Origin: an uncultured Lachnospiraceae bacterium
GTDB lineage: Bacteria; Bacillota; Clostridia; Lachnospirales; Lachnospiraceae
Assembly (NCBI GenBank): GCA_947626365.1
Contig: CANQRW010000021.1
Coordinates: forward strand, 1 to 46,879
Length of the DNA stretch: 46,879 nt
Direction of reading: 5' to 3'
Position 1 is the stretch's first letter, and the number at the start of each line of letters is the position of its first letter. Under the pieces are notes generated by a model. That model was given only the letters and a program-made list of their open reading frames with translations. It did no database searches and was not told the DNA's origin. A program made the position numbers and the translations under genes. Shown here piece by piece: positions 1 to 46,879 of the stretch.

Positions 1-1163
1 GCTTCCGTCAGCACCTCCCCGATGATCTCATTATTGCCGGTTGACTGCCAGTAAGCCCGCGCCTGACAGCCATTGCTAAAATAATTGATCACAGACCATG
101 GATTAAAAATCTCTGATCCGCCAAAATGATAACCATCATACCAATCACAAAGTTCTTTGTACTTATCTTCCGCATGATAATATTCGGCCATCCTCCGGAC
201 CTCCTCCGGCGTGAATCCGAAATATTCGCTGTATTTGCTGTCCAGGATAGAATTCACCCTCAGATTATTCAAGCCGCTGAAAATACTCTCCTTCGCCACC
301 CGAAGGATCCCTGCCAAAAAGCCAAAAGAAAGATGCCGGTTATCCTTCAGTCCGCCGGAAAACAGATTTCGCATAAACAGAACGATCTTATCATAAAAGT
401 CACATACATGCCCCTGCTGAATCGGCGTATCATATTCATCGATAATAATAACGGGAGCTGTTCCATGGTACTCATGAAGCATCTTGGAGAGCATCAGAAG
501 CGAAGCTTCCATCTCTGACTGCGTGGCCTGTTCTGTAATAATCTTTTCGTAATAATCATAATCACTGTTATTCCGGCTTACTCCCAGTTCTTCATGTCGC
601 TTAAACTCCAGCCGGATAATCTGACAGATGCATTCGTAAGTCTCCTGCCAGGTCTCTTTTCTTACATCCTTAAACGAAATAAAAATCACCGGATATTTAC
701 CCTGATATTCCCGATACTTCCGCCCGCAGGCCCAGATCTTTTTATCGGTAAAATAACGGGCCGTGTCTTCCTCTGTCTTTTCAAAAAACGTGCGGAGCAT
801 ATCCATATTCAGCGTCTTTCCAAACCGTCTGGGGCGGGTAAAAAGCGATACTGCCGGGCGTTCGTCCAGAAAATCTTTTATCAACATCGTTTTATCAACA
901 TAATAGTATTCTGCCGACGCCACACGGTAATCCGAGATTCCCACCGGCAAAGGCAGCCGCTGCGGCGCCTCGGCAGACACTGTCCTGTAAGCTCCGCTCT
1001 TTACCCGCCTGTCGGCAGGTTTTTCCGTATCCGCCGGAATCAGCCAGCGATTCCTCTGACGACAGGCTCCCGGTATCCGCCCCTCATTGCATAGAAGTGA
1101 AATTCTTCTTACCGATATCCTCCAGCGCTCGGACGCTTCCCTAATTGTTATCATATCCGCCAT
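1..1163 (-). CDS. HTH / AAA-ATPase-like (PF09820) fusion protein, 3' end outside window
   Basis: The reading frame is open from the ATG at 1163 to the left edge of the window, so about 387 N-terminal residues are visible and the C-terminus is missing. Residues 1-50 resemble a MerR/excisionase-type helix-turn-helix (ITIREASERWRIS, then RIPGACRQRNRWLIP). From about residue 70 comes the AAA-ATPase-like domain common in Clostridia and Bacteroides, with LPVGISDYRVAS, YYYVDKTMLIKDFL, a P-loop-like TRPRRFGKTLNMDML and Walker B-like VIIIDEYDTPI. Family members usually end in a PD-(D/E)XK nuclease-like domain, which would lie outside the window. The start at 1163 fits GGGAG at 9 nt spacing; an ATG at 1169 is too close to it. 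The cellular role of the family is unknown. It is transcribed alone from a good promoter at 1196-1224. Confidence 0.85.
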   Translation of the reverse strand, partial: MADMITIREASERWRISVRRISLLCNEGRIPGACRQRNRWLIPADTEKPADRRVKSGAYRTVSAEAPQRLPLPVGISDYRVASAEYYYVDKTMLIKDFLDERPAVSLFTRPRRFGKTLNMDMLRTFFEKTEEDTARYFTDKKIWACGRKYREYQGKYPVIFISFKDVRKETWQETYECICQIIRLEFKRHEELGVSRNNSDYDYYEKIITEQATQSEMEASLLMLSKMLHEYHGTAPVIIIDEYDTPIQQGHVCDFYDKIVLFMRNLFSGGLKDNRHLSFGFLAGILRVAKESIFSGLNNLRVNSILDSKYSEYFGFTPEEVRRMAEYYHAEDKYKELCDWYDGYHFGGSEIFNPWSVINYFSNGCQARAYWQSTGNNEIIGEVLTE

Positions 1164-1195
1164 ATACATAATCTCCCGATACCATTTGTTATATC

Positions 1196-1224
1196 ATTGT
1201 ACATGCTTTTTGGAATAAAATCAA
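1196..1224 (-). promoter_or_regulatory. Sigma-A promoter for the HTH-ATPase gene
   Basis: On the minus strand TTGATT (1224-1219) and TACAAT (1201-1196) are separated by 17 bp and lie about 33 bp upstream of the ATG at 1163. Confidence 0.65.
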
Positions 1225-1316
1225 TATAATTTCGATATTATTCCGGAATCTTACTGTTTTATTCCGATTTATCATTCCTGTTAATAATTCCAATGCCCTT
1301 CCTTTCCCAAGTACGC

Positions 1317-1364
1317 AATACAAAAACGTGTCACTGGCGCGTTTTTTGCATACTGACGTAATAC
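1317..1364. repeat. Interspersed terminator-like repeat, copy A
   Basis: The unit reads AATACAAAAACGTG, TCACTGG, CGCGTTTTTT, GCATACTGACGTAATAC. The AAAAACGTG and CGCGTTTTT arms can pair with one G-U wobble around the loop TCACTGG. Related copies lie at 8875, 13065, 13109 and (half) 45411. This copy lies downstream of the DEAD-box gene and its own terminator. Confidence 0.8.
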
Positions 1365-1400
1365 AAAAAGAGGGCTTCCCGTCCTGGGAACACCCTCTCT
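1364..1400 (-). terminator. Intrinsic terminator of the kinase-regulator-helicase operon
   Basis: On the minus strand AGAGGG (1398-1393) and CCCTCT (1374-1369) pair, with inner TTCCC/GGGAA pairs, and a T-run follows (1369-1365). It lies about 45 bp after the stop of the helicase gene. Confidence 0.85.
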
Positions 1401-1444
1401 CAACCAGTTATCCTGAGCTTTCCTTATTACATTCCTCCGCGGCT

Positions 1445-3199
1445 TCAGTGGGCCACTTCCATCCGCACGCTCTTTCCTTTGATCTTGACGTCCTTCATCG
1501 CTTTCATGACCACTCTGGCGCTTTCCTGTGGAACATCCACGAATGTATATCCATCAAACATATCGATACTTCCTACTACCCGTCCCGGAATTCCGGATTC
1601 GCCGGCGATGGCCCCCAGGATATCTCCCGGCCGCACATTCTGATTCTTGCCGATATTGATGAAAAGCCGCACCATGCCTTCCTCGCCTTCACGATTGCGC
1701 CGGCCGCCACGGCCGCCATCATATCTGTCGTCGTCCCTGCCGCGGCCATAGCGGTCCTCTCTTCCATATCGGCCGCCCCGGCCCCCGCGGCTGTAACGGT
1801 CATCCCGGTCGTCTCTCCCGTACCGGCTGCCCCGGCCCCCGCGGCTGCGCCGGTCAAGGTCATCTAAGTCTCTGGGCAGAATGCTGTCCTCGAAGATATC
1901 CTCATTCTCCTCGCCCATAGCCATTTTAAGCAGGGCGGCGGCAATATCCAGGGTGGTATAATCGCTCTCCAGCACCTTTTTCTCTATAATATCCACCATC
2001 TTGTCAAGATCCGTATCCTGCAGAACCTCTTCCGCCTGCTCCATGATCTTGTCGGCCTTGATCGCGGTAATATCATTGATGGACGGTATGGGCTGAGGGA
2101 TGATCTTGGTCTTGCAGTACCGCTGAATATCCCGCAGCTTATAGACCTCACGACCCACCGCGAAACTGAACGCGATTCCCGCGTGACCCGCCCTGGCGGT
2201 ACGGCCGATCCGGTGTACATAATATTCATCATCCTGAGGAATATCGTAATTGAAAACTGCCTCCACATTGCCCACGTCGATTCCCCGGGCCGCCACGTCG
2301 GTAGCCACCAGAATCTCCGTAGCCCCCGTACGGAAGCTGTTCATAACACGGTCCCGCTGCATCTGCTTCAGATCGCCGTGAAGGCCTTCCGCAAAATACC
2401 CCCGGCCCTGCAGCTCGCTCACCAGTTCATCCACCTGCTTCTTAGTGTTGCAGAAGGCCATGGATAGTTTGGGGGAATACATATCCAGAAGGCGGCACAT
2501 AACCTCCACCTTGGTTCCTTTCTTTACATCATAGTAATACTGGGTCACTTCCGGAACCGTCAGTTCCTTCTTGATCACCTTCACCGTCACCGGATCCTTC
2601 TGGAAATTCTCCGCGATCCGCTGAATCTCCGCCGGCATAGTGGCAGAAAACATCAAGGTCTGCCGTTCCTCTGGAAGCTGGCTTAAGATGGTCTCCATAT
2701 CCTCCAGAAAACCCATATCCAGCATCTCGTCCGCCTCATCCAGAATCACCGTGTGCACATAATCGCAGCGGATGGTCTTTCGGCGCATATGGTCCATGAC
2801 GCGGCCCGGCGTGCCGATGACAATCTGAACGCCGTCCTTCAAACTGCGGATCTGCCGTACGATATCCTGACCGCCATAGATCGGCACCACCTTGATGCCA
2901 TGCATATATTTGGCAAGCTTTCGAATCTCCTCCGCTACCTGAATGGCCAGTTCTCTGGTAGGACAGAGGGCAATGGCCTGAAGCTTCTTGCTTTTGGGAT
3001 CTACCTTCTGCAGAAGCGGAATACCGAACGCGGCTGTCTTGCCGGTACCCGTCTGCGCCTGGCCTATCATATCTCTGCCTTCCATCTGCACCGGAATCGC
3101 CTGGGCCTGAATCGGCGTCACCGCCTCAAATCCCATCTCCGTCACGGCACGCAGAATCCGATCATCCAACTGCAGTTCTTCAAATCTGATTGTTTCCAT
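1445..3199 (-). CDS. cshA: DEAD-box ATP-dependent RNA helicase with DbpA-type RNA-binding domain
   Basis: This 584-residue cytoplasmic protein unwinds RNA duplexes, in this family usually in ribosome assembly, mRNA turnover or cold adaptation. Visible motifs are the Q motif (FEELQLDD, TPIQ), Walker A AQTGTGKT (48-55), PTRELA, DEAD (154-157), SAT (185-187) and HRIGRTARAG. A low-complexity basic linker rich in RGG, RYGR and DDR follows (about 450-510), then a DbpA-like RNA-binding domain to the C-terminus. The length and layout match the CshA/DeaD class; the symbol is by family resemblance. It begins 23 nt after the response regulator, so it is probably co-transcribed with the two-component system, and it ends in a clear terminator. 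The Shine-Dalgarno sequence is weak (AAAGGAAA, 12-13 nt away), which may lower its yield relative to the upstream genes. Confidence 0.95.
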   Translation of the reverse strand: METIRFEELQLDDRILRAVTEMGFEAVTPIQAQAIPVQMEGRDMIGQAQTGTGKTAAFGIPLLQKVDPKSKKLQAIALCPTRELAIQVAEEIRKLAKYMHGIKVVPIYGGQDIVRQIRSLKDGVQIVIGTPGRVMDHMRRKTIRCDYVHTVILDEADEMLDMGFLEDMETILSQLPEERQTLMFSATMPAEIQRIAENFQKDPVTVKVIKKELTVPEVTQYYYDVKKGTKVEVMCRLLDMYSPKLSMAFCNTKKQVDELVSELQGRGYFAEGLHGDLKQMQRDRVMNSFRTGATEILVATDVAARGIDVGNVEAVFNYDIPQDDEYYVHRIGRTARAGHAGIAFSFAVGREVYKLRDIQRYCKTKIIPQPIPSINDITAIKADKIMEQAEEVLQDTDLDKMVDIIEKKVLESDYTTLDIAAALLKMAMGEENEDIFEDSILPRDLDDLDRRSRGGRGSRYGRDDRDDRYSRGGRGGRYGREDRYGRGRDDDRYDGGRGGRRNREGEEGMVRLFINIGKNQNVRPGDILGAIAGESGIPGRVVGSIDMFDGYTFVDVPQESARVVMKAMKDVKIKGKSVRMEVAH

Positions 3200-3222
3200 A
3201 AATTAACACATTTCCTTTCCAG

Positions 3223-3909
3223 TCACACCTTGAAGCGATAGCCTACGCCCCAGATGGTCTCTATATACTGGGGGCGGGCTGAATCAAACTCTATCTTCTC
3301 CCTTAATTTCTTGATATGGACGGTCACTGTGGCAATCTGTCCCATGGAATCCATAGCCCAGATCTTATTGAACAATTCTTCCTTGGTAAACACCCGGTTA
3401 GGGTGCTGGGCCAGGAATACCAGAAGATCAAACTCCTTGGTGGTAAAGCTCTTCTCTTCACCGTTGACCCACACGCGGCGGGATCTCTTGTCAATCTTGA
3501 GGCCGCGGATGTGAATAATATCATTGGCGGAAGCGCTGTTGATCAGCCGGTCGTATCTGGACAGATGAGCCTTTACCCTGGCCACCATCTCGCTGGGGCT
3601 GAAAGGCTTGGTAATATAATCGTCTGCTCCAAGTCCCAGCCCACGAATCTTGTCAATATCCTCCTTTTTGGCCGATACCATGATGACCGGCGTATTCTTC
3701 TCCATACGAATATTCCGGCAGATCTCAAAACCATCAACGCCCGGGAGCATCAGGTCCAGAATAAACAGATCATAGTCATTATTAAGAGCCATCTCAAGGC
3801 CTTTCACGCCGTCATTGGCAATCTCTACCTGAAAATCGCTCAGCTCCAGATAATCTTTCTCCAGTTCAGCGATGCTCTCCTCATCTTCAATGATCAGTAT
3901 TCTCTTCAT
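3223..3909 (-). CDS. OmpR/PhoB-family response regulator
   Basis: This 228-residue transcription factor has a receiver domain (1-120) and a winged-helix DNA-binding domain (about 130-226). The receiver has the acidic pair E8-D9, phospho-acceptor D52 (FILDLMLPG), the Thr/Ser switch position at S79 and K101 (ITKPF). The C-terminal part has the typical FTTKEFDLLVFLAQHP and VTVHIKKLREKI segments. Its ATG lies inside the end of the upstream kinase gene (23-nt overlap) behind AGGAGG, so the two are translationally linked and should form one two-component pair. Target genes are not evident. The helicase gene follows at once and may be one output of the shared promoter. Confidence 0.95.
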   Translation of the reverse strand: MKRILIIEDEESIAELEKDYLELSDFQVEIANDGVKGLEMALNNDYDLFILDLMLPGVDGFEICRNIRMEKNTPVIMVSAKKEDIDKIRGLGLGADDYITKPFSPSEMVARVKAHLSRYDRLINSASANDIIHIRGLKIDKRSRRVWVNGEEKSFTTKEFDLLVFLAQHPNRVFTKEELFNKIWAMDSMGQIATVTVHIKKLREKIEFDSARPQYIETIWGVGYRFKV

Positions 3910-5395
3910 GGTATATTACCTCCTGGTATTTTCTCAGCACAAAATGAATCTCCGTGCCGATTCCCTCTTTGCTGGTAGCCCAGATTTTTCCGCCATGGTC
4001 TTCAATGATCTTGCGGACAATGGAAAGCCCGATTCCGCTGCCTCCCTTGGAGGAATTCCGGGATGCGTCCGTCCGGTAGAACCGGTCGAAAATATTGGGC
4101 AGATCTCTGGCCGAGATCCCCCGGCCGTTATCCTCTATCTCTACCTGGATAAAATCGCCCACATCCTTAATCCGGATATTGATGATCCCCTTCTTCTTAT
4201 CCAGATATTTGACGGAATTGCTGATGATATTATTGATCACTCTCTTCATCTGCTCCGCATCGGCTATGATCGTCACATCTTCATCCACATAGTTGAAATA
4301 CCCCAGCTCGATATTGTTGGCATCCAGATCCAGCCCCACTTCCTCCACACAGTCGGCAAAATACTCGGCCACATTGATCTTGGCAAAGTTATAGGGGATT
4401 CGGTTGGTATCGATCTTGGCATAAAATGTCAGCTCATCCACCAGCCGGTCCATATCATTCGCCTTATTATAAATGGTACGGATGTATTTGTCCAGCTTTT
4501 CCGGAGAAGAAGCCACGCCGTCCAGGATTCCCTCCGCGTAACCCTTGATAGCCGTCACCGGCGTCTTCAGATCGTGGGACAGGTTCCGCAGCAGTTCCCG
4601 GCTCTCATCATCATTCTGCATCTTTTCCTCCGTACTCTCTTTGAGACGGATGCGCATCTCCTCAAAATCCTGGCAGATCTGGCCGATCTCATCATCCGTA
4701 TCAATCTCCATGGTGAAATCCAGGTTGCCGTTCTTGATCTCCTCCGTAGCCTTCTGAAGCTGCCCTAAGGGCTTCAGGATCGACTGGTAGACCCAGGCGA
4801 TCAAAACCATGCCGGTAAAAAGAAGGATCATAACTCCGGACAGAAAAATCTCCCACATCATAGACCGAACTTCCGGAAGATAATCCCGGAAACTGGACAC
4901 GATAAATACGCTTCCCTCATCGCCATTGCCATACCGGAAATTCATCTGTTTGACCAGGTGCTGGGTATCTCCGTCCAGATAAATACTGCCCTCAGATTCC
5001 GATGCGCCATCCTCGTAATCAGGCAGCCGGAAATAAAGGTCCTGCTCCTCCCCGTTCCCGCCGGAATAGATGATCTGTCCGCCTCTGCGCACGATCAGAT
5101 ATGTATATTTTTCTCTCAGTGTCTCATTCATTCCCGCAAGAAACTTCGAATCCGCAAACCGGTCCGGATTCTCCTCCAAAGCTCTGCCAATCTCCTCCTG
5201 GTCGCTTCTGGTCATCCGGTCAAACAGCTGCACAGGATTGCTGGAAAGGGGATCGATCTGTTCATCCAGTTCATAAGTCCGGTTAAAAGACGCTCTCTGG
5301 TAATTGGTCAGCAGCACGAAAGAAATGCAGAACAGGCAAAGCGGCACAACGGTAATCGTCACAAAAGCAATCGCTAGTCTGGTTCTTATCTTCAT
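3887..5395 (-). CDS. Membrane sensor histidine kinase (HAMP-HisKA-HATPase)
   Basis: About 502 residues. The start at 5395 is preferred over upstream codons because GGAGGTG lies 8 nt before it and a membrane segment follows at once (LAIAFVTITVVPLCLF). An extracytoplasmic sensor region (about 35-180) is followed by a second membrane helix (about 186-203), a HAMP linker (205-260), a HisKA domain with the phosphorylated H274 (NLSHDLKTP) and a HATPase domain with NNIISNSVKYL, DNGRGI and GGSGIGLSIV. It should autophosphorylate in response to an unknown envelope signal and pass phosphate to the overlapping regulator. The sensor region has no PAS or other named domain that I can recognise. An extended -10 sequence (TGATATACT) about 22-30 nt before the ATG may be its promoter; no good -35 box is visible. 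Confidence 0.94.
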   Translation of the reverse strand: MKIRTRLAIAFVTITVVPLCLFCISFVLLTNYQRASFNRTYELDEQIDPLSSNPVQLFDRMTRSDQEEIGRALEENPDRFADSKFLAGMNETLREKYTYLIVRRGGQIIYSGGNGEEQDLYFRLPDYEDGASESEGSIYLDGDTQHLVKQMNFRYGNGDEGSVFIVSSFRDYLPEVRSMMWEIFLSGVMILLFTGMVLIAWVYQSILKPLGQLQKATEEIKNGNLDFTMEIDTDDEIGQICQDFEEMRIRLKESTEEKMQNDDESRELLRNLSHDLKTPVTAIKGYAEGILDGVASSPEKLDKYIRTIYNKANDMDRLVDELTFYAKIDTNRIPYNFAKINVAEYFADCVEEVGLDLDANNIELGYFNYVDEDVTIIADAEQMKRVINNIISNSVKYLDKKKGIINIRIKDVGDFIQVEIEDNGRGISARDLPNIFDRFYRTDASRNSSKGGSGIGLSIVRKIIEDHGGKIWATSKEGIGTEIHFVLRKYQEVIYHEENTDH

Positions 5396-5492
5396 GGGAC
5401 TACACCTCCGTACAGTAAGTATATCACACATTTTTTCTTCCGTTTATAAAATAATTATAAAATGAATGTGCCCTGCCCTTTCCCGCGGCATC

Positions 5493-5539
5493 AAAAATAC
5501 AGCCGCCCCGCCTGTACTGCAAAGGGACAGCTGCATTTT
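5493..5539 (-). terminator. Possible terminator after the DUF378 gene
   Basis: On the minus strand AAAATGCAGC (5539-5530) can pair with GCTGTATTTT (5503-5494) with one mismatch, and ATTTTT follows. The loop is long (26 nt), so support is moderate. Confidence 0.45.
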
Positions 5540-5549
5540 GCCATACCTC

Positions 5550-5762
5550 TTATCTTGCCTCTGCTTTCCCGGCTCTGGCATAGAATGTGAACAGATACAA
5601 TCCGCACAGCCCCACCAGCGCATATACGATCCGGGACAGCCATGACATGCTTCCAAACAGGAACGCCACCAGATTGAAGTCGAAAAATCCGATCAGTCCC
5701 CAGTTGACGGCTCCGATAATGCTGATTGTCAGCGCCGCAATGTCCAAAACTTTATTATCCAT
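5550..5762 (-). CDS. DUF378 family small membrane protein (YuzA-like)
   Basis: This 70-residue protein has two hydrophobic segments, LDIAALTISIIGAVNWGLIG and IVYALVGLCGLYLFTFYA, with the INWGL-like signature (GAVNWGLIGFFDFNLVAFLF) of the DUF378 family. The family is widespread in Firmicutes and has no established function. AGGAGG lies 9 nt before the ATG. It begins 47 bp after the MoxR gene stop on the same strand, so read-through from that gene is likely, although a separate weak promoter cannot be excluded. Confidence 0.85.
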   Translation of the reverse strand: MDNKVLDIAALTISIIGAVNWGLIGFFDFNLVAFLFGSMSWLSRIVYALVGLCGLYLFTFYARAGKAEAR

Positions 5763-5809
5763 AGAAATTGCCTCCTTTTCTGCGTTTAGTATGGCGCGGA
5801 AAAAGGAAA

Positions 5810-7333
5810 CTATACACCGAAAGATTCCATTTTGTTTAAAATGTCTTTCTCCTGGCTGTCAAAAAGAAGCTTTTCATTGTATTGATAATATCTCTGGCAT
5901 GAGTATTCCTGAAGAAACCGGACGCTGTAGAACCCGGTGTTCAATCCGGTGACAAATACCACCATCTCCTGGCTGTCCCCAAACGCCGCCTCCATAAAAT
6001 CAAACGCATGCTCCAGCATGACTCCGCACGCTTCGAAATACTCCTCATAGGAGGCATTCTCCTTATTAAATACCTTCTGAACCTCCTCCCATACCGGCCG
6101 CGCCTCCTGAATATGCTCTGCCTTCAGATGTTGGGTCAGCCTGTCCAGAATCCGCTGAATGTCCTGACAGAGATGATCTTCCTGCCTGCTGAGAAGACCT
6201 GCCTCCAGTTTGTAGCGGCGCTCCGCCACGACTCCCGCGGCAAGACTTTCCAGGCGGGAAAGACCGCTCTCGGCCTCAGAACTTCCGGCGGAAAGGCCTT
6301 CCGGCTTCATCTGCCCGAACAATCCCTGAAGCCGCTCCAGCCGTTCCTCCATTCTCACAACCTGCCCGAAGCCGCTGTTCAGCTTTGCCAGGAGAAGGCT
6401 CATAACGCTGAGCCGCTCATCAAAGGGAGCCCTGGCCAGCTTATTGCAGACCGATTCCTGAATAATACCGGACAGAATCTCATCCACCTTGTAATCATTT
6501 TCATATTTATAATAAAGTTCAAGATAGTTGGCGAAATCTTTAGCAATACGCGGATGCTGGATATACTGGTATACCACTTCCCGGTCCACAGGCTTGCCCA
6601 GCTTTTCATAAGTCTCAATCAATCTGGACAGATCCTCCCATCCTCTGGGAGTGGCGAACCGCTTGCCGTCCACCGTAGTCTCAATCTGGCAGAAATTCTC
6701 CTGCTTCACATTCAGATAGGCAATGATGGCCGGATGAATCTGTACGGATTCCGCATACTCTTTCCACACCGGGAAATCCGCCTCTACCTGAATCATCTTA
6801 ATCCGGTCCAGAGTCACCACGTCAAAATCCCGAACCGACTTGTTGTACTCCGGCGGATTGCCTGCAGCCACGATAATCCAGCCCTCCGGTATCTTATGAT
6901 TTCCGAATGTCTTGGCCTGCAGAAACTGAAGCATGGTAGGCGCCAGCGTTTCCGATACGCAGTTGATCTCATCGATAAACAAGATTCCCTCCCGCAGGCC
7001 GGTCATCTCAATCTTATCGTAAATGGAAGCCACAATCTCGCTCATGGTATATTCCGTCACAGACCGCCTCACGCCGTCATAGACCTTTTCCTGAATATAA
7101 GGAAGGCCGATGGCGCTTTGCCTGGTATGATGGGTAATGGTATACGCCACCAGGCCAATCCGGCATTCCTGAGAAATCTGTTCCATGATCTGGGTCTTGC
7201 CGATTCCCGGCGGACCGATCAGCAGCACCGGACGCTGCCGGATCACCGGAATGGCATACGCGCCGTATTCGTCCCTCATGAGATACGCTTCAATCGTGTT
7301 CTTGATCTCTTCCTTTGCCCGCTTAATATTCAA
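5810..7333 (-). CDS. MoxR-like AAA+ ATPase, TTG start
   Basis: 507 residues. The AAA+ core shows Walker A LLIGPPGIGKTQ (about 37-48), Walker B ILFIDEINCVSETLAP and sensor 1 IIVAAGNPPEYNKS, typical of MoxR ATPases, which act as chaperones that insert cofactors or remodel partners together with VWA-domain proteins. The C-terminal half is a family-specific helical extension. The codon at 7333 is TTG, chosen because GGAGG lies 7 nt upstream and the N-terminal helix begins at once. The natural partner, a DUF2201/VWA protein, is at 9002-10330 on the same strand but is separated from it by two plus-strand genes. No metal or cofactor enzyme partner is evident nearby. Confidence 0.9.
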   Translation of the reverse strand: MNIKRAKEEIKNTIEAYLMRDEYGAYAIPVIRQRPVLLIGPPGIGKTQIMEQISQECRIGLVAYTITHHTRQSAIGLPYIQEKVYDGVRRSVTEYTMSEIVASIYDKIEMTGLREGILFIDEINCVSETLAPTMLQFLQAKTFGNHKIPEGWIIVAAGNPPEYNKSVRDFDVVTLDRIKMIQVEADFPVWKEYAESVQIHPAIIAYLNVKQENFCQIETTVDGKRFATPRGWEDLSRLIETYEKLGKPVDREVVYQYIQHPRIAKDFANYLELYYKYENDYKVDEILSGIIQESVCNKLARAPFDERLSVMSLLLAKLNSGFGQVVRMEERLERLQGLFGQMKPEGLSAGSSEAESGLSRLESLAAGVVAERRYKLEAGLLSRQEDHLCQDIQRILDRLTQHLKAEHIQEARPVWEEVQKVFNKENASYEEYFEACGVMLEHAFDFMEAAFGDSQEMVVFVTGLNTGFYSVRFLQEYSCQRYYQYNEKLLFDSQEKDILNKMESFGV

Positions 7334-7374
7334 CTGAAAACCTCCGACTCTGCCGCCAAGTGTCTCTATATCGC

Positions 7375-7386
7375 GGACATATGTCC
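7375..7386. promoter_or_regulatory. Perfect 12-bp palindrome upstream of the MoxR gene
   Basis: GGACATATGTCC lies 41 bp before the TTG start, in the probable promoter/leader region of the MoxR gene (AT-rich GATAATATA lies just upstream on the minus strand). It could be an operator, but no regulator can be assigned. Confidence 0.35.
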
Positions 7387-7454
7387 TTATATATTATCAC
7401 TTTAGTGCAGCATAATATTGATTTTTATTTATACTCTTTATAAAAACACTTATA

Positions 7455-7484
7455 TTGGACTTTTTTGTGTGTCCGTGATATACT
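7455..7484 (+). promoter_or_regulatory. Promoter of the 42-residue small protein gene
   Basis: TTGGAC (7455-7460) and TATACT (7479-7484) are spaced by 18 bp, 65 bp before the ATG. Confidence 0.6.
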
Positions 7485-7548
7485 GACATCATCAAAGAAA
7501 TGGTGCTTATAACAACATCAATTATTAACCTTAACAGGAGGATATATT

Positions 7549-7677
7549 ATGAATACCTTGGTACAGTTTATTGAGATGATGGTTTCTATCGGTATGGTAG
7601 TTGCAGTGGGAAGAGCGTTCTTCTCTATCCCGGATATTTACAGTTTCACAAATCTTAAATTTAAATTCCTGCCGTAA
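7549..7677 (+). CDS. Small protein, 42 residues, unrecognised
   Basis: ATG at 7549 follows a perfect AGGAGG (7536-7541) at 7 nt, and the frame ends at TAA 7675-7677. The peptide begins MNTLVQFIEMMVSIGM and ends DIYSFTNLKFKFLP. Residues 5-25 are hydrophobic or amphipathic and could be one membrane helix; the tail is aromatic and basic. It has its own promoter (7455-7484) and a strong intrinsic terminator (7764-7787), so it forms a separate small transcription unit in the 550-bp gap between the MoxR and LysR genes. I do not recognise the family. It could be a membrane-associated small protein, a peptide signal or a toxin-like peptide; nothing in the sequence decides between these. Confidence 0.65.
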   Translation: MNTLVQFIEMMVSIGMVVAVGRAFFSIPDIYSFTNLKFKFLP

Positions 7678-7763
7678 TCCATCAGGATACAGGCAGATTG
7701 CCAATCATTTTGCTGCTCTTTAGCGACTCCTCGCTATTTGGAAATTCCCTGTTGAATCAAATG

Positions 7764-7787
7764 CCCATTGATTCAATGGGGTTTTTT
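7764..7787 (+). terminator. Intrinsic terminator of the small protein gene
   Basis: CCCATTG (7764-7770) and CAATGGG (7774-7780) pair around a 3-nt loop, followed by GTTTTTT. Confidence 0.85.
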
Positions 7788-7837
7788 CTTTCCATATCAT
7801 GATACCACAATCCGGTCCGCAGGAAAACACATTTTTC

Positions 7838-7866
7838 TTGCGGTTTTCTCATTTCAATGGTATATT
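7838..7866 (+). promoter_or_regulatory. Promoter of the LysR-type regulator gene
   Basis: TTGCGG (7838-7843) and TATATT (7861-7866) with 17 bp between them, 25 bp before the ATG at 7892. Confidence 0.55.
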
Positions 7867-7891
7867 GAACTGACGGGGGGATCAGATTATT

Positions 7892-8845
7892 ATGAACGAC
7901 AAACTATTTAACGGCTACGGCTATGTATACGAGGTCTACAAGACCAGAAGCTTCTCAAAAGCGGCAGAAAATCTGTTTATCAGTCAGTCTTCTCTCAGCG
8001 CCACTATACGCAAGATCGAACAGCGGATCGGCGTGGATATCTTTGACCGCAGCACGGTTCCCATCGGCCTGACCGAAGAGGGCGCCGAATATATCAAAGC
8101 AGTGGAAAAAATCATGGATATCGAAAATTATTTTACATCCCGGGTGCAGAGGCTGGAGGAACTGGTGACCGGTCATCTGGTCATCGGCGGCAGCAGTATC
8201 TATGTCAGCCATGTTATGGTTCCTGTCCTTGACATATTTACCAAACGCTATCCGGGCGTTCAGCTGCGCTTCATAGAAGGCGGAAGCCGGCAGCTGGAGA
8301 AGCTGCTGTCAGAAGGCTACCTGGATATGGTCATCGACAATCGGAAGCTATCCGAAGAACATTACGAAAGTCTCCCTCTTATCGAGGACGGCCTGCTGCT
8401 GGCCGTGCCCAAAGACTGGCCCGTCAATGAATCCCTGACCAAATACCAGATGACGCTGACCGATATTCTCAACAAAAAACACCTGACCGATGAAGTTCCC
8501 CTGGTTCCTCTGGATGCCTTCAAGAACCTGCCTTTCCTTCTGCTGCGGGCCGGCAATGACACCCGCAACCGGGCAGACCATTTGTTTTACCTGTACGGCA
8601 TGTCTCCCCTGGTAACTCTCAAGGTAGACCAGCAGGTATCTGCCCTGAATATGGCGAGCCACGGTCTGGCCATCACATTTATCAGCGACTGCGTGGTACA
8701 CAGCATGAGATCCGACCGCGTACTCTACTACAGGCTTCCGTCAGAAGATGTACGCCGTCAGGTAAGCATCTTCTACCGCAAAAATCATCTGCAAAACCGT
8801 TGCATGCAGGAATTTCTGCGCATAGTGGCAGAAACTAAACTATAA
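7892..8845 (+). CDS. LysR-family transcriptional regulator
   Basis: 317 residues. The N-terminal winged HTH (1-65) has the usual LysR pattern: VYKTRSFSKAAENLFISQSS, LSATIRKIEQRIGVDIFDRS and GLTEEGAEYI. A linker helix and a periplasmic-binding-fold effector domain (about 92-315; HLVIGGSSIYVSHVMVPVL, GYLDMVIDNRKL) follow. Target and ligand cannot be read from the sequence. The usual divergent target gene is absent: the upstream neighbour is the 42-residue small protein gene on the same strand, and the downstream gene is convergent. It lies between two genes that normally work together (MoxR and VWA), so it may control one of them or simply have inserted there. Confidence 0.93.
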   Translation: MNDKLFNGYGYVYEVYKTRSFSKAAENLFISQSSLSATIRKIEQRIGVDIFDRSTVPIGLTEEGAEYIKAVEKIMDIENYFTSRVQRLEELVTGHLVIGGSSIYVSHVMVPVLDIFTKRYPGVQLRFIEGGSRQLEKLLSEGYLDMVIDNRKLSEEHYESLPLIEDGLLLAVPKDWPVNESLTKYQMTLTDILNKKHLTDEVPLVPLDAFKNLPFLLLRAGNDTRNRADHLFYLYGMSPLVTLKVDQQVSALNMASHGLAITFISDCVVHSMRSDRVLYYRLPSEDVRRQVSIFYRKNHLQNRCMQEFLRIVAETKL

Positions 8846-8874
8846 TATGATCCGCGCTTTTAACTGTTTCACGG

Positions 8875-8922
8875 AATACAAAAAACGCGTCACTGGCGCA
8901 TTTTTTGCATACTGACGTAATT
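8875..8922. repeat. Interspersed terminator-like repeat, copy B
   Basis: AATACAAAAAACGCG, TCACTGG, CGCATTTTTT, GCATACTGACGTAATT. It lies between the convergent LysR and VWA genes, where an A/T-flanked hairpin could stop transcription from both sides. One stem position is mismatched (C/A). Confidence 0.8.
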
Positions 8923-8925
8923 ACC

Positions 8926-8974
8926 AAGGGCCTGCTGCAAAAATTGCTGTAGCGAATTTCTGCAGCAGGCCCTT
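8926..8974. repeat. Long inverted repeat between convergent genes
   Basis: AAGGGCCTGCTGCA (8926-8939) pairs perfectly with TGCAGCAGGCCCTT (8961-8974). The interior AAATTGC and GCGAATTT extend the stem with a bulge. No T-run follows on either strand, so it is not a standard intrinsic terminator by itself. It lies 27 bp after the VWA gene stop. Confidence 0.75.
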
Positions 8975-9001
8975 CCTGTCTGTCGTCTTATGTTCAATTT
9001 T

Positions 9002-10330
9002 CTATTTTTCTTCTCTCAGATCGGACTCTTCCAGTATCAGCTTGATGGCCCAGGACGGCACCGACTCATCCCTATACTGATCCTTGATAAACACAAAAGC
9101 CGTATCGTAAGGCGGTTTCTTCACCGGATAAATTCCCTTTCCGTCAGTGAAATAGATAAGCCCTTTCAGTTTTGTAAAGGCTCCCTGGTCCCATAGACTG
9201 CCCACATACTCAAATGCCGGGCGGAAATCCGTGCCGCCCATACCCTGAATGGTGAAATTCTTCATATATTCCGCCATCTGATCCCGGCTGGTGATCCGGA
9301 CATCCGAACGGACCTGGTCGTCACACTGGATAATATGAACATTAATCTTCCTGAAATAGCTTTCCGACTCGCCAAGCACTGCATAAGTTTCCTCCAGAAA
9401 ACGCTTCACCAGCTCTCCGGAACAGGACATGGATGTATCCACAACGATCACAAAATCCTCAATCCTGAAAATTTCCTTCGATTCCAGCGGCTCGATCAGC
9501 GGCATATTGCCATAATGCTCCAGGCCGTACGTATAATAAATATAATCAAAAGCGTCCTGATCTACCTGAACCTCTTCCTTAAGGACAGCAAACTTCCGAA
9601 GAAAATTTCTGTAATCGTACCGCTCCCGGTTTTCGATCTGCATCTGCTCCAGAAGAGTTCTTTCGTCATCCGACTTAGATTCCTCCTGAGACATGGCTTC
9701 CATCTGCGTCTGCATCTTCTCCCGGTTATCTTTCCATCTGCTCTGTCTGGGAATCGCCTGCCTCTGAGTCTTATCCTCATACCACAGTTCATGATCATCC
9801 ACCAGAAATTCAGCGGCCAGCCGGCCGTACTGACGTTCCGTCAGATTCATCTCCTGCAGCGCCTGATAGATTCCCTCCGCGGTCAATACTTTCATTTTCT
9901 TCGCCAGACGCAGATACATATCTCTGCGGAAAGGACTGGGGGCAACGTGAATGCATTTCTTATAGAGACCGTCAATGATAGATTCCATAGCGATATCGCA
10001 TGCCAGATTCCAGTAGTCCTTCGCGCGTTTCCCCCTGGTATCCATATGGCAGAACAGACAGTGAAACACCATATGCAGGTAGGCCCGGTTTACGTAAACA
10101 CGCCCTTTGCGGTACAATCCGCACAGATAGTCAGGATTATAATAAATCACAAACCCGTCAGTCCCCAGCGCAGGAATCGACGGAGCTGCCTCAAATCCCA
10201 GGCTGCTCAGGGAAATATCCAGGAAATGCATATTCAGATACAGTTCATTGCGGGCCGCCGTAAGAATCCGGACACACAATTCCACCATATCCAGCTCCTG
10301 CAGCTGACGATGTCTGACCGGGTCGGTCAT
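9002..10330 (-). CDS. DUF2201 / VWA-like protein, MoxR partner
   Basis: 442 residues. The N-terminal half resembles the putative metallopeptidase domain of DUF2201 proteins (RAYLHMVFHCLFCHM, then WNLACDIAMESIID); the His-rich helix keeps two or three histidines, but the usual HExxH is not evident. The C-terminal part is a VWA-like domain with the MIDAS-type DTSMSCSG and a later MGGTDFRPAFEYV segment, suggesting metal-dependent partner binding. Such proteins normally sit beside a MoxR ATPase, here 1.7 kb downstream across two plus-strand genes. GGAGGGG lies 5-6 nt before the ATG. It is the last gene of a probable operon with the LRR protein (36 bp apart) and the alcohol dehydrogenase. Confidence 0.85.
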   Translation of the reverse strand: MTDPVRHRQLQELDMVELCVRILTAARNELYLNMHFLDISLSSLGFEAAPSIPALGTDGFVIYYNPDYLCGLYRKGRVYVNRAYLHMVFHCLFCHMDTRGKRAKDYWNLACDIAMESIIDGLYKKCIHVAPSPFRRDMYLRLAKKMKVLTAEGIYQALQEMNLTERQYGRLAAEFLVDDHELWYEDKTQRQAIPRQSRWKDNREKMQTQMEAMSQEESKSDDERTLLEQMQIENRERYDYRNFLRKFAVLKEEVQVDQDAFDYIYYTYGLEHYGNMPLIEPLESKEIFRIEDFVIVVDTSMSCSGELVKRFLEETYAVLGESESYFRKINVHIIQCDDQVRSDVRITSRDQMAEYMKNFTIQGMGGTDFRPAFEYVGSLWDQGAFTKLKGLIYFTDGKGIYPVKKPPYDTAFVFIKDQYRDESVPSWAIKLILEESDLREEK

Positions 10331-10365
10331 ATCGCTCCCCTCCTGTCCTGTAGCTTATTTCAGCA

Positions 10366-11490
10366 TCAAATAGAAAATCTCCTTCGCTTTACGGCTCCGG
10401 AGCGGCGCTTCTGCTCCATAAGGTAGCTGACGGCCGCTCCGCTGCCTGCCCTGTTGGCCGCATTCAGCAGACGGTCCATCTGGTCCCCGTCATACGTAAT
10501 GTTGGCAAACAGCCACTGAAGCTGCTCCATATCTTCCTGCCGGACTGCCTGACATGCCGCTGTCACTCCGTGCTCCATCAGGTAATCCATATACATTTTT
10601 CTATAATTTTCTTCCAATCTATAAGGATACATCAGCCGCCCAAGCGCCAAGCGGGCTGCCAGCTCCTCCGGCTCCTGAACCTGCACATGGGCAAAAAGAC
10701 TGTCGTACTCTTTGAACTGAAACTGGGTCTGAACAAATGCATTCCGATACCTCTGGCCGCAGCCGTGGGTCTGAGTCACTAAAATCCTTGCCGGTGTATT
10801 CTCCACCGCCTCCTCAAAATATTCCGGAAAAATCAGGCGGGTATCCGGCTGAAGCGGTCCGGAACCTGCCGCCGGGTCTGCGGCTGTATTTGCCGTTGGA
10901 TTTGCTGTCGGATTTGCTGTCGAATCCGTTACCGAATTCCGGAAATACAAAACCTCCAGCGTCTGCCGCAGCTCCGCCAGAATATCTCTCATGCAGGACC
11001 GCCGCTCTTCATCGACATGAAACGTCAGCTGCCGCACGCCGAAACAGCCGTTGAACACACCTGCGCCCCAGTCTAAAGTGACAGAATATATTTCCAGCTT
11101 TCTCAGCCGCTCACAGTTATAGAATGCGTAAGCCCCCACTCTCTGAAGACTCCGGGGAAGGCACAGCTCCTCCAGACGGCTTCCTTCCAGAAAAGGAAAT
11201 TCTTCCGGACCGCCGCCTGTCATCCGGTTCTCCCTCAAGGCATAATTCTCCCTTACACCGCCCGGCGGTCCATCCTCTGCCGTTTCTGTCTCCGAATCCC
11301 ACCAGAAGGCCTCCGGATTCTCTGACATGCCGAAGGCCCTGTGGGAAGAAAAGGCATAGGGCGCCAGGTCTGTCACCGGCAGTCCCCGAATCATATCCGG
11401 AATCACTGCCAGACTATCCAGGCTGCGGCATTTCAAAATCCGAATGATGTCTCTGCCCTGCCGTGATACTTTTTCACACAAAAACATCAT
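10366..11490 (-). CDS. Leucine-rich repeat (BspA/LRR_5-type) protein
   Basis: 374 residues, no signal peptide, so probably cytoplasmic. The middle shows BspA-type repeats: LEELCLPRSLQRVGAYAFYN, CERLRKLEIYSV, GAGVFNGCFGVRQLTF. A short Thr/Ala/Asn/Pro tandem (TANP repeated, about 195-215) forms a low-complexity spacer that may vary in length. The C-terminal region (about 270-370) contains ankyrin-like pieces (LMEHGVTAACQAV, EDMEQLQWLFANI). The ATG is 1 nt after the dehydrogenase stop, and the VWA gene follows after 36 bp, so it belongs to that operon. This kind of protein is often found next to DUF2201/MoxR pairs in Clostridia (from memory) and may act as an interaction adaptor. Function unknown. 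Confidence 0.75.
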   Translation of the reverse strand: MMFLCEKVSRQGRDIIRILKCRSLDSLAVIPDMIRGLPVTDLAPYAFSSHRAFGMSENPEAFWWDSETETAEDGPPGGVRENYALRENRMTGGGPEEFPFLEGSRLEELCLPRSLQRVGAYAFYNCERLRKLEIYSVTLDWGAGVFNGCFGVRQLTFHVDEERRSCMRDILAELRQTLEVLYFRNSVTDSTANPTANPTANTAADPAAGSGPLQPDTRLIFPEYFEEAVENTPARILVTQTHGCGQRYRNAFVQTQFQFKEYDSLFAHVQVQEPEELAARLALGRLMYPYRLEENYRKMYMDYLMEHGVTAACQAVRQEDMEQLQWLFANITYDGDQMDRLLNAANRAGSGAAVSYLMEQKRRSGAVKRRRFSI

Positions 11491-11491
11491 T

Positions 11492-12691
11492 TCAGGCTTC
11501 CACCCGCTCCATTCCTGCCGCCATTCGATAGATTGCTGCCATATCTGCCTTATGCAGTACTTTCACCACGCCCAGATTATCATTGAAAGCAATACTGCAT
11601 TTCTCAGCCATAAGTTCGATCTGTTCCGGTGTCGGGTCAACGCCCAGCTCCTGCATGCAGGTAGGCATTCCAATCGCGCGGTAGAAATCTTCCATGGCCT
11701 CGATGCCCTTACGAATGGTCGCATCCTGGTCAGCCTGAGGTTCCACTCCCAGAACTCTGGTTACAAACTGCTCGAAGCGTCCGGGATTCTCCTTATACAC
11801 GTATCTTGCCCAGCTTCCCCAGATCGCAGTCAGGCCGGCGCCGTGAGCCACATCGAACATTCCGCCGATCTCATGCTCCATACGGTGGCAGGACCAGTCG
11901 CCGCCGTCGGTTCCGCAGCCGGTCAGGCCGTTGTGGGACAGGCTGCTGGCCCACATGATCTCCGCCCTGGCTTCATAGTTATCCGGGTGATCTGTAAGGA
12001 TCAGCGCATTGTGAATCACTGTCCGCATCAAGCCTTCCGCCAGACTGTCCGTCAGTTCCATGTTGTCGCAGTGGTTCAGATAACGCTCCATAGTATGCAT
12101 CAGGATATCGGCGCAGCCACAGGCCGTCTGATATGCAGGCAGCGTCATAGTAAGCTCCGGATTCATGATGGCAAATTTGGCCCGGCAGGCGTTATTATTG
12201 CACCCCCTCTTGATACCGCCCTCTTCTTTAGTAATCACGGAAGAATCGCTCATCTCGCTTCCGGCCGCCGCAATAGTCACAATGGCGCCCAGCGGCATAC
12301 AGGAGGAAGGCACCCGCTTCCTGTCATAGAAATCCCACACGTCTCCGCCGTTGGCAATCCCATAACCGATAGCCTTAGCAGAATCGATGACGCTTCCGCC
12401 GCCTACCGGCAGAAGGAAGTCTACTCCCTCCTTACGGCACAGTTCGATTCCCTCATACACCAGAGACAGATGAGGATTAGGAACTACGCCCCCCAACTCC
12501 ACATAAGCGATTCCGGCTTCTTCCAGGGACTTTCTTACTTTTCCCAAAAGACCTGTACGCTCGGCGCTGCCTCCACCATAATGGAGCAGCACTTTGGTAC
12601 CTCCAAACTCTTTGACCAGCGCGCCCGCCTGCGCTTCCGTCCCGCGGCCGAAAACTACTTTCGTCGGCGCATAGTACGTAAAATTATTCAT
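11492..12691 (-). CDS. Iron-containing alcohol dehydrogenase (butanol dehydrogenase/YqhD type)
   Basis: 399 residues, NAD(P)H-dependent reduction of aldehydes to alcohols. The Rossmann half begins NNFTYYAPTKVVFGRG and has the coenzyme-binding LPVGGGSVIDSAKAI. The metal-binding helical half includes CGCADILMHTMERY, HNGLTG and MFDVAHGAGL, with the Asp and His ligands expected for the family. Length is normal. GGAAGGATG precedes the ATG at about 7 nt. It is the first gene of the operon ADH-LRR-VWA (1-nt and 36-bp spacings). Substrate cannot be told from sequence. No strong promoter is visible between it and the tRNA terminator at 12774. Confidence 0.93.
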   Translation of the reverse strand: MNNFTYYAPTKVVFGRGTEAQAGALVKEFGGTKVLLHYGGGSAERTGLLGKVRKSLEEAGIAYVELGGVVPNPHLSLVYEGIELCRKEGVDFLLPVGGGSVIDSAKAIGYGIANGGDVWDFYDRKRVPSSCMPLGAIVTIAAAGSEMSDSSVITKEEGGIKRGCNNNACRAKFAIMNPELTMTLPAYQTACGCADILMHTMERYLNHCDNMELTDSLAEGLMRTVIHNALILTDHPDNYEARAEIMWASSLSHNGLTGCGTDGGDWSCHRMEHEIGGMFDVAHGAGLTAIWGSWARYVYKENPGRFEQFVTRVLGVEPQADQDATIRKGIEAMEDFYRAIGMPTCMQELGVDPTPEQIELMAEKCSIAFNDNLGVVKVLHKADMAAIYRMAAGMERVEA

Positions 12692-12773
12692 AACTTCATC
12701 CTTCCTTTCTTTACCGTATTTTCATATCCTTTTTCAGATTCACTAACCGCCTTTTAACCTCTGCATTTACAAC

Positions 12774-12796
12774 AAAAACCCCTGAAAAATCAGGGG
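12774..12796 (-). terminator. Terminator of the tRNA-Phe/tRNA-Gly unit
   Basis: On the minus strand CCCCTGA (12796-12790) pairs with TCAGGGG (12785-12779), followed by TTTTTG. It lies directly after the tRNA-Gly. Confidence 0.9.
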
Positions 12797-12803
12797 CCGC
12801 GAG

Positions 12804-12874
12804 AGCAGGCGATGGGAATCGAACCCACGTATCCAGCTTGGAAGGCTAGTGTTCTACCATTGAACCACGCCTGC
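12804..12874 (-). tRNA. tRNA-Gly (TCC)
   Basis: The acceptor stem GCAGGCG/CGCCTGC closes exactly, the anticodon loop is CTTCCAA (TCC), the T-loop is GGTTCGATTCC-like and the discriminator is U, as expected for bacterial glycine tRNA. CCA is not encoded. Confidence 0.97.
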
Positions 12875-12877
12875 ATA

Positions 12878-12950
<73 letters not shown>

Positions 12951-12991
12951 TCATCCGGTACTGTGGAATCCCACTGCGCCGGACAGGATGT

Positions 12992-13020
12992 ATTTTACAA
13001 TATTTCCGGGAATGTGTCAA
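12992..13020 (-). promoter_or_regulatory. Strong promoter of the tRNA unit
   Basis: On the minus strand a perfect TTGACA (13020-13015), 17-bp spacer and TAAAAT (12997-12992), about 42 bp before the tRNA-Phe 5' end. Confidence 0.85.
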
Positions 13021-13064
13021 CAGTTTTTCTTATGCCGCATCCGACAAATCAACTCCAGATCGCC

Positions 13065-13108
13065 AATACAAACAAAGCGTCACTGGCGCTCTGCTCGCAT
13101 ACTGACGT
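13065..13108. repeat. Interspersed terminator-like repeat, copy C
   Basis: AATACAAACAAAGCG, TCACTGG, CGCTCTGCTC, GCATACTGACGT. The stem is AGCG/CGCT instead of CGCG/CGCG, a change on both arms that keeps pairing. It is joined head-to-tail to copy D. Confidence 0.8.
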
Positions 13109-13153
13109 AATACAAAAACGCGTCGCTGGCGCGTTTTTTGCATACTGACGTAA
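13109..13153. repeat. Interspersed terminator-like repeat, copy D
   Basis: AATACAAAAACGCG, TCGCTGG, CGCGTTTTTT, GCATACTGACGTAA. The arms AAAAACGCG and CGCGTTTTT are a perfect 9-bp inverted repeat around a 7-nt loop. It lies 65 bp after the end of the Gfo/Idh operon (minus strand) and could be its terminator. Confidence 0.85.
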
Positions 13154-13217
13154 ACTACAAGCGGAGGCCGTCATCTTGCGGATTGGGCAGCCGCCTGCAT
13201 CCCGGGAGATACCCCGG

Positions 13218-14219
13218 TCACACCCTCACCGTCTTTCCGGTCCGTCCCGACTCCTGGATGGCATCAATCAGCCGAATACTCATAAGGGCGTCCCTCACAT
13301 GAAGATAATCCCCGCTGTCGTTCTCCAGGGCCTCATAAAACAGGGCAATCAGTTTCTCATGGCTGGAACCGTAGTAGAACTTGGCGCCGGGAAGCCGCTT
13401 GTCCTCCGTCAGCTTTCTCCATCTGCCATCCGCATCCAGCCGGAACAGGGTATTGTCCATAATCATGAACTCTCCCTTCTCCAGACGCACACGAACCTGA
13501 ACGCTTTCATTGCCATAGTTGGCATTGGTCGCCATAAACAGGCCATGGGCTCCATTGGCATAATCCAACCGGGCCGTAACCGTGTCCTCCACCTCGATGT
13601 CGTAATCCAGCATCTGGCTGACCGTACCTTTTACCGATGCAATCGGCCCGCCCAGAAAATACAGAAGATCCAGGGTGTGAACTGACTGATTGATCATACA
13701 GCCGCCTCCGGCTGTAGCCCATTTGCCCCGCCAGGGTTTTCTCTCATAATACTCTCTCGGCCGGCACCAAACCACCAGCCCTCTGGTTCCGGTCACCTGG
13801 CCGTACTCACCGCTGTCGATCAGCGCCTTCAGCGCTTCCACGGAATTGTTGTAGCGGTTCTGCAGGCAGATACCCATATGGATATCAGGATGACTCTCCT
13901 CAAAAGCCGCGAACTGCTCTGCTTCCCTGCTGTTCAGCGCCATGGGCTTCTCACAGAATACATGAACACCCATCTCGGCAGCCGCCTCAGACACCGGCAC
14001 ATGAAGATAATGAGGCAGGCAGATATGAACCGCATCCGGACGTTCTTTCGCAAGCATCTCCCGATACTCTGTATAAAACGGTATCCCGGCAGGTGCATCG
14101 GCCTGCCGGGTCTCATCGATATCGCAGACAGCCGCCAGGGTAATACCGGGATTATTCATGATTGCCGAAATATGAGTTCCCGAAATATCCCCCAGGCCTA
14201 TGACAGCTGCTCTTTTCAT
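13218..14219 (-). CDS. Gfo/Idh/MocA-family oxidoreductase 1
   Basis: 333 residues. The N-terminal Rossmann fold begins RAAVIGLGDISGTHISAI and the family signature CEKPMALNSREAE is intact; the C-terminal half has the usual GGCMINQSVHTLDLLYFLGG helix with the conserved His. It should oxidise or reduce a sugar or cyclitol with NAD(P). GGAGG lies 9 nt before the ATG. It is the last gene of a tight operon (15-bp gaps) with a second Gfo/Idh protein and a TIM-barrel isomerase, so the three probably work on one uncommon sugar or glycoside. The substrate is not readable. No transporter or kinase is in the operon. Confidence 0.92.
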   Translation of the reverse strand: MKRAAVIGLGDISGTHISAIMNNPGITLAAVCDIDETRQADAPAGIPFYTEYREMLAKERPDAVHICLPHYLHVPVSEAAAEMGVHVFCEKPMALNSREAEQFAAFEESHPDIHMGICLQNRYNNSVEALKALIDSGEYGQVTGTRGLVVWCRPREYYERKPWRGKWATAGGGCMINQSVHTLDLLYFLGGPIASVKGTVSQMLDYDIEVEDTVTARLDYANGAHGLFMATNANYGNESVQVRVRLEKGEFMIMDNTLFRLDADGRWRKLTEDKRLPGAKFYYGSSHEKLIALFYEALENDSGDYLHVRDALMSIRLIDAIQESGRTGKTVRV

Positions 14220-14234
14220 AAATGAATATCCTCC

Positions 14235-15413
14235 TTAACGGGTGGGGAATTTGCCCTCCGCCGCGATCTTTTTGTTCAGCTCTGCCAAATACAGATCCTC
14301 ATCCACCGGATTGTCCACCTCTTTCCCCAGCCAGGAAGACAGAAGAATCGCGTTGGCCAGGTTCACCCCGTTGATGCCGTCGGAACCGGGAGCCAGAAGA
14401 GGCTCGCCCTCCAAAATATGTTTCGCGAAATTCTCCATAACCGTGATGTGCTGCTGGCCCCAGACCTCGTTACTCTCAATGGTCTCCGTGGTATACATAT
14501 CCCCGGCGCCGGCAGAGTTGCCCCTGGTCAGCTTTTCCACTTCGCCCATGGTCATGGTGGCATTCATCTCATCCTCTGTCTTGTTCAGCCGGTATACCGT
14601 AGCTTTGACGCTGCCCTCCACCACGATCTTTCCATTATCCAGGTCAATCTCCAGACGGTCGGTGCCCAGCGGATCATGAGTACAGGTGATAAAGCTTCCC
14701 GTGGCTCCATTGGGATATTCCGTCACCACGGTAACATCATTTTCCACAACAATGTCCCTGTGACATCCGTAAATACATTTGGCGTAAACCTTACTGGGAA
14801 TACCGCAGATCCACTGCCACAGATCCAGCTGGTGGGGAGCCTGATTCACCAGGACGCCTCCGCCCTCTCCGCCCCAGGTCGCACGCCATGCGCTCTGGCG
14901 GTAATAGCTGTCGGGACGCCACCAGGAATTGATGATCCAGTTGGTCCGCCGCATCTGGCCCAGTTCCCCGGAAGCCACGATCTTGCGGATCTTCTGATAC
15001 AATGTGTTGGTTCTCTGGTTGAACATGATGCCGAAGGAAACCTCCGGATGTGCCGCCGCGCATTCATTCATCTCACGGACTGCCTTGGCGTACACGCCGG
15101 CCGGCTTCTCCACCAGCACATTCATACCATGTTCCATACAATAAACAGCAATCTCCGGGTGCAGGTAGTGAGGCACTGTGGTGATGACCGCATCCACCTT
15201 GCCGGAATTTACCAGATCCTTCCAATCCTTATAAAACGGCACATCCGGATACATTTCCCGGCATTTCTCTTCCTTGGCCGGGTCGATATCACAAAGCGCT
15301 CCCAGCGTGCTGTGAGGCATGGGCTGAGCGCCGGAAGTTCCGGTCAGATGCCTGGAATACGATGTTCCCTGTGTTCCCACACCGATAATACCATAACGAA
15401 CCTTCTTATCCAT
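14235..15413 (-). CDS. Gfo/Idh/MocA-family oxidoreductase 2
   Basis: 392 residues from the second of two close ATG codons (15413), which is 8 nt from GGGGG; the first (15419) is too close to it. The Rossmann motif is GIIGVGTQGTSYSRHL, the family signature LVEKPAGVYAKAVREMN, and the substrate-half helix GGVLVNQAPHQLDLWQWICG. It is longer than its neighbour, as in sugar dehydrogenases acting on glycosides or amino sugars. It lies between the isomerase gene and oxidoreductase 1 with 15-bp gaps on both sides. Two different oxidoreductases in one unit suggest oxidation at one step and reduction or epimerisation at another (inference). Confidence 0.92.
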   Translation of the reverse strand: MDKKVRYGIIGVGTQGTSYSRHLTGTSGAQPMPHSTLGALCDIDPAKEEKCREMYPDVPFYKDWKDLVNSGKVDAVITTVPHYLHPEIAVYCMEHGMNVLVEKPAGVYAKAVREMNECAAAHPEVSFGIMFNQRTNTLYQKIRKIVASGELGQMRRTNWIINSWWRPDSYYRQSAWRATWGGEGGGVLVNQAPHQLDLWQWICGIPSKVYAKCIYGCHRDIVVENDVTVVTEYPNGATGSFITCTHDPLGTDRLEIDLDNGKIVVEGSVKATVYRLNKTEDEMNATMTMGEVEKLTRGNSAGAGDMYTTETIESNEVWGQQHITVMENFAKHILEGEPLLAPGSDGINGVNLANAILLSSWLGKEVDNPVDEDLYLAELNKKIAAEGKFPTR

Positions 15414-15428
15414 CTTCATTTCCCCCTT

Positions 15429-16304
15429 TTATCCAATCTCATCCAGAATCTTGCAGAGCGCATGATACTGTGCGCCATAGGCCTCGGCTCCGGTCTGGAA
15501 TCGGTTTCTCAGCAGATTATCCTTCGCATTGTTCTCCAAGGATGTAAACGTGGAGAATACTCTCAGATGAGGCTCCAGGGTCAGAAAACCCTTATAGCCG
15601 TCTTTATTGATCGCCTGATCTAAAATTTCCTTGATCCTGCCGTCTCCGGTTCCGCACAGGACATTTTCACGATTAGAATACAGGGCATCCTTCACATGAA
15701 TATAGGAAATATAGGGCCGCAGCATGTTCCAGCATTCCACCGTATCCTCGCCGCACTGAACAAAATTAGCGAAATCATAAGCGCTCCTCATTCCTCTGGG
15801 CGCGAATCTCTCCATGATCTCCACGCAGCGGCTGCCGATATCGCCGTAGATGTCCTTCTCATTCTCATGAAGAAGGGTAACTCCGTACTTCTCGCCAATC
15901 TCCATGAATTTCTCCATCTTTTCAAGAACCGCTTCCCTGTAGTCTGCAGGATCCTTGCCTTCCGGCATGAAGAAGCTGAATATGCGGACATACTGACAAT
16001 CCAGAATCCTGCACATCTGACAGATGGTATCCAGCTGAACCAGCTGCTTTTGATAGCCTTCTTCATCTTCAATATTCACCTTGCCAATGGGAGAACCGAT
16101 GGACGACACTTTCACTCCTGCCTTCTGCAGTTTGGGAAGAAGCTTCTCCTGAACTTCCTCCAGCGTGTAATCCGCAATTCCCTTGCCATCCGCAGCCCGC
16201 AGGCAGATATAGCCCATGCCCAGTTCCGTCACCGTCTTCAGCTGTTCCTCGAAATCCGGGCAGATTTCATCAGCAAACCCGGATATTATAACCTTGTCAT
16301 TCAT
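15429..16304 (-). CDS. Sugar phosphate isomerase/epimerase-like TIM-barrel protein
   Basis: About 291 residues, xylose-isomerase-like TIM barrel (AP endonuclease 2 superfamily). The start at 16304 fits AAGGAGG at 7 nt. Recognisable strands and metal-site regions are ISGFADEICPDFEEQL, GMGYICLRAADGKGI, VKVSSIGSPIG, TLLHENEKDIYGD, SAYDFANFVQCGED, ISYIHVKDAL and GFLTLEPHL, which supply the Glu, Asp/Asn, His and Glu ligands for a divalent metal. It probably catalyses isomerisation, epimerisation or a keto-sugar elimination in the pathway of the two downstream oxidoreductases. First gene of the operon; an inverted repeat at 16368-16384 lies in its upstream region. Confidence 0.88.
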   Translation of the reverse strand: MNDKVIISGFADEICPDFEEQLKTVTELGMGYICLRAADGKGIADYTLEEVQEKLLPKLQKAGVKVSSIGSPIGKVNIEDEEGYQKQLVQLDTICQMCRILDCQYVRIFSFFMPEGKDPADYREAVLEKMEKFMEIGEKYGVTLLHENEKDIYGDIGSRCVEIMERFAPRGMRSAYDFANFVQCGEDTVECWNMLRPYISYIHVKDALYSNRENVLCGTGDGRIKEILDQAINKDGYKGFLTLEPHLRVFSTFTSLENNAKDNLLRNRFQTGAEAYGAQYHALCKILDEIG

Positions 16305-16367
16305 TACCTGTCCTCCTTGAGAATCTGTGGCCAATCGGTCAGTATATTACCGCCTGTTATCATACCA

Positions 16368-16384
16368 CAGTTTCCTCCAAACTG
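16368..16384. promoter_or_regulatory. Inverted repeat upstream of the isomerase/oxidoreductase operon
   Basis: CAGTTT-CCTCC-AAACTG is a perfect 6-bp inverted repeat. On the minus strand it is directly followed by TGG and a -10-like TATGAT (16366-16361), with no good -35 box, so a regulator binding between -35 and -10 is plausible. Confidence 0.4.
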
Positions 16385-16425
16385 CGAGACAAATTTTTGA
16401 CAATCGGAAAATTCAGCAGAAGCCC

Positions 16426-16485
16426 ACCTCAATCCGCTCCGCCTCAGTCCGCCCTGTCCCGATCCGCTATGTCTCAGTCCGCTAT
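16426..16485. repeat. Four 15-bp tandem units at the 3' end of the acylphosphatase gene
   Basis: Units (plus strand): ACCTCAATCCGCTCC, GCCTCAGTCCGCCCT, GTCCCGATCCGCTAT, GTCTCAGTCCGCTAT. The last unit includes the stop codon of the acylphosphatase gene and several units repeat that stop in frame. Confidence 0.8.
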
Positions 16486-16800
16486 GTCAAAGCCGGACTC
16501 CCGTATGCAGGGTATCGTCCTCACTTCCAGATCCTCAATCTCAATAAACCGCTGCCTGCCCATCCGATCCACCAGCATGTCAATATCACCAGGGCGTCCC
16601 TGCACCTCCATCTCCACCCGGCTGTCCCACTGGTTTCGGACCCAGCCGGTAAGGCCTAACTCTGCGGCAATGTAATACGCCCGATAGCGGAAACCTACGC
16701 CCTGAACCCGCCCGGAGAACCAGATATGCCGCCGCACCTGTCCGGAAAAAGAATCTCCGGAACCGGCCAGACTGCTATTCTCGTTTCGTTGTAAAAACAT
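16474..16800 (-). CDS. acyP: Acylphosphatase
   Basis: 108 residues. The core matches the small acylphosphatase fold: FSGRVQGVGFRYRAYYIAAE with the phosphate-binding loop and catalytic Arg, then GLTGWVRNQWDSRVEMEVQG with the catalytic Asn. It hydrolyses carboxyl-phosphate bonds such as acetyl- or carbamoyl-phosphate. About 22 extra N-terminal residues precede the usual start of the domain; the ATG is supported by AGGTGAGG close upstream. It follows the Gfo/Idh 3 gene by 12 bp and is probably co-transcribed with it. The stop codon lies in a 15-bp tandem repeat, so the C-terminus may have been altered by slippage. Confidence 0.92.
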   Translation of the reverse strand: MFLQRNENSSLAGSGDSFSGQVRRHIWFSGRVQGVGFRYRAYYIAAELGLTGWVRNQWDSRVEMEVQGRPGDIDMLVDRMGRQRFIEIEDLEVRTIPCIRESGFDIAD

Positions 16801-16812
16801 ATCCTCACCTGA

Positions 16813-17904
16813 TCATGCGCCCTGCTTCTGAACAGAACCAATCCCGTGCCATGGCATGGGCTGGGATTTCACTTCCGCCCAGGGCCTTTCCGCCGCTTCC
16901 TGAATCAAAAGCCATATATAGGCATCCTCCAGAGATTCCGCCAGCGGATACACCTCCGGACCGCCTGCCAGATAATCCCGCAGGTCAAACATCATGGTAG
17001 CGATGGCATACTCATCCTGGGCGCCCTCCAGCGTCAGCACCGGATTCCATCGGCCGCAGATCTCTCTCAGTTCTTCCGTCTCCAGACACTGATATCTTGG
17101 ATTCAAATATGGCTTCATCTGCTCCAGAACCGGCAGGCCATCCTCCCCCAGATACCGAAGATAACTGTCGTTCCATTCGCCGTTCTGTCCCTGCACGTTC
17201 AGATGCCGGGAGCGGATAAAGGAGTGGTAGATCACTCCGGAAAAATCATAAAACGCCGTCTTGCCGGAGGCAAACTCGATGGTTACATGATCCCTTACCT
17301 GTTCCTTCACACTGCCGTCAGTAATGGGGCCGTACCGGGAATCCGTCTCTGTCACCGGCAGCCGATAACGGCTGCCATGAAAAGTCATAGGCTCAAATCC
17401 CATCCTCAGCATCCGGCGAATCAAGCTGGCGCCGTGGTAATCATGGGCCACGGTCAGAGACACCGCATAGGGATCTCCCAGTTTTCCTTCACTGACTGCT
17501 TTCAGCCCTGCTGCCATGATCGGGTACCGATGATACTGCTCCGCCACCTGGATTTTGGCCCTGTGCTTCTCCTTCAGCTCCCACAGTTCCTTCAGCTCAT
17601 CTACAGTGCAGCCTGCCGGCGTCTCCATGACCACAGGATAGCCCTTAACTGCCCACTCTTTCGCAATGGTACAGATAGAGGTCTTGGATACTGCCACCAC
17701 CACAAAATCCGGCTTCGCCGCCTCGCAGGCCGCGAGGGAGGTTGTGGTCGGCACTCTCTGCTCCGCAGCAATCCGCGCCGCTTTCTCTTCCGTCCGGCAG
17801 TACAAATATTTCAGTTCAAACTGTTCCGGAAACTTCTTCGCGATCCGGGCGAAGAACATGGCCCGCCAGCCGGAGCCAATGATGATAAATGACAATGGTT
17901 TCAT
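16813..17904 (-). CDS. Gfo/Idh/MocA-family oxidoreductase 3, with ETP in place of EKP
   Basis: 363 residues from the ATG at 17904 (GGAGGG 6 nt upstream). The N-terminus is a typical Rossmann fold (LSFIIIGSGWRAMFFARI) and the overall pattern follows the family, including FDFSGVIYHSFIRSR-like substrate-half pieces. The otherwise nearly invariant EKP signature reads METPAGCTVDEL, so the lysine that contacts coenzyme and substrate is replaced by Thr. The protein may have lost dehydrogenase activity or act on a different substrate. It lies 71 bp after the tyrosine phosphatase gene and 12 bp before acyP, apart from the isomerase/oxidoreductase operon. Confidence 0.85.
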   Translation of the reverse strand: MKPLSFIIIGSGWRAMFFARIAKKFPEQFELKYLYCRTEEKAARIAAEQRVPTTTSLAACEAAKPDFVVVAVSKTSICTIAKEWAVKGYPVVMETPAGCTVDELKELWELKEKHRAKIQVAEQYHRYPIMAAGLKAVSEGKLGDPYAVSLTVAHDYHGASLIRRMLRMGFEPMTFHGSRYRLPVTETDSRYGPITDGSVKEQVRDHVTIEFASGKTAFYDFSGVIYHSFIRSRHLNVQGQNGEWNDSYLRYLGEDGLPVLEQMKPYLNPRYQCLETEELREICGRWNPVLTLEGAQDEYAIATMMFDLRDYLAGGPEVYPLAESLEDAYIWLLIQEAAERPWAEVKSQPMPWHGIGSVQKQGA

Positions 17905-17975
17905 AAAATCCCTCCTTTTATCATGAAGGTCCAAGGCAGAGGCGCATGAACCTTCAGTGAATCTTAGATTTCTGT

Positions 17976-18431
17976 TTACTTTGCCAAAAGCTTCTCCAAC
18001 AGTGCCTGACACCCTTCCAGCACATCCGCATAGGTCGTCTCAAAATCTCCGGTATACCATGGATCCGCGATGTCGCGCGGGTGATCCGTAAAATCCAGCA
18101 ATTTAAAAATTTTCCCATCCGGATCCCCGCCTGTGATCCGAAGCATATTGCGGATGTTCCACTGATCCATTCCGATTAGATAATCATACTCCTGATAATC
18201 CCGCCGCGTCATCTGCCGCGCGTACTTGCCCGCAGTGGAAATGCCCTTCCGCCTGAGCAGATCGCGGGTCCCATAGTGGACCGGATTGCCAATCTCCTCC
18301 GTGCTGGTGGCTGCGGAGGCAATATAAAACTGCGCGGAACGATGAACGCGCTCCACCATATCCCTGAAAACAAATTCCGCCATAGGCGAACGGCAGATAT
18401 TGCCGTGGCAGACGAAAAGTACCTTTATCAT
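17976..18431 (-). CDS. Low-molecular-weight protein-tyrosine phosphatase
   Basis: 151 residues, full length for the family. The P-loop CHGNICRS supplies nucleophile C8 and R14, and the general acid Asp is D123 in the DPWYTG loop. Such enzymes remove phosphate from tyrosine kinases of capsule or exopolysaccharide synthesis or from other phosphotyrosine proteins; no kinase is nearby. AGGAGG lies about 9 nt before the ATG and a clear promoter lies at 18478-18506. It is the first gene of a likely unit with Gfo/Idh 3 and acyP. Confidence 0.95.
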   Translation of the reverse strand: MIKVLFVCHGNICRSPMAEFVFRDMVERVHRSAQFYIASAATSTEEIGNPVHYGTRDLLRRKGISTAGKYARQMTRRDYQEYDYLIGMDQWNIRNMLRITGGDPDGKIFKLLDFTDHPRDIADPWYTGDFETTYADVLEGCQALLEKLLAK

Positions 18432-18477
18432 AAATAAAAATCCTCCTGAAATGCCTTGATATACCCTGTTTTACCGC

Positions 18478-18506
18478 AATTTACACTGTTTTACTTTACC
18501 GGTCAA
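18478..18506 (-). promoter_or_regulatory. Promoter of the tyrosine phosphatase unit
   Basis: On the minus strand TTGACC (18506-18501), 17-bp spacer, TAAATT (18483-18478), 46 bp before the ATG at 18431. Confidence 0.7.
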
Positions 18507-18509
18507 ATT

Positions 18510-19600
18510 ATCATGAGCAAAACGTGGTAAATCGAGGTTAGTTGGAGACGTCAATCGTAGTAGAAAAGTAATAGAAAGTAAAGGGCACTACTACAAGTAC
18601 TCAAGCATGAACCGGTTGAATAAAATAATATAAAGTATCGACGTTTTCCCCTCGTTCGTAAGTAGGGATATATTAATTTCCTTGTTTTATAATTCCTTTA
18701 AAAACATTTCAGTTAACATACAGTTTACTATCACGTCTGCCCTTCCTTCGACAATCAGTCCGCTCATCAGGCTGTTGGCCTCTAGCATTTTGTCCAGGCC
18801 TAAAGTATCGGCAAGCGAGATGCTGTGGCGCGGCCTGCGAAGCGAAAAGCTACAGTGGTTCCAACTGATATGGTATCAAACCCATTGCTACCTTATCACC
18901 GATAGGTAAAGCTATATCTGTCGGAATAAATCTGCTATATCCGCTGACTTTTCTGGTACAACTGCATTCTGCGGAAGAAGGATGACTTATCAATAACCAG
19001 TTTTATATCCTTCAGATCTTCTACAGCAATTTCTTCCAGATCCTTCGGAAAAATAGCCTCTTTGTCCTTAACCAACGGTGATATACCTACGCAGTAAAAA
19101 ATGTCATAGCCAATATTATTTTTTTACCTTCTTAACCATCCGTTCTTCATTTCAAATAATGGTTCTCATTCCCAGTGCGTAACCTACCATAGCCCTTTAT
19201 CCCTTCAAGCCACTAGCTTTTTTATCAGAGACGGATATTACCAAGCTTCTATTATTATCTGCAGCCTTGATATCAACAGCCTAGGCTTCTCCATCACATT
19301 CAAAATGACATCCAAAGTGACATTTAAAATGTCCCTTTGAAAGTAAACGCCGTGTGCCAATATTCTGACATTTCAAGTACTCTCTCAAATATGCCTGTTT
19401 TATGCCATTTTATCAAGTAATTTTGAAATAATAAGACTGCTATTGTGATTTTTTACTGTACTCCCCAATACCTGTTTTTTGAAATCTTACTTACACTACA
19501 TATCTCTTTTTAAATCAAATTCAACGCATCACCATAACACAGCAACTTATCCAAATTGTAAGATAAACAATATTACCCGATTTGCATACTGAAAAAGATC
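18510..19600. other. AT-rich gap with broken coding remnants
   Basis: No intact gene, tRNA or insertion sequence end is visible in about 1.1 kb. On the minus strand several stop-interrupted stretches still read like protein, for example YDIFYCVGISPLVKDKEAIF, LEEIAVEDLKDIKLVID and, lower down, LGLDKMLEANSLMSGLIVEG in another frame. They are consistent with a decayed gene in which frames have shifted. The first two loosely resemble the effector domain of LysR regulators, but this is not secure. The sequence marks the left edge of the defence island. Confidence 0.55.
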
Positions 19601-19610
19601 TATCTGGTTT

Positions 19611-20456
19611 CTATATTTGCACCAACTTCTCAAATAATCGTTCCACATTCTTTACAACATCTACCCAGGCATAATCCGCAGCGTAATCATATTTATGCTG
19701 ATAGATTCCCCATTGCTCCATCAATCCAGCATCCGATTTAATCTGTTCCAAAATATGCTTCGAACCTGATAAAAGCTCATACGAATTCCTCTTTCTGCTT
19801 GTAGCCTCAAGCGCCTTCGCTAAATCAGCATAATTTATCGCATCTGATTTAATAATATTCAAAATCATAAGATCATAATAATCCCTCATCCGCGTATTTA
19901 ATGTTCCCCGTGAGATTATAGTCTCCATTTTTTCCGCCAATACCGTTTCAAGATTATAAGCCAGTAACGGTATGCTGCGCTCTTCGAACATCAGCTTATA
20001 TTCATAATTCACTTCTCCCGGCGTAATTACATCATCTGTGGAAATGTCCATTTTCAAAGGGGTTTTCATAGTATCCAATACCGCTTCCAATTTAAAGCGG
20101 ATTCCCGGATATTCTGCTTCATCCATAATACTTTCAACACCCTTAATGGCAAACCGTATTCCATCATCAAGGGAGACAGCAATAATATCCTCTACCATCT
20201 TTCTCGCACCCTCTGCCGAAAGATTATAATTTCGCATTGTAGTATCTATATCCATGGTTGCCCGATTCTCCAGCCCCACCATGGAAGCGACCAATAACCC
20301 GCCTTTTAATATTAAATTGCCGCTATATTTTGATAAAGACATCCGTTCCAGAAATCGTTCCATTACGAAATTTCGGATCAGTGTCATAGCCTTTGCATTA
20401 TCGCCATGAGATCTATTTCTTACCAAAGCTTTTAATTGTCTTGATGTATGGATCAA
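19611..20456 (-). CDS. AbiEii/AbiGii-type nucleotidyltransferase toxin
   Basis: 281 residues. The polymerase-beta-like nucleotidyltransferase motifs are present: ILKGG (49-53), the TMDID metal site (67-71), PLKMDIS and the motif IV region LETVLAEKMETIISRG, TRMRDYYDL. AbiEii toxins of type IV toxin-antitoxin systems stop growth during phage infection by modifying RNA; members of this nucleotidyltransferase class transfer nucleotides to tRNA. The ATG overlaps the antitoxin stop by 4 nt (ATGA), so translation is coupled. Length is normal and all key residues are present, so it is probably active. Confidence 0.92.
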   Translation of the reverse strand: MIHTSRQLKALVRNRSHGDNAKAMTLIRNFVMERFLERMSLSKYSGNLILKGGLLVASMVGLENRATMDIDTTMRNYNLSAEGARKMVEDIIAVSLDDGIRFAIKGVESIMDEAEYPGIRFKLEAVLDTMKTPLKMDISTDDVITPGEVNYEYKLMFEERSIPLLAYNLETVLAEKMETIISRGTLNTRMRDYYDLMILNIIKSDAINYADLAKALEATSRKRNSYELLSGSKHILEQIKSDAGLMEQWGIYQHKYDYAADYAWVDVVKNVERLFEKLVQI

Positions 20457-21043
20457 AGCAACGCCTCCATGTATTGCCTGATTTTTTTCTCCACCTGGAG
20501 TATTTTGGCATATTCCATAAGTCTCGGCAGGTTTTTCTTTCCACTCAGATATTCTTTTACAGCAAATTGTTTTTCCTGCATTTCCGCATCAATTCTAAAA
20601 ATATCGCACAGAGTTCTCTCTGCGTTATAGCATGGAACTGTATGCCCATATGGCGTAACAGCAGTATCAATGCCAAGGGAATAGCGTTCCTCAACAGCCG
20701 TTATCTTTTTTAGCGGACTTTTCCCTTTATAAACTACCTTATATCCTCTCGGTACAGTAACCGTAAAACAGACCGGCTCCCGTTCTGATAACCCGAGCAA
20801 ATACAAAGCTGTATCGTGGGAATAGACAACTTTCTTATACTGGAGGGAAATAATATACAGATCGTCCTGCCACGCATCAGGTGCCAGATATACGCCTTTT
20901 GCAACCCTTTCATAATTTCTTTCCTGCAAATACTGAATTGCGTACTGCCTCGAAATACCCTCCGCAACGATATCAGAAATTTGTATAATCCCTTGGTTTT
21001 GTACCATTTTTGCTTCAATGATTTCTTTTTTATTTACTTTCAT
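20453..21043 (-). CDS. AbiEi-type antitoxin / transcriptional repressor
   Basis: About 196 residues from the ATG at 21043. The N-terminal winged HTH (QGIIQISDIVAEGISRQYAI, YLQERNYERVAKGVYL) is typical of AbiEi antitoxins, which bind their own promoter and block the toxin through a C-terminal domain. The start is chosen from promoter geometry: a strong -10 ends 7 nt before the ATG and there is no Shine-Dalgarno sequence, so the mRNA may be leaderless. An upstream in-frame start (21079) lies inside the -35 box and is therefore rejected. The second in-frame ATG, QNQGIIQ, at about residue 13, is an alternative. Confidence 0.88.
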   Translation of the reverse strand: MKVNKKEIIEAKMVQNQGIIQISDIVAEGISRQYAIQYLQERNYERVAKGVYLAPDAWQDDLYIISLQYKKVVYSHDTALYLLGLSEREPVCFTVTVPRGYKVVYKGKSPLKKITAVEERYSLGIDTAVTPYGHTVPCYNAERTLCDIFRIDAEMQEKQFAVKEYLSGKKNLPRLMEYAKILQVEKKIRQYMEALL

Positions 21044-21050
21044 ACAACAT

Positions 21051-21079
21051 ATTATAACGGGATGTGGTTTGAAAGTCAA
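21051..21079 (-). promoter_or_regulatory. Promoter of the AbiE operon, leaderless geometry
   Basis: On the minus strand TTGACT (21079-21074), 17-bp spacer, perfect TATAAT (21056-21051), then 7 nt and ATG at 21043. Transcription should start at or 1 nt before the A of the start codon. Confidence 0.75.
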
Positions 21080-21244
21080 CTTTTATGTGTTATCAGAACT
21101 TAGTTTTCAGAAGTAACGGATATCTCATGGCTGGTGCGCTCATTGTAGACCGCATGAGTAAAACCGTTAGAAATCACCCTCTTTTATCTCCCACATACAT
21201 CATAGCATATGTGGGGAAAAAGGACATAGTCCCATTATACCCTG

Positions 21245-24223
21245 TCACCAATCCTGCATTTTGTCTTCAGCGCCAAACGTCATTTCCAGAAGTTCCGCTG
21301 CAATCTCTTTGCTGCAAACCCTCATCAGATTATCCTCGGCGTCTTCCTTTGACAGCAGGTTCATGCTTCCATACCAGACGATCTCCTGATCAATTACCGC
21401 ATAATGCTCGCAGGAATCTTCCGCCATCCGAATTTCAAATCCGGCCTTCCGCAGACGTTCCATAAGTTCCATCCGCGCATCATCCCTGCCATATTTATAA
21501 ACATCCGGATGCCATGTAACGATTGTCACTTTGACTCCGGATTCCTGACGCTTGCCAAGAACAATTATGGTGCGGTTCACCTTCTGATTGTTTAACCTTG
21601 GACTGGATATTATGACACCTGATTTGGCCTCTTCCAGATCTCTCCAGTATATCTCCGCATAGTTGTCAATATCATAAATGGCATTTGCCTTCTGTTTTTC
21701 TCCGTCCATGCTGACACAGAGTTCATATCCGATCTTTTTGTATGCCTTTAGCCTTGCCGCGTACATTTTATCGAATTTCGGAATATGGCTGTCCACATAA
21801 TCATATACGATGACATTTTCTTTTCCTTCATAATCCCTGTTAAGACGGCCGACATACTGCTCTACCACATTCTCTCCTGAAACCGGAGTCGCCATAAACA
21901 GGGTATCCAATCTCGGATAATCAAAGCCTTCTCCAAGCAAAGAGCCCGTTCCTACAAGGATAAGACTTTCTGAATCTTCCACCGCATTCAGCTCTGCCAC
22001 CTGGGCTCTGCGCGCTTTTGTACCATCAGAACCTGTCAGAAGGATCAGCCTATCAGCATATTTTTTCAGCTTTTCCGACAGCCTCCTGGCATGGTCAACA
22101 TATTTGGTCAGTACGACCGGAGTTCGGCCAGCTTTCACACAATCCGCCACATCCCTGATAATCTGCTCATCGCGAACGTCATTGTTCCTTATCAGTTCAT
22201 AGGCATCATTGCCATACGGAGTCTTAGACAAATGGTGCGGCTTTACTGTACGTGTGAAACGGGGATATACCAGATGATCGATATTCTGCTCTCTGGCTCT
22301 GTCCTTTGCCGTAAACCTATACCTGACAGGACCAAGAAGAAACTCGTTTATCTTTTCTTTGCCGTCTCCGCGTTTTAGTGTCGCCGTCACGCCATACACA
22401 TATTTTGCGTTGACTGCCTGAAGCACCTCGATTGCGCTGTCGGAAGCGGCATGATGACATTCGTCGAAATATACCTGCTCGTACTCCTTTAGCATAGGAT
22501 GAAAACCGTCTTTCTTTTTCAGGGAACGTATCATTGCTACATCCACGATCCCCGTCAGGGTGTCATGTGTACCCTGAAGATTTCCGATCAGGGATTTTCT
22601 TTTCCTCGTTTGACCAGTCTTTGTTTTATATTCCGGCAGTTCCTCATCAATGTCCAGGAATTCCTCCAGACGCCTGAGCCACTGATTCATCAGATCCGTC
22701 CGATCTACAAGTATTAAAGTGTTCACGCCTCTCCTGGCGATCATACTGCAGCATACGACCGTCTTTCCAAACGCTGTGGCGGCATGAAGTATACCGGTTT
22801 CATTTTCAAGCATTGACTCCACAGCCTGTACCTGCGACTCTCGCAGTTCTCCTTTAAACGAAACACGGATCTTCCGGCCCTCTGAGCGCTTGTCCTCTAT
22901 TTCATACCTGATTCCGGATTTATCAAAACGCTTCAGGATCTCTTCCCTGAGTCCCCTCGGCAGGACAATATATTTTCCCTCGTCAGCTCCAAGATAAATG
23001 AATCTTGATTCATCATAATTAGGCATATCCATCGCCTGGTTCTGGAAATACTGCCTGTTTGAGAATGTTGCCATTCGGCGCAGCTGCCTCTTTATCTTAT
23101 TCGACATTCCCGAGGAATCTATATAAATACGGTCAGCGAATACGATATGCACCGTACCCTTCACGCCGCCTGCGTCTATCTCCGAGTCCTTATCCCATGG
23201 GGCGTCGTTATCATCCGCTTCTCCTGTACCGCCTGCGCAATACCATAAGGAAAGATAATCTTCTATCTCCTGTCTGCTTAACCTTTTCGTTCCTGCAAGC
23301 GCTTTTAACTGATCCTCATATGCGTTCCAATTATCATCAACAAAAGCACTGTTACCCGCTTTCAGAGCCAGCCCCTGCAGCGGAAGGGCAATGACATTGC
23401 CAAAGCCTCCCTCCGGAAGAACATCCTGATTCGGTATCATGCGGTCATAGTACTTGAAAGACTTTAGATTTACAGATTCCGCGCCTTTTTCAAGCAACGC
23501 GAAACCAAATCTCCTTGCCAGTCTGGCCGGGATCATTTCCTTAAAGAATATCCAAAGATGCGCGCCTCGCCCCGATCTCGACCGTTCCGCCAAAGCGTCT
23601 ATATTAAGATTCCTGCAAATGCGGCGCAGGGCATTTATCTCCTCTTTCCAGTTATCATCAGCATTCGCATGGTCTTCCTGCTCCGCCCCTTTTGCGTGAT
23701 TATCAAAATCGAATACCAGCAGCTGGCAGAGGTTGTTCTCCAGCGTCGGATAAATTGCCACCACATCATTCCCGTTTGGATCCGCGCCGATCATGTGCGC
23801 TTTTATCAGCGGCAGTGTGAGCGGTTTATATGCTTTTAACTCACAGTCTTTGCATCGAACGCCGTCCTTTTTCTGTTTATGACAGCCCTGATCCCATCGA
23901 TTAAAGCATTGCAAATAATACCCGTTTTTTCCTGTTTTTGGACTTGTGTAGCGAAGGTCAAACACATCCTTTCTTCCACGGCAGAACATCATAAAAAAGT
24001 CGTTGGCAATCCTATCCGTAACTTCAAATTTCTTTATTCTGGCTCCCTGATCCGGATCGTAAATATCTGCAGGTTCATTATTATTGTCCGTTACAATATC
24101 CGCATACGAAATCCCGGCTTCATCAAGGCGCTTTTTCAGAAGCAGGTTTTCCTTCTCCAATGCCGCAATCTTTGCCTGCAGCTCTCCTGCTGCGTCCGAT
24201 TGACGCTGTCCCGATTCCTCCAT
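21245..24223 (-). CDS. TOTE-type archaeo-eukaryotic primase / SF2 helicase / PLD protein
   Basis: 992 residues. A coiled-coil start (15-38) precedes an AEP primase domain (about 70-330) with a Cys cluster (C106, C114, C124, C127), the metal motif VFDFDNH (170-176), SGRGAHLWIFF (217-227) and FGNVIALPLQ. The SF2 helicase (about 455-800) has Walker A AATAFGKT (481-488), DECHH (587-591), GVTATLKRGDG and QYVGRLNRDY. The C-terminus is a phospholipase-D-like domain ending in EHYAVIDQEIVWYGSMNLLS; the usual HxK of the HKD motif reads CxH. The architecture is that of proteins named after the TOTE conflict systems. It probably acts on nucleic acid as a defence or repair effector. ThpR (62 bp upstream) and the AlbA_2 gene seem part of the same unit. 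No Shine-Dalgarno sequence lies at the usual distance. Confidence 0.88.
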   Translation of the reverse strand: MEESGQRQSDAAGELQAKIAALEKENLLLKKRLDEAGISYADIVTDNNNEPADIYDPDQGARIKKFEVTDRIANDFFMMFCRGRKDVFDLRYTSPKTGKNGYYLQCFNRWDQGCHKQKKDGVRCKDCELKAYKPLTLPLIKAHMIGADPNGNDVVAIYPTLENNLCQLLVFDFDNHAKGAEQEDHANADDNWKEEINALRRICRNLNIDALAERSRSGRGAHLWIFFKEMIPARLARRFGFALLEKGAESVNLKSFKYYDRMIPNQDVLPEGGFGNVIALPLQGLALKAGNSAFVDDNWNAYEDQLKALAGTKRLSRQEIEDYLSLWYCAGGTGEADDNDAPWDKDSEIDAGGVKGTVHIVFADRIYIDSSGMSNKIKRQLRRMATFSNRQYFQNQAMDMPNYDESRFIYLGADEGKYIVLPRGLREEILKRFDKSGIRYEIEDKRSEGRKIRVSFKGELRESQVQAVESMLENETGILHAATAFGKTVVCCSMIARRGVNTLILVDRTDLMNQWLRRLEEFLDIDEELPEYKTKTGQTRKRKSLIGNLQGTHDTLTGIVDVAMIRSLKKKDGFHPMLKEYEQVYFDECHHAASDSAIEVLQAVNAKYVYGVTATLKRGDGKEKINEFLLGPVRYRFTAKDRAREQNIDHLVYPRFTRTVKPHHLSKTPYGNDAYELIRNNDVRDEQIIRDVADCVKAGRTPVVLTKYVDHARRLSEKLKKYADRLILLTGSDGTKARRAQVAELNAVEDSESLILVGTGSLLGEGFDYPRLDTLFMATPVSGENVVEQYVGRLNRDYEGKENVIVYDYVDSHIPKFDKMYAARLKAYKKIGYELCVSMDGEKQKANAIYDIDNYAEIYWRDLEEAKSGVIISSPRLNNQKVNRTIIVLGKRQESGVKVTIVTWHPDVYKYGRDDARMELMERLRKAGFEIRMAEDSCEHYAVIDQEIVWYGSMNLLSKEDAEDNLMRVCSKEIAAELLEMTFGAEDKMQDW
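21314..21364. repeat. Direct repeat with 26204-26254 (46 of 51 identical)
   Basis: This segment of the TOTE gene, encoding MNLLSKEDAEDNLMRVC, recurs at 26204-26254 with five substitutions. Confidence 0.85.
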
Positions 24224-24285
24224 AATAATCTATCACACTCCCGGCAGTTCACTGAGGAATTTCTTCCTGCTTTTATTTCTATGTC

Positions 24286-24795
24286 CTAATGTATCCCCGC
24301 AGAATCCCGTCCGATCAGCTCTGTATAGACCCGCTTCCCGTCCTTTTGTTCCGACTTCATCAGCGAAATCCTCTTTACCATCATTTCTCCCTTAGGCGCC
24401 GGCACCTGCTGCCAGGGACCAGACGCTTTTCGTATCATGGTGATATGCGGCATGAATTTCTTTCTGTCATAATCGACGCCGGCGGCATCCAGTGCGTCGC
24501 GGACCGATCTTACCGCTGCCGAAAGACCCTGGTTTCCCTTAAGTCCGATCCAGACAAGATCGCCAAAGCAGCCCATATCCGACAGAGAAAGCCGAAATGG
24601 CCTGAAGGAAATCGTGTCAATGGCCGCTTTCACCGCGGCCGTATCCTCGGTTTCACCGATAAACGCCAATGTCAGGTGCAAATTCCGCGTTGGGACATAG
24701 CTTCCTTTTACACCTGCTTTTTTGAGCGCGTGCATCACTCCGGTGATGGAAGAACTCATCTCTTCCGACAACTGTATAGCAACAAACAACCTCAT
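24286..24795 (-). CDS. thpR: RNA 2',3'-cyclic phosphodiesterase (2H family, 2'-5' RNA ligase type)
   Basis: 169 residues. Both 2H motifs are present: HLTLAFIG and HITMIRKA; the protein begins MRLFVAIQLSEEM as in ThpR/LigT. The family opens 2',3'-cyclic phosphates on RNA, or related 2'-5' linked nucleotides. AGGAGG lies 6-7 nt before the ATG. It is between the AlbA_2 gene (31 bp upstream) and the TOTE gene (62 bp downstream) on the same strand, so an RNA-end or nucleotide-signal processing role in that module is likely (inference). Confidence 0.93.
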   Translation of the reverse strand: MRLFVAIQLSEEMSSSITGVMHALKKAGVKGSYVPTRNLHLTLAFIGETEDTAAVKAAIDTISFRPFRLSLSDMGCFGDLVWIGLKGNQGLSAAVRSVRDALDAAGVDYDRKKFMPHITMIRKASGPWQQVPAPKGEMMVKRISLMKSEQKDGKRVYTELIGRDSAGIH

Positions 24796-24826
24796 AACCG
24801 TTCCTCCTTCTGATGGCGCATATTGA

Positions 24827-26080
24827 TTATTTTATCACGTACTTAGTACCTCTTCCCCTGCCTTCAATTTTTACAATGCCCTTTTTATCCATCTCCTTCA
24901 GTAATTGCGTTGTCTTTGATTTGCCAAACTCAACATAAGGAGCGATTTCGCTGATTGATTTCAACATTGTCCTGCTTAAATATTTATATACTTTTCTTTC
25001 ATCTTCCGATAAATTCAGGTTTTCCTCAAAAACCGGGAGTACAATCTTAATTGTGTTTTCCGACAATTCAAAGTCCGGCTGTCTTAATCCTTTTTCATAA
25101 AGTTGTTTTATCCGCGTTATTCCCGTACCGAATATTTCGACAAATCCCAGCCTGTAAAATACATTTGCAAGATTTCTATTTCTTAAGGCCGAAAGTTTTC
25201 CCGATAAATACTCATCTTCCGTGATTCCGGATGGCAGTCCTCCCGGAGAAATAATTTCTACTCTGTCATCGAACATCGAAACCCTTATTTGCGACTCCAC
25301 ATCCCATAAACGGTGGATCAACGCGTTTGCGATTGCTTCTCTGAATGCAGCCTCCGGTATTTTCTCTACCTTCTTCCGATCGGCGCCCCGTATTTCTTCG
25401 TATTGATAATAATCCCTGAATACTTCCAATACCTTTTCATATACAGCCAAAATGGATATATGATCAAACGTCGCTCTCTTATGGATCACACTGATGTTTT
25501 CACCGAACCTCACAATATCAATTCCCGGGAAATGATTTTTGTCCGCCAAAATACCAGCCGCATTATTGTATCCGCTGGCGCTGTTATATAAATTCAATGT
25601 TTTCAGGGTATCCTGATTAAAGGTTTCAAGCTGAATGCAGTCTTTCAATTCCTGACACAAAGTATCAAACGTCAGTTCCTGATCCTTGCACGGCAATTCT
25701 TCAAAGCTGATATTTTTCCCCTCCAAAATCAATCTTGACAACTCCAATGAGTCAACCTCTATTGTTGCGGTATCATTTCGTTTGTATGCTTTCGATTTAT
25801 ATAAATATGGCTTTTGAAGCCCGCTTTTTACCGTCAGCTTTATCGTTCTGTCATTATTCTGCAATTCCAGCGTGTAATCAGGCTGCGGAGTAATACTGTC
25901 ATTCACTTTGTTTTCAATATCTAGGCACGCCTGTTTTACATCAGGCAGTCCCTTGATATTACCATTGTCATCAAAGCCGAAAAGAATTTCTCCGCCATCG
26001 TAATTCGAGAAGGCGCTTACCGTTTTTAGAAATGTATTCGTTATCTTTTCTTTGAACTCCGTTGTTCTCGTTTCACGCAT
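24827..26080 (-). CDS. AlbA_2/Schlafen-like ATP-binding transcriptional regulator
   Basis: About 417 residues from the ATG at 26080. The first 130 residues form an AlbA_2 domain (ETRTTEFKEKITNTFLKTVS, GGEILFGFDDNGNIKGLP). The middle and C-terminal parts match the RecG-like/HATPase_c_4 domain (IPEAAFREAIANALIHRLWD, VEIISPGGLPSG, GFVEIFGTGITRI), followed by a winged helix (ISEIAPYVEFGKSKTTQLLK). Such proteins often regulate or belong to defence loci; the direct activity is not known. A longer open frame reaches 26254, but its extra residues copy the end of the TOTE protein and are a rearrangement scar, so 26080 is preferred (AAGGGAA upstream). It is probably the first gene of the AlbA_2-thpR-TOTE unit. 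Confidence 0.82.
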   Translation of the reverse strand: MRETRTTEFKEKITNTFLKTVSAFSNYDGGEILFGFDDNGNIKGLPDVKQACLDIENKVNDSITPQPDYTLELQNNDRTIKLTVKSGLQKPYLYKSKAYKRNDTATIEVDSLELSRLILEGKNISFEELPCKDQELTFDTLCQELKDCIQLETFNQDTLKTLNLYNSASGYNNAAGILADKNHFPGIDIVRFGENISVIHKRATFDHISILAVYEKVLEVFRDYYQYEEIRGADRKKVEKIPEAAFREAIANALIHRLWDVESQIRVSMFDDRVEIISPGGLPSGITEDEYLSGKLSALRNRNLANVFYRLGFVEIFGTGITRIKQLYEKGLRQPDFELSENTIKIVLPVFEENLNLSEDERKVYKYLSRTMLKSISEIAPYVEFGKSKTTQLLKEMDKKGIVKIEGRGRGTKYVIK

Positions 26081-26203
26081 ACGCTGTGCTTCCCTTCCAG
26101 TTTTACTGCTTATATTATACGCGGAAACAGCCAGAAAATCAATCGTATTTTTTTTCGATTGATTTTCTGACCGTTTCCGGTTATTAAATTTCAAAACCTT
26201 ACC

Positions 26204-26254
26204 GCAAACTCTCATCCGATTATCTTCAGAGTCTTCCTTTGACAGCAGGTTCAT
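26204..26254 (-). pseudogene. Fragment of a second TOTE gene 3' end
   Basis: The minus strand encodes MNLLSKEDSEDNRMRVC, nearly the same as the PLD tail of the TOTE protein (46 of 51 bases identical to 21314-21364). Similarity stops sharply on both sides. It is a remnant of a paralogous gene or of a recombination event in the 209-bp gap between the Wadjet operon and the AlbA_2 gene. Confidence 0.8.
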
Positions 26255-26289
26255 TCTGTCACCACAGCAATTCTCATATCGTATACCTT

Positions 26290-27588
26290 CTACACCTCGC
26301 CCACAACATCATCCAGCAGCTTCTCCAATAAATTCTCCTGGTACCCCGCCAGTTTCTCTTTCTGTACCAGTTCCGCCGTCTGACACAGCGCCGTGTTCTT
26401 AAGCCTTTTAAGCTTGGCCAGCTGCCCGTTGCTTATCGCTTCACCGGATATCGACTCCCTGTAGTCTGCTGCCCCCATCCTCCACAGATGAAGCCTGTCC
26501 TTGTACCGCTGCCACAACCGGTCCGCAATATCCATTCCGGCCGGATCCAGATCCCCGCTGTAGCGGATGGCCGCGCCCCTTTCCGCCAGATAATCCAACA
26601 GCCGGATCGCGGCCGCGCGCAGCTGTCCGGACGTACACAAAATCGAAACATCCCGATTTTTCGCATTCTCCACTAAATACAGAAAGACCATTTCATTTTC
26701 AACGACATATACCGTGTTATGATCCGCTTTTGCGCCTGTGATGGATCTCAGGTTCTCTGCTGTGAGTACATAGGGTTCTTTTCGGTGATAAAATGCCTCG
26801 TAAGCCGGATGCGGCCCGTCCGCCGTTTCCAGCCGCACGCCAAATACATGAACCATGCTGGCGATATTGTCTGGCACGATCCCCACCGACTGCATACATT
26901 CCCGCCATTCATACGCGCCTTGGGGTACATCCATGTTCTTCCAGAAGCAGACCGCGTGCGTCAGCAGCTGCCCGGCCACAGTTCCCCTGTCAAAATAGTG
27001 CGGATTTCCGGAAATATTTGCCGCGAATACTGCCAGAAGGCTCTCTTCTCCCTCCGTTTCTTCCAGACGGAGCAATGCGCGGCCTGTGTTTCGGGCAAGA
27101 ATTTCCGCGCCCTTTGGGTCTTTAGCAAATTCTTTTATCAGGATCTGGTAGCCATACTTTTTCCGGCCCCACAGCTCCCGGATCCAATGAAACGCCGCCG
27201 GCCTGTTTTCACTGCAGCCTTCAAAGCAGGACAAAAGTCTTTCAAAAAATTCTTCTCTCGCCCTCTGCGCCTGCTCTTTCTGCTCCTGGTTTGTCTTCAA
27301 TGGAGCCGCGAAATACTCTTCCAGCACCGTTTTCATATCGACCGGAGCGAAACGGGTTTTCTGCAGTCCCCGCTCAAATTCCTGAAATGTAATCGCTATG
27401 ATTTCGTCTGTAAAAGACTTTCCAACGATACCGCCGATTGCTCTCCGCTCCGCTTCCGTGGCGTTCTTAAGCGTAACGCTGCCCGCCGTTCTCCCGAAGC
27501 TTTTCCACTTTCTCCGAAGCTCTCTCATGAGCCTTGAATAGGCTTCATTTTTCTTCAGATACCCAGCGCACTCTTTGTTATTGCACAT
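26290..27588 (-). CDS. jetD: Wadjet JetD, Toprim-type DNA nuclease subunit
   Basis: 432 residues. The N-terminal half resembles DUF3323 and the C-terminal half the Toprim-like DUF2399 domain: VYVVENEMVFLYLVE, ILCTSGQLRAAAIRLLDYL and SGDLDPAGMDIADRL, which supply the acidic metal site. JetD/MksG cleaves plasmid or other closed circular DNA that the JetABC condensin has extruded. The start overlaps the jetC stop by 11 nt. Key acidic residues (E in VVEN, D-x-D in GDLDPAG) are kept, so the nuclease is probably active. The last gene of the operon; no clear terminator follows before the scar at 26204. Confidence 0.9.
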   Translation of the reverse strand: MCNNKECAGYLKKNEAYSRLMRELRRKWKSFGRTAGSVTLKNATEAERRAIGGIVGKSFTDEIIAITFQEFERGLQKTRFAPVDMKTVLEEYFAAPLKTNQEQKEQAQRAREEFFERLLSCFEGCSENRPAAFHWIRELWGRKKYGYQILIKEFAKDPKGAEILARNTGRALLRLEETEGEESLLAVFAANISGNPHYFDRGTVAGQLLTHAVCFWKNMDVPQGAYEWRECMQSVGIVPDNIASMVHVFGVRLETADGPHPAYEAFYHRKEPYVLTAENLRSITGAKADHNTVYVVENEMVFLYLVENAKNRDVSILCTSGQLRAAAIRLLDYLAERGAAIRYSGDLDPAGMDIADRLWQRYKDRLHLWRMGAADYRESISGEAISNGQLAKLKRLKNTALCQTAELVQKEKLAGYQENLLEKLLDDVVGEV

Positions 27589-30500
27589 CTAATATCCTTT
27601 CATGCCCGTTCCATGTGTAGCGGATCACCGTCACGACCTGGGAGTTCATCGGCCGATGGAGTTCCGCGATCTTGATTCCTTTTACCGTCTCATAGCAGCC
27701 CCACAGGGACTGGGAATTCATAATATAATCCAGATCCATCTTGTCTACCAGCTCAAACATACTGCTGATATTCTTATCGTCCACCCCGGCGAACGCCTCG
27801 TCCAGCGCGATCATCCGCGGATGTTCCTCGTAATCCGCCTTCTTATACTGGGCGTTTACGGCCGCGAAGAGAGGAACATACATCGCCATTGCCTTCTCGC
27901 CGCCGCTGAACCGGTTAAAGGCCGCGTTCGTCAGCGGCTTTTTGTTCTCTTCACCCCGCCTGTAGAACATCTGAAATTCAAACCATTTCCGATAATCCAG
28001 CGCGTCGCGAACCAGTTCCATATAATTGATCAGGCTGCCCTCTTCCTCCAGTCTCATCTTCTCCATTCGAATCTTACTCCGGAAATGTCCCGCGACTTTT
28101 TCAATGTCCTCCACCGTCAGCAGCTCGCGGTCACGCAGCAATATCTGCTCCAGCTCCAGCGTGTCCAGTTCCGTATCATTCTCCGCGCTCCTGGGCTTCC
28201 ACTCCAGCGAAAAGCTAAGCCCCATAGAAGTATCCAGCTGCTTCATGAGATTTGACATATCCCTGACCCAGCTTCGGCTTTCCGCGATCCGGTCTGTCAG
28301 CTGCTGGCTGATGGTCTGGGACAGGATATCCTCGAACAGTTCCCGGTCCTTCTGCTGGATCAACAGCTCTGTCTCGTCAATCGCTGATTTCAGGATCTGA
28401 TAGAATTCCTCCAGATACACCTTTTTCCCGTTCCACGCGGACGCCACCCGGACTCTTTTCCGGAGAGCCTGGAACTGTGTACCTACGCCCGACTGCTCTC
28501 CGACCGATTCAAAGCATTCCTCTATCGAAGTTCCATAGCTTGCAAGACTGCCGTTATGCTTCTGATACACCTGAACCAGCGCCTGCAGCATTTCCCCATA
28601 CTCGCGGCTCTTATCGCTGTCGCGCAGCAGCTTGACGGCCTCTTTCGCGCAGTCCGCCAGCGTGCGGTTTCCCCTTTCCAGCACGAATTTCAGCGCCAGT
28701 TCCTCTTCAAAAAATTTACGTAAAAGCGTCTCCTCCGCGATCAGCTCCTGCAGGCGCGCCCGCTTCTCCGGCTCGGCTTTCCGCAGGTTTTCCAAGGTCT
28801 GGTCTTTTCGGATACGCTCCTCATTACAGACTTTTTCCTGCTCTTCTGTCCTTTTGATCTCGCTCTGCAGCTGCTTAAGCCGTCTGGCTTTCTCCGCGAT
28901 CTCCGGCCTGTTTAAATATTCTTCATACTGGCGAATCCGGATCTCGCATTCTTTTATCCTGGTGCCGCAGGAGCGCTTATCCACAAAAGCGTCGTCCATG
29001 CCCTGTTCATCCCGCTCCAGATATTCCTGCCCAGTCACAAGTCTGCTTCTCTCCGTCTCCAGTTTCAAAAGCAACTCCCTGCATTCCTGCCAGAGATGCT
29101 GATATTCCTCCAGGGTGTTTAATACCTCAACATACTCCTTTTCTGTTCTGCCATAGGGAAATGATCTGCATTTCTGAAGCACTTCCTGATACTGAGACTG
29201 CTTCCTGGCCGCCCACTCCCTTTCCTGCTGCTCCTGTTTTGCGCATTCCCCGCTGACAAGGTCCAATTCCGCGCTGCACTCTTTTTCGTGTCCAAGAGCC
29301 TGATCCAGTTCATAAAAATCCGGGATACCCTTATATTCCGATTCCAGCCGCGCTAACCCCTGATCAGCGTCAGCGTTCTTCTCCTGCAGACGCAGAAGTT
29401 CCTGTTCTCCTTCTGAAATTGCCTGCTGCAGGGCTTCGATTTGCTTCTGTCTCCTCCTCTGGCGCGCCAGATATCCCAGAAATTCCGCTTCCGCCTTCTC
29501 CGCTTTTCCTGCTAAGATCCCCTGCAGGAACCGCCCGTCCTCTCCCAGATAAATGCCGGTCTGCGCCCCCGCTTTTTCATAAATACTGCTTAATATCTTC
29601 CGGACACTTTCCGCCAATTCCGGCGCCAGTTCTTCACTTACTGTCAGTTTAGAAAAGCTGGAGTTTCCTTTTTGCGGCACGAAGATCACAGTATCCAGAA
29701 ATTCCGGACACGACTCCGCGATTTGAGCGTAATCCTTTTCCGACACAACCAGGGCATCCAGCAGGCCCATACGCTCTAACTGCGCTTCCAGTCTCGCACA
29801 CTCCCCTTCCGGCAGTCCGTCAGCAAACTCCACCGTCCTGTAGAAGGGAACGGCATCGATCCCGGCGGCCTCAAGGCGCTGCCTGGAATATAAAGTACTC
29901 TCGCTCCTGTCAGGCTCGATCTCTTCCCTGTTCTGTATGTCAGCCAACTCCCGCCTTGCGGTATCCAGTTTTTCCTCACATAAACGGATCTCCTGCAGAA
30001 CTGCCTGCTTCTTTTCAAGCCGCTCCGCCCTCTGATTCTCATAATCCTTTCGGAACAGTTCCTGGATCTGCCCCGCGTCCGCAATATTCTGATATTGCCG
30101 GATCCTGTCCTCCGCTTCTTTTAGGAGAGACTCCTGCGGCTTCCAGCATTCAGCAGTCTTAGCCTGAGCGTATAACCTCTCAATCCAGTGGTCCTGGCTC
30201 CCAAGCACCTGCTGCCGCGCATCCCCCAGCGCCTGTTCCTTCTTATTCTTCTCCCTGCCGGTACGCTCCAGTTCCTCAGCAATTTCATCGTACTTACGCG
30301 AGATCTCTTCAAAGTCATGGAGCAGCCTTCTGCATTCTTCCACCAGTCTTCTGTACAGCAGCAGACTGTCCGAAATCACTTCAGCCCCATCAGTCCGTTC
30401 CATACCGATAAAACGCAGGACTTTTTCATGTCCGTCCCACTTCAGTATCTCCTGATTCTCCTCCATGCTCTGCCTGCGGCGTCGGAGCATGTCCTGACGC

Positions 30501-31642
30501 TCTTCAAGCATATCCTGAAGTTCCTTTATTTCCTGTTCTCTTCGGTAAATCCTCGCCTGGTACTCATCGATTTTTTCGGCCAGCCTGCGCTCTTTTTCCT
30601 GCATTTCCGCCATTTCTTTCCTGGCCGTTTCCATCTTGCGGTCGATTTCCTGCAGATCCGCGTCCAGCAAACCGTCCCGTTCCGTTTCCGCCAGACGTTT
30701 CTGCTCAGAAAGCTCGTTCAGGCGAACGTCCAGTTCCCGCAGCGCGTCGGCTAATTCCTTCGCCTCATTTTGCCTTTCCTCATATTCCTGCTGCGCGTTT
30801 TCCGTTTCCTCTTTCTTTTTCAGATAGAACTGCGCCTTCTTCGCCAGCATATACTGGTTATAGCGCGTATACTCCGTCCGGATGATCCTTACATCCGCAA
30901 ACGCGCGGTTCAGCATATCCAGGCTGTCCTGGATCTCATCCATCTTCTCCATGGCTTCCACCATCGTGCGCAAGTCCTCGTCCGACAGTGTCTGTAAGGA
31001 TTCATTTAGAATCTCGTATACTTTCGTCGGCTTAAATTCCTTGGAAAGCTTCGGCGCGCGCACCTTTACCAGAAGCCGGATGAACTGCTCGTACTGCTCC
31101 GCCTTCCGAAAGCCGAAGATATATTGATTGACCAGCTTCTTGTATTCGCTCTGGCTGTCGGTAAACAAATTGCCCTCTCCCAGCACGGCCTTCATTTCTC
31201 TTTTATCATAAGGGATCCGGGTGCTTCCTGTCTCTTTATACAGCTGCAGATCGTAGCCGACCCTCTGCCCGTCCAGAATGAGAAATCCCCAGAAATCCAT
31301 AGGTTTGCCTCGTTTTGCCCGCTGCCCGATCTCTATGGTACGGTATTCTTCCGCATGCTCTTTTTTGAACTCCAGGAAGAGATAGCCTGTCGCCTCGTCT
31401 TTCCCCTCTTCCCCCAGGAAATAATATTCCATCCTTCTGTCGCTGGAGCCGAAGGGATCCAGGCGGCTCGGCGTGCGGTCGCCGTCCAGGACGAACGGAA
31501 TGAAGCTCTGCGTCGTGATCGATTTGCCGGAGCCATTCTGTCCCCTCAAAAGGAGTTTGCCGTCATAAAAATCAAAACACTCTTCATCGTATAACCAGAA
31601 ATTTACGAATCCGATACGATTCATTTTCCATCGACTGCTCAA
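27578..31642 (-). CDS. jetC: Wadjet JetC, SMC/MukB-like ATPase
   Basis: 1354 residues. The N-terminal ATP-binding head has FDFYDGKLLLRGQNGSGKS with Walker A (34-41) and the ITTQSFIPFVLDGDRTPSRL segment; long coiled coils (about 240-420, 440-600, 740-1000) with a hinge-like region near 650-720 follow; the C-terminal head has the ABC signature FSGGEKAMAMYVPLFAAV and Walker B RMIALDEAFAGVDDKN. JetC/MksB is the motor that extrudes DNA loops with JetA and JetB. ATG overlaps the jetB stop by 4 nt. Full length, no frame break seen. Confidence 0.94.
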   Translation of the reverse strand: MSSRWKMNRIGFVNFWLYDEECFDFYDGKLLLRGQNGSGKSITTQSFIPFVLDGDRTPSRLDPFGSSDRRMEYYFLGEEGKDEATGYLFLEFKKEHAEEYRTIEIGQRAKRGKPMDFWGFLILDGQRVGYDLQLYKETGSTRIPYDKREMKAVLGEGNLFTDSQSEYKKLVNQYIFGFRKAEQYEQFIRLLVKVRAPKLSKEFKPTKVYEILNESLQTLSDEDLRTMVEAMEKMDEIQDSLDMLNRAFADVRIIRTEYTRYNQYMLAKKAQFYLKKKEETENAQQEYEERQNEAKELADALRELDVRLNELSEQKRLAETERDGLLDADLQEIDRKMETARKEMAEMQEKERRLAEKIDEYQARIYRREQEIKELQDMLEERQDMLRRRRQSMEENQEILKWDGHEKVLRFIGMERTDGAEVISDSLLLYRRLVEECRRLLHDFEEISRKYDEIAEELERTGREKNKKEQALGDARQQVLGSQDHWIERLYAQAKTAECWKPQESLLKEAEDRIRQYQNIADAGQIQELFRKDYENQRAERLEKKQAVLQEIRLCEEKLDTARRELADIQNREEIEPDRSESTLYSRQRLEAAGIDAVPFYRTVEFADGLPEGECARLEAQLERMGLLDALVVSEKDYAQIAESCPEFLDTVIFVPQKGNSSFSKLTVSEELAPELAESVRKILSSIYEKAGAQTGIYLGEDGRFLQGILAGKAEKAEAEFLGYLARQRRRQKQIEALQQAISEGEQELLRLQEKNADADQGLARLESEYKGIPDFYELDQALGHEKECSAELDLVSGECAKQEQQEREWAARKQSQYQEVLQKCRSFPYGRTEKEYVEVLNTLEEYQHLWQECRELLLKLETERSRLVTGQEYLERDEQGMDDAFVDKRSCGTRIKECEIRIRQYEEYLNRPEIAEKARRLKQLQSEIKRTEEQEKVCNEERIRKDQTLENLRKAEPEKRARLQELIAEETLLRKFFEEELALKFVLERGNRTLADCAKEAVKLLRDSDKSREYGEMLQALVQVYQKHNGSLASYGTSIEECFESVGEQSGVGTQFQALRKRVRVASAWNGKKVYLEEFYQILKSAIDETELLIQQKDRELFEDILSQTISQQLTDRIAESRSWVRDMSNLMKQLDTSMGLSFSLEWKPRSAENDTELDTLELEQILLRDRELLTVEDIEKVAGHFRSKIRMEKMRLEEEGSLINYMELVRDALDYRKWFEFQMFYRRGEENKKPLTNAAFNRFSGGEKAMAMYVPLFAAVNAQYKKADYEEHPRMIALDEAFAGVDDKNISSMFELVDKMDLDYIMNSQSLWGCYETVKGIKIAELHRPMNSQVVTVIRYTWNGHERILDVQ

Positions 31643-32775
31643 TCTGTCTCCGCCCCCTTAAAATCTTCCGGGTAGAATCCCGCCTGCTTTCCCGCCGCCG
31701 GCAAAATAATCACCCTGTTATCGTCCTCCCGGATCAGCATCCAGTTTTTCATATAATGTTTCACCGTCTCGACCAGCTTGTCTTTCTCCATTTCCCTGTA
31801 CTCTTTGCTCCACCCTGCGCTCCCGTTCTTTCTGCACGCCAGGATCAGCTCCGAAAACCGCTGCTTCGTGACCGCTATCGTCTCGTTATCCTGTTTCACC
31901 AGCTCTCCCTTCCGCAGAGCCTCCCGGATATGCGCGCAGACGAGCAGCACGATTTCAGGAAGCATGGCGTCCCTCGGATGAACCGTTCCGTAGCAGTCGT
32001 CCTCTTCCAGCACAAAGAGCGCCGCATTTTTATAAATATCCAGCTTTCCGCCCAGATTTTCTTCCAGGTATCTCGCGACCCACTGCCTCTGGTTTTTCAG
32101 ATACAGAGAGTCCGCATCCTCATTTCCGTCCCAATACATGGCCGGGCACACCGCAAGCTGTCTGTATACACGATGGATCCTCTCGGCTCCCCTGTTCTCC
32201 TGGATCTCTTCAAACCTCTGCTTTTCAAAATCCTCCCACGTCTCAAAACCGGAGATATCCATAGGGAAATTTACTGCAAAATATTTGGAATACCCGGTAT
32301 TCTCATACAGAACTTCCTGCCCCTGCTCCAGGCCAAAGGCTTCGCTGCTGCCTTCATATACCCGAAGCATCTGCATTCTTTCCATATACTGCAGGGCCCG
32401 TACCAGCGATTTCCGTTGGGAGAAGGACGTCCAGTCGATGGAAACTTCTCCTTTTAATTTCGTCTCCACATAGTCAAGCAGTTCCGAAAGAAGAAACTGT
32501 TCTCCTTCCTCTCTGTCTTCCAGATACATGAGCACGACACACAAGATACAATAATCCAGAACATCCGAGAATTCCTGGATCCCCATAAAGCTTTCGGCAT
32601 GCGCCGGTATCTTCTCCAGCTTCAGTAGATTCTCCGTATGGATCAGTTTCCAGCCCAGCTGTTCCCCTATAAATCTCTGGAACGCCGGAATCTCTCTTTT
32701 TATTCTGTAATAGCCTTCCTTGTCCGTATCCTTACAGACCCAGAACTGTTCAAAAAGCGTTCTCACCGCATTCAT
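31639..32775 (-). CDS. jetB: Wadjet JetB, MukE/MksE-like subunit
   Basis: 378 residues. Recognised mainly by its position between jetA and jetC and by a DUF4194/MksE-like layout: a winged-helix-rich protein with YILCVVLMYLEDREEGEQFL, SFSQRKSLVRALQYMERMQM and a C-terminal AVTKQRFSELILACRKNG region. In Wadjet it bridges the kleisin JetA and the ATPase heads of JetC. The start is 1 nt after the jetA stop, and the stop overlaps jetC by 4 nt, so translation is coupled. The sequence is divergent, as expected for this subunit. Confidence 0.85.
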   Translation of the reverse strand: MNAVRTLFEQFWVCKDTDKEGYYRIKREIPAFQRFIGEQLGWKLIHTENLLKLEKIPAHAESFMGIQEFSDVLDYCILCVVLMYLEDREEGEQFLLSELLDYVETKLKGEVSIDWTSFSQRKSLVRALQYMERMQMLRVYEGSSEAFGLEQGQEVLYENTGYSKYFAVNFPMDISGFETWEDFEKQRFEEIQENRGAERIHRVYRQLAVCPAMYWDGNEDADSLYLKNQRQWVARYLEENLGGKLDIYKNAALFVLEEDDCYGTVHPRDAMLPEIVLLVCAHIREALRKGELVKQDNETIAVTKQRFSELILACRKNGSAGWSKEYREMEKDKLVETVKHYMKNWMLIREDDNRVIILPAAGKQAGFYPEDFKGAETD

Positions 32776-32776
32776 A

Positions 32777-34246
32777 TCATTTAAACTCCAGTATATACGC
32801 CGGCATGGTCAGATCGCCATCCTCGCACTTTAAGACGCATGTGCCTTCCTTCTGCAGCAGCTGATATTCCTGTCCAAATTCCGTCTGACCAGATTTCTGA
32901 GAGCTCATATTCGCCATGGTAATCCATTGCAAAAATATATTTTTCGTCATTTCCGGAATCGGTCCTGCTATTTCCGAAAATATGATCTTCTTATTCTTTA
33001 CATAGCGCATTACGATTTCTTCCTGATTTCTCACGCCCTGCAGATAAGCTTCCCTCTGCATCATCTTTTCCAACGATTTATCAGAAAACCCCCGTCTGTC
33101 TTTTTTCTCACGATAGGTCCGGCTGCGGGGCCTTATCTGGAATTCCGCAGGCGGCTCCTCGTAAATACTGCCGTTGATCCGATCCTCTTCCCTCGGACAA
33201 TTCGTCTTAAAATGCTGGATCTTCTGAACGCCGAAAACATGGGCGGACAGACAGTGCGCGTCCTCTAAATTCTCGCACCGCAAAAACATCTGCAGAAATT
33301 TCTGATAATCATCTTTACGGCTGATTCCCCAATTCTGCAGCTGCACGATCAGCGCGGCGTTCTGTATGATGCTTCTGATAACGTCGTTCGTAATCTGTAA
33401 AACCTTCCGGCTCTCGCAGTCCCTTTCCGGGGTGTCGATGAACCATCTTTTCAGGGAATTCCATTTCCCCATAACGTTCTCTCTGATATTCGGCTCCAGG
33501 TTGCCGCGAAACTCTGACAGGGCGTGTGGTATATCCAGCTCGCTTTGAACCACTCTTTCCAAAATCACATTTTCAATGACAGGCGTCTGCCGCACCAGGA
33601 TCTGTTCCATCCGCTTGGAATAACGCTGCAGCTCCTGCACAAAATCCGTCAGATAGGTGATAAATTTATCCTTATGCAGAACAAACTCTACGGATTTCAT
33701 AAGGCGCTCGGTTTTGCCGGAATAAAAATCCCTCAGATAATCCTGATAGTTCTGATTCAGCCGCTTAAAATCCTCCTGCAGCAGGTTCCACCACTCGTTT
33801 ACTTCCTTTAAGCCGGCGTCCTGCATCATTTCGGCTTCGCCGACGCTCTTTTCCAGCCGCACAAAGAAATTCGTAGAAAGACTGGCAGATTCCATGAAAA
33901 GGTTCTCCAGCCGCACCGTAAGCCGCTCGATCTCCACCGCGTATTCCGACATGGTATAACGGTACTGCTTATTCTTATAATCCTGTATCGTATACACCTT
34001 CCCCGGATCCTGGATCGGCGTCAGGTTCTTCCATCTTACCAGCGCGTCCAGGTCCAGCTCCAGCTGATTCATTGTATAATCCAAAAATTCATCTTCCTCT
34101 TTCAGCAGCGCATACACATCTTCTTTGTATAACTGGAAATGCATCTTTTCATATTCACGATAGAAATAACGCATGATCTTCCGATAGATCCCGGCGTTGG
34201 GAACAGACAGATACGAGGTTTCGTTGATCGCTTCTAATCGCTGCAT
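32777..34246 (-). CDS. jetA: Wadjet JetA, kleisin subunit (DUF5716-like, type III)
   Basis: 489 residues. Helical, mainly charged protein beginning MQRLEAINETSYLSVPNAGI, RKIMRYFYREYEKMHFQLYK, with a long helical middle and a C-terminal winged-helix-like end. This corresponds to the MukF/MksF-type kleisin that closes the JetC ring. The DUF5716-like JetA with a DUF2399-type JetD points to Wadjet type III (subtype from memory). GGGAG lies 7 nt before the ATG and a good promoter at 34299-34327. First gene of a tightly coupled jetABCD operon that is fully intact. Confidence 0.85.
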   Translation of the reverse strand: MQRLEAINETSYLSVPNAGIYRKIMRYFYREYEKMHFQLYKEDVYALLKEEDEFLDYTMNQLELDLDALVRWKNLTPIQDPGKVYTIQDYKNKQYRYTMSEYAVEIERLTVRLENLFMESASLSTNFFVRLEKSVGEAEMMQDAGLKEVNEWWNLLQEDFKRLNQNYQDYLRDFYSGKTERLMKSVEFVLHKDKFITYLTDFVQELQRYSKRMEQILVRQTPVIENVILERVVQSELDIPHALSEFRGNLEPNIRENVMGKWNSLKRWFIDTPERDCESRKVLQITNDVIRSIIQNAALIVQLQNWGISRKDDYQKFLQMFLRCENLEDAHCLSAHVFGVQKIQHFKTNCPREEDRINGSIYEEPPAEFQIRPRSRTYREKKDRRGFSDKSLEKMMQREAYLQGVRNQEEIVMRYVKNKKIIFSEIAGPIPEMTKNIFLQWITMANMSSQKSGQTEFGQEYQLLQKEGTCVLKCEDGDLTMPAYILEFK

Positions 34247-34298
34247 GCTGCTTCTCCCTGGTTTTTGATTCTTGATTCCTGCTTCCTTTTACATACCC

Positions 34299-34327
34299 AA
34301 TATATCATTTACGCAAGTATTTCACAA
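34299..34327 (-). promoter_or_regulatory. Promoter of the Wadjet operon
   Basis: On the minus strand TTGTGA (34327-34322), 17-bp spacer, TATATT (34304-34299), 52 bp before jetA. It lies just after the terminator of the ribosomal operon. Confidence 0.65.
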
Positions 34328-34359
34328 GTGACATTTACCGAAACTGCACTTATCATATG

Positions 34360-34393
34360 AAAAAAGAGGGCGTCTCAAAATGAGACACCCTCT
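34360..34393 (-). terminator. Terminator of rpsF-ssb-rpsR
   Basis: On the minus strand AGAGGG-T-GTCTCA pairs with TGAGAC-G-CCCTCT around TTT, followed by TTTTTT. Confidence 0.92.
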
Positions 34394-34408
34394 TCTCAAA
34401 ACTCTTAA

Positions 34409-34678
34409 TTAATCACAGGTATACGGCATCAGGGCAATGTGGCGGGCTCTCTTGATCGCCACAGTCAGAGCTCTCTGGTGCTTCGCGCAGTTGCCGGTGA
34501 TTCTTCTGGGAAGAATCTTGCCGCGCTCAGAGACATATCTCTTCAGCTTGTTGGTATCCTTATAATCAATGACGCCGTTCTTCTCACCGCAGAATACACA
34601 TACTTTCTTTCTTCTGCGAATAGCGCCGCTTCTTCTGGGCTTGGCGCCGTCGGCCTTATCAGTCTTATTGAATGGCAT
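34409..34678 (-). CDS. rpsR: 30S ribosomal protein S18
   Basis: 89 residues. The basic N-terminal tail ([19 protein letters not shown]) and the S18 core ([37 protein letters not shown]-like, [20 protein letters not shown]) are clear. It retains CxxC and a further Cys, so it may be the zinc-binding form. It binds S6 on the 30S platform. AAGGAGG precedes the ATG. Last gene of the operon, 26 bp after ssb, and followed by a strong terminator. Confidence 0.98.
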
Positions 34679-34704
34679 GGTGTGTACCTCCTTCTATAAT
34701 CTGT

Positions 34705-35175
34705 TTAGTTGAACGGAAGTCCCTCGTCCTCGACTCCGTCCGGGATGTTCATGAATCCGTCGCCAATAGCGCTTGAAGGGGCAGGTCTGGAGGCCGGCTG
34801 ATATGGCTGCTGATAACTGCTGTCGCCGCCGGCAGACGCATTCTTGCTGTCCGCAAATTCCTGATCATCCACAATCACTTCTGTAGTATAAACTCTCTGA
34901 CCGTCTCTGTTGGTATAGCTTCCTGTCTGGATTCTTCCGGACACCAGAACCCTCATACCCTGATGAAAATACTTCTCCGCAAATTCTCCCGCACGGTCAA
35001 AGGCCACACAGGGAATAAAATCTGCCGTCTGCTGTTCTCCATCCTGATTCTGGCTTCTGCGGCCTCTGCGGTCCACTGCCAGGGTATATCTGGTGATAGC
35101 CATGGAACGCTCTCCCTGAGAATAGCGAACCTCCGGATCTCTTGTTAATCTGCCCATTAGGATTACTCTGTTCAT
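34705..35175 (-). CDS. ssb: Single-stranded DNA-binding protein
   Basis: 156 residues from the ATG at 35175 (AAGGAAAG upstream). The OB fold begins MNRVILMGRLTRDPEVRYSQ and continues ITRYTLAVDRRGRRS, DFIPCVAFDRAGEFAEKYF, GMRVLVSGRIQTGSYTNRDG. A Gln/Pro/Ser-rich linker precedes the acidic C-terminal tip DEGLPFN that recruits replication and repair partners. Located between rpsF (20 bp) and rpsR, the classic order. The longer upstream open frame is not preceded by a ribosome binding site and overlaps rpsF, so it is rejected. Confidence 0.98.
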   Translation of the reverse strand: MNRVILMGRLTRDPEVRYSQGERSMAITRYTLAVDRRGRRSQNQDGEQQTADFIPCVAFDRAGEFAEKYFHQGMRVLVSGRIQTGSYTNRDGQRVYTTEVIVDDQEFADSKNASAGGDSSYQQPYQPASRPAPSSAIGDGFMNIPDGVEDEGLPFN

Positions 35176-35195
35176 ACGATCACACTTTCCTTTGT

Positions 35196-35483
35196 CTATG
35201 CATCCTGTCTTACGCAAAGATAACGGATTACCGGCTCCATGATGCGAACGTGAGCTTCCACTTCGCCCGGGCATGCGGAATCGCCCTCGAACTGTACGAA
35301 GTAATAGAAGCCTTCCTTCATCTTCTGGATCTCGTAGGCAAGTCTCTTCTTGCCCCACTCGTCCACGTTGGTCACGGTGCCGCCGAAACGGGTAATATAG
35401 CCCTGTATCTTTTCCATGGCCGCGGCTCTCTCTTCGTCTTCGAGCTTTGCGCTAAGAACAACTGCTAATTCGTATTTGTTCAT
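35196..35483 (-). CDS. rpsF: 30S ribosomal protein S6
   Basis: 95 residues. Typical S6: NKYELAVVLSAKLEDEERAA, IQGYITRFGGTVTNVDEWGK, KRLAYEIQKMKEGFYYFVQF, ending RIMEPVIRYLCVR. It pairs with S18 on the 30S platform. AAGGAGG lies 9 nt before the ATG. First gene of rpsF-ssb-rpsR behind a good promoter and a structured leader. Confidence 0.98.
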   Translation of the reverse strand: MNKYELAVVLSAKLEDEERAAAMEKIQGYITRFGGTVTNVDEWGKKRLAYEIQKMKEGFYYFVQFEGDSACPGEVEAHVRIMEPVIRYLCVRQDA

Positions 35484-35553
35484 AGTCTCTTTACCTCCTT
35501 ATGGTCTCTGGCCCCCGCTTTCAGTTTCGGGAGCAAGGATTGATGTGTCACGG
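35484..35553 (-). promoter_or_regulatory. Possible autoregulatory leader of rpsF
   Basis: About 70 nt from the predicted transcription start to the rpsF ATG. On the minus strand CTCCCG can pair with CGGGGG around AAACTGAAAG. Many bacteria regulate this operon through an S6:S18-binding leader hairpin; the specific conserved bulge of that motif is not clearly seen here. Confidence 0.35.
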
Positions 35554-35559
35554 GTAAAT

Positions 35560-35588
35560 ATTGTAACAAAAAAAAATGGAAAATGCAA
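35560..35588 (-). promoter_or_regulatory. Promoter of rpsF-ssb-rpsR
   Basis: On the minus strand TTGCAT (35588-35583), 17-bp T-rich spacer and TACAAT (35565-35560). Confidence 0.7.
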
Positions 35589-35599
35589 GCTTTTTCGTC

Positions 35600-35788
35600 T
35601 TAATTTTCTCCCGATTTTCGCAGTCCTCTGGTGTTTTTTTCCACCATGGTGCGGGCCGCCATGATCTGATGTCCGCAGCCGAGGCATTTCAGGCGGAAAT
35701 CCGCTCCCACCCGCAGAATCTCCCACTCATGGCTCCCGCAGGGATGAGGCTTTTTCAGTTTCACAATATCGCCAACTTCATATACCAT
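35600..35788 (-). CDS. DUF951 family protein
   Basis: 62 residues from the ATG at 35788 (AGGAGG 7 nt upstream). It begins MVYEVGDIVKLKKPHPCGSH and has the CxxC-type LKCLGCGHQIMAAR, giving three Cys and two His that could bind zinc. DUF951 proteins are small, widespread in Firmicutes and often sit next to rpsF, as here. Function unknown. A longer frame to 35821 has no ribosome binding site. Confidence 0.9.
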   Translation of the reverse strand: MVYEVGDIVKLKKPHPCGSHEWEILRVGADFRLKCLGCGHQIMAARTMVEKNTRGLRKSGEN

Positions 35789-35887
35789 CCGTATTCCTCC
35801 TATGCCAGAGACTGGCCGCAACTCTCCGCCATCTCATTTTGAGCCTGCGGATTTCTCCACGTTTCCCATTTCCAGTATGCTAAAACC

Positions 35888-36604
35888 TTACAGATAGGGT
35901 TCAAACACCTGACCGATGGGCTCATTGATCACCAGATCCGCATGAGCGTCCCTGGCCGTAGCGGATTTATTGATCAGCACCAGCTTATTGCCCTGGTAGT
36001 AATCGATCAGGCCCGCGGCCGGATATACCGCCAGAGAAGTTCCGCCGATGATCAGCACGTCCGCATGGCGGATATAATATACGGATTTCTGAATGGTGTG
36101 CTGATCCAACCCTTCCTCATAGAGAACCACATCCGGCTTGATGATTCCGCCGCAGTCGCAGCGGGGCACTCCCTGTGACCCGGTCACAGCGTCCAGACCG
36201 TAAAATTTACCGCAGCGGGTGCAGTAATTGCGGTGGATAGAGCCGTGAAGCTCCAACACCTCCTTGCTTCCGGCCATCTGGTGCAGGCCGTCGATATTCT
36301 GGGTGATGACTGCCTTAAGCTTCCCCTGCTGTTCCAGCTTCGCCAGCGCCAGATGGGCCGCATTAGGCTTCGCCTCCGTAAAAATCATCCTATTCTTATA
36401 GAAACGATAGAATTCCTCCGGATTGCGCACATAAAAGCTGTGGCTGATGATCGTCTCCGGCGGATAATCATATTCCTGATTGTAAAGTCCGTCCTGGCTG
36501 CGGAAATCCGGAATCCCGCTCTCCGTAGACACTCCCGCGCCGCCAAAAAATACGATATTATTGCTTTCCTCAATCCACTGCCTCAAGGTTTCCTGTGCCG
36601 TCAT
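35888..36604 (-). CDS. cobB: NAD-dependent protein deacylase (sirtuin)
   Basis: 238 residues. The NAD-binding loop is GGAGVSTESGIPDFRS, followed by TQNIDGLHQMAG, the catalytic His in LELHGS (H120) and a zinc ribbon with C128, C131, C149 and C151. The C-terminal Rossmann part has GGTSLAVYPAAGL. It removes acetyl or other acyl groups from lysines using NAD, which in bacteria often controls acyl-CoA synthetases. GGGGG lies 7 nt before the ATG. It is transcribed alone or with DUF951, between the iol terminator and the ribosomal operon. Confidence 0.95.
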   Translation of the reverse strand: MTAQETLRQWIEESNNIVFFGGAGVSTESGIPDFRSQDGLYNQEYDYPPETIISHSFYVRNPEEFYRFYKNRMIFTEAKPNAAHLALAKLEQQGKLKAVITQNIDGLHQMAGSKEVLELHGSIHRNYCTRCGKFYGLDAVTGSQGVPRCDCGGIIKPDVVLYEEGLDQHTIQKSVYYIRHADVLIIGGTSLAVYPAAGLIDYYQGNKLVLINKSATARDAHADLVINEPIGQVFEPYL

Positions 36605-36740
36605 TCTGATTCCCCCTTATTATTTTTATCCGCTGGCCTGCAACACCAGTCTGCATGCCTGTCTTCTCAACAGATACGATTTTCCTTCAAGTTATTTTTA
36701 TTTTATCAAATGCAGCGAAAAATTTAAAGATAATTCGGGC

Positions 36741-36775
36741 AAAAAATCCGCACAGGATCGGAAAACCCTGTGCGG
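36741..36775 (-). terminator. Terminator of the iolCBDEA operon
   Basis: On the minus strand CCGCACAGG (36775-36767) pairs with CCTGTGCGG (36756-36748), then ATTTTTTG. Confidence 0.92.
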
Positions 36776-36807
36776 AAGCAAAATTACCTATAATATTACA
36801 AAATGAT

Positions 36808-38310
36808 TTAAATGGTGCCGTCCCAGGTGCTGACCTCGGTGTTCTTCTTCTCCTCTTCGTCAAACCATCTGGTGGTGACACACTTGCTTTCGGTGTAGAA
36901 TTTAATTCCATCCTTCCCCAGCGTGTGCAGATCGCCAAAGAAGGAATTCTTATGTCCGGAGAAGGGGAATACGCCGATAGGTACCGGAATCCCTACGTTG
37001 ATTCCTACCATACCGCCATCCGTGCGGGAAGCAAATTCTCTGGAGAAGTATCCGCTCTGGGTGAAGATCACAGAGCCGTTGGCAAAGGGATTGGCGTTCA
37101 TGACAGCCAGGCCTTCCTCAAAATCCTTCACTCTCTTGACACACAGTACCGGCCCGAAGATCTCGGTGGTTCCCACGCTCATCTCAGAGGTTACATGATC
37201 CAGGATAGTGGGCCCTAAGTAATAGCCGCCCTCGAAGCCCTCGACTTTAACATTGCGGCCGTCCAGCGCCATGGTAGCTCCTTCTTCAAGGCCTTTCTCA
37301 ATCCACCTGAGGATGCTGTCTTTATGCTTCTGATTCACTACAGGTCCCAGCTTGGAGGTCTTGTCATAGGCCGGGCCAACCTTGATCTTGGAAGCCAGTT
37401 CTACCAGCTTGGCAACCAGGGCGTCGGCAATACCGTCCTCAACGACTACAACGGGCAAAGCCATGCAGCGCTCGCCGGCACAGCCAAAGGAAGAATTGAT
37501 GATTCCTGCCGCTGTTCGGTCTACCGGGGCGTCGTTCATGACCAGCGCATGGTTCTTGGCCTCGCACAGAGCCTGAACTCTCTTGCCGTGAGCCGCGGCC
37601 ACAGAATAGATGTGCTTGCCTACGCCTGTGGTTCCCACGAAAGAAATACCCTTTACATCCGGATGGGTCAGGAAAATCTCAGCCTCATTTCTGGAGCAGG
37701 GAACAATATTCAGCACGCCGTCGGGAAGTCCCGCTTCCTTATAAATCTCGGCAAAACGCAGCGCAGTGCGGGGCGTGGAACTGGAAACCTTCAGAACCAT
37801 AGCATTGCCTGCCGCCACACACATGGGAGTCATCCAGCCCATGGGAATCATAGCCGGGAAGTTAAAAGGTACGATTCCCGCGAACACACCCAGGGGCTCA
37901 CGATACAGAACCGTATCAAAACCGGCGGAGGTGTTCATCAGGGACTCTCCCATCATCAGAGTAGGCGCGGAACAGGCCAACTCCGTGCCTTCCTTAGCCT
38001 TCAGCACATCGCCTTCCGCCTCGTTCCATACTTTACCGTTCTCCTGAGCCACCAGATAGGTCAGCTCCTCCATGTTCTCCTCGATCAGCTGGCGAACCTT
38101 GTACAGTACCCGGACTCTCTTCACTACCGGCACCTTAGCCCATTCCTTCTGAGCTTCCTTGGCGATGCCGATTACTTCTTCCACCTCTTCTTTGGTGCAG
38201 CAAGGCACTAAAGCCGTCACTTCGCCGGTGCTGGGATTGTAGACTTCATTGTACTTCTCTGTCCTGGACTCGCGGAACTGTCCGCCTGCGAAATATTTTA
38301 GCTTTTCCAT
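36808..38310 (-). CDS. iolA: CoA-acylating methylmalonate/malonate-semialdehyde dehydrogenase
   Basis: 500 residues. An aldehyde dehydrogenase of the MmsA/IolA class: VYNPSTGEVTALVP, IVPFNFPAMIPMGWMTPMC, VGTTGVGKHIYSVAAAHGKR and catalytic Cys in SSFGCAGERCMAL. It converts malonate semialdehyde to acetyl-CoA and CO2, the last step of myo-inositol degradation. AGGAGG is 14 nt before the ATG, unusually far; a shorter spacing to another start is not available in frame. Last gene of the iol operon, 102 bp after iolE, followed by a strong terminator. Confidence 0.95.
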   Translation of the reverse strand: MEKLKYFAGGQFRESRTEKYNEVYNPSTGEVTALVPCCTKEEVEEVIGIAKEAQKEWAKVPVVKRVRVLYKVRQLIEENMEELTYLVAQENGKVWNEAEGDVLKAKEGTELACSAPTLMMGESLMNTSAGFDTVLYREPLGVFAGIVPFNFPAMIPMGWMTPMCVAAGNAMVLKVSSSTPRTALRFAEIYKEAGLPDGVLNIVPCSRNEAEIFLTHPDVKGISFVGTTGVGKHIYSVAAAHGKRVQALCEAKNHALVMNDAPVDRTAAGIINSSFGCAGERCMALPVVVVEDGIADALVAKLVELASKIKVGPAYDKTSKLGPVVNQKHKDSILRWIEKGLEEGATMALDGRNVKVEGFEGGYYLGPTILDHVTSEMSVGTTEIFGPVLCVKRVKDFEEGLAVMNANPFANGSVIFTQSGYFSREFASRTDGGMVGINVGIPVPIGVFPFSGHKNSFFGDLHTLGKDGIKFYTESKCVTTRWFDEEEKKNTEVSTWDGTI

Positions 38311-38344
38311 ATGTAATATGTGAACCTCCTTATAATATAATCTC

Positions 38345-38374
38345 TGACTTACCCGAATTTGACTTGTCCGAATT
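38345..38374. repeat. Two 15-bp tandem units in the iolE-iolA gap
   Basis: TGACTTACCCGAATT and TGACTTGTCCGAATT (plus strand) stand directly next to each other, 13 of 15 identical. The repeat ends in the palindrome CCGAATTTCGG. Confidence 0.55.
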
Positions 38375-38412
38375 TCGGTCCAAAAAGTTACGGCCCGATT
38401 TTTTCATGACAA

Positions 38413-39309
38413 TTACAGTCCTGTCTTCTCGTGAATGTAGGCCCTGGCCATCTTGGCATATTTGAAGGGATTAGCCTTAGCCGGATCCTGCTCCGCTTCT
38501 ACCAGAAGCCATCCTTCATAGCCCATCTTCTCCAGTTCCGCAAACACAGCGTCAAAATCAACATTGCCATCGCCGGGAACGGTAAAAGTTCCCTCACGGA
38601 CCGATTTCAGGAAGGACCATCTGCCTTCCGTGGCCTTCTTTACCACTTCAGCGCGGACATCCTTCAGATGGACATGGCCGATACGTTCCGGATACTTCTT
38701 AAGGATATAAACCGGATCCTCTCCAGAGAAAGAGAAATGGCCGGTATCATAGCACAGATACACCAGATTGGGATCCGTGTTATCCAGCATCCGCTCCGTC
38801 TCTGCAATGGTCTGAATGCCGGTTCCCATATGATGATGGAAGCACAGTTTGAATCCTCTGTCCTTTGCCACCTTGCCCAGGCGGTTCAGCCCGTCACAGA
38901 CCTTTGCCCACTCTTCTTCTGTAAAATGGACCTTATTGTCAAAAATGGACAGCTCCTCTTTGCCCTGCACCGAATGGCTCTGCTCCGATACATTGATTCG
39001 ATCGGCGCCGACTGCCGCCAGATAATCCAGTTCCTTAATGAACTCGGCTTCCACTTCCTCATAGGGCTTCGTAGCCAGGAAGGAAGAGAACCATTTGCTG
39101 GCGATACGCATCCCGCGAAGATCCAGGGCCTCTTTCAAAACCTTTGTATCCTTCGGATACTTGTTGCCCACTTCGCAGCCGGTAAATCCGGCCAGCGCCA
39201 TCTCGCTGATACACTGCTCGAAGGTGTTCTCTCCGCCCAGTGCCGGCATATCATCGTTGGTCCAGCCGATGGGGGCAATTCCCAGTTTTACTTTCTCTTT
39301 ATCAAACAT
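38413..39309 (-). CDS. iolE: myo-Inosose-2 dehydratase
   Basis: 298 residues, TIM barrel. It begins KVKLGIAPIGWTNDDMPALG, the IolE hallmark, and continues GFTGCEVGNKYPKD, LCFHHHMGTGIQTIAETER, VYLCYDTGHFSFSGEDPVY, IGHVHLKDVR and EGWLLVEAEQDPAKANPFKY; the His, Asp and Glu residues form the metal site. It dehydrates scyllo-inosose to 3D-(3,5/4)-trihydroxycyclohexane-1,2-dione. AAGGAGA precedes the ATG. Position between iolD (38 bp) and iolA fits the pathway. Confidence 0.96.
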   Translation of the reverse strand: MFDKEKVKLGIAPIGWTNDDMPALGGENTFEQCISEMALAGFTGCEVGNKYPKDTKVLKEALDLRGMRIASKWFSSFLATKPYEEVEAEFIKELDYLAAVGADRINVSEQSHSVQGKEELSIFDNKVHFTEEEWAKVCDGLNRLGKVAKDRGFKLCFHHHMGTGIQTIAETERMLDNTDPNLVYLCYDTGHFSFSGEDPVYILKKYPERIGHVHLKDVRAEVVKKATEGRWSFLKSVREGTFTVPGDGNVDFDAVFAELEKMGYEGWLLVEAEQDPAKANPFKYAKMARAYIHEKTGL

Positions 39310-39347
39310 GATGATCGTCTCCTTAATTCATATGATACTTGTGCATT

Positions 39348-41279
39348 TTAATACATTCTGGCTCTGGACAGCGCGTCCATCCTTCTCTCGTAGGCTTCGT
39401 GAATCGCCGGTATGGTTTCGCTGTCGCCGATTCCCACATGCCACCATGATTTGTATCCGTCTGTCATGGTCTTGGGAAGTACCTTAATATCGATCAGCGT
39501 GGATACGGTTTCCTTCTTGGCCGCCTCAAGAGCATCCTTCAGCTCGTTCATGGTCCTGGCCGTGTAGCCTGCCATGCCATAACCTCTAGCGATCATGGCG
39601 AAATCCGTGGCGATCAGCTGACCATCCTGTTTCCCCGTACTTTCATTCCTGCGGCGGAACATAGTGGCAAGGCTATCAATACCATTGCTCATCTGCAGAT
39701 TATTGATGCAGCCGAAACCACAGTTATCGAAGAGCAGCACGGTAATCTTCCTGCCTTCCTGCAAAGAGGTGGCCATCTCCGAATGAAGCATCATGAAAGC
39801 GCCGTCTCCCACCAATGCGTAGCAGGGCTGGTCCGGTTTTGCCAGCTTGGCGCCCAGAGCCGCCGCTATCTCATAGCCCATGCAGGAATACCCGTATTCC
39901 ATATGGTAGGAATCCTTCTTCGTAGTGGTCCACATCCGCTGCAGGTCGCCGGGAAGACTTCCGGAAGCGCCCACCGCGATAGCGTCCTCCTCGATGGTTT
40001 TGCGGATCAGGCCCAAAGCGCCGGTCTGCGTGATCAGACCGCCGGTGGTCTTTACAAACTCCTCCAAAACTCCAGGCTCCATAGCCTTAATCAATGGCTC
40101 ATAAGACTCGTCATAAACGGTTCCGGTCAGAAATTCCATTTCCTTATCCCAGGCAGCTTTGGCCGTCTGGATCTCATCCGTATAACCGCTTCTGTATCCT
40201 TTTTCCTCCAGAGCCCTGCCCAGAGCCCGGATTCCCGCCTTGGCATCGGCAATCACCGGATACGCATCCAATTTCTCCGCATGGAAGGGAGACACATTGA
40301 TCAGCACCATCTGGACCTCCGGATTCCGGAACAGTTCCTTGGAGCCGGTAGTAAAATCGGAAAGCCTGGTTCCCACGCCGATGATCACATCCGCTTTTTC
40401 CGCGATCATATTAGCGGACAGATTGCCGGTCACGCCCACGCCTCCCATGTTCAGCGGATGGTTGGTGTTCAGCACGCTTTTACCGGACTGGGTTTCCAGA
40501 ATCGGGATATTGAATTTTTCGCAAAAGCTTAACAGTTCCTCGCCGGCCTCGGAATAACGGACGCCGCCGCCCAGGATCACAGCCGGCTTCTTCTTGCCCA
40601 GAATCAGCTGAACCGCATCCTCCAGCTGTTCCGCCGCCGGCTCTCTGCGGACGATCTTATGGACCCTCTTGCGGAAGAAATAATCCGGATACTCAAATCT
40701 CTCTCCCTGCACATCCTGAGGAATCGCGATGCACACGCCGCCCGCCTGCTCCGGATCGGTCAGGACACGCATGGCGTTAATCATAGCGCTCATCAGCTGC
40801 TCCGGACGGCTCACCCGATCCCAATACCGGGACACCGGCTTAAATGCGTCATTGGTTGTAAGAGACAAATTATAGGGCTGCTCAAACTGCTGCAGCACCG
40901 GATCCGGCTGACGGGTGGCATATGCGTCCCCCGGGAACACCAGAAGAGGCACATTATTCACCGTAGCATCCGCCACTGCCGTCACCATATTGGCGGCTCC
41001 GGGACCGATGGAGGACGCGCAGGCAATGATTCTGCGGCGGTTGTTCTGCTTGGCAAATCCTGCTGCCACATGGCACATGCCCTGCTCGTTTCTGCCCTGA
41101 TAGACCTTCAGGCTTCCGGGATTCTCCGCCAGCGCCTGGCCCAGCCCCAGCACAATGCCGTGGCCAAAGACCGTGAACACGCCGTCCACGAATTTCTCTT
41201 CCACGCCGTCCAGGCTGACATACTGGTTATCCAGGAATTTCACCAGAGCCTGGCCTACCGTCATACACTGTTTGCTCAT
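39348..41279 (-). CDS. iolD: 3D-(3,5/4)-trihydroxycyclohexane-1,2-dione hydrolase, ThDP-dependent
   Basis: 643 residues, normal for IolD. Three-domain thiamine-diphosphate fold: N-terminal region with [20 protein letters not shown] containing the catalytic Glu, central domain, and the C-terminal [20 protein letters not shown] through [19 protein letters not shown] ThDP-Mg motif. It opens the ring to 5-deoxyglucuronate. AAGGAGA lies 8 nt before the ATG. Gap of 79 bp from iolB. Confidence 0.97.
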
Positions 41280-41358
41280 AAGATGTTCTCCTTCTCATAT
41301 GATGAACTTATATTACTGATGTTGGGGCAAAGGTATTTTGACCCCCGGGATGCACGGA

Positions 41359-42132
41359 TTACTCCAGAAGCCATACATGCTCCGGATCGTTGTCCCGCGT
41401 CGTCCAAGGATTCCCGTCCAGATGACGGATCATCCAGCAGTAATACATATTGTAGCCGGGAGCCGCCGTCTGAGGATGGGTCAGACCCCCGGGGATGCAC
41501 GCCGCGCTTCCATCCTTCACCTTGAACGCATTGTCGCCGATAAAGGCGCCGCCGAAGCCCTGGGGCTTTTCAAATTTATAATAATAGACCTCCGGCTGGG
41601 GATGGCTGTGGGGCACATAGCTGGACCAGCGGCCTGCCTTGGTGATCACCTCTCCGATCACCAGATTGGAGTAAGGCGCATTCTGGTAATCCAGAACCGT
41701 CAGCACCTCCCTTTTGGCGGTACCTTCCCACTGCGTCTCGCCCATCAGCTCGATCTTATTCTCTTCCGGCGTGTAGAAATGAGGCGGAAATATCCTGTCG
41801 TTGGTGGTGGACTGAACAATGATCTCACTGTCCGCCCGGGCCGTCACCGTCACAGAAGTTCCCTTACATACATGGAGACAATAGGGCGCTTCAGAAAATA
41901 CATCCCTGCGGGATGCTTCCGCGCTCTGCTTTTCGCCGTCTGCTTCCCACTCAAAGGTCACCTTTCCCTCTGTCAGAAGAACCGCCGTCTCCTGGTCTGC
42001 CAGGCAGGCAGCGTAAGACTGTCCGACTTTCAGACGATAAACCGTAATGTCCTGCAGCATATTGGCGTTGACGCCGTTCATCCGGCAGACGATCTTTTTC
42101 CCATTTTCATCAAACTGCAGATAATCAAACAT
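41359..42132 (-). CDS. iolB: 5-Deoxy-glucuronate isomerase
   Basis: 257 residues, bicupin. The metal-binding region is RWSSYVPHSHPQPEVYYYKF followed by QGFGGAFIGDNAFKVKDGSA and GLTHPQTAAPGYNMYYCWMI, typical of IolB. It converts 5-deoxyglucuronate to 2-deoxy-5-keto-gluconate, the substrate of IolC. GGGAGAGG precedes the ATG by 7 nt. Between iolC (106 bp) and iolD. Confidence 0.96.
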   Translation of the reverse strand: MFDYLQFDENGKKIVCRMNGVNANMLQDITVYRLKVGQSYAACLADQETAVLLTEGKVTFEWEADGEKQSAEASRRDVFSEAPYCLHVCKGTSVTVTARADSEIIVQSTTNDRIFPPHFYTPEENKIELMGETQWEGTAKREVLTVLDYQNAPYSNLVIGEVITKAGRWSSYVPHSHPQPEVYYYKFEKPQGFGGAFIGDNAFKVKDGSAACIPGGLTHPQTAAPGYNMYYCWMIRHLDGNPWTTRDNDPEHVWLLE

Positions 42133-42238
42133 GATGATTTCCTCTCCCTTCTATTTATAAAAATGTTCCGGAATTTTCCGCTGTCCTGTTATTTCAGTTT
42201 CCGCAGCAGCAGCCATAATAACCGTTCATAAGTCCGAC

Positions 42239-43255
42239 TTATACTCTGGCCACCATATCGCCGTACTCAGCTTTCTCTTTGGCAATAAACTCCTTCACAG
42301 CTTCTGCGCTCGGCATATCCTGGGAGCAGGCATGGCTTGCGACCAGCATAGCCGCAGAAGCGCTGCCAAATTCCAGGGCGTCCATAATATCCCAGCCCTC
42401 CAGAAGTCCATAGAGGAACGCGGAAGCATAACCGTCGCCGCCGCCAAAGGATTTCAGAAGCTTCACCGGGAACGGGCGGATACTGTAGTCCCTGCCATCA
42501 TCCGTGTAAGCTGTGGAACCTTCCTTTCCGTGTTTGATCACCACGATCTTCGCGCCCATCTTATGCCAGTACGCCGCCGTCTGCTCATCCGTTCTTCCCG
42601 GCTCAATGAGAGCTTCCGTCAGATCAAACTCCTCCCTGGAACCCAGAATGATATCGCTCTGTCCTGCCACAGTTGAATAATAAATAGCGATCTCATCCGC
42701 GTTCTTCCAGTTATAGGGCCGGTAATCAATATCAAAAATCACCTTTACGCCATTGCGCTTGGCAAAAGCCAGCGCCTTCAGCGCCGCCTCTCTGGACGGA
42801 CTCTGGGCGAGGGCCGTCCCGGAAATCAGAAGCGCCTTAGTCCTTTTTATGTATTCTTCGTCAATGTCATCCACTGACAGCTGAAGATCAGCAATCCGGT
42901 CACGATACATGAGAATGCTGCTTTCCGTCTCGCTGAGAATCTCAGTAAAAGTCAGACCCAGCTTCTCTCCGTTGGTGCACCGCGTAATGTGAGATACATC
43001 AATCCCTTCCTTCTGAAAGAAATTGGTGACAAAATCCCCCATCTGATCATCGGATACCCTGGCGATAAACCCCACCTTTTTGCCAAGTCTGGCCAGTCCT
43101 ACTGCGATATTGGCAGGAGAGCCGCCCAGATATTTCTTGAAAGTGGTACTCTCGGACAGCGGCTTGTAATAATCCACCGGATTGAAATCCACTGCCACGC
43201 GCCCCAGGGGAATCATGTCAAATTCCCTGGATTCATCAAAATCCACAAATCCCAT
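42239..43255 (-). CDS. iolC: 5-Dehydro-2-deoxygluconokinase
   Basis: 338 residues from the ATG at 43255 (GGAGG 9 nt upstream; a TTG further upstream is inside the ribosome binding site). PfkB sugar kinase: FDMIPLGRVAVDFNPVDYYK, KYLGGSPANIAVGLARLGKK, VKVIFDIDYRPYNW and the C-terminal FGGGDGYASAFLYGLLEG with the catalytic Asp. It phosphorylates 2-deoxy-5-keto-gluconate for the aldolase IolJ, which is not in the window. First gene of iolCBDEA, behind a promoter with an IolR-type inverted repeat. Confidence 0.96.
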   Translation of the reverse strand: MGFVDFDESREFDMIPLGRVAVDFNPVDYYKPLSESTTFKKYLGGSPANIAVGLARLGKKVGFIARVSDDQMGDFVTNFFQKEGIDVSHITRCTNGEKLGLTFTEILSETESSILMYRDRIADLQLSVDDIDEEYIKRTKALLISGTALAQSPSREAALKALAFAKRNGVKVIFDIDYRPYNWKNADEIAIYYSTVAGQSDIILGSREEFDLTEALIEPGRTDEQTAAYWHKMGAKIVVIKHGKEGSTAYTDDGRDYSIRPFPVKLLKSFGGGDGYASAFLYGLLEGWDIMDALEFGSASAAMLVASHACSQDMPSAEAVKEFIAKEKAEYGDMVARV

Positions 43256-43305
43256 GCTGCATTCCTCCAATTCTTTATTTACATAATATTATAAGAATTA
43301 ATGCA

Positions 43306-43321
43306 AACTTGCTAATAAGTT
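43306..43321. promoter_or_regulatory. Candidate IolR operator at iolC
   Basis: AACTT-GCTAAT-AAGTT, beginning about 6 nt after the -10 box on the iolC strand. The same inverted repeat, with the same spacing to the -10 box, occurs at iolG (44296-44311). Confidence 0.65.
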
Positions 43322-43327
43322 GCTATA

Positions 43328-43356
43328 AATCTACCATGTTTTTGTATGAAAGTCAA
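43328..43356 (-). promoter_or_regulatory. Promoter of iolCBDEA
   Basis: On the minus strand TTGACT (43356-43351), 17-bp spacer, TAGATT (43333-43328). The -35 box overlaps the iolR stop. Confidence 0.6.
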
Positions 43357-44129
43357 TCACTATCCGGCTCTGCCATCATAATTTTCACACCGGCTTCACG
43401 GCACATCTCCAAATGCTCCCGGCGGATTCCCTTATCCGTAATAACCTGCTCCATCTGCGACAGATTCGCATACTTCATCAGGGCTGTTTTTCCGAATTTG
43501 GAAGAATCCACCAGCAAATATGCATGGGCACTGTTCTTAATCGCGGAACCCTTAATCTCAAATTCCAACGGCGAGGAATTGGTTACTTCGCCTCCGTCTC
43601 CCACGCCGGTAGCCGCCATAAAAGCCTTCTGGATATTGTAATATTCCAGCATCCTTCCCGTCTCCACCGAGACAAAGGAATTGGTTCGCCGCTCCAGCGT
43701 TCCCGGCAGGCCAATCACTGTCAGATCCGGATAGGGCACGGCGCGGCAGATTGCATTGAGGCTGTTCGTGATGATTGTCACATTCTTCTTATTCTCCATA
43801 TAATCTGCCATATACATAGTTGTCGTTCCGGAATCGATGTAAATGACATCTCCATCCTCCACCAGGCTGACAGCTGCCCTGCAGATTGCCCGCTTCATCT
43901 CCATATTGCGGAGCTGTCTGTCCTCAAAAGGCACCAGATTGTTGGTCTGATTGGCGCATACTCCGCCGTAAATCTTTCGGATCGTCCCCTTTTTCGTCAG
44001 ATACGCCACATCCATGCGGGCGGTATTCATAGAAACGGCAAATCTGGTACACAACTCATCCATTGAAACCGTGTCATGCTCCAGAATATACTGTTCCATC
44101 TGTCTGAGACGGAAGGTCTTCATCCCCAT
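43353..44129 (-). CDS. iolR: DeoR/GlpR-family repressor of the iol genes
   Basis: 258 residues from the ATG at 44129 (AGGAGG 11 nt upstream). N-terminal DeoR winged HTH (MKTFRLRQMEQYILEHDT, MDELCTRFAVSMNTARMDVA) and a C-terminal DeoR sensor domain with VIYIDSGTTTMYMADYM, VIGLPGTLERRTNSFV and VDSSKFGKTAL. Such repressors are released by a phosphorylated intermediate, in B. subtilis IolR by 2-deoxy-5-keto-gluconate 6-phosphate (the IolC product). It lies between the two iol transcription units with its own promoter. Other DeoR regulators are alternatives, but the position makes IolR very likely. Confidence 0.9.
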   Translation of the reverse strand: MGMKTFRLRQMEQYILEHDTVSMDELCTRFAVSMNTARMDVAYLTKKGTIRKIYGGVCANQTNNLVPFEDRQLRNMEMKRAICRAAVSLVEDGDVIYIDSGTTTMYMADYMENKKNVTIITNSLNAICRAVPYPDLTVIGLPGTLERRTNSFVSVETGRMLEYYNIQKAFMAATGVGDGGEVTNSSPLEFEIKGSAIKNSAHAYLLVDSSKFGKTALMKYANLSQMEQVITDKGIRREHLEMCREAGVKIMMAEPDSD

Positions 44130-44199
44130 GTCTGCCGTCACCTCCTTTTATATCGGCTCTCCGCAGAATTTTTATTTCCGCCTGTTTATCATTGTCTCT

Positions 44200-44228
44200 A
44201 TCTTATCACACTTACTCTAAAACAACAA
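44200..44228 (-). promoter_or_regulatory. Promoter of iolR
   Basis: On the minus strand TTGTTG (44228-44223), 17-bp spacer, TAAGAT (44205-44200). Confidence 0.55.
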
Positions 44229-44259
44229 AGAAATTTTTCTGTTTTGCAATATATTTTTA

Positions 44260-44288
44260 TTGTGTTTATGGGACTCAAATGATATAAT
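44260..44288 (+). promoter_or_regulatory. Promoter of iolG
   Basis: TTGTGT (44260-44265, weak), 17-bp spacer, perfect TATAAT (44283-44288). The inverted repeat that follows covers the expected start site. Confidence 0.7.
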
Positions 44289-44295
44289 ACGTGTG

Positions 44296-44311
44296 AACTT
44301 ACCAAAAAGTT
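44296..44311. promoter_or_regulatory. Candidate IolR operator at iolG
   Basis: AACTT-ACCAAA-AAGTT, 7 nt after the -10 box. It shares both half-sites and spacing with the element at iolC. Confidence 0.7.
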
Positions 44312-44341
44312 GACATTTCTATTTAGAAAGGACTAATTGAC

Positions 44342-45355
44342 ATGTTAAACATCGGTATTATCGGAGCCGGCCGTATCGGCAAGGTTCACAGCGAAAGCAT
44401 TACCAATTACATTAAAGATGCCCGTGTGGCTGCTATCGCCGATCCCATGATGAACGACGCCACCAGAGCATGGGCAGAGAGCCTGGGCATTCCTTCTATC
44501 GGCACGGATTATCACAAGATCCTGGAGGATCCGTCGATTCAGGCCGTGATGATCTGCTCCTCTACTGACACTCACGCAGACATTGCTATCGAGGCAATCC
44601 ATGCCGGAAAACATGTATTCTGCGAAAAGCCCATTTCCCAGGATCTGAGCAAGATCAAAGAAGTGATGGAAGCTCTGAAGGGTTCCAATGTCAAATTCCA
44701 GGTCGGCTTCAACCGCCGGTTTGACCACAACTTTGAAGCTGTCCGCGAGGCTGTGAAGAATGGTTCCATCGGCGACGTACATATCGTAAAGGTAACTTCC
44801 AGAGATCCGGATGCCCCGCCCATTGAATATGTAAAAGTATCCGGAGGTATGTTCCTGGATATGACCATCCATGATTTCGATATGGTCCGCTACCTGACCG
44901 GCAGCGATGTGACCGAAATCTACGCCAACGGCGCCGTCCTTGTAAATCCCGCCATCGGTGAAGCCGGAGATATCGATACTGCCATCATCACCATGAAACT
45001 GGCCAACGGCGCTATCGCAGTTATTGACAACTCCAGAAAAGCGGCTTACGGCTACGATCAGAGAGCAGAAGTTTTCGGCTCCAAAGGACAGGTGGCTGTC
45101 TCTAATGATACTTCTTCCAGCGCTGTCATCAGCACGGAAAACGGCGTAACTGCCGAAAAGCCCCTCTATTTCTTCCTGGAACGCTACATGGCCTCCTTCT
45201 CCAAAGAAGTGTCCTTGTTCGTTCAGGCCATCGAGAACGACACTGAGGTCCCTGTCAATATCAACGACGGACTTCAGCCCGTCCTGATTGCTAAAGCCGC
45301 GAAAAAATCTCTGGACGAGGGCCGTCCCGTAAAGCTGAGTGAGATTGAATTTTAA
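44342..45355 (+). CDS. iolG: Inositol 2-dehydrogenase
   Basis: 337 residues. Gfo/Idh fold with NIGIIGAGRIGKVHSESI, VFCEKPISQDLSKI (intact EKP) and the inositol-dehydrogenase pattern FQVGFNRRFDHNFEAV, GGMFLDMTIHDFDMVRYLTG with Asp and His of the active site. It oxidises myo-inositol to scyllo-inosose with NAD, the first step of the pathway whose later enzymes are encoded on the opposite strand. AAAGGA lies 9 nt before the ATG. Divergent from iolR with the operator-bearing promoter between, and ends in a two-way terminator at 45432-45471. Confidence 0.93.
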   Translation: MLNIGIIGAGRIGKVHSESITNYIKDARVAAIADPMMNDATRAWAESLGIPSIGTDYHKILEDPSIQAVMICSSTDTHADIAIEAIHAGKHVFCEKPISQDLSKIKEVMEALKGSNVKFQVGFNRRFDHNFEAVREAVKNGSIGDVHIVKVTSRDPDAPPIEYVKVSGGMFLDMTIHDFDMVRYLTGSDVTEIYANGAVLVNPAIGEAGDIDTAIITMKLANGAIAVIDNSRKAAYGYDQRAEVFGSKGQVAVSNDTSSSAVISTENGVTAEKPLYFFLERYMASFSKEVSLFVQAIENDTEVPVNINDGLQPVLIAKAAKKSLDEGRPVKLSEIEF

Positions 45356-45410
45356 TCTATCGAAGGCTGCGCCGCCCCTGGCTAACTGTATAAATGGCTT
45401 ATGACGTCCT

Positions 45411-45434
45411 TTTTTTGCATACTGACATAATAAA
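45411..45434. repeat. Interspersed repeat, half copy E
   Basis: TTTTTTTGCATACTGACATAATA matches the right half of the repeat family; the left hairpin arm is lost (ATGACGTCC instead). It lies between convergent iolG and the hypothetical gene. Confidence 0.6.
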
Positions 45435-45471
45435 AGACTGGGATTCACCGCAAAGTGTTTCCCGGTCTTTT
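45432..45471. terminator. Two-way terminator between iolG and a convergent gene
   Basis: AAAAGACTGGGA (45432-45443) pairs with TCCCGGTCTTTT (45460-45471), one G-U pair. T-runs exist on both strands. Confidence 0.88.
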
Positions 45472-45735
45472 CTATTCCGTCTGCCCTTGTTGGCTGTTCA
45501 GCCACTCCTGAGCCTTCTTAAGTCCTTCTTTATCAAAAGAAAAATATTCTGTCGTTTTCTCAAAGTCCGGCGTCGCTGCCGAACTGAGCAGACCATGCCA
45601 GCAGACAGCCGCCAGCCGGTCGCCGTGCTCCTCATCACTGCGCTTCTCCAGGACGAACCGCAGAAGCCCGTCGCTCCCCGTAAAACGGCTCTTCTTCAAA
45701 AGAGGAATTCCCATAATTCCTGATAAATCAATCAT
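45472..45735 (-). CDS. Hypothetical protein, 87 residues
   Basis: The ATG at 45735 has TTGGAGG 8-10 nt upstream. The protein begins MIDLSGIMGIPLLKKSRF and ends AQEWLNSQQGQTE; no signal peptide or membrane segment. The stop lies at the edge of the two-way terminator, supporting a real gene. No family recognised; similar short proteins of Lachnospiraceae are described only as hypothetical (recollection). Confidence 0.7.
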   Translation of the reverse strand: MIDLSGIMGIPLLKKSRFTGSDGLLRFVLEKRSDEEHGDRLAAVCWHGLLSSAATPDFEKTTEYFSFDKEGLKKAQEWLNSQQGQTE

Positions 45736-45879
45736 TATCCGCGCCTCCAATTATCCCCCAGCAGCTTCTTATCCGTATTCCTGAAAAGCAGCATGTTTTA
45801 ATCGGAATTTGAAAATAAATGTTTCCGTCAAAAAAAGAACCGAAAAACCTAAAACAGGTATTTCCAGCCCTTTTCAGAG

Positions 45880-45950
45880 AGGCGACAACCGGATTTGAAC
45901 CGGTGATCAGGGTGTTGCAGACCCACGCCTTACCACTTGGCTATGTCGCC
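45880..45950 (-). tRNA. tRNA-Cys (GCA)
   Basis: Acceptor stem GGCGACA/TGTCGCC closes, anticodon loop CTGCAAC (GCA), discriminator U as usual for tRNA-Cys. CCA not encoded. Confidence 0.97.
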
Positions 45951-45991
45951 GTATAAATAAAAATATGAAATCCCGTGGAATTCCATTCAAA

Positions 45992-46063
45992 TGACCCCAA
46001 CGAGATTCGAACTCGTGTTACCGCCGTGAAAGGGCGATGTCTTAACCGCTTGACCATGGGGCC
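45992..46063 (-). tRNA. tRNA-Glu (TTC)
   Basis: Acceptor stem GGCCCCA/TGGGGTC (one G-U), anticodon loop CTTTCAC (TTC), discriminator A. CCA not encoded. Confidence 0.97.
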
Positions 46064-46114
46064 CGATATAAAAACACAATGCAGCCCATGTCTCCGCTAT
46101 CTTTGTGTTTAAAA

Positions 46115-46187
46115 CTCCCCGAGTAGGACTCGAACCTACGACAGCGCGGTTAACAGCCGCGTGCTCTACCGACTGAGCTATCGAGGA
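46115..46187 (-). tRNA. tRNA-Asn (GTT)
   Basis: Acceptor stem TCCTCGA/TCGGGGA, anticodon loop CTGTTAA (GTT), discriminator G as expected for Asn. It is the first tRNA after the 23S gene. CCA not encoded. Confidence 0.97.
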
Positions 46188-46261
46188 TTATATCTAAGGG
46201 CACATACCCTCAAAACCGCATACTGTACATCTCTCTCCTCCGCAACAACCTCCAGGCCTCC

Positions 46262-46879
<618 letters not shown>

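Follow-up and report, generated by a model that had tools for sequence, protein, structure and literature searches.

CAPP-Helicase is presented in the accessible part of PMC8211822 as the third type of CAPP_A, a CRISPR-associated primase-polymerase, and a layout similar to it as the most prevalent among the non-CRISPR relatives. TOTE systems, according to the accessible text of PMC12458937, are named for TPR, OB, TBP and Effector. Proteins that join a Schlafen RNase, a minimal histidine kinase and a wHTH are described as BREX-linked backup effectors in the available portion of PMC12839542.

The locus compared here with these systems lies in a window of 46,879 nucleotides (the whole stretch of DNA that was analysed). 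Like CAPP-Helicase, its 992-aa protein has an AEP domain followed by a helicase domain, but it carries a PLD-like tail and scores 71.2 against the NCBIfam model PrimPol_Msp, for which the cut-off is 200. No cas gene was found among the 20 window proteins scanned, and no CRISPR-like direct-repeat array in positions 17000-36000. The AEP domain fits the AEP-TOTE family model PF22548 (248.8 bits, cut-off 27), whereas a Pfam scan of the 20 window proteins revealed no TPR or TBP gene; 'TOTE', which the earlier note used in the sense of a TOTE system, is kept below as a gene label only. The AlbA_2 protein of the locus shares with the Schlafen RNase - kinase - wHTH effectors, as far as the available part of PMC12839542 describes them, the SLFN_AlbA_2 and HATPase_c_4 domains, the carboxylates and a wHTH match (here sub-threshold), but its gene adjoins an AEP-helicase and Wadjet, not BREX. 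The PLD tail matches Mokosh MkoC in PADLOC (E 3.7e-7), although this match spans residues 844-974 only, and the helicase here belongs to the ResIII/XPB type and is joined to an AEP domain. The third protein, with a LigT_PEase match of 55.1 bits (cut-off 23.3), lies above the equivalog cut-off of the ThpR model TIGR02258 (NCBIfam; 116.1 vs 65.7 bits), has both HxT motifs and aligns to the solved enzyme 5ldi; it differs in adjoining a primase-helicase. In the literature searched, with most subscription papers outside reach, no description of an AlbA_2-ThpR-primase-helicase trio was recognised.

Organization of the locus

The three genes are all encoded on the minus strand with short gaps between them, at the places where they had been reported. 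The AEP primase - SF2 helicase - degenerate PLD gene (the TOTE gene, 21245..24223, 992 aa) is preceded after 62 nt by the gene for ThpR, an RNA 2',3'-cyclic phosphodiesterase of the 2H family (24286..24795, 169 aa, HxT motifs HLT and HIT), and this after 31 nt by the gene for the AlbA_2 (Schlafen core) - HATPase_c_4 - weak wHTH protein (24827..26080, 417 aa). Profile matches confirmed the flanks named earlier, both on the minus strand and both context outside the trio: the Wadjet type II operon JetA2-JetB2-JetC2-JetD2 (26290..34246) upstream and the AbiEi/AbiEii toxin-antitoxin pair (19611..21079, with a promoter-like site at 21079-21051) downstream. Beyond Wadjet, an SSB protein is encoded at 34705-35358. 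SSB has an OB fold, and no OB-fold match was obtained within the trio.

The open reading frame of AlbA_2 covers 24827-26254 (minus strand); within it, the ATG at 26080 aligns with the starts in two other loci (L060 and L104) and is the conserved start, as given previously. The extension 26081-26254 is not part of AlbA_2 and overlaps a 59-nt copy of the 3' part of the TOTE gene, a remnant located between JetD2 and AlbA_2 (26199..26257, minus strand, 86% identical to 21309-21367). A shared 23-bp inverted repeat (26123..26178, no strand assigned) travels with the AlbA_2 gene. Upstream of AlbA_2 there is a sigma-70-like site (TTGATT-17-TATAAT, 26114..26142, minus strand), a consensus match only. 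No promoter-like site was found on the coding strand at the starts of ThpR and TOTE, and weaker ones occur within the coding sequences of AlbA_2 and TOTE. The AlbA_2, ThpR and TOTE genes may be expressed from a single shared transcript.

Protein domains and conserved motifs

In the 992-aa protein, the AEP-TOTE primase domain (residues 76-322; 23258..23998, minus strand) contains the motifs LVFDFDNH and SGRGAH and four conserved cysteines (106, 114, 124 and 127). It is followed by the ResIII/SF2 helicase domain (residues 459-618; 22370..22849, minus strand; 70.7 bits, cut-off 22.5), with FGKT and DECHH conserved. The counts of catalytic residues rest on the 61 proteins longer than 700 aa. Among the family members covering each motif, DxD and SGxGxH were kept in 58/58 each, the GKT lysine in 60/60 and DE in 61/61. 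The best solved matches to the AEP part are 7nqd/7nqf, labelled as a TPR_REGION protein, which we take to be the Marinitoga CAPP; among solved structures, the helicase part is related to XPB/RAD25 and UvsW-type proteins. Judged by its domains, the protein is best read as a self-contained, CAPP-helicase-like primase-helicase with predicted primase/polymerase activity. A close homologue is present in 52 of 397 genomes of the family; across the phylum, 37 of the 398 genomes sampled have the AEP-TOTE domain. A pattern scan of the viral collection, which detects close relatives only, gave no relative. Matches were obtained in 2,023 phage records, none of which covered 80% of the query, and the 15 phage matches listed were centred on the helicase half (22-29% identity).

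The profiles of all the domains that had been named (AlbA_2/ATPase, 2H, AEP, SF2 and PLD) were matched, but the PLD domain lacks its HxKx4D pair. PLDc_2 (residues 861-978; 21290..21643, minus strand) is recognised with 31.8 bits (cut-off 27), and CEHYAVID stands in the place of HxKxxxxD. The HxK pair is absent from all 57 family members that possess the tail, the Lys position being K in 0/57 and the His position H in 4/57. Beyond the family, HxKx4D is kept in six of nine tailed sequences, and 12 of 23 loci end ahead of the tail. As the HxK pair is missing from every tailed member counted, a canonical HKD nuclease was rejected for this subfamily, and the PLD nuclease that had been suggested to act together with the primase is not supported.

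AlbA_2 matched SLFN_AlbA_2 with 65.4 bits (cut-off 25.3) and HATPase_c_4 with 76.9 bits (cut-off 26), while its terminal wHTH match remained sub-threshold (TrmB, 23.0; cut-off 25.6). In the 17 AlbA_2 rows covering the N-terminus, the first Schlafen carboxylate, E3, is E in all 17, the second, E8, is E in 15 and D in 2, and the third, D38, is D in 12, E in 4 and N in 1; the carboxylates given for comparison in the accessible part of PMC5862951 are E205/E210/D248. Previously taken for a regulator, AlbA_2 resembles a Schlafen-type predicted RNase akin to the backup effector described in the available part of PMC12839542.

Gene neighbourhood and proposed role

About 99 loci entered the adjacency survey, 98 passed (E 1e-20, 38% identity), and the removal of 13 duplicates gave 85 distinct loci of the Lachnospiraceae type. 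Short duplicate loci (L001-L023, L075-L103) had been left out beforehand, as had loci whose TOTE gene is broken or a remnant (L118, L119, L122). Immediate neighbours were taken as ORFs on both strands, at least 80 aa long in all but a few cases, and some of them are therefore probably spurious. Their scans covered 76/78 upstream (two TOTE fragments excluded) and 68/68 downstream neighbours, the scan of the wider relatives 79/82 and PADLOC the upstream neighbours only; family tallies comprise the 25 commonest families. The reading we prefer, to which we give about an even chance of being correct, is that the primase-helicase gene sits in a defence hotspot and has been re-paired repeatedly, with an exchangeable Schlafen-type gene and with ThpR as a passenger.

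In Lachnospiraceae, AlbA_2, AbiE, Wadjet and type III restriction genes are among the neighbours of the primase-helicase, and on sequence grounds a role in defence is likely. These neighbours also argue against the primase-helicase serving mobile elements in DNA repair or replication restart, with defence islands being simply where mobile genes accumulate, as does the finding that RecQ (RQC, 3/68) is the sole repair-like group among the 25 commonest downstream families. The XPB/RAD25 and UvsW-type relatives of the helicase part are in favour of such an enzyme, as are a plasmid relative placed between a partition gene cluster and integrases (with AbiE about 6 kb away) and the wider relatives, whose neighbours belong to mixed Pfam families (25 commonest of 106), many of the identified ones not being defence genes. 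On balance we regard this repair role as rather unlikely. JetC of Wadjet II was found near the primase-helicase in 3/85 loci and Wadjet I upstream of TOTE in at least one further locus. Wadjet and TOTE as a general pair were rejected: in other genomes of the family, none of 20 Wadjet II loci has TOTE nearby.

Within 6 kb of the primase-helicase, an AlbA_2 gene was detected in 20 of the 85 loci. The corresponding frequencies were 0/20 for Wadjet II loci, drawn from 26 other genomes with a JetC2 match (Fisher P 0.009), and 1/20 for arbitrary 20-kb stretches, hand-picked at round positions with no random generator (P 0.05, borderline). The search covered a mean of 8.9 kb per locus, flanks being short in some. 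These like-for-like controls replaced an initial AlbA_2 density (0.7 matches expected in the flanks), which was set aside because the profile is more sensitive than a single-sequence search. Several distant subfamilies are represented among the AlbA_2 genes near TOTE, nearly all of these genes being far from the window's own; given this and the borderline P value, the link may in part be general defence-island clustering. On the TOTE tree, AlbA_2 adjacency changes nine times (seven of these forced by well-supported branches), close to the mean of 9.4 for shuffled labels.

A tighter arrangement, in which the AEP-helicase, on detecting invading DNA, would license the AlbA_2 RNase directly, ThpR being irrelevant, is as doubtful as the repair role. 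It would fit the 12/85 loci in which AlbA_2 genes of several subfamilies lie on the same strand at no more than 300 nt on either side, the higher frequency beside TOTE than beside Wadjet II, and one instance outside the family (L202, 1/23 wider loci). However, AlbA_2 is absent within 6 kb in 65/85 loci (flanks short in some), and close relatives of the window AlbA_2 stand apart from TOTE in three genomes (G011, G001 and G002).

What the earlier note had proposed was an integrated trio, in which AlbA_2 would be the sensor or regulator, ThpR would act on RNA ends or on a nucleotide signal, and AEP-helicase-PLD would destroy the target. The short same-strand gaps and the good promoter-like site upstream of all three genes are in line with it, and in one relative (G023) the ThpR-TOTE junction is 93% conserved with the window and a remnant of the AlbA_2 3' end persists as a scar upstream of ThpR, from which it follows that the trio was stable for a while. 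However, the intact trio occurs in one of the 85 loci, that of the window, and ThpR within 6 kb of the primase-helicase in 3/85, all in the window's genus; close relatives of the TOTE gene (about 94%) stand beside different partners or without any, and the PLD catalytic pair is lost. The trio was consequently rejected as a conserved unit, and its integrated action is distinctly improbable. Of the proposed linkage, the loose, recurrent adjacency of AEP-helicase and AlbA_2 stands and the ThpR part does not; intact adjacency is seen in this genome alone, yet the promoters do not look separate. The excess of ThpR near TOTE over control loci (0/40) is weak (P 0.31), and a single ThpR match was found in the source genome. 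ThpR is best read as a local passenger gene, acquired in one genus.

A calcineurin-like metallophosphoesterase lies near the primase-helicase in nine of the 85 loci, in several of which its reading frame runs a few bases past the TOTE start; it is unrelated to ThpR, and both occupy the slot just before the TOTE gene. The phosphoesterase profile also matched one of the 20 arbitrary stretches. That the AEP domain makes a (oligo)nucleotide signal which turns on the Schlafen RNase via HATPase is very improbable, and equally so that the phosphoesterase before the primase (ThpR in the window, the calcineurin-like enzyme in the nine other loci) is its off-switch, the only points in favour being the slot shared by two unrelated phosphoesterases and the dinucleotides that a related CAPP forms even without a template, as reported in the accessible part of PMC8211822.

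For the preferred reading, a primase-helicase in a defence hotspot with exchangeable partners, the domains, motifs, adjacency frequencies, shared inverted repeat and exchange scars come from computation, and the following biochemical steps, with defence as their purpose, we infer. The SF2 helicase would engage and unwind foreign or stalled DNA, and the AEP domain would make primers or complementary strands on the template thus exposed. The PLD tail, being degenerate, would bind DNA or mediate dimerisation and would not do the cutting. AlbA_2, a putative Schlafen-type RNase in its own right, with an ATPase-like half and a palindromic promoter region of its own, would act as an exchangeable backup (abortive) effector. 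ThpR would be a general 2',3'-cyclic phosphodiesterase that joined the operon in one genus.

For the PLD domain of this primase-helicase subfamily, a profile match alone is no ground for annotation as a nuclease. An attractive but fragile three-gene story is replaced by a testable one, that of a widespread primase-helicase often found beside Schlafen-type genes. If the two work together, a DNA-acting enzyme would be coupled to an RNA-cutting abortive effector.

Arrangement and upstream region of the locus

An ORF check confirmed the placement of three minus-strand genes in the earlier note: an AlbA_2 gene (24827..26080), ThpR (24286..24795) and the gene of a 992-aa AEP-helicase-PLD protein (21245..24223; the TOTE gene below), separated by gaps of 31 and 62 nt, with Wadjet II (26290..34246) upstream and the AbiEi/AbiEii pair (19611..21079, minus strand) downstream. 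The domains assigned there were also recovered: AEP-TOTE primase, ResIII helicase and PLDc_2; ThpR; and SLFN_AlbA_2 with HATPase_c_4. A wHTH match at the C-terminal end of the AlbA_2 protein was sub-threshold.

A promoter scan of 21000-26500 relied on matches to the consensus alone and gave 14 sites over the two strands where 8.8 were expected. Its top two coding-strand sites are at 26142-26114, ending 33 nt ahead of the AlbA_2 ATG, and at 21079-21051 (AbiEi). No coding-strand site was found at the ThpR or TOTE start; weaker ones fall within AlbA_2 and TOTE. It is plausible that the trio forms a single transcript, separate from Wadjet and AbiE.

Directly ahead of the AlbA_2 gene, a 23-bp inverted repeat (26123-26178) overlaps the -35-like hexamer. 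Across five copies, 92.2% of cells pair in the arms, compared with 36-50% when the register is slid; of the 23 arm pairs, 6 change on both sides, G-U pairs included. The pairing percentage was reached by 3 of 500 shuffles, and the count of two-sided changes by 65 of 500. The repeat model gave one site each in 5 of 26 genus genomes (150 first-look candidates scored per genome). An AlbA_2 start follows the repeat in the window's own genome, in G001, in G011 and, by reading, in G022; the G002 contig stops at the repeat, and a start-less AlbA_2 gene stands at the end of another contig. The repeat may act as an operator or, in transcripts that read through it, form an RNA hairpin. It was seen upstream of close AlbA_2 relatives and also of an AlbA_2 remnant in locus L044.

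Conservation and exchange of partners

In the species-genome collection, a pattern scan found 51 TOTE loci (43 at 81-94% identity, 8 at 67-76%), and 52 of 397 family genomes carried a match at E 1e-60 or better. Among 85 distinct loci, duplicates removed, the three genes did not recur as the module that had been proposed: the intact trio was found in the window only, and ThpR lies within 6 kb of TOTE in three loci (window, G023 and G025), all of one genus. In G023 the ThpR-TOTE gap is 62 nt, as in the window, and in G025 a DUF3089 gene lies between the two. A broader ThpR profile, distant sequences included, added no cases among the 85 and had no match in any of the 23 wider AEP loci, the 20 arbitrary stretches or the 20 Wadjet loci. 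Each of the three genomes has one ThpR match; diverged ThpR genes, one partial, occur elsewhere in seven other genomes of the genus. Because G023 still has about 40 nt of an AlbA_2 3' end, flanked by ThpR and a type III restriction-like gene, the arrangement is probably older than the window's genome and was probably overwritten in G023.

In 20 of the 85 loci an AlbA_2 gene, whole or fragmentary, is found no more than 6 kb from TOTE; in 12 it is on the same strand at a distance of 300 nt or less. The same profile matched 1 of 20 arbitrary 20-kb stretches, hand-picked from TOTE-bearing family genomes (Fisher P 0.05), 0 of 20 Wadjet II loci (Fisher P 0.009) and 1 of 23 wider AEP loci; among immediate TOTE neighbours, Pfam gave SLFN_AlbA_2 for 6 of the 76 upstream genes and 4 of the 68 downstream genes. 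Judged by these counts against controls, the link looks real but loose, formed with several AlbA_2 subfamilies. On a FastTree tree of 61 TOTE proteins, AlbA_2 adjacency requires nine changes, seven of these forced by well-supported branches, about as many as with shuffled labels (mean 9.4).

Wadjet II is ahead of TOTE in the window, in L060, which lacks ThpR and has the only TOTE-linked AlbA_2 gene near the window's in sequence (90%), and in L073, which has neither; in L027 the place is taken by Wadjet I. The tightest TOTE partner seen in the family is a calcineurin-like phosphoesterase, directly upstream in nine loci (L032:9264-9995 and eight others, one with a 57-aa fragment only) and sharing 4 nt of reading frame with TOTE in several of them. 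Its adjacency requires three changes on the same tree against a shuffled mean of 7.7, and its profile also matched 1 of 20 arbitrary stretches.

Between JetD2 and AlbA_2, a 59-nt stretch (26199-26257), 86% identical to the 3' part of TOTE, remains as a scar from a previous TOTE copy. In L045, a weaker match to the TOTE C-terminus (22 aa, 59%; 7284-7349), located ahead of the TOTE gene, is a possible scar. Together they suggest that sequences around the TOTE gene have been replaced repeatedly.

A low-molecular-weight phosphotyrosine phosphatase gene (17976-18431) edges the window's defence cluster, and in G013 a gene similar by eye (L110:750-1229) adjoins an 87% identical AlbA_2 end and Wadjet I. 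LMWPc was found by Pfam in 2 of 68 downstream TOTE neighbours; the gene may be a hotspot marker. Closely similar AlbA_2 copies elsewhere in the genus (L104, L106) are followed after one gene by a further AbiEi/AbiEii pair that shares about 30% identity with that of the window. In G025, translations read by eye show a region of CRISPR-like repeats and an ORF resembling Cas1 about 10-13 kb from TOTE (L107:12750-16000).

The AEP-helicase-PLD protein

Across 61 aligned relatives, the AEP and helicase motifs hardly vary. The PLD part had been read as a nuclease, a reading that its lack of the HxK pair does not support: in 57 family relatives the His position is C in 41 and H in 4, while at the Lys position 48 have H, 7 have R, one has N, one has C and none has K. 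Among 23 loci outside the family, nine have the tail (six retain HxKx4D), 12 end before it and two are fragments. These motif counts suggest that the tail is intact in some relatives, dispensable, and decayed in the window's subfamily.

Among solved structures, XPBII helicases come closest, and the AEP part is best matched by 7nqd/7nqf, which we take to be Marinitoga CAPP. The order AEP then helicase is the one described for CAPP-helicase (PMC8211822). Among plasmids 477 records match, of which four cover 80% of the query; the three inspected of these stop at the helicase. Of 398 genomes sampled from the phylum, 37 have an AEP-TOTE domain, 36 of them above cut-off. The genome of the window also has a diverged second match of helicase type (L002, contig 99, 5287-6648; 28% identity), with one in-frame stop.

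TOTE stands for TPR, OB, TBP and Effector (PMC12458937). Neither a TPR nor a TBP gene turned up among the 20 window proteins scanned or in the 25 commonest of 106 neighbour families of the wider AEP loci, where rarer families may include single cases. The name TOTE system is unwarranted for this locus on present evidence.

Proposed roles

The domains, the intact primase and helicase motifs, the degenerate PLD, the intact Schlafen residues and the ThpR motifs were computed. In 17 AlbA_2 rows spanning the region, the Schlafen carboxylates are E3 in 17, E8 as E in 15 and D in 2, and D38 as D in 12, E in 4 and N in 1, for comparison with E205/E210/D248 of SLFN13 (PMC5862951). A 2026 survey (PMC12839542) counts proteins with Schlafen RNase, minimal kinase and wHTH among backup effectors, and places them in close linkage with loci of the BREX type in 1017 taxa or more. 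It also cites a preprint on the part of bacterial Schlafens in defence against phages.

In the proposed mechanism, the helicase would open the way to foreign or stalled DNA on which the AEP domain would prime, AlbA_2 would be an independent RNase effector and ThpR a passenger. Metal-dependent carboxylate RNases usually produce ends other than 2',3'-cyclic, and for this reason the products of AlbA_2 would be unlikely substrates of ThpR. The explanations overlap in part, and the partner exchange observed could be compatible with a repair role or with a loose Schlafen pair.
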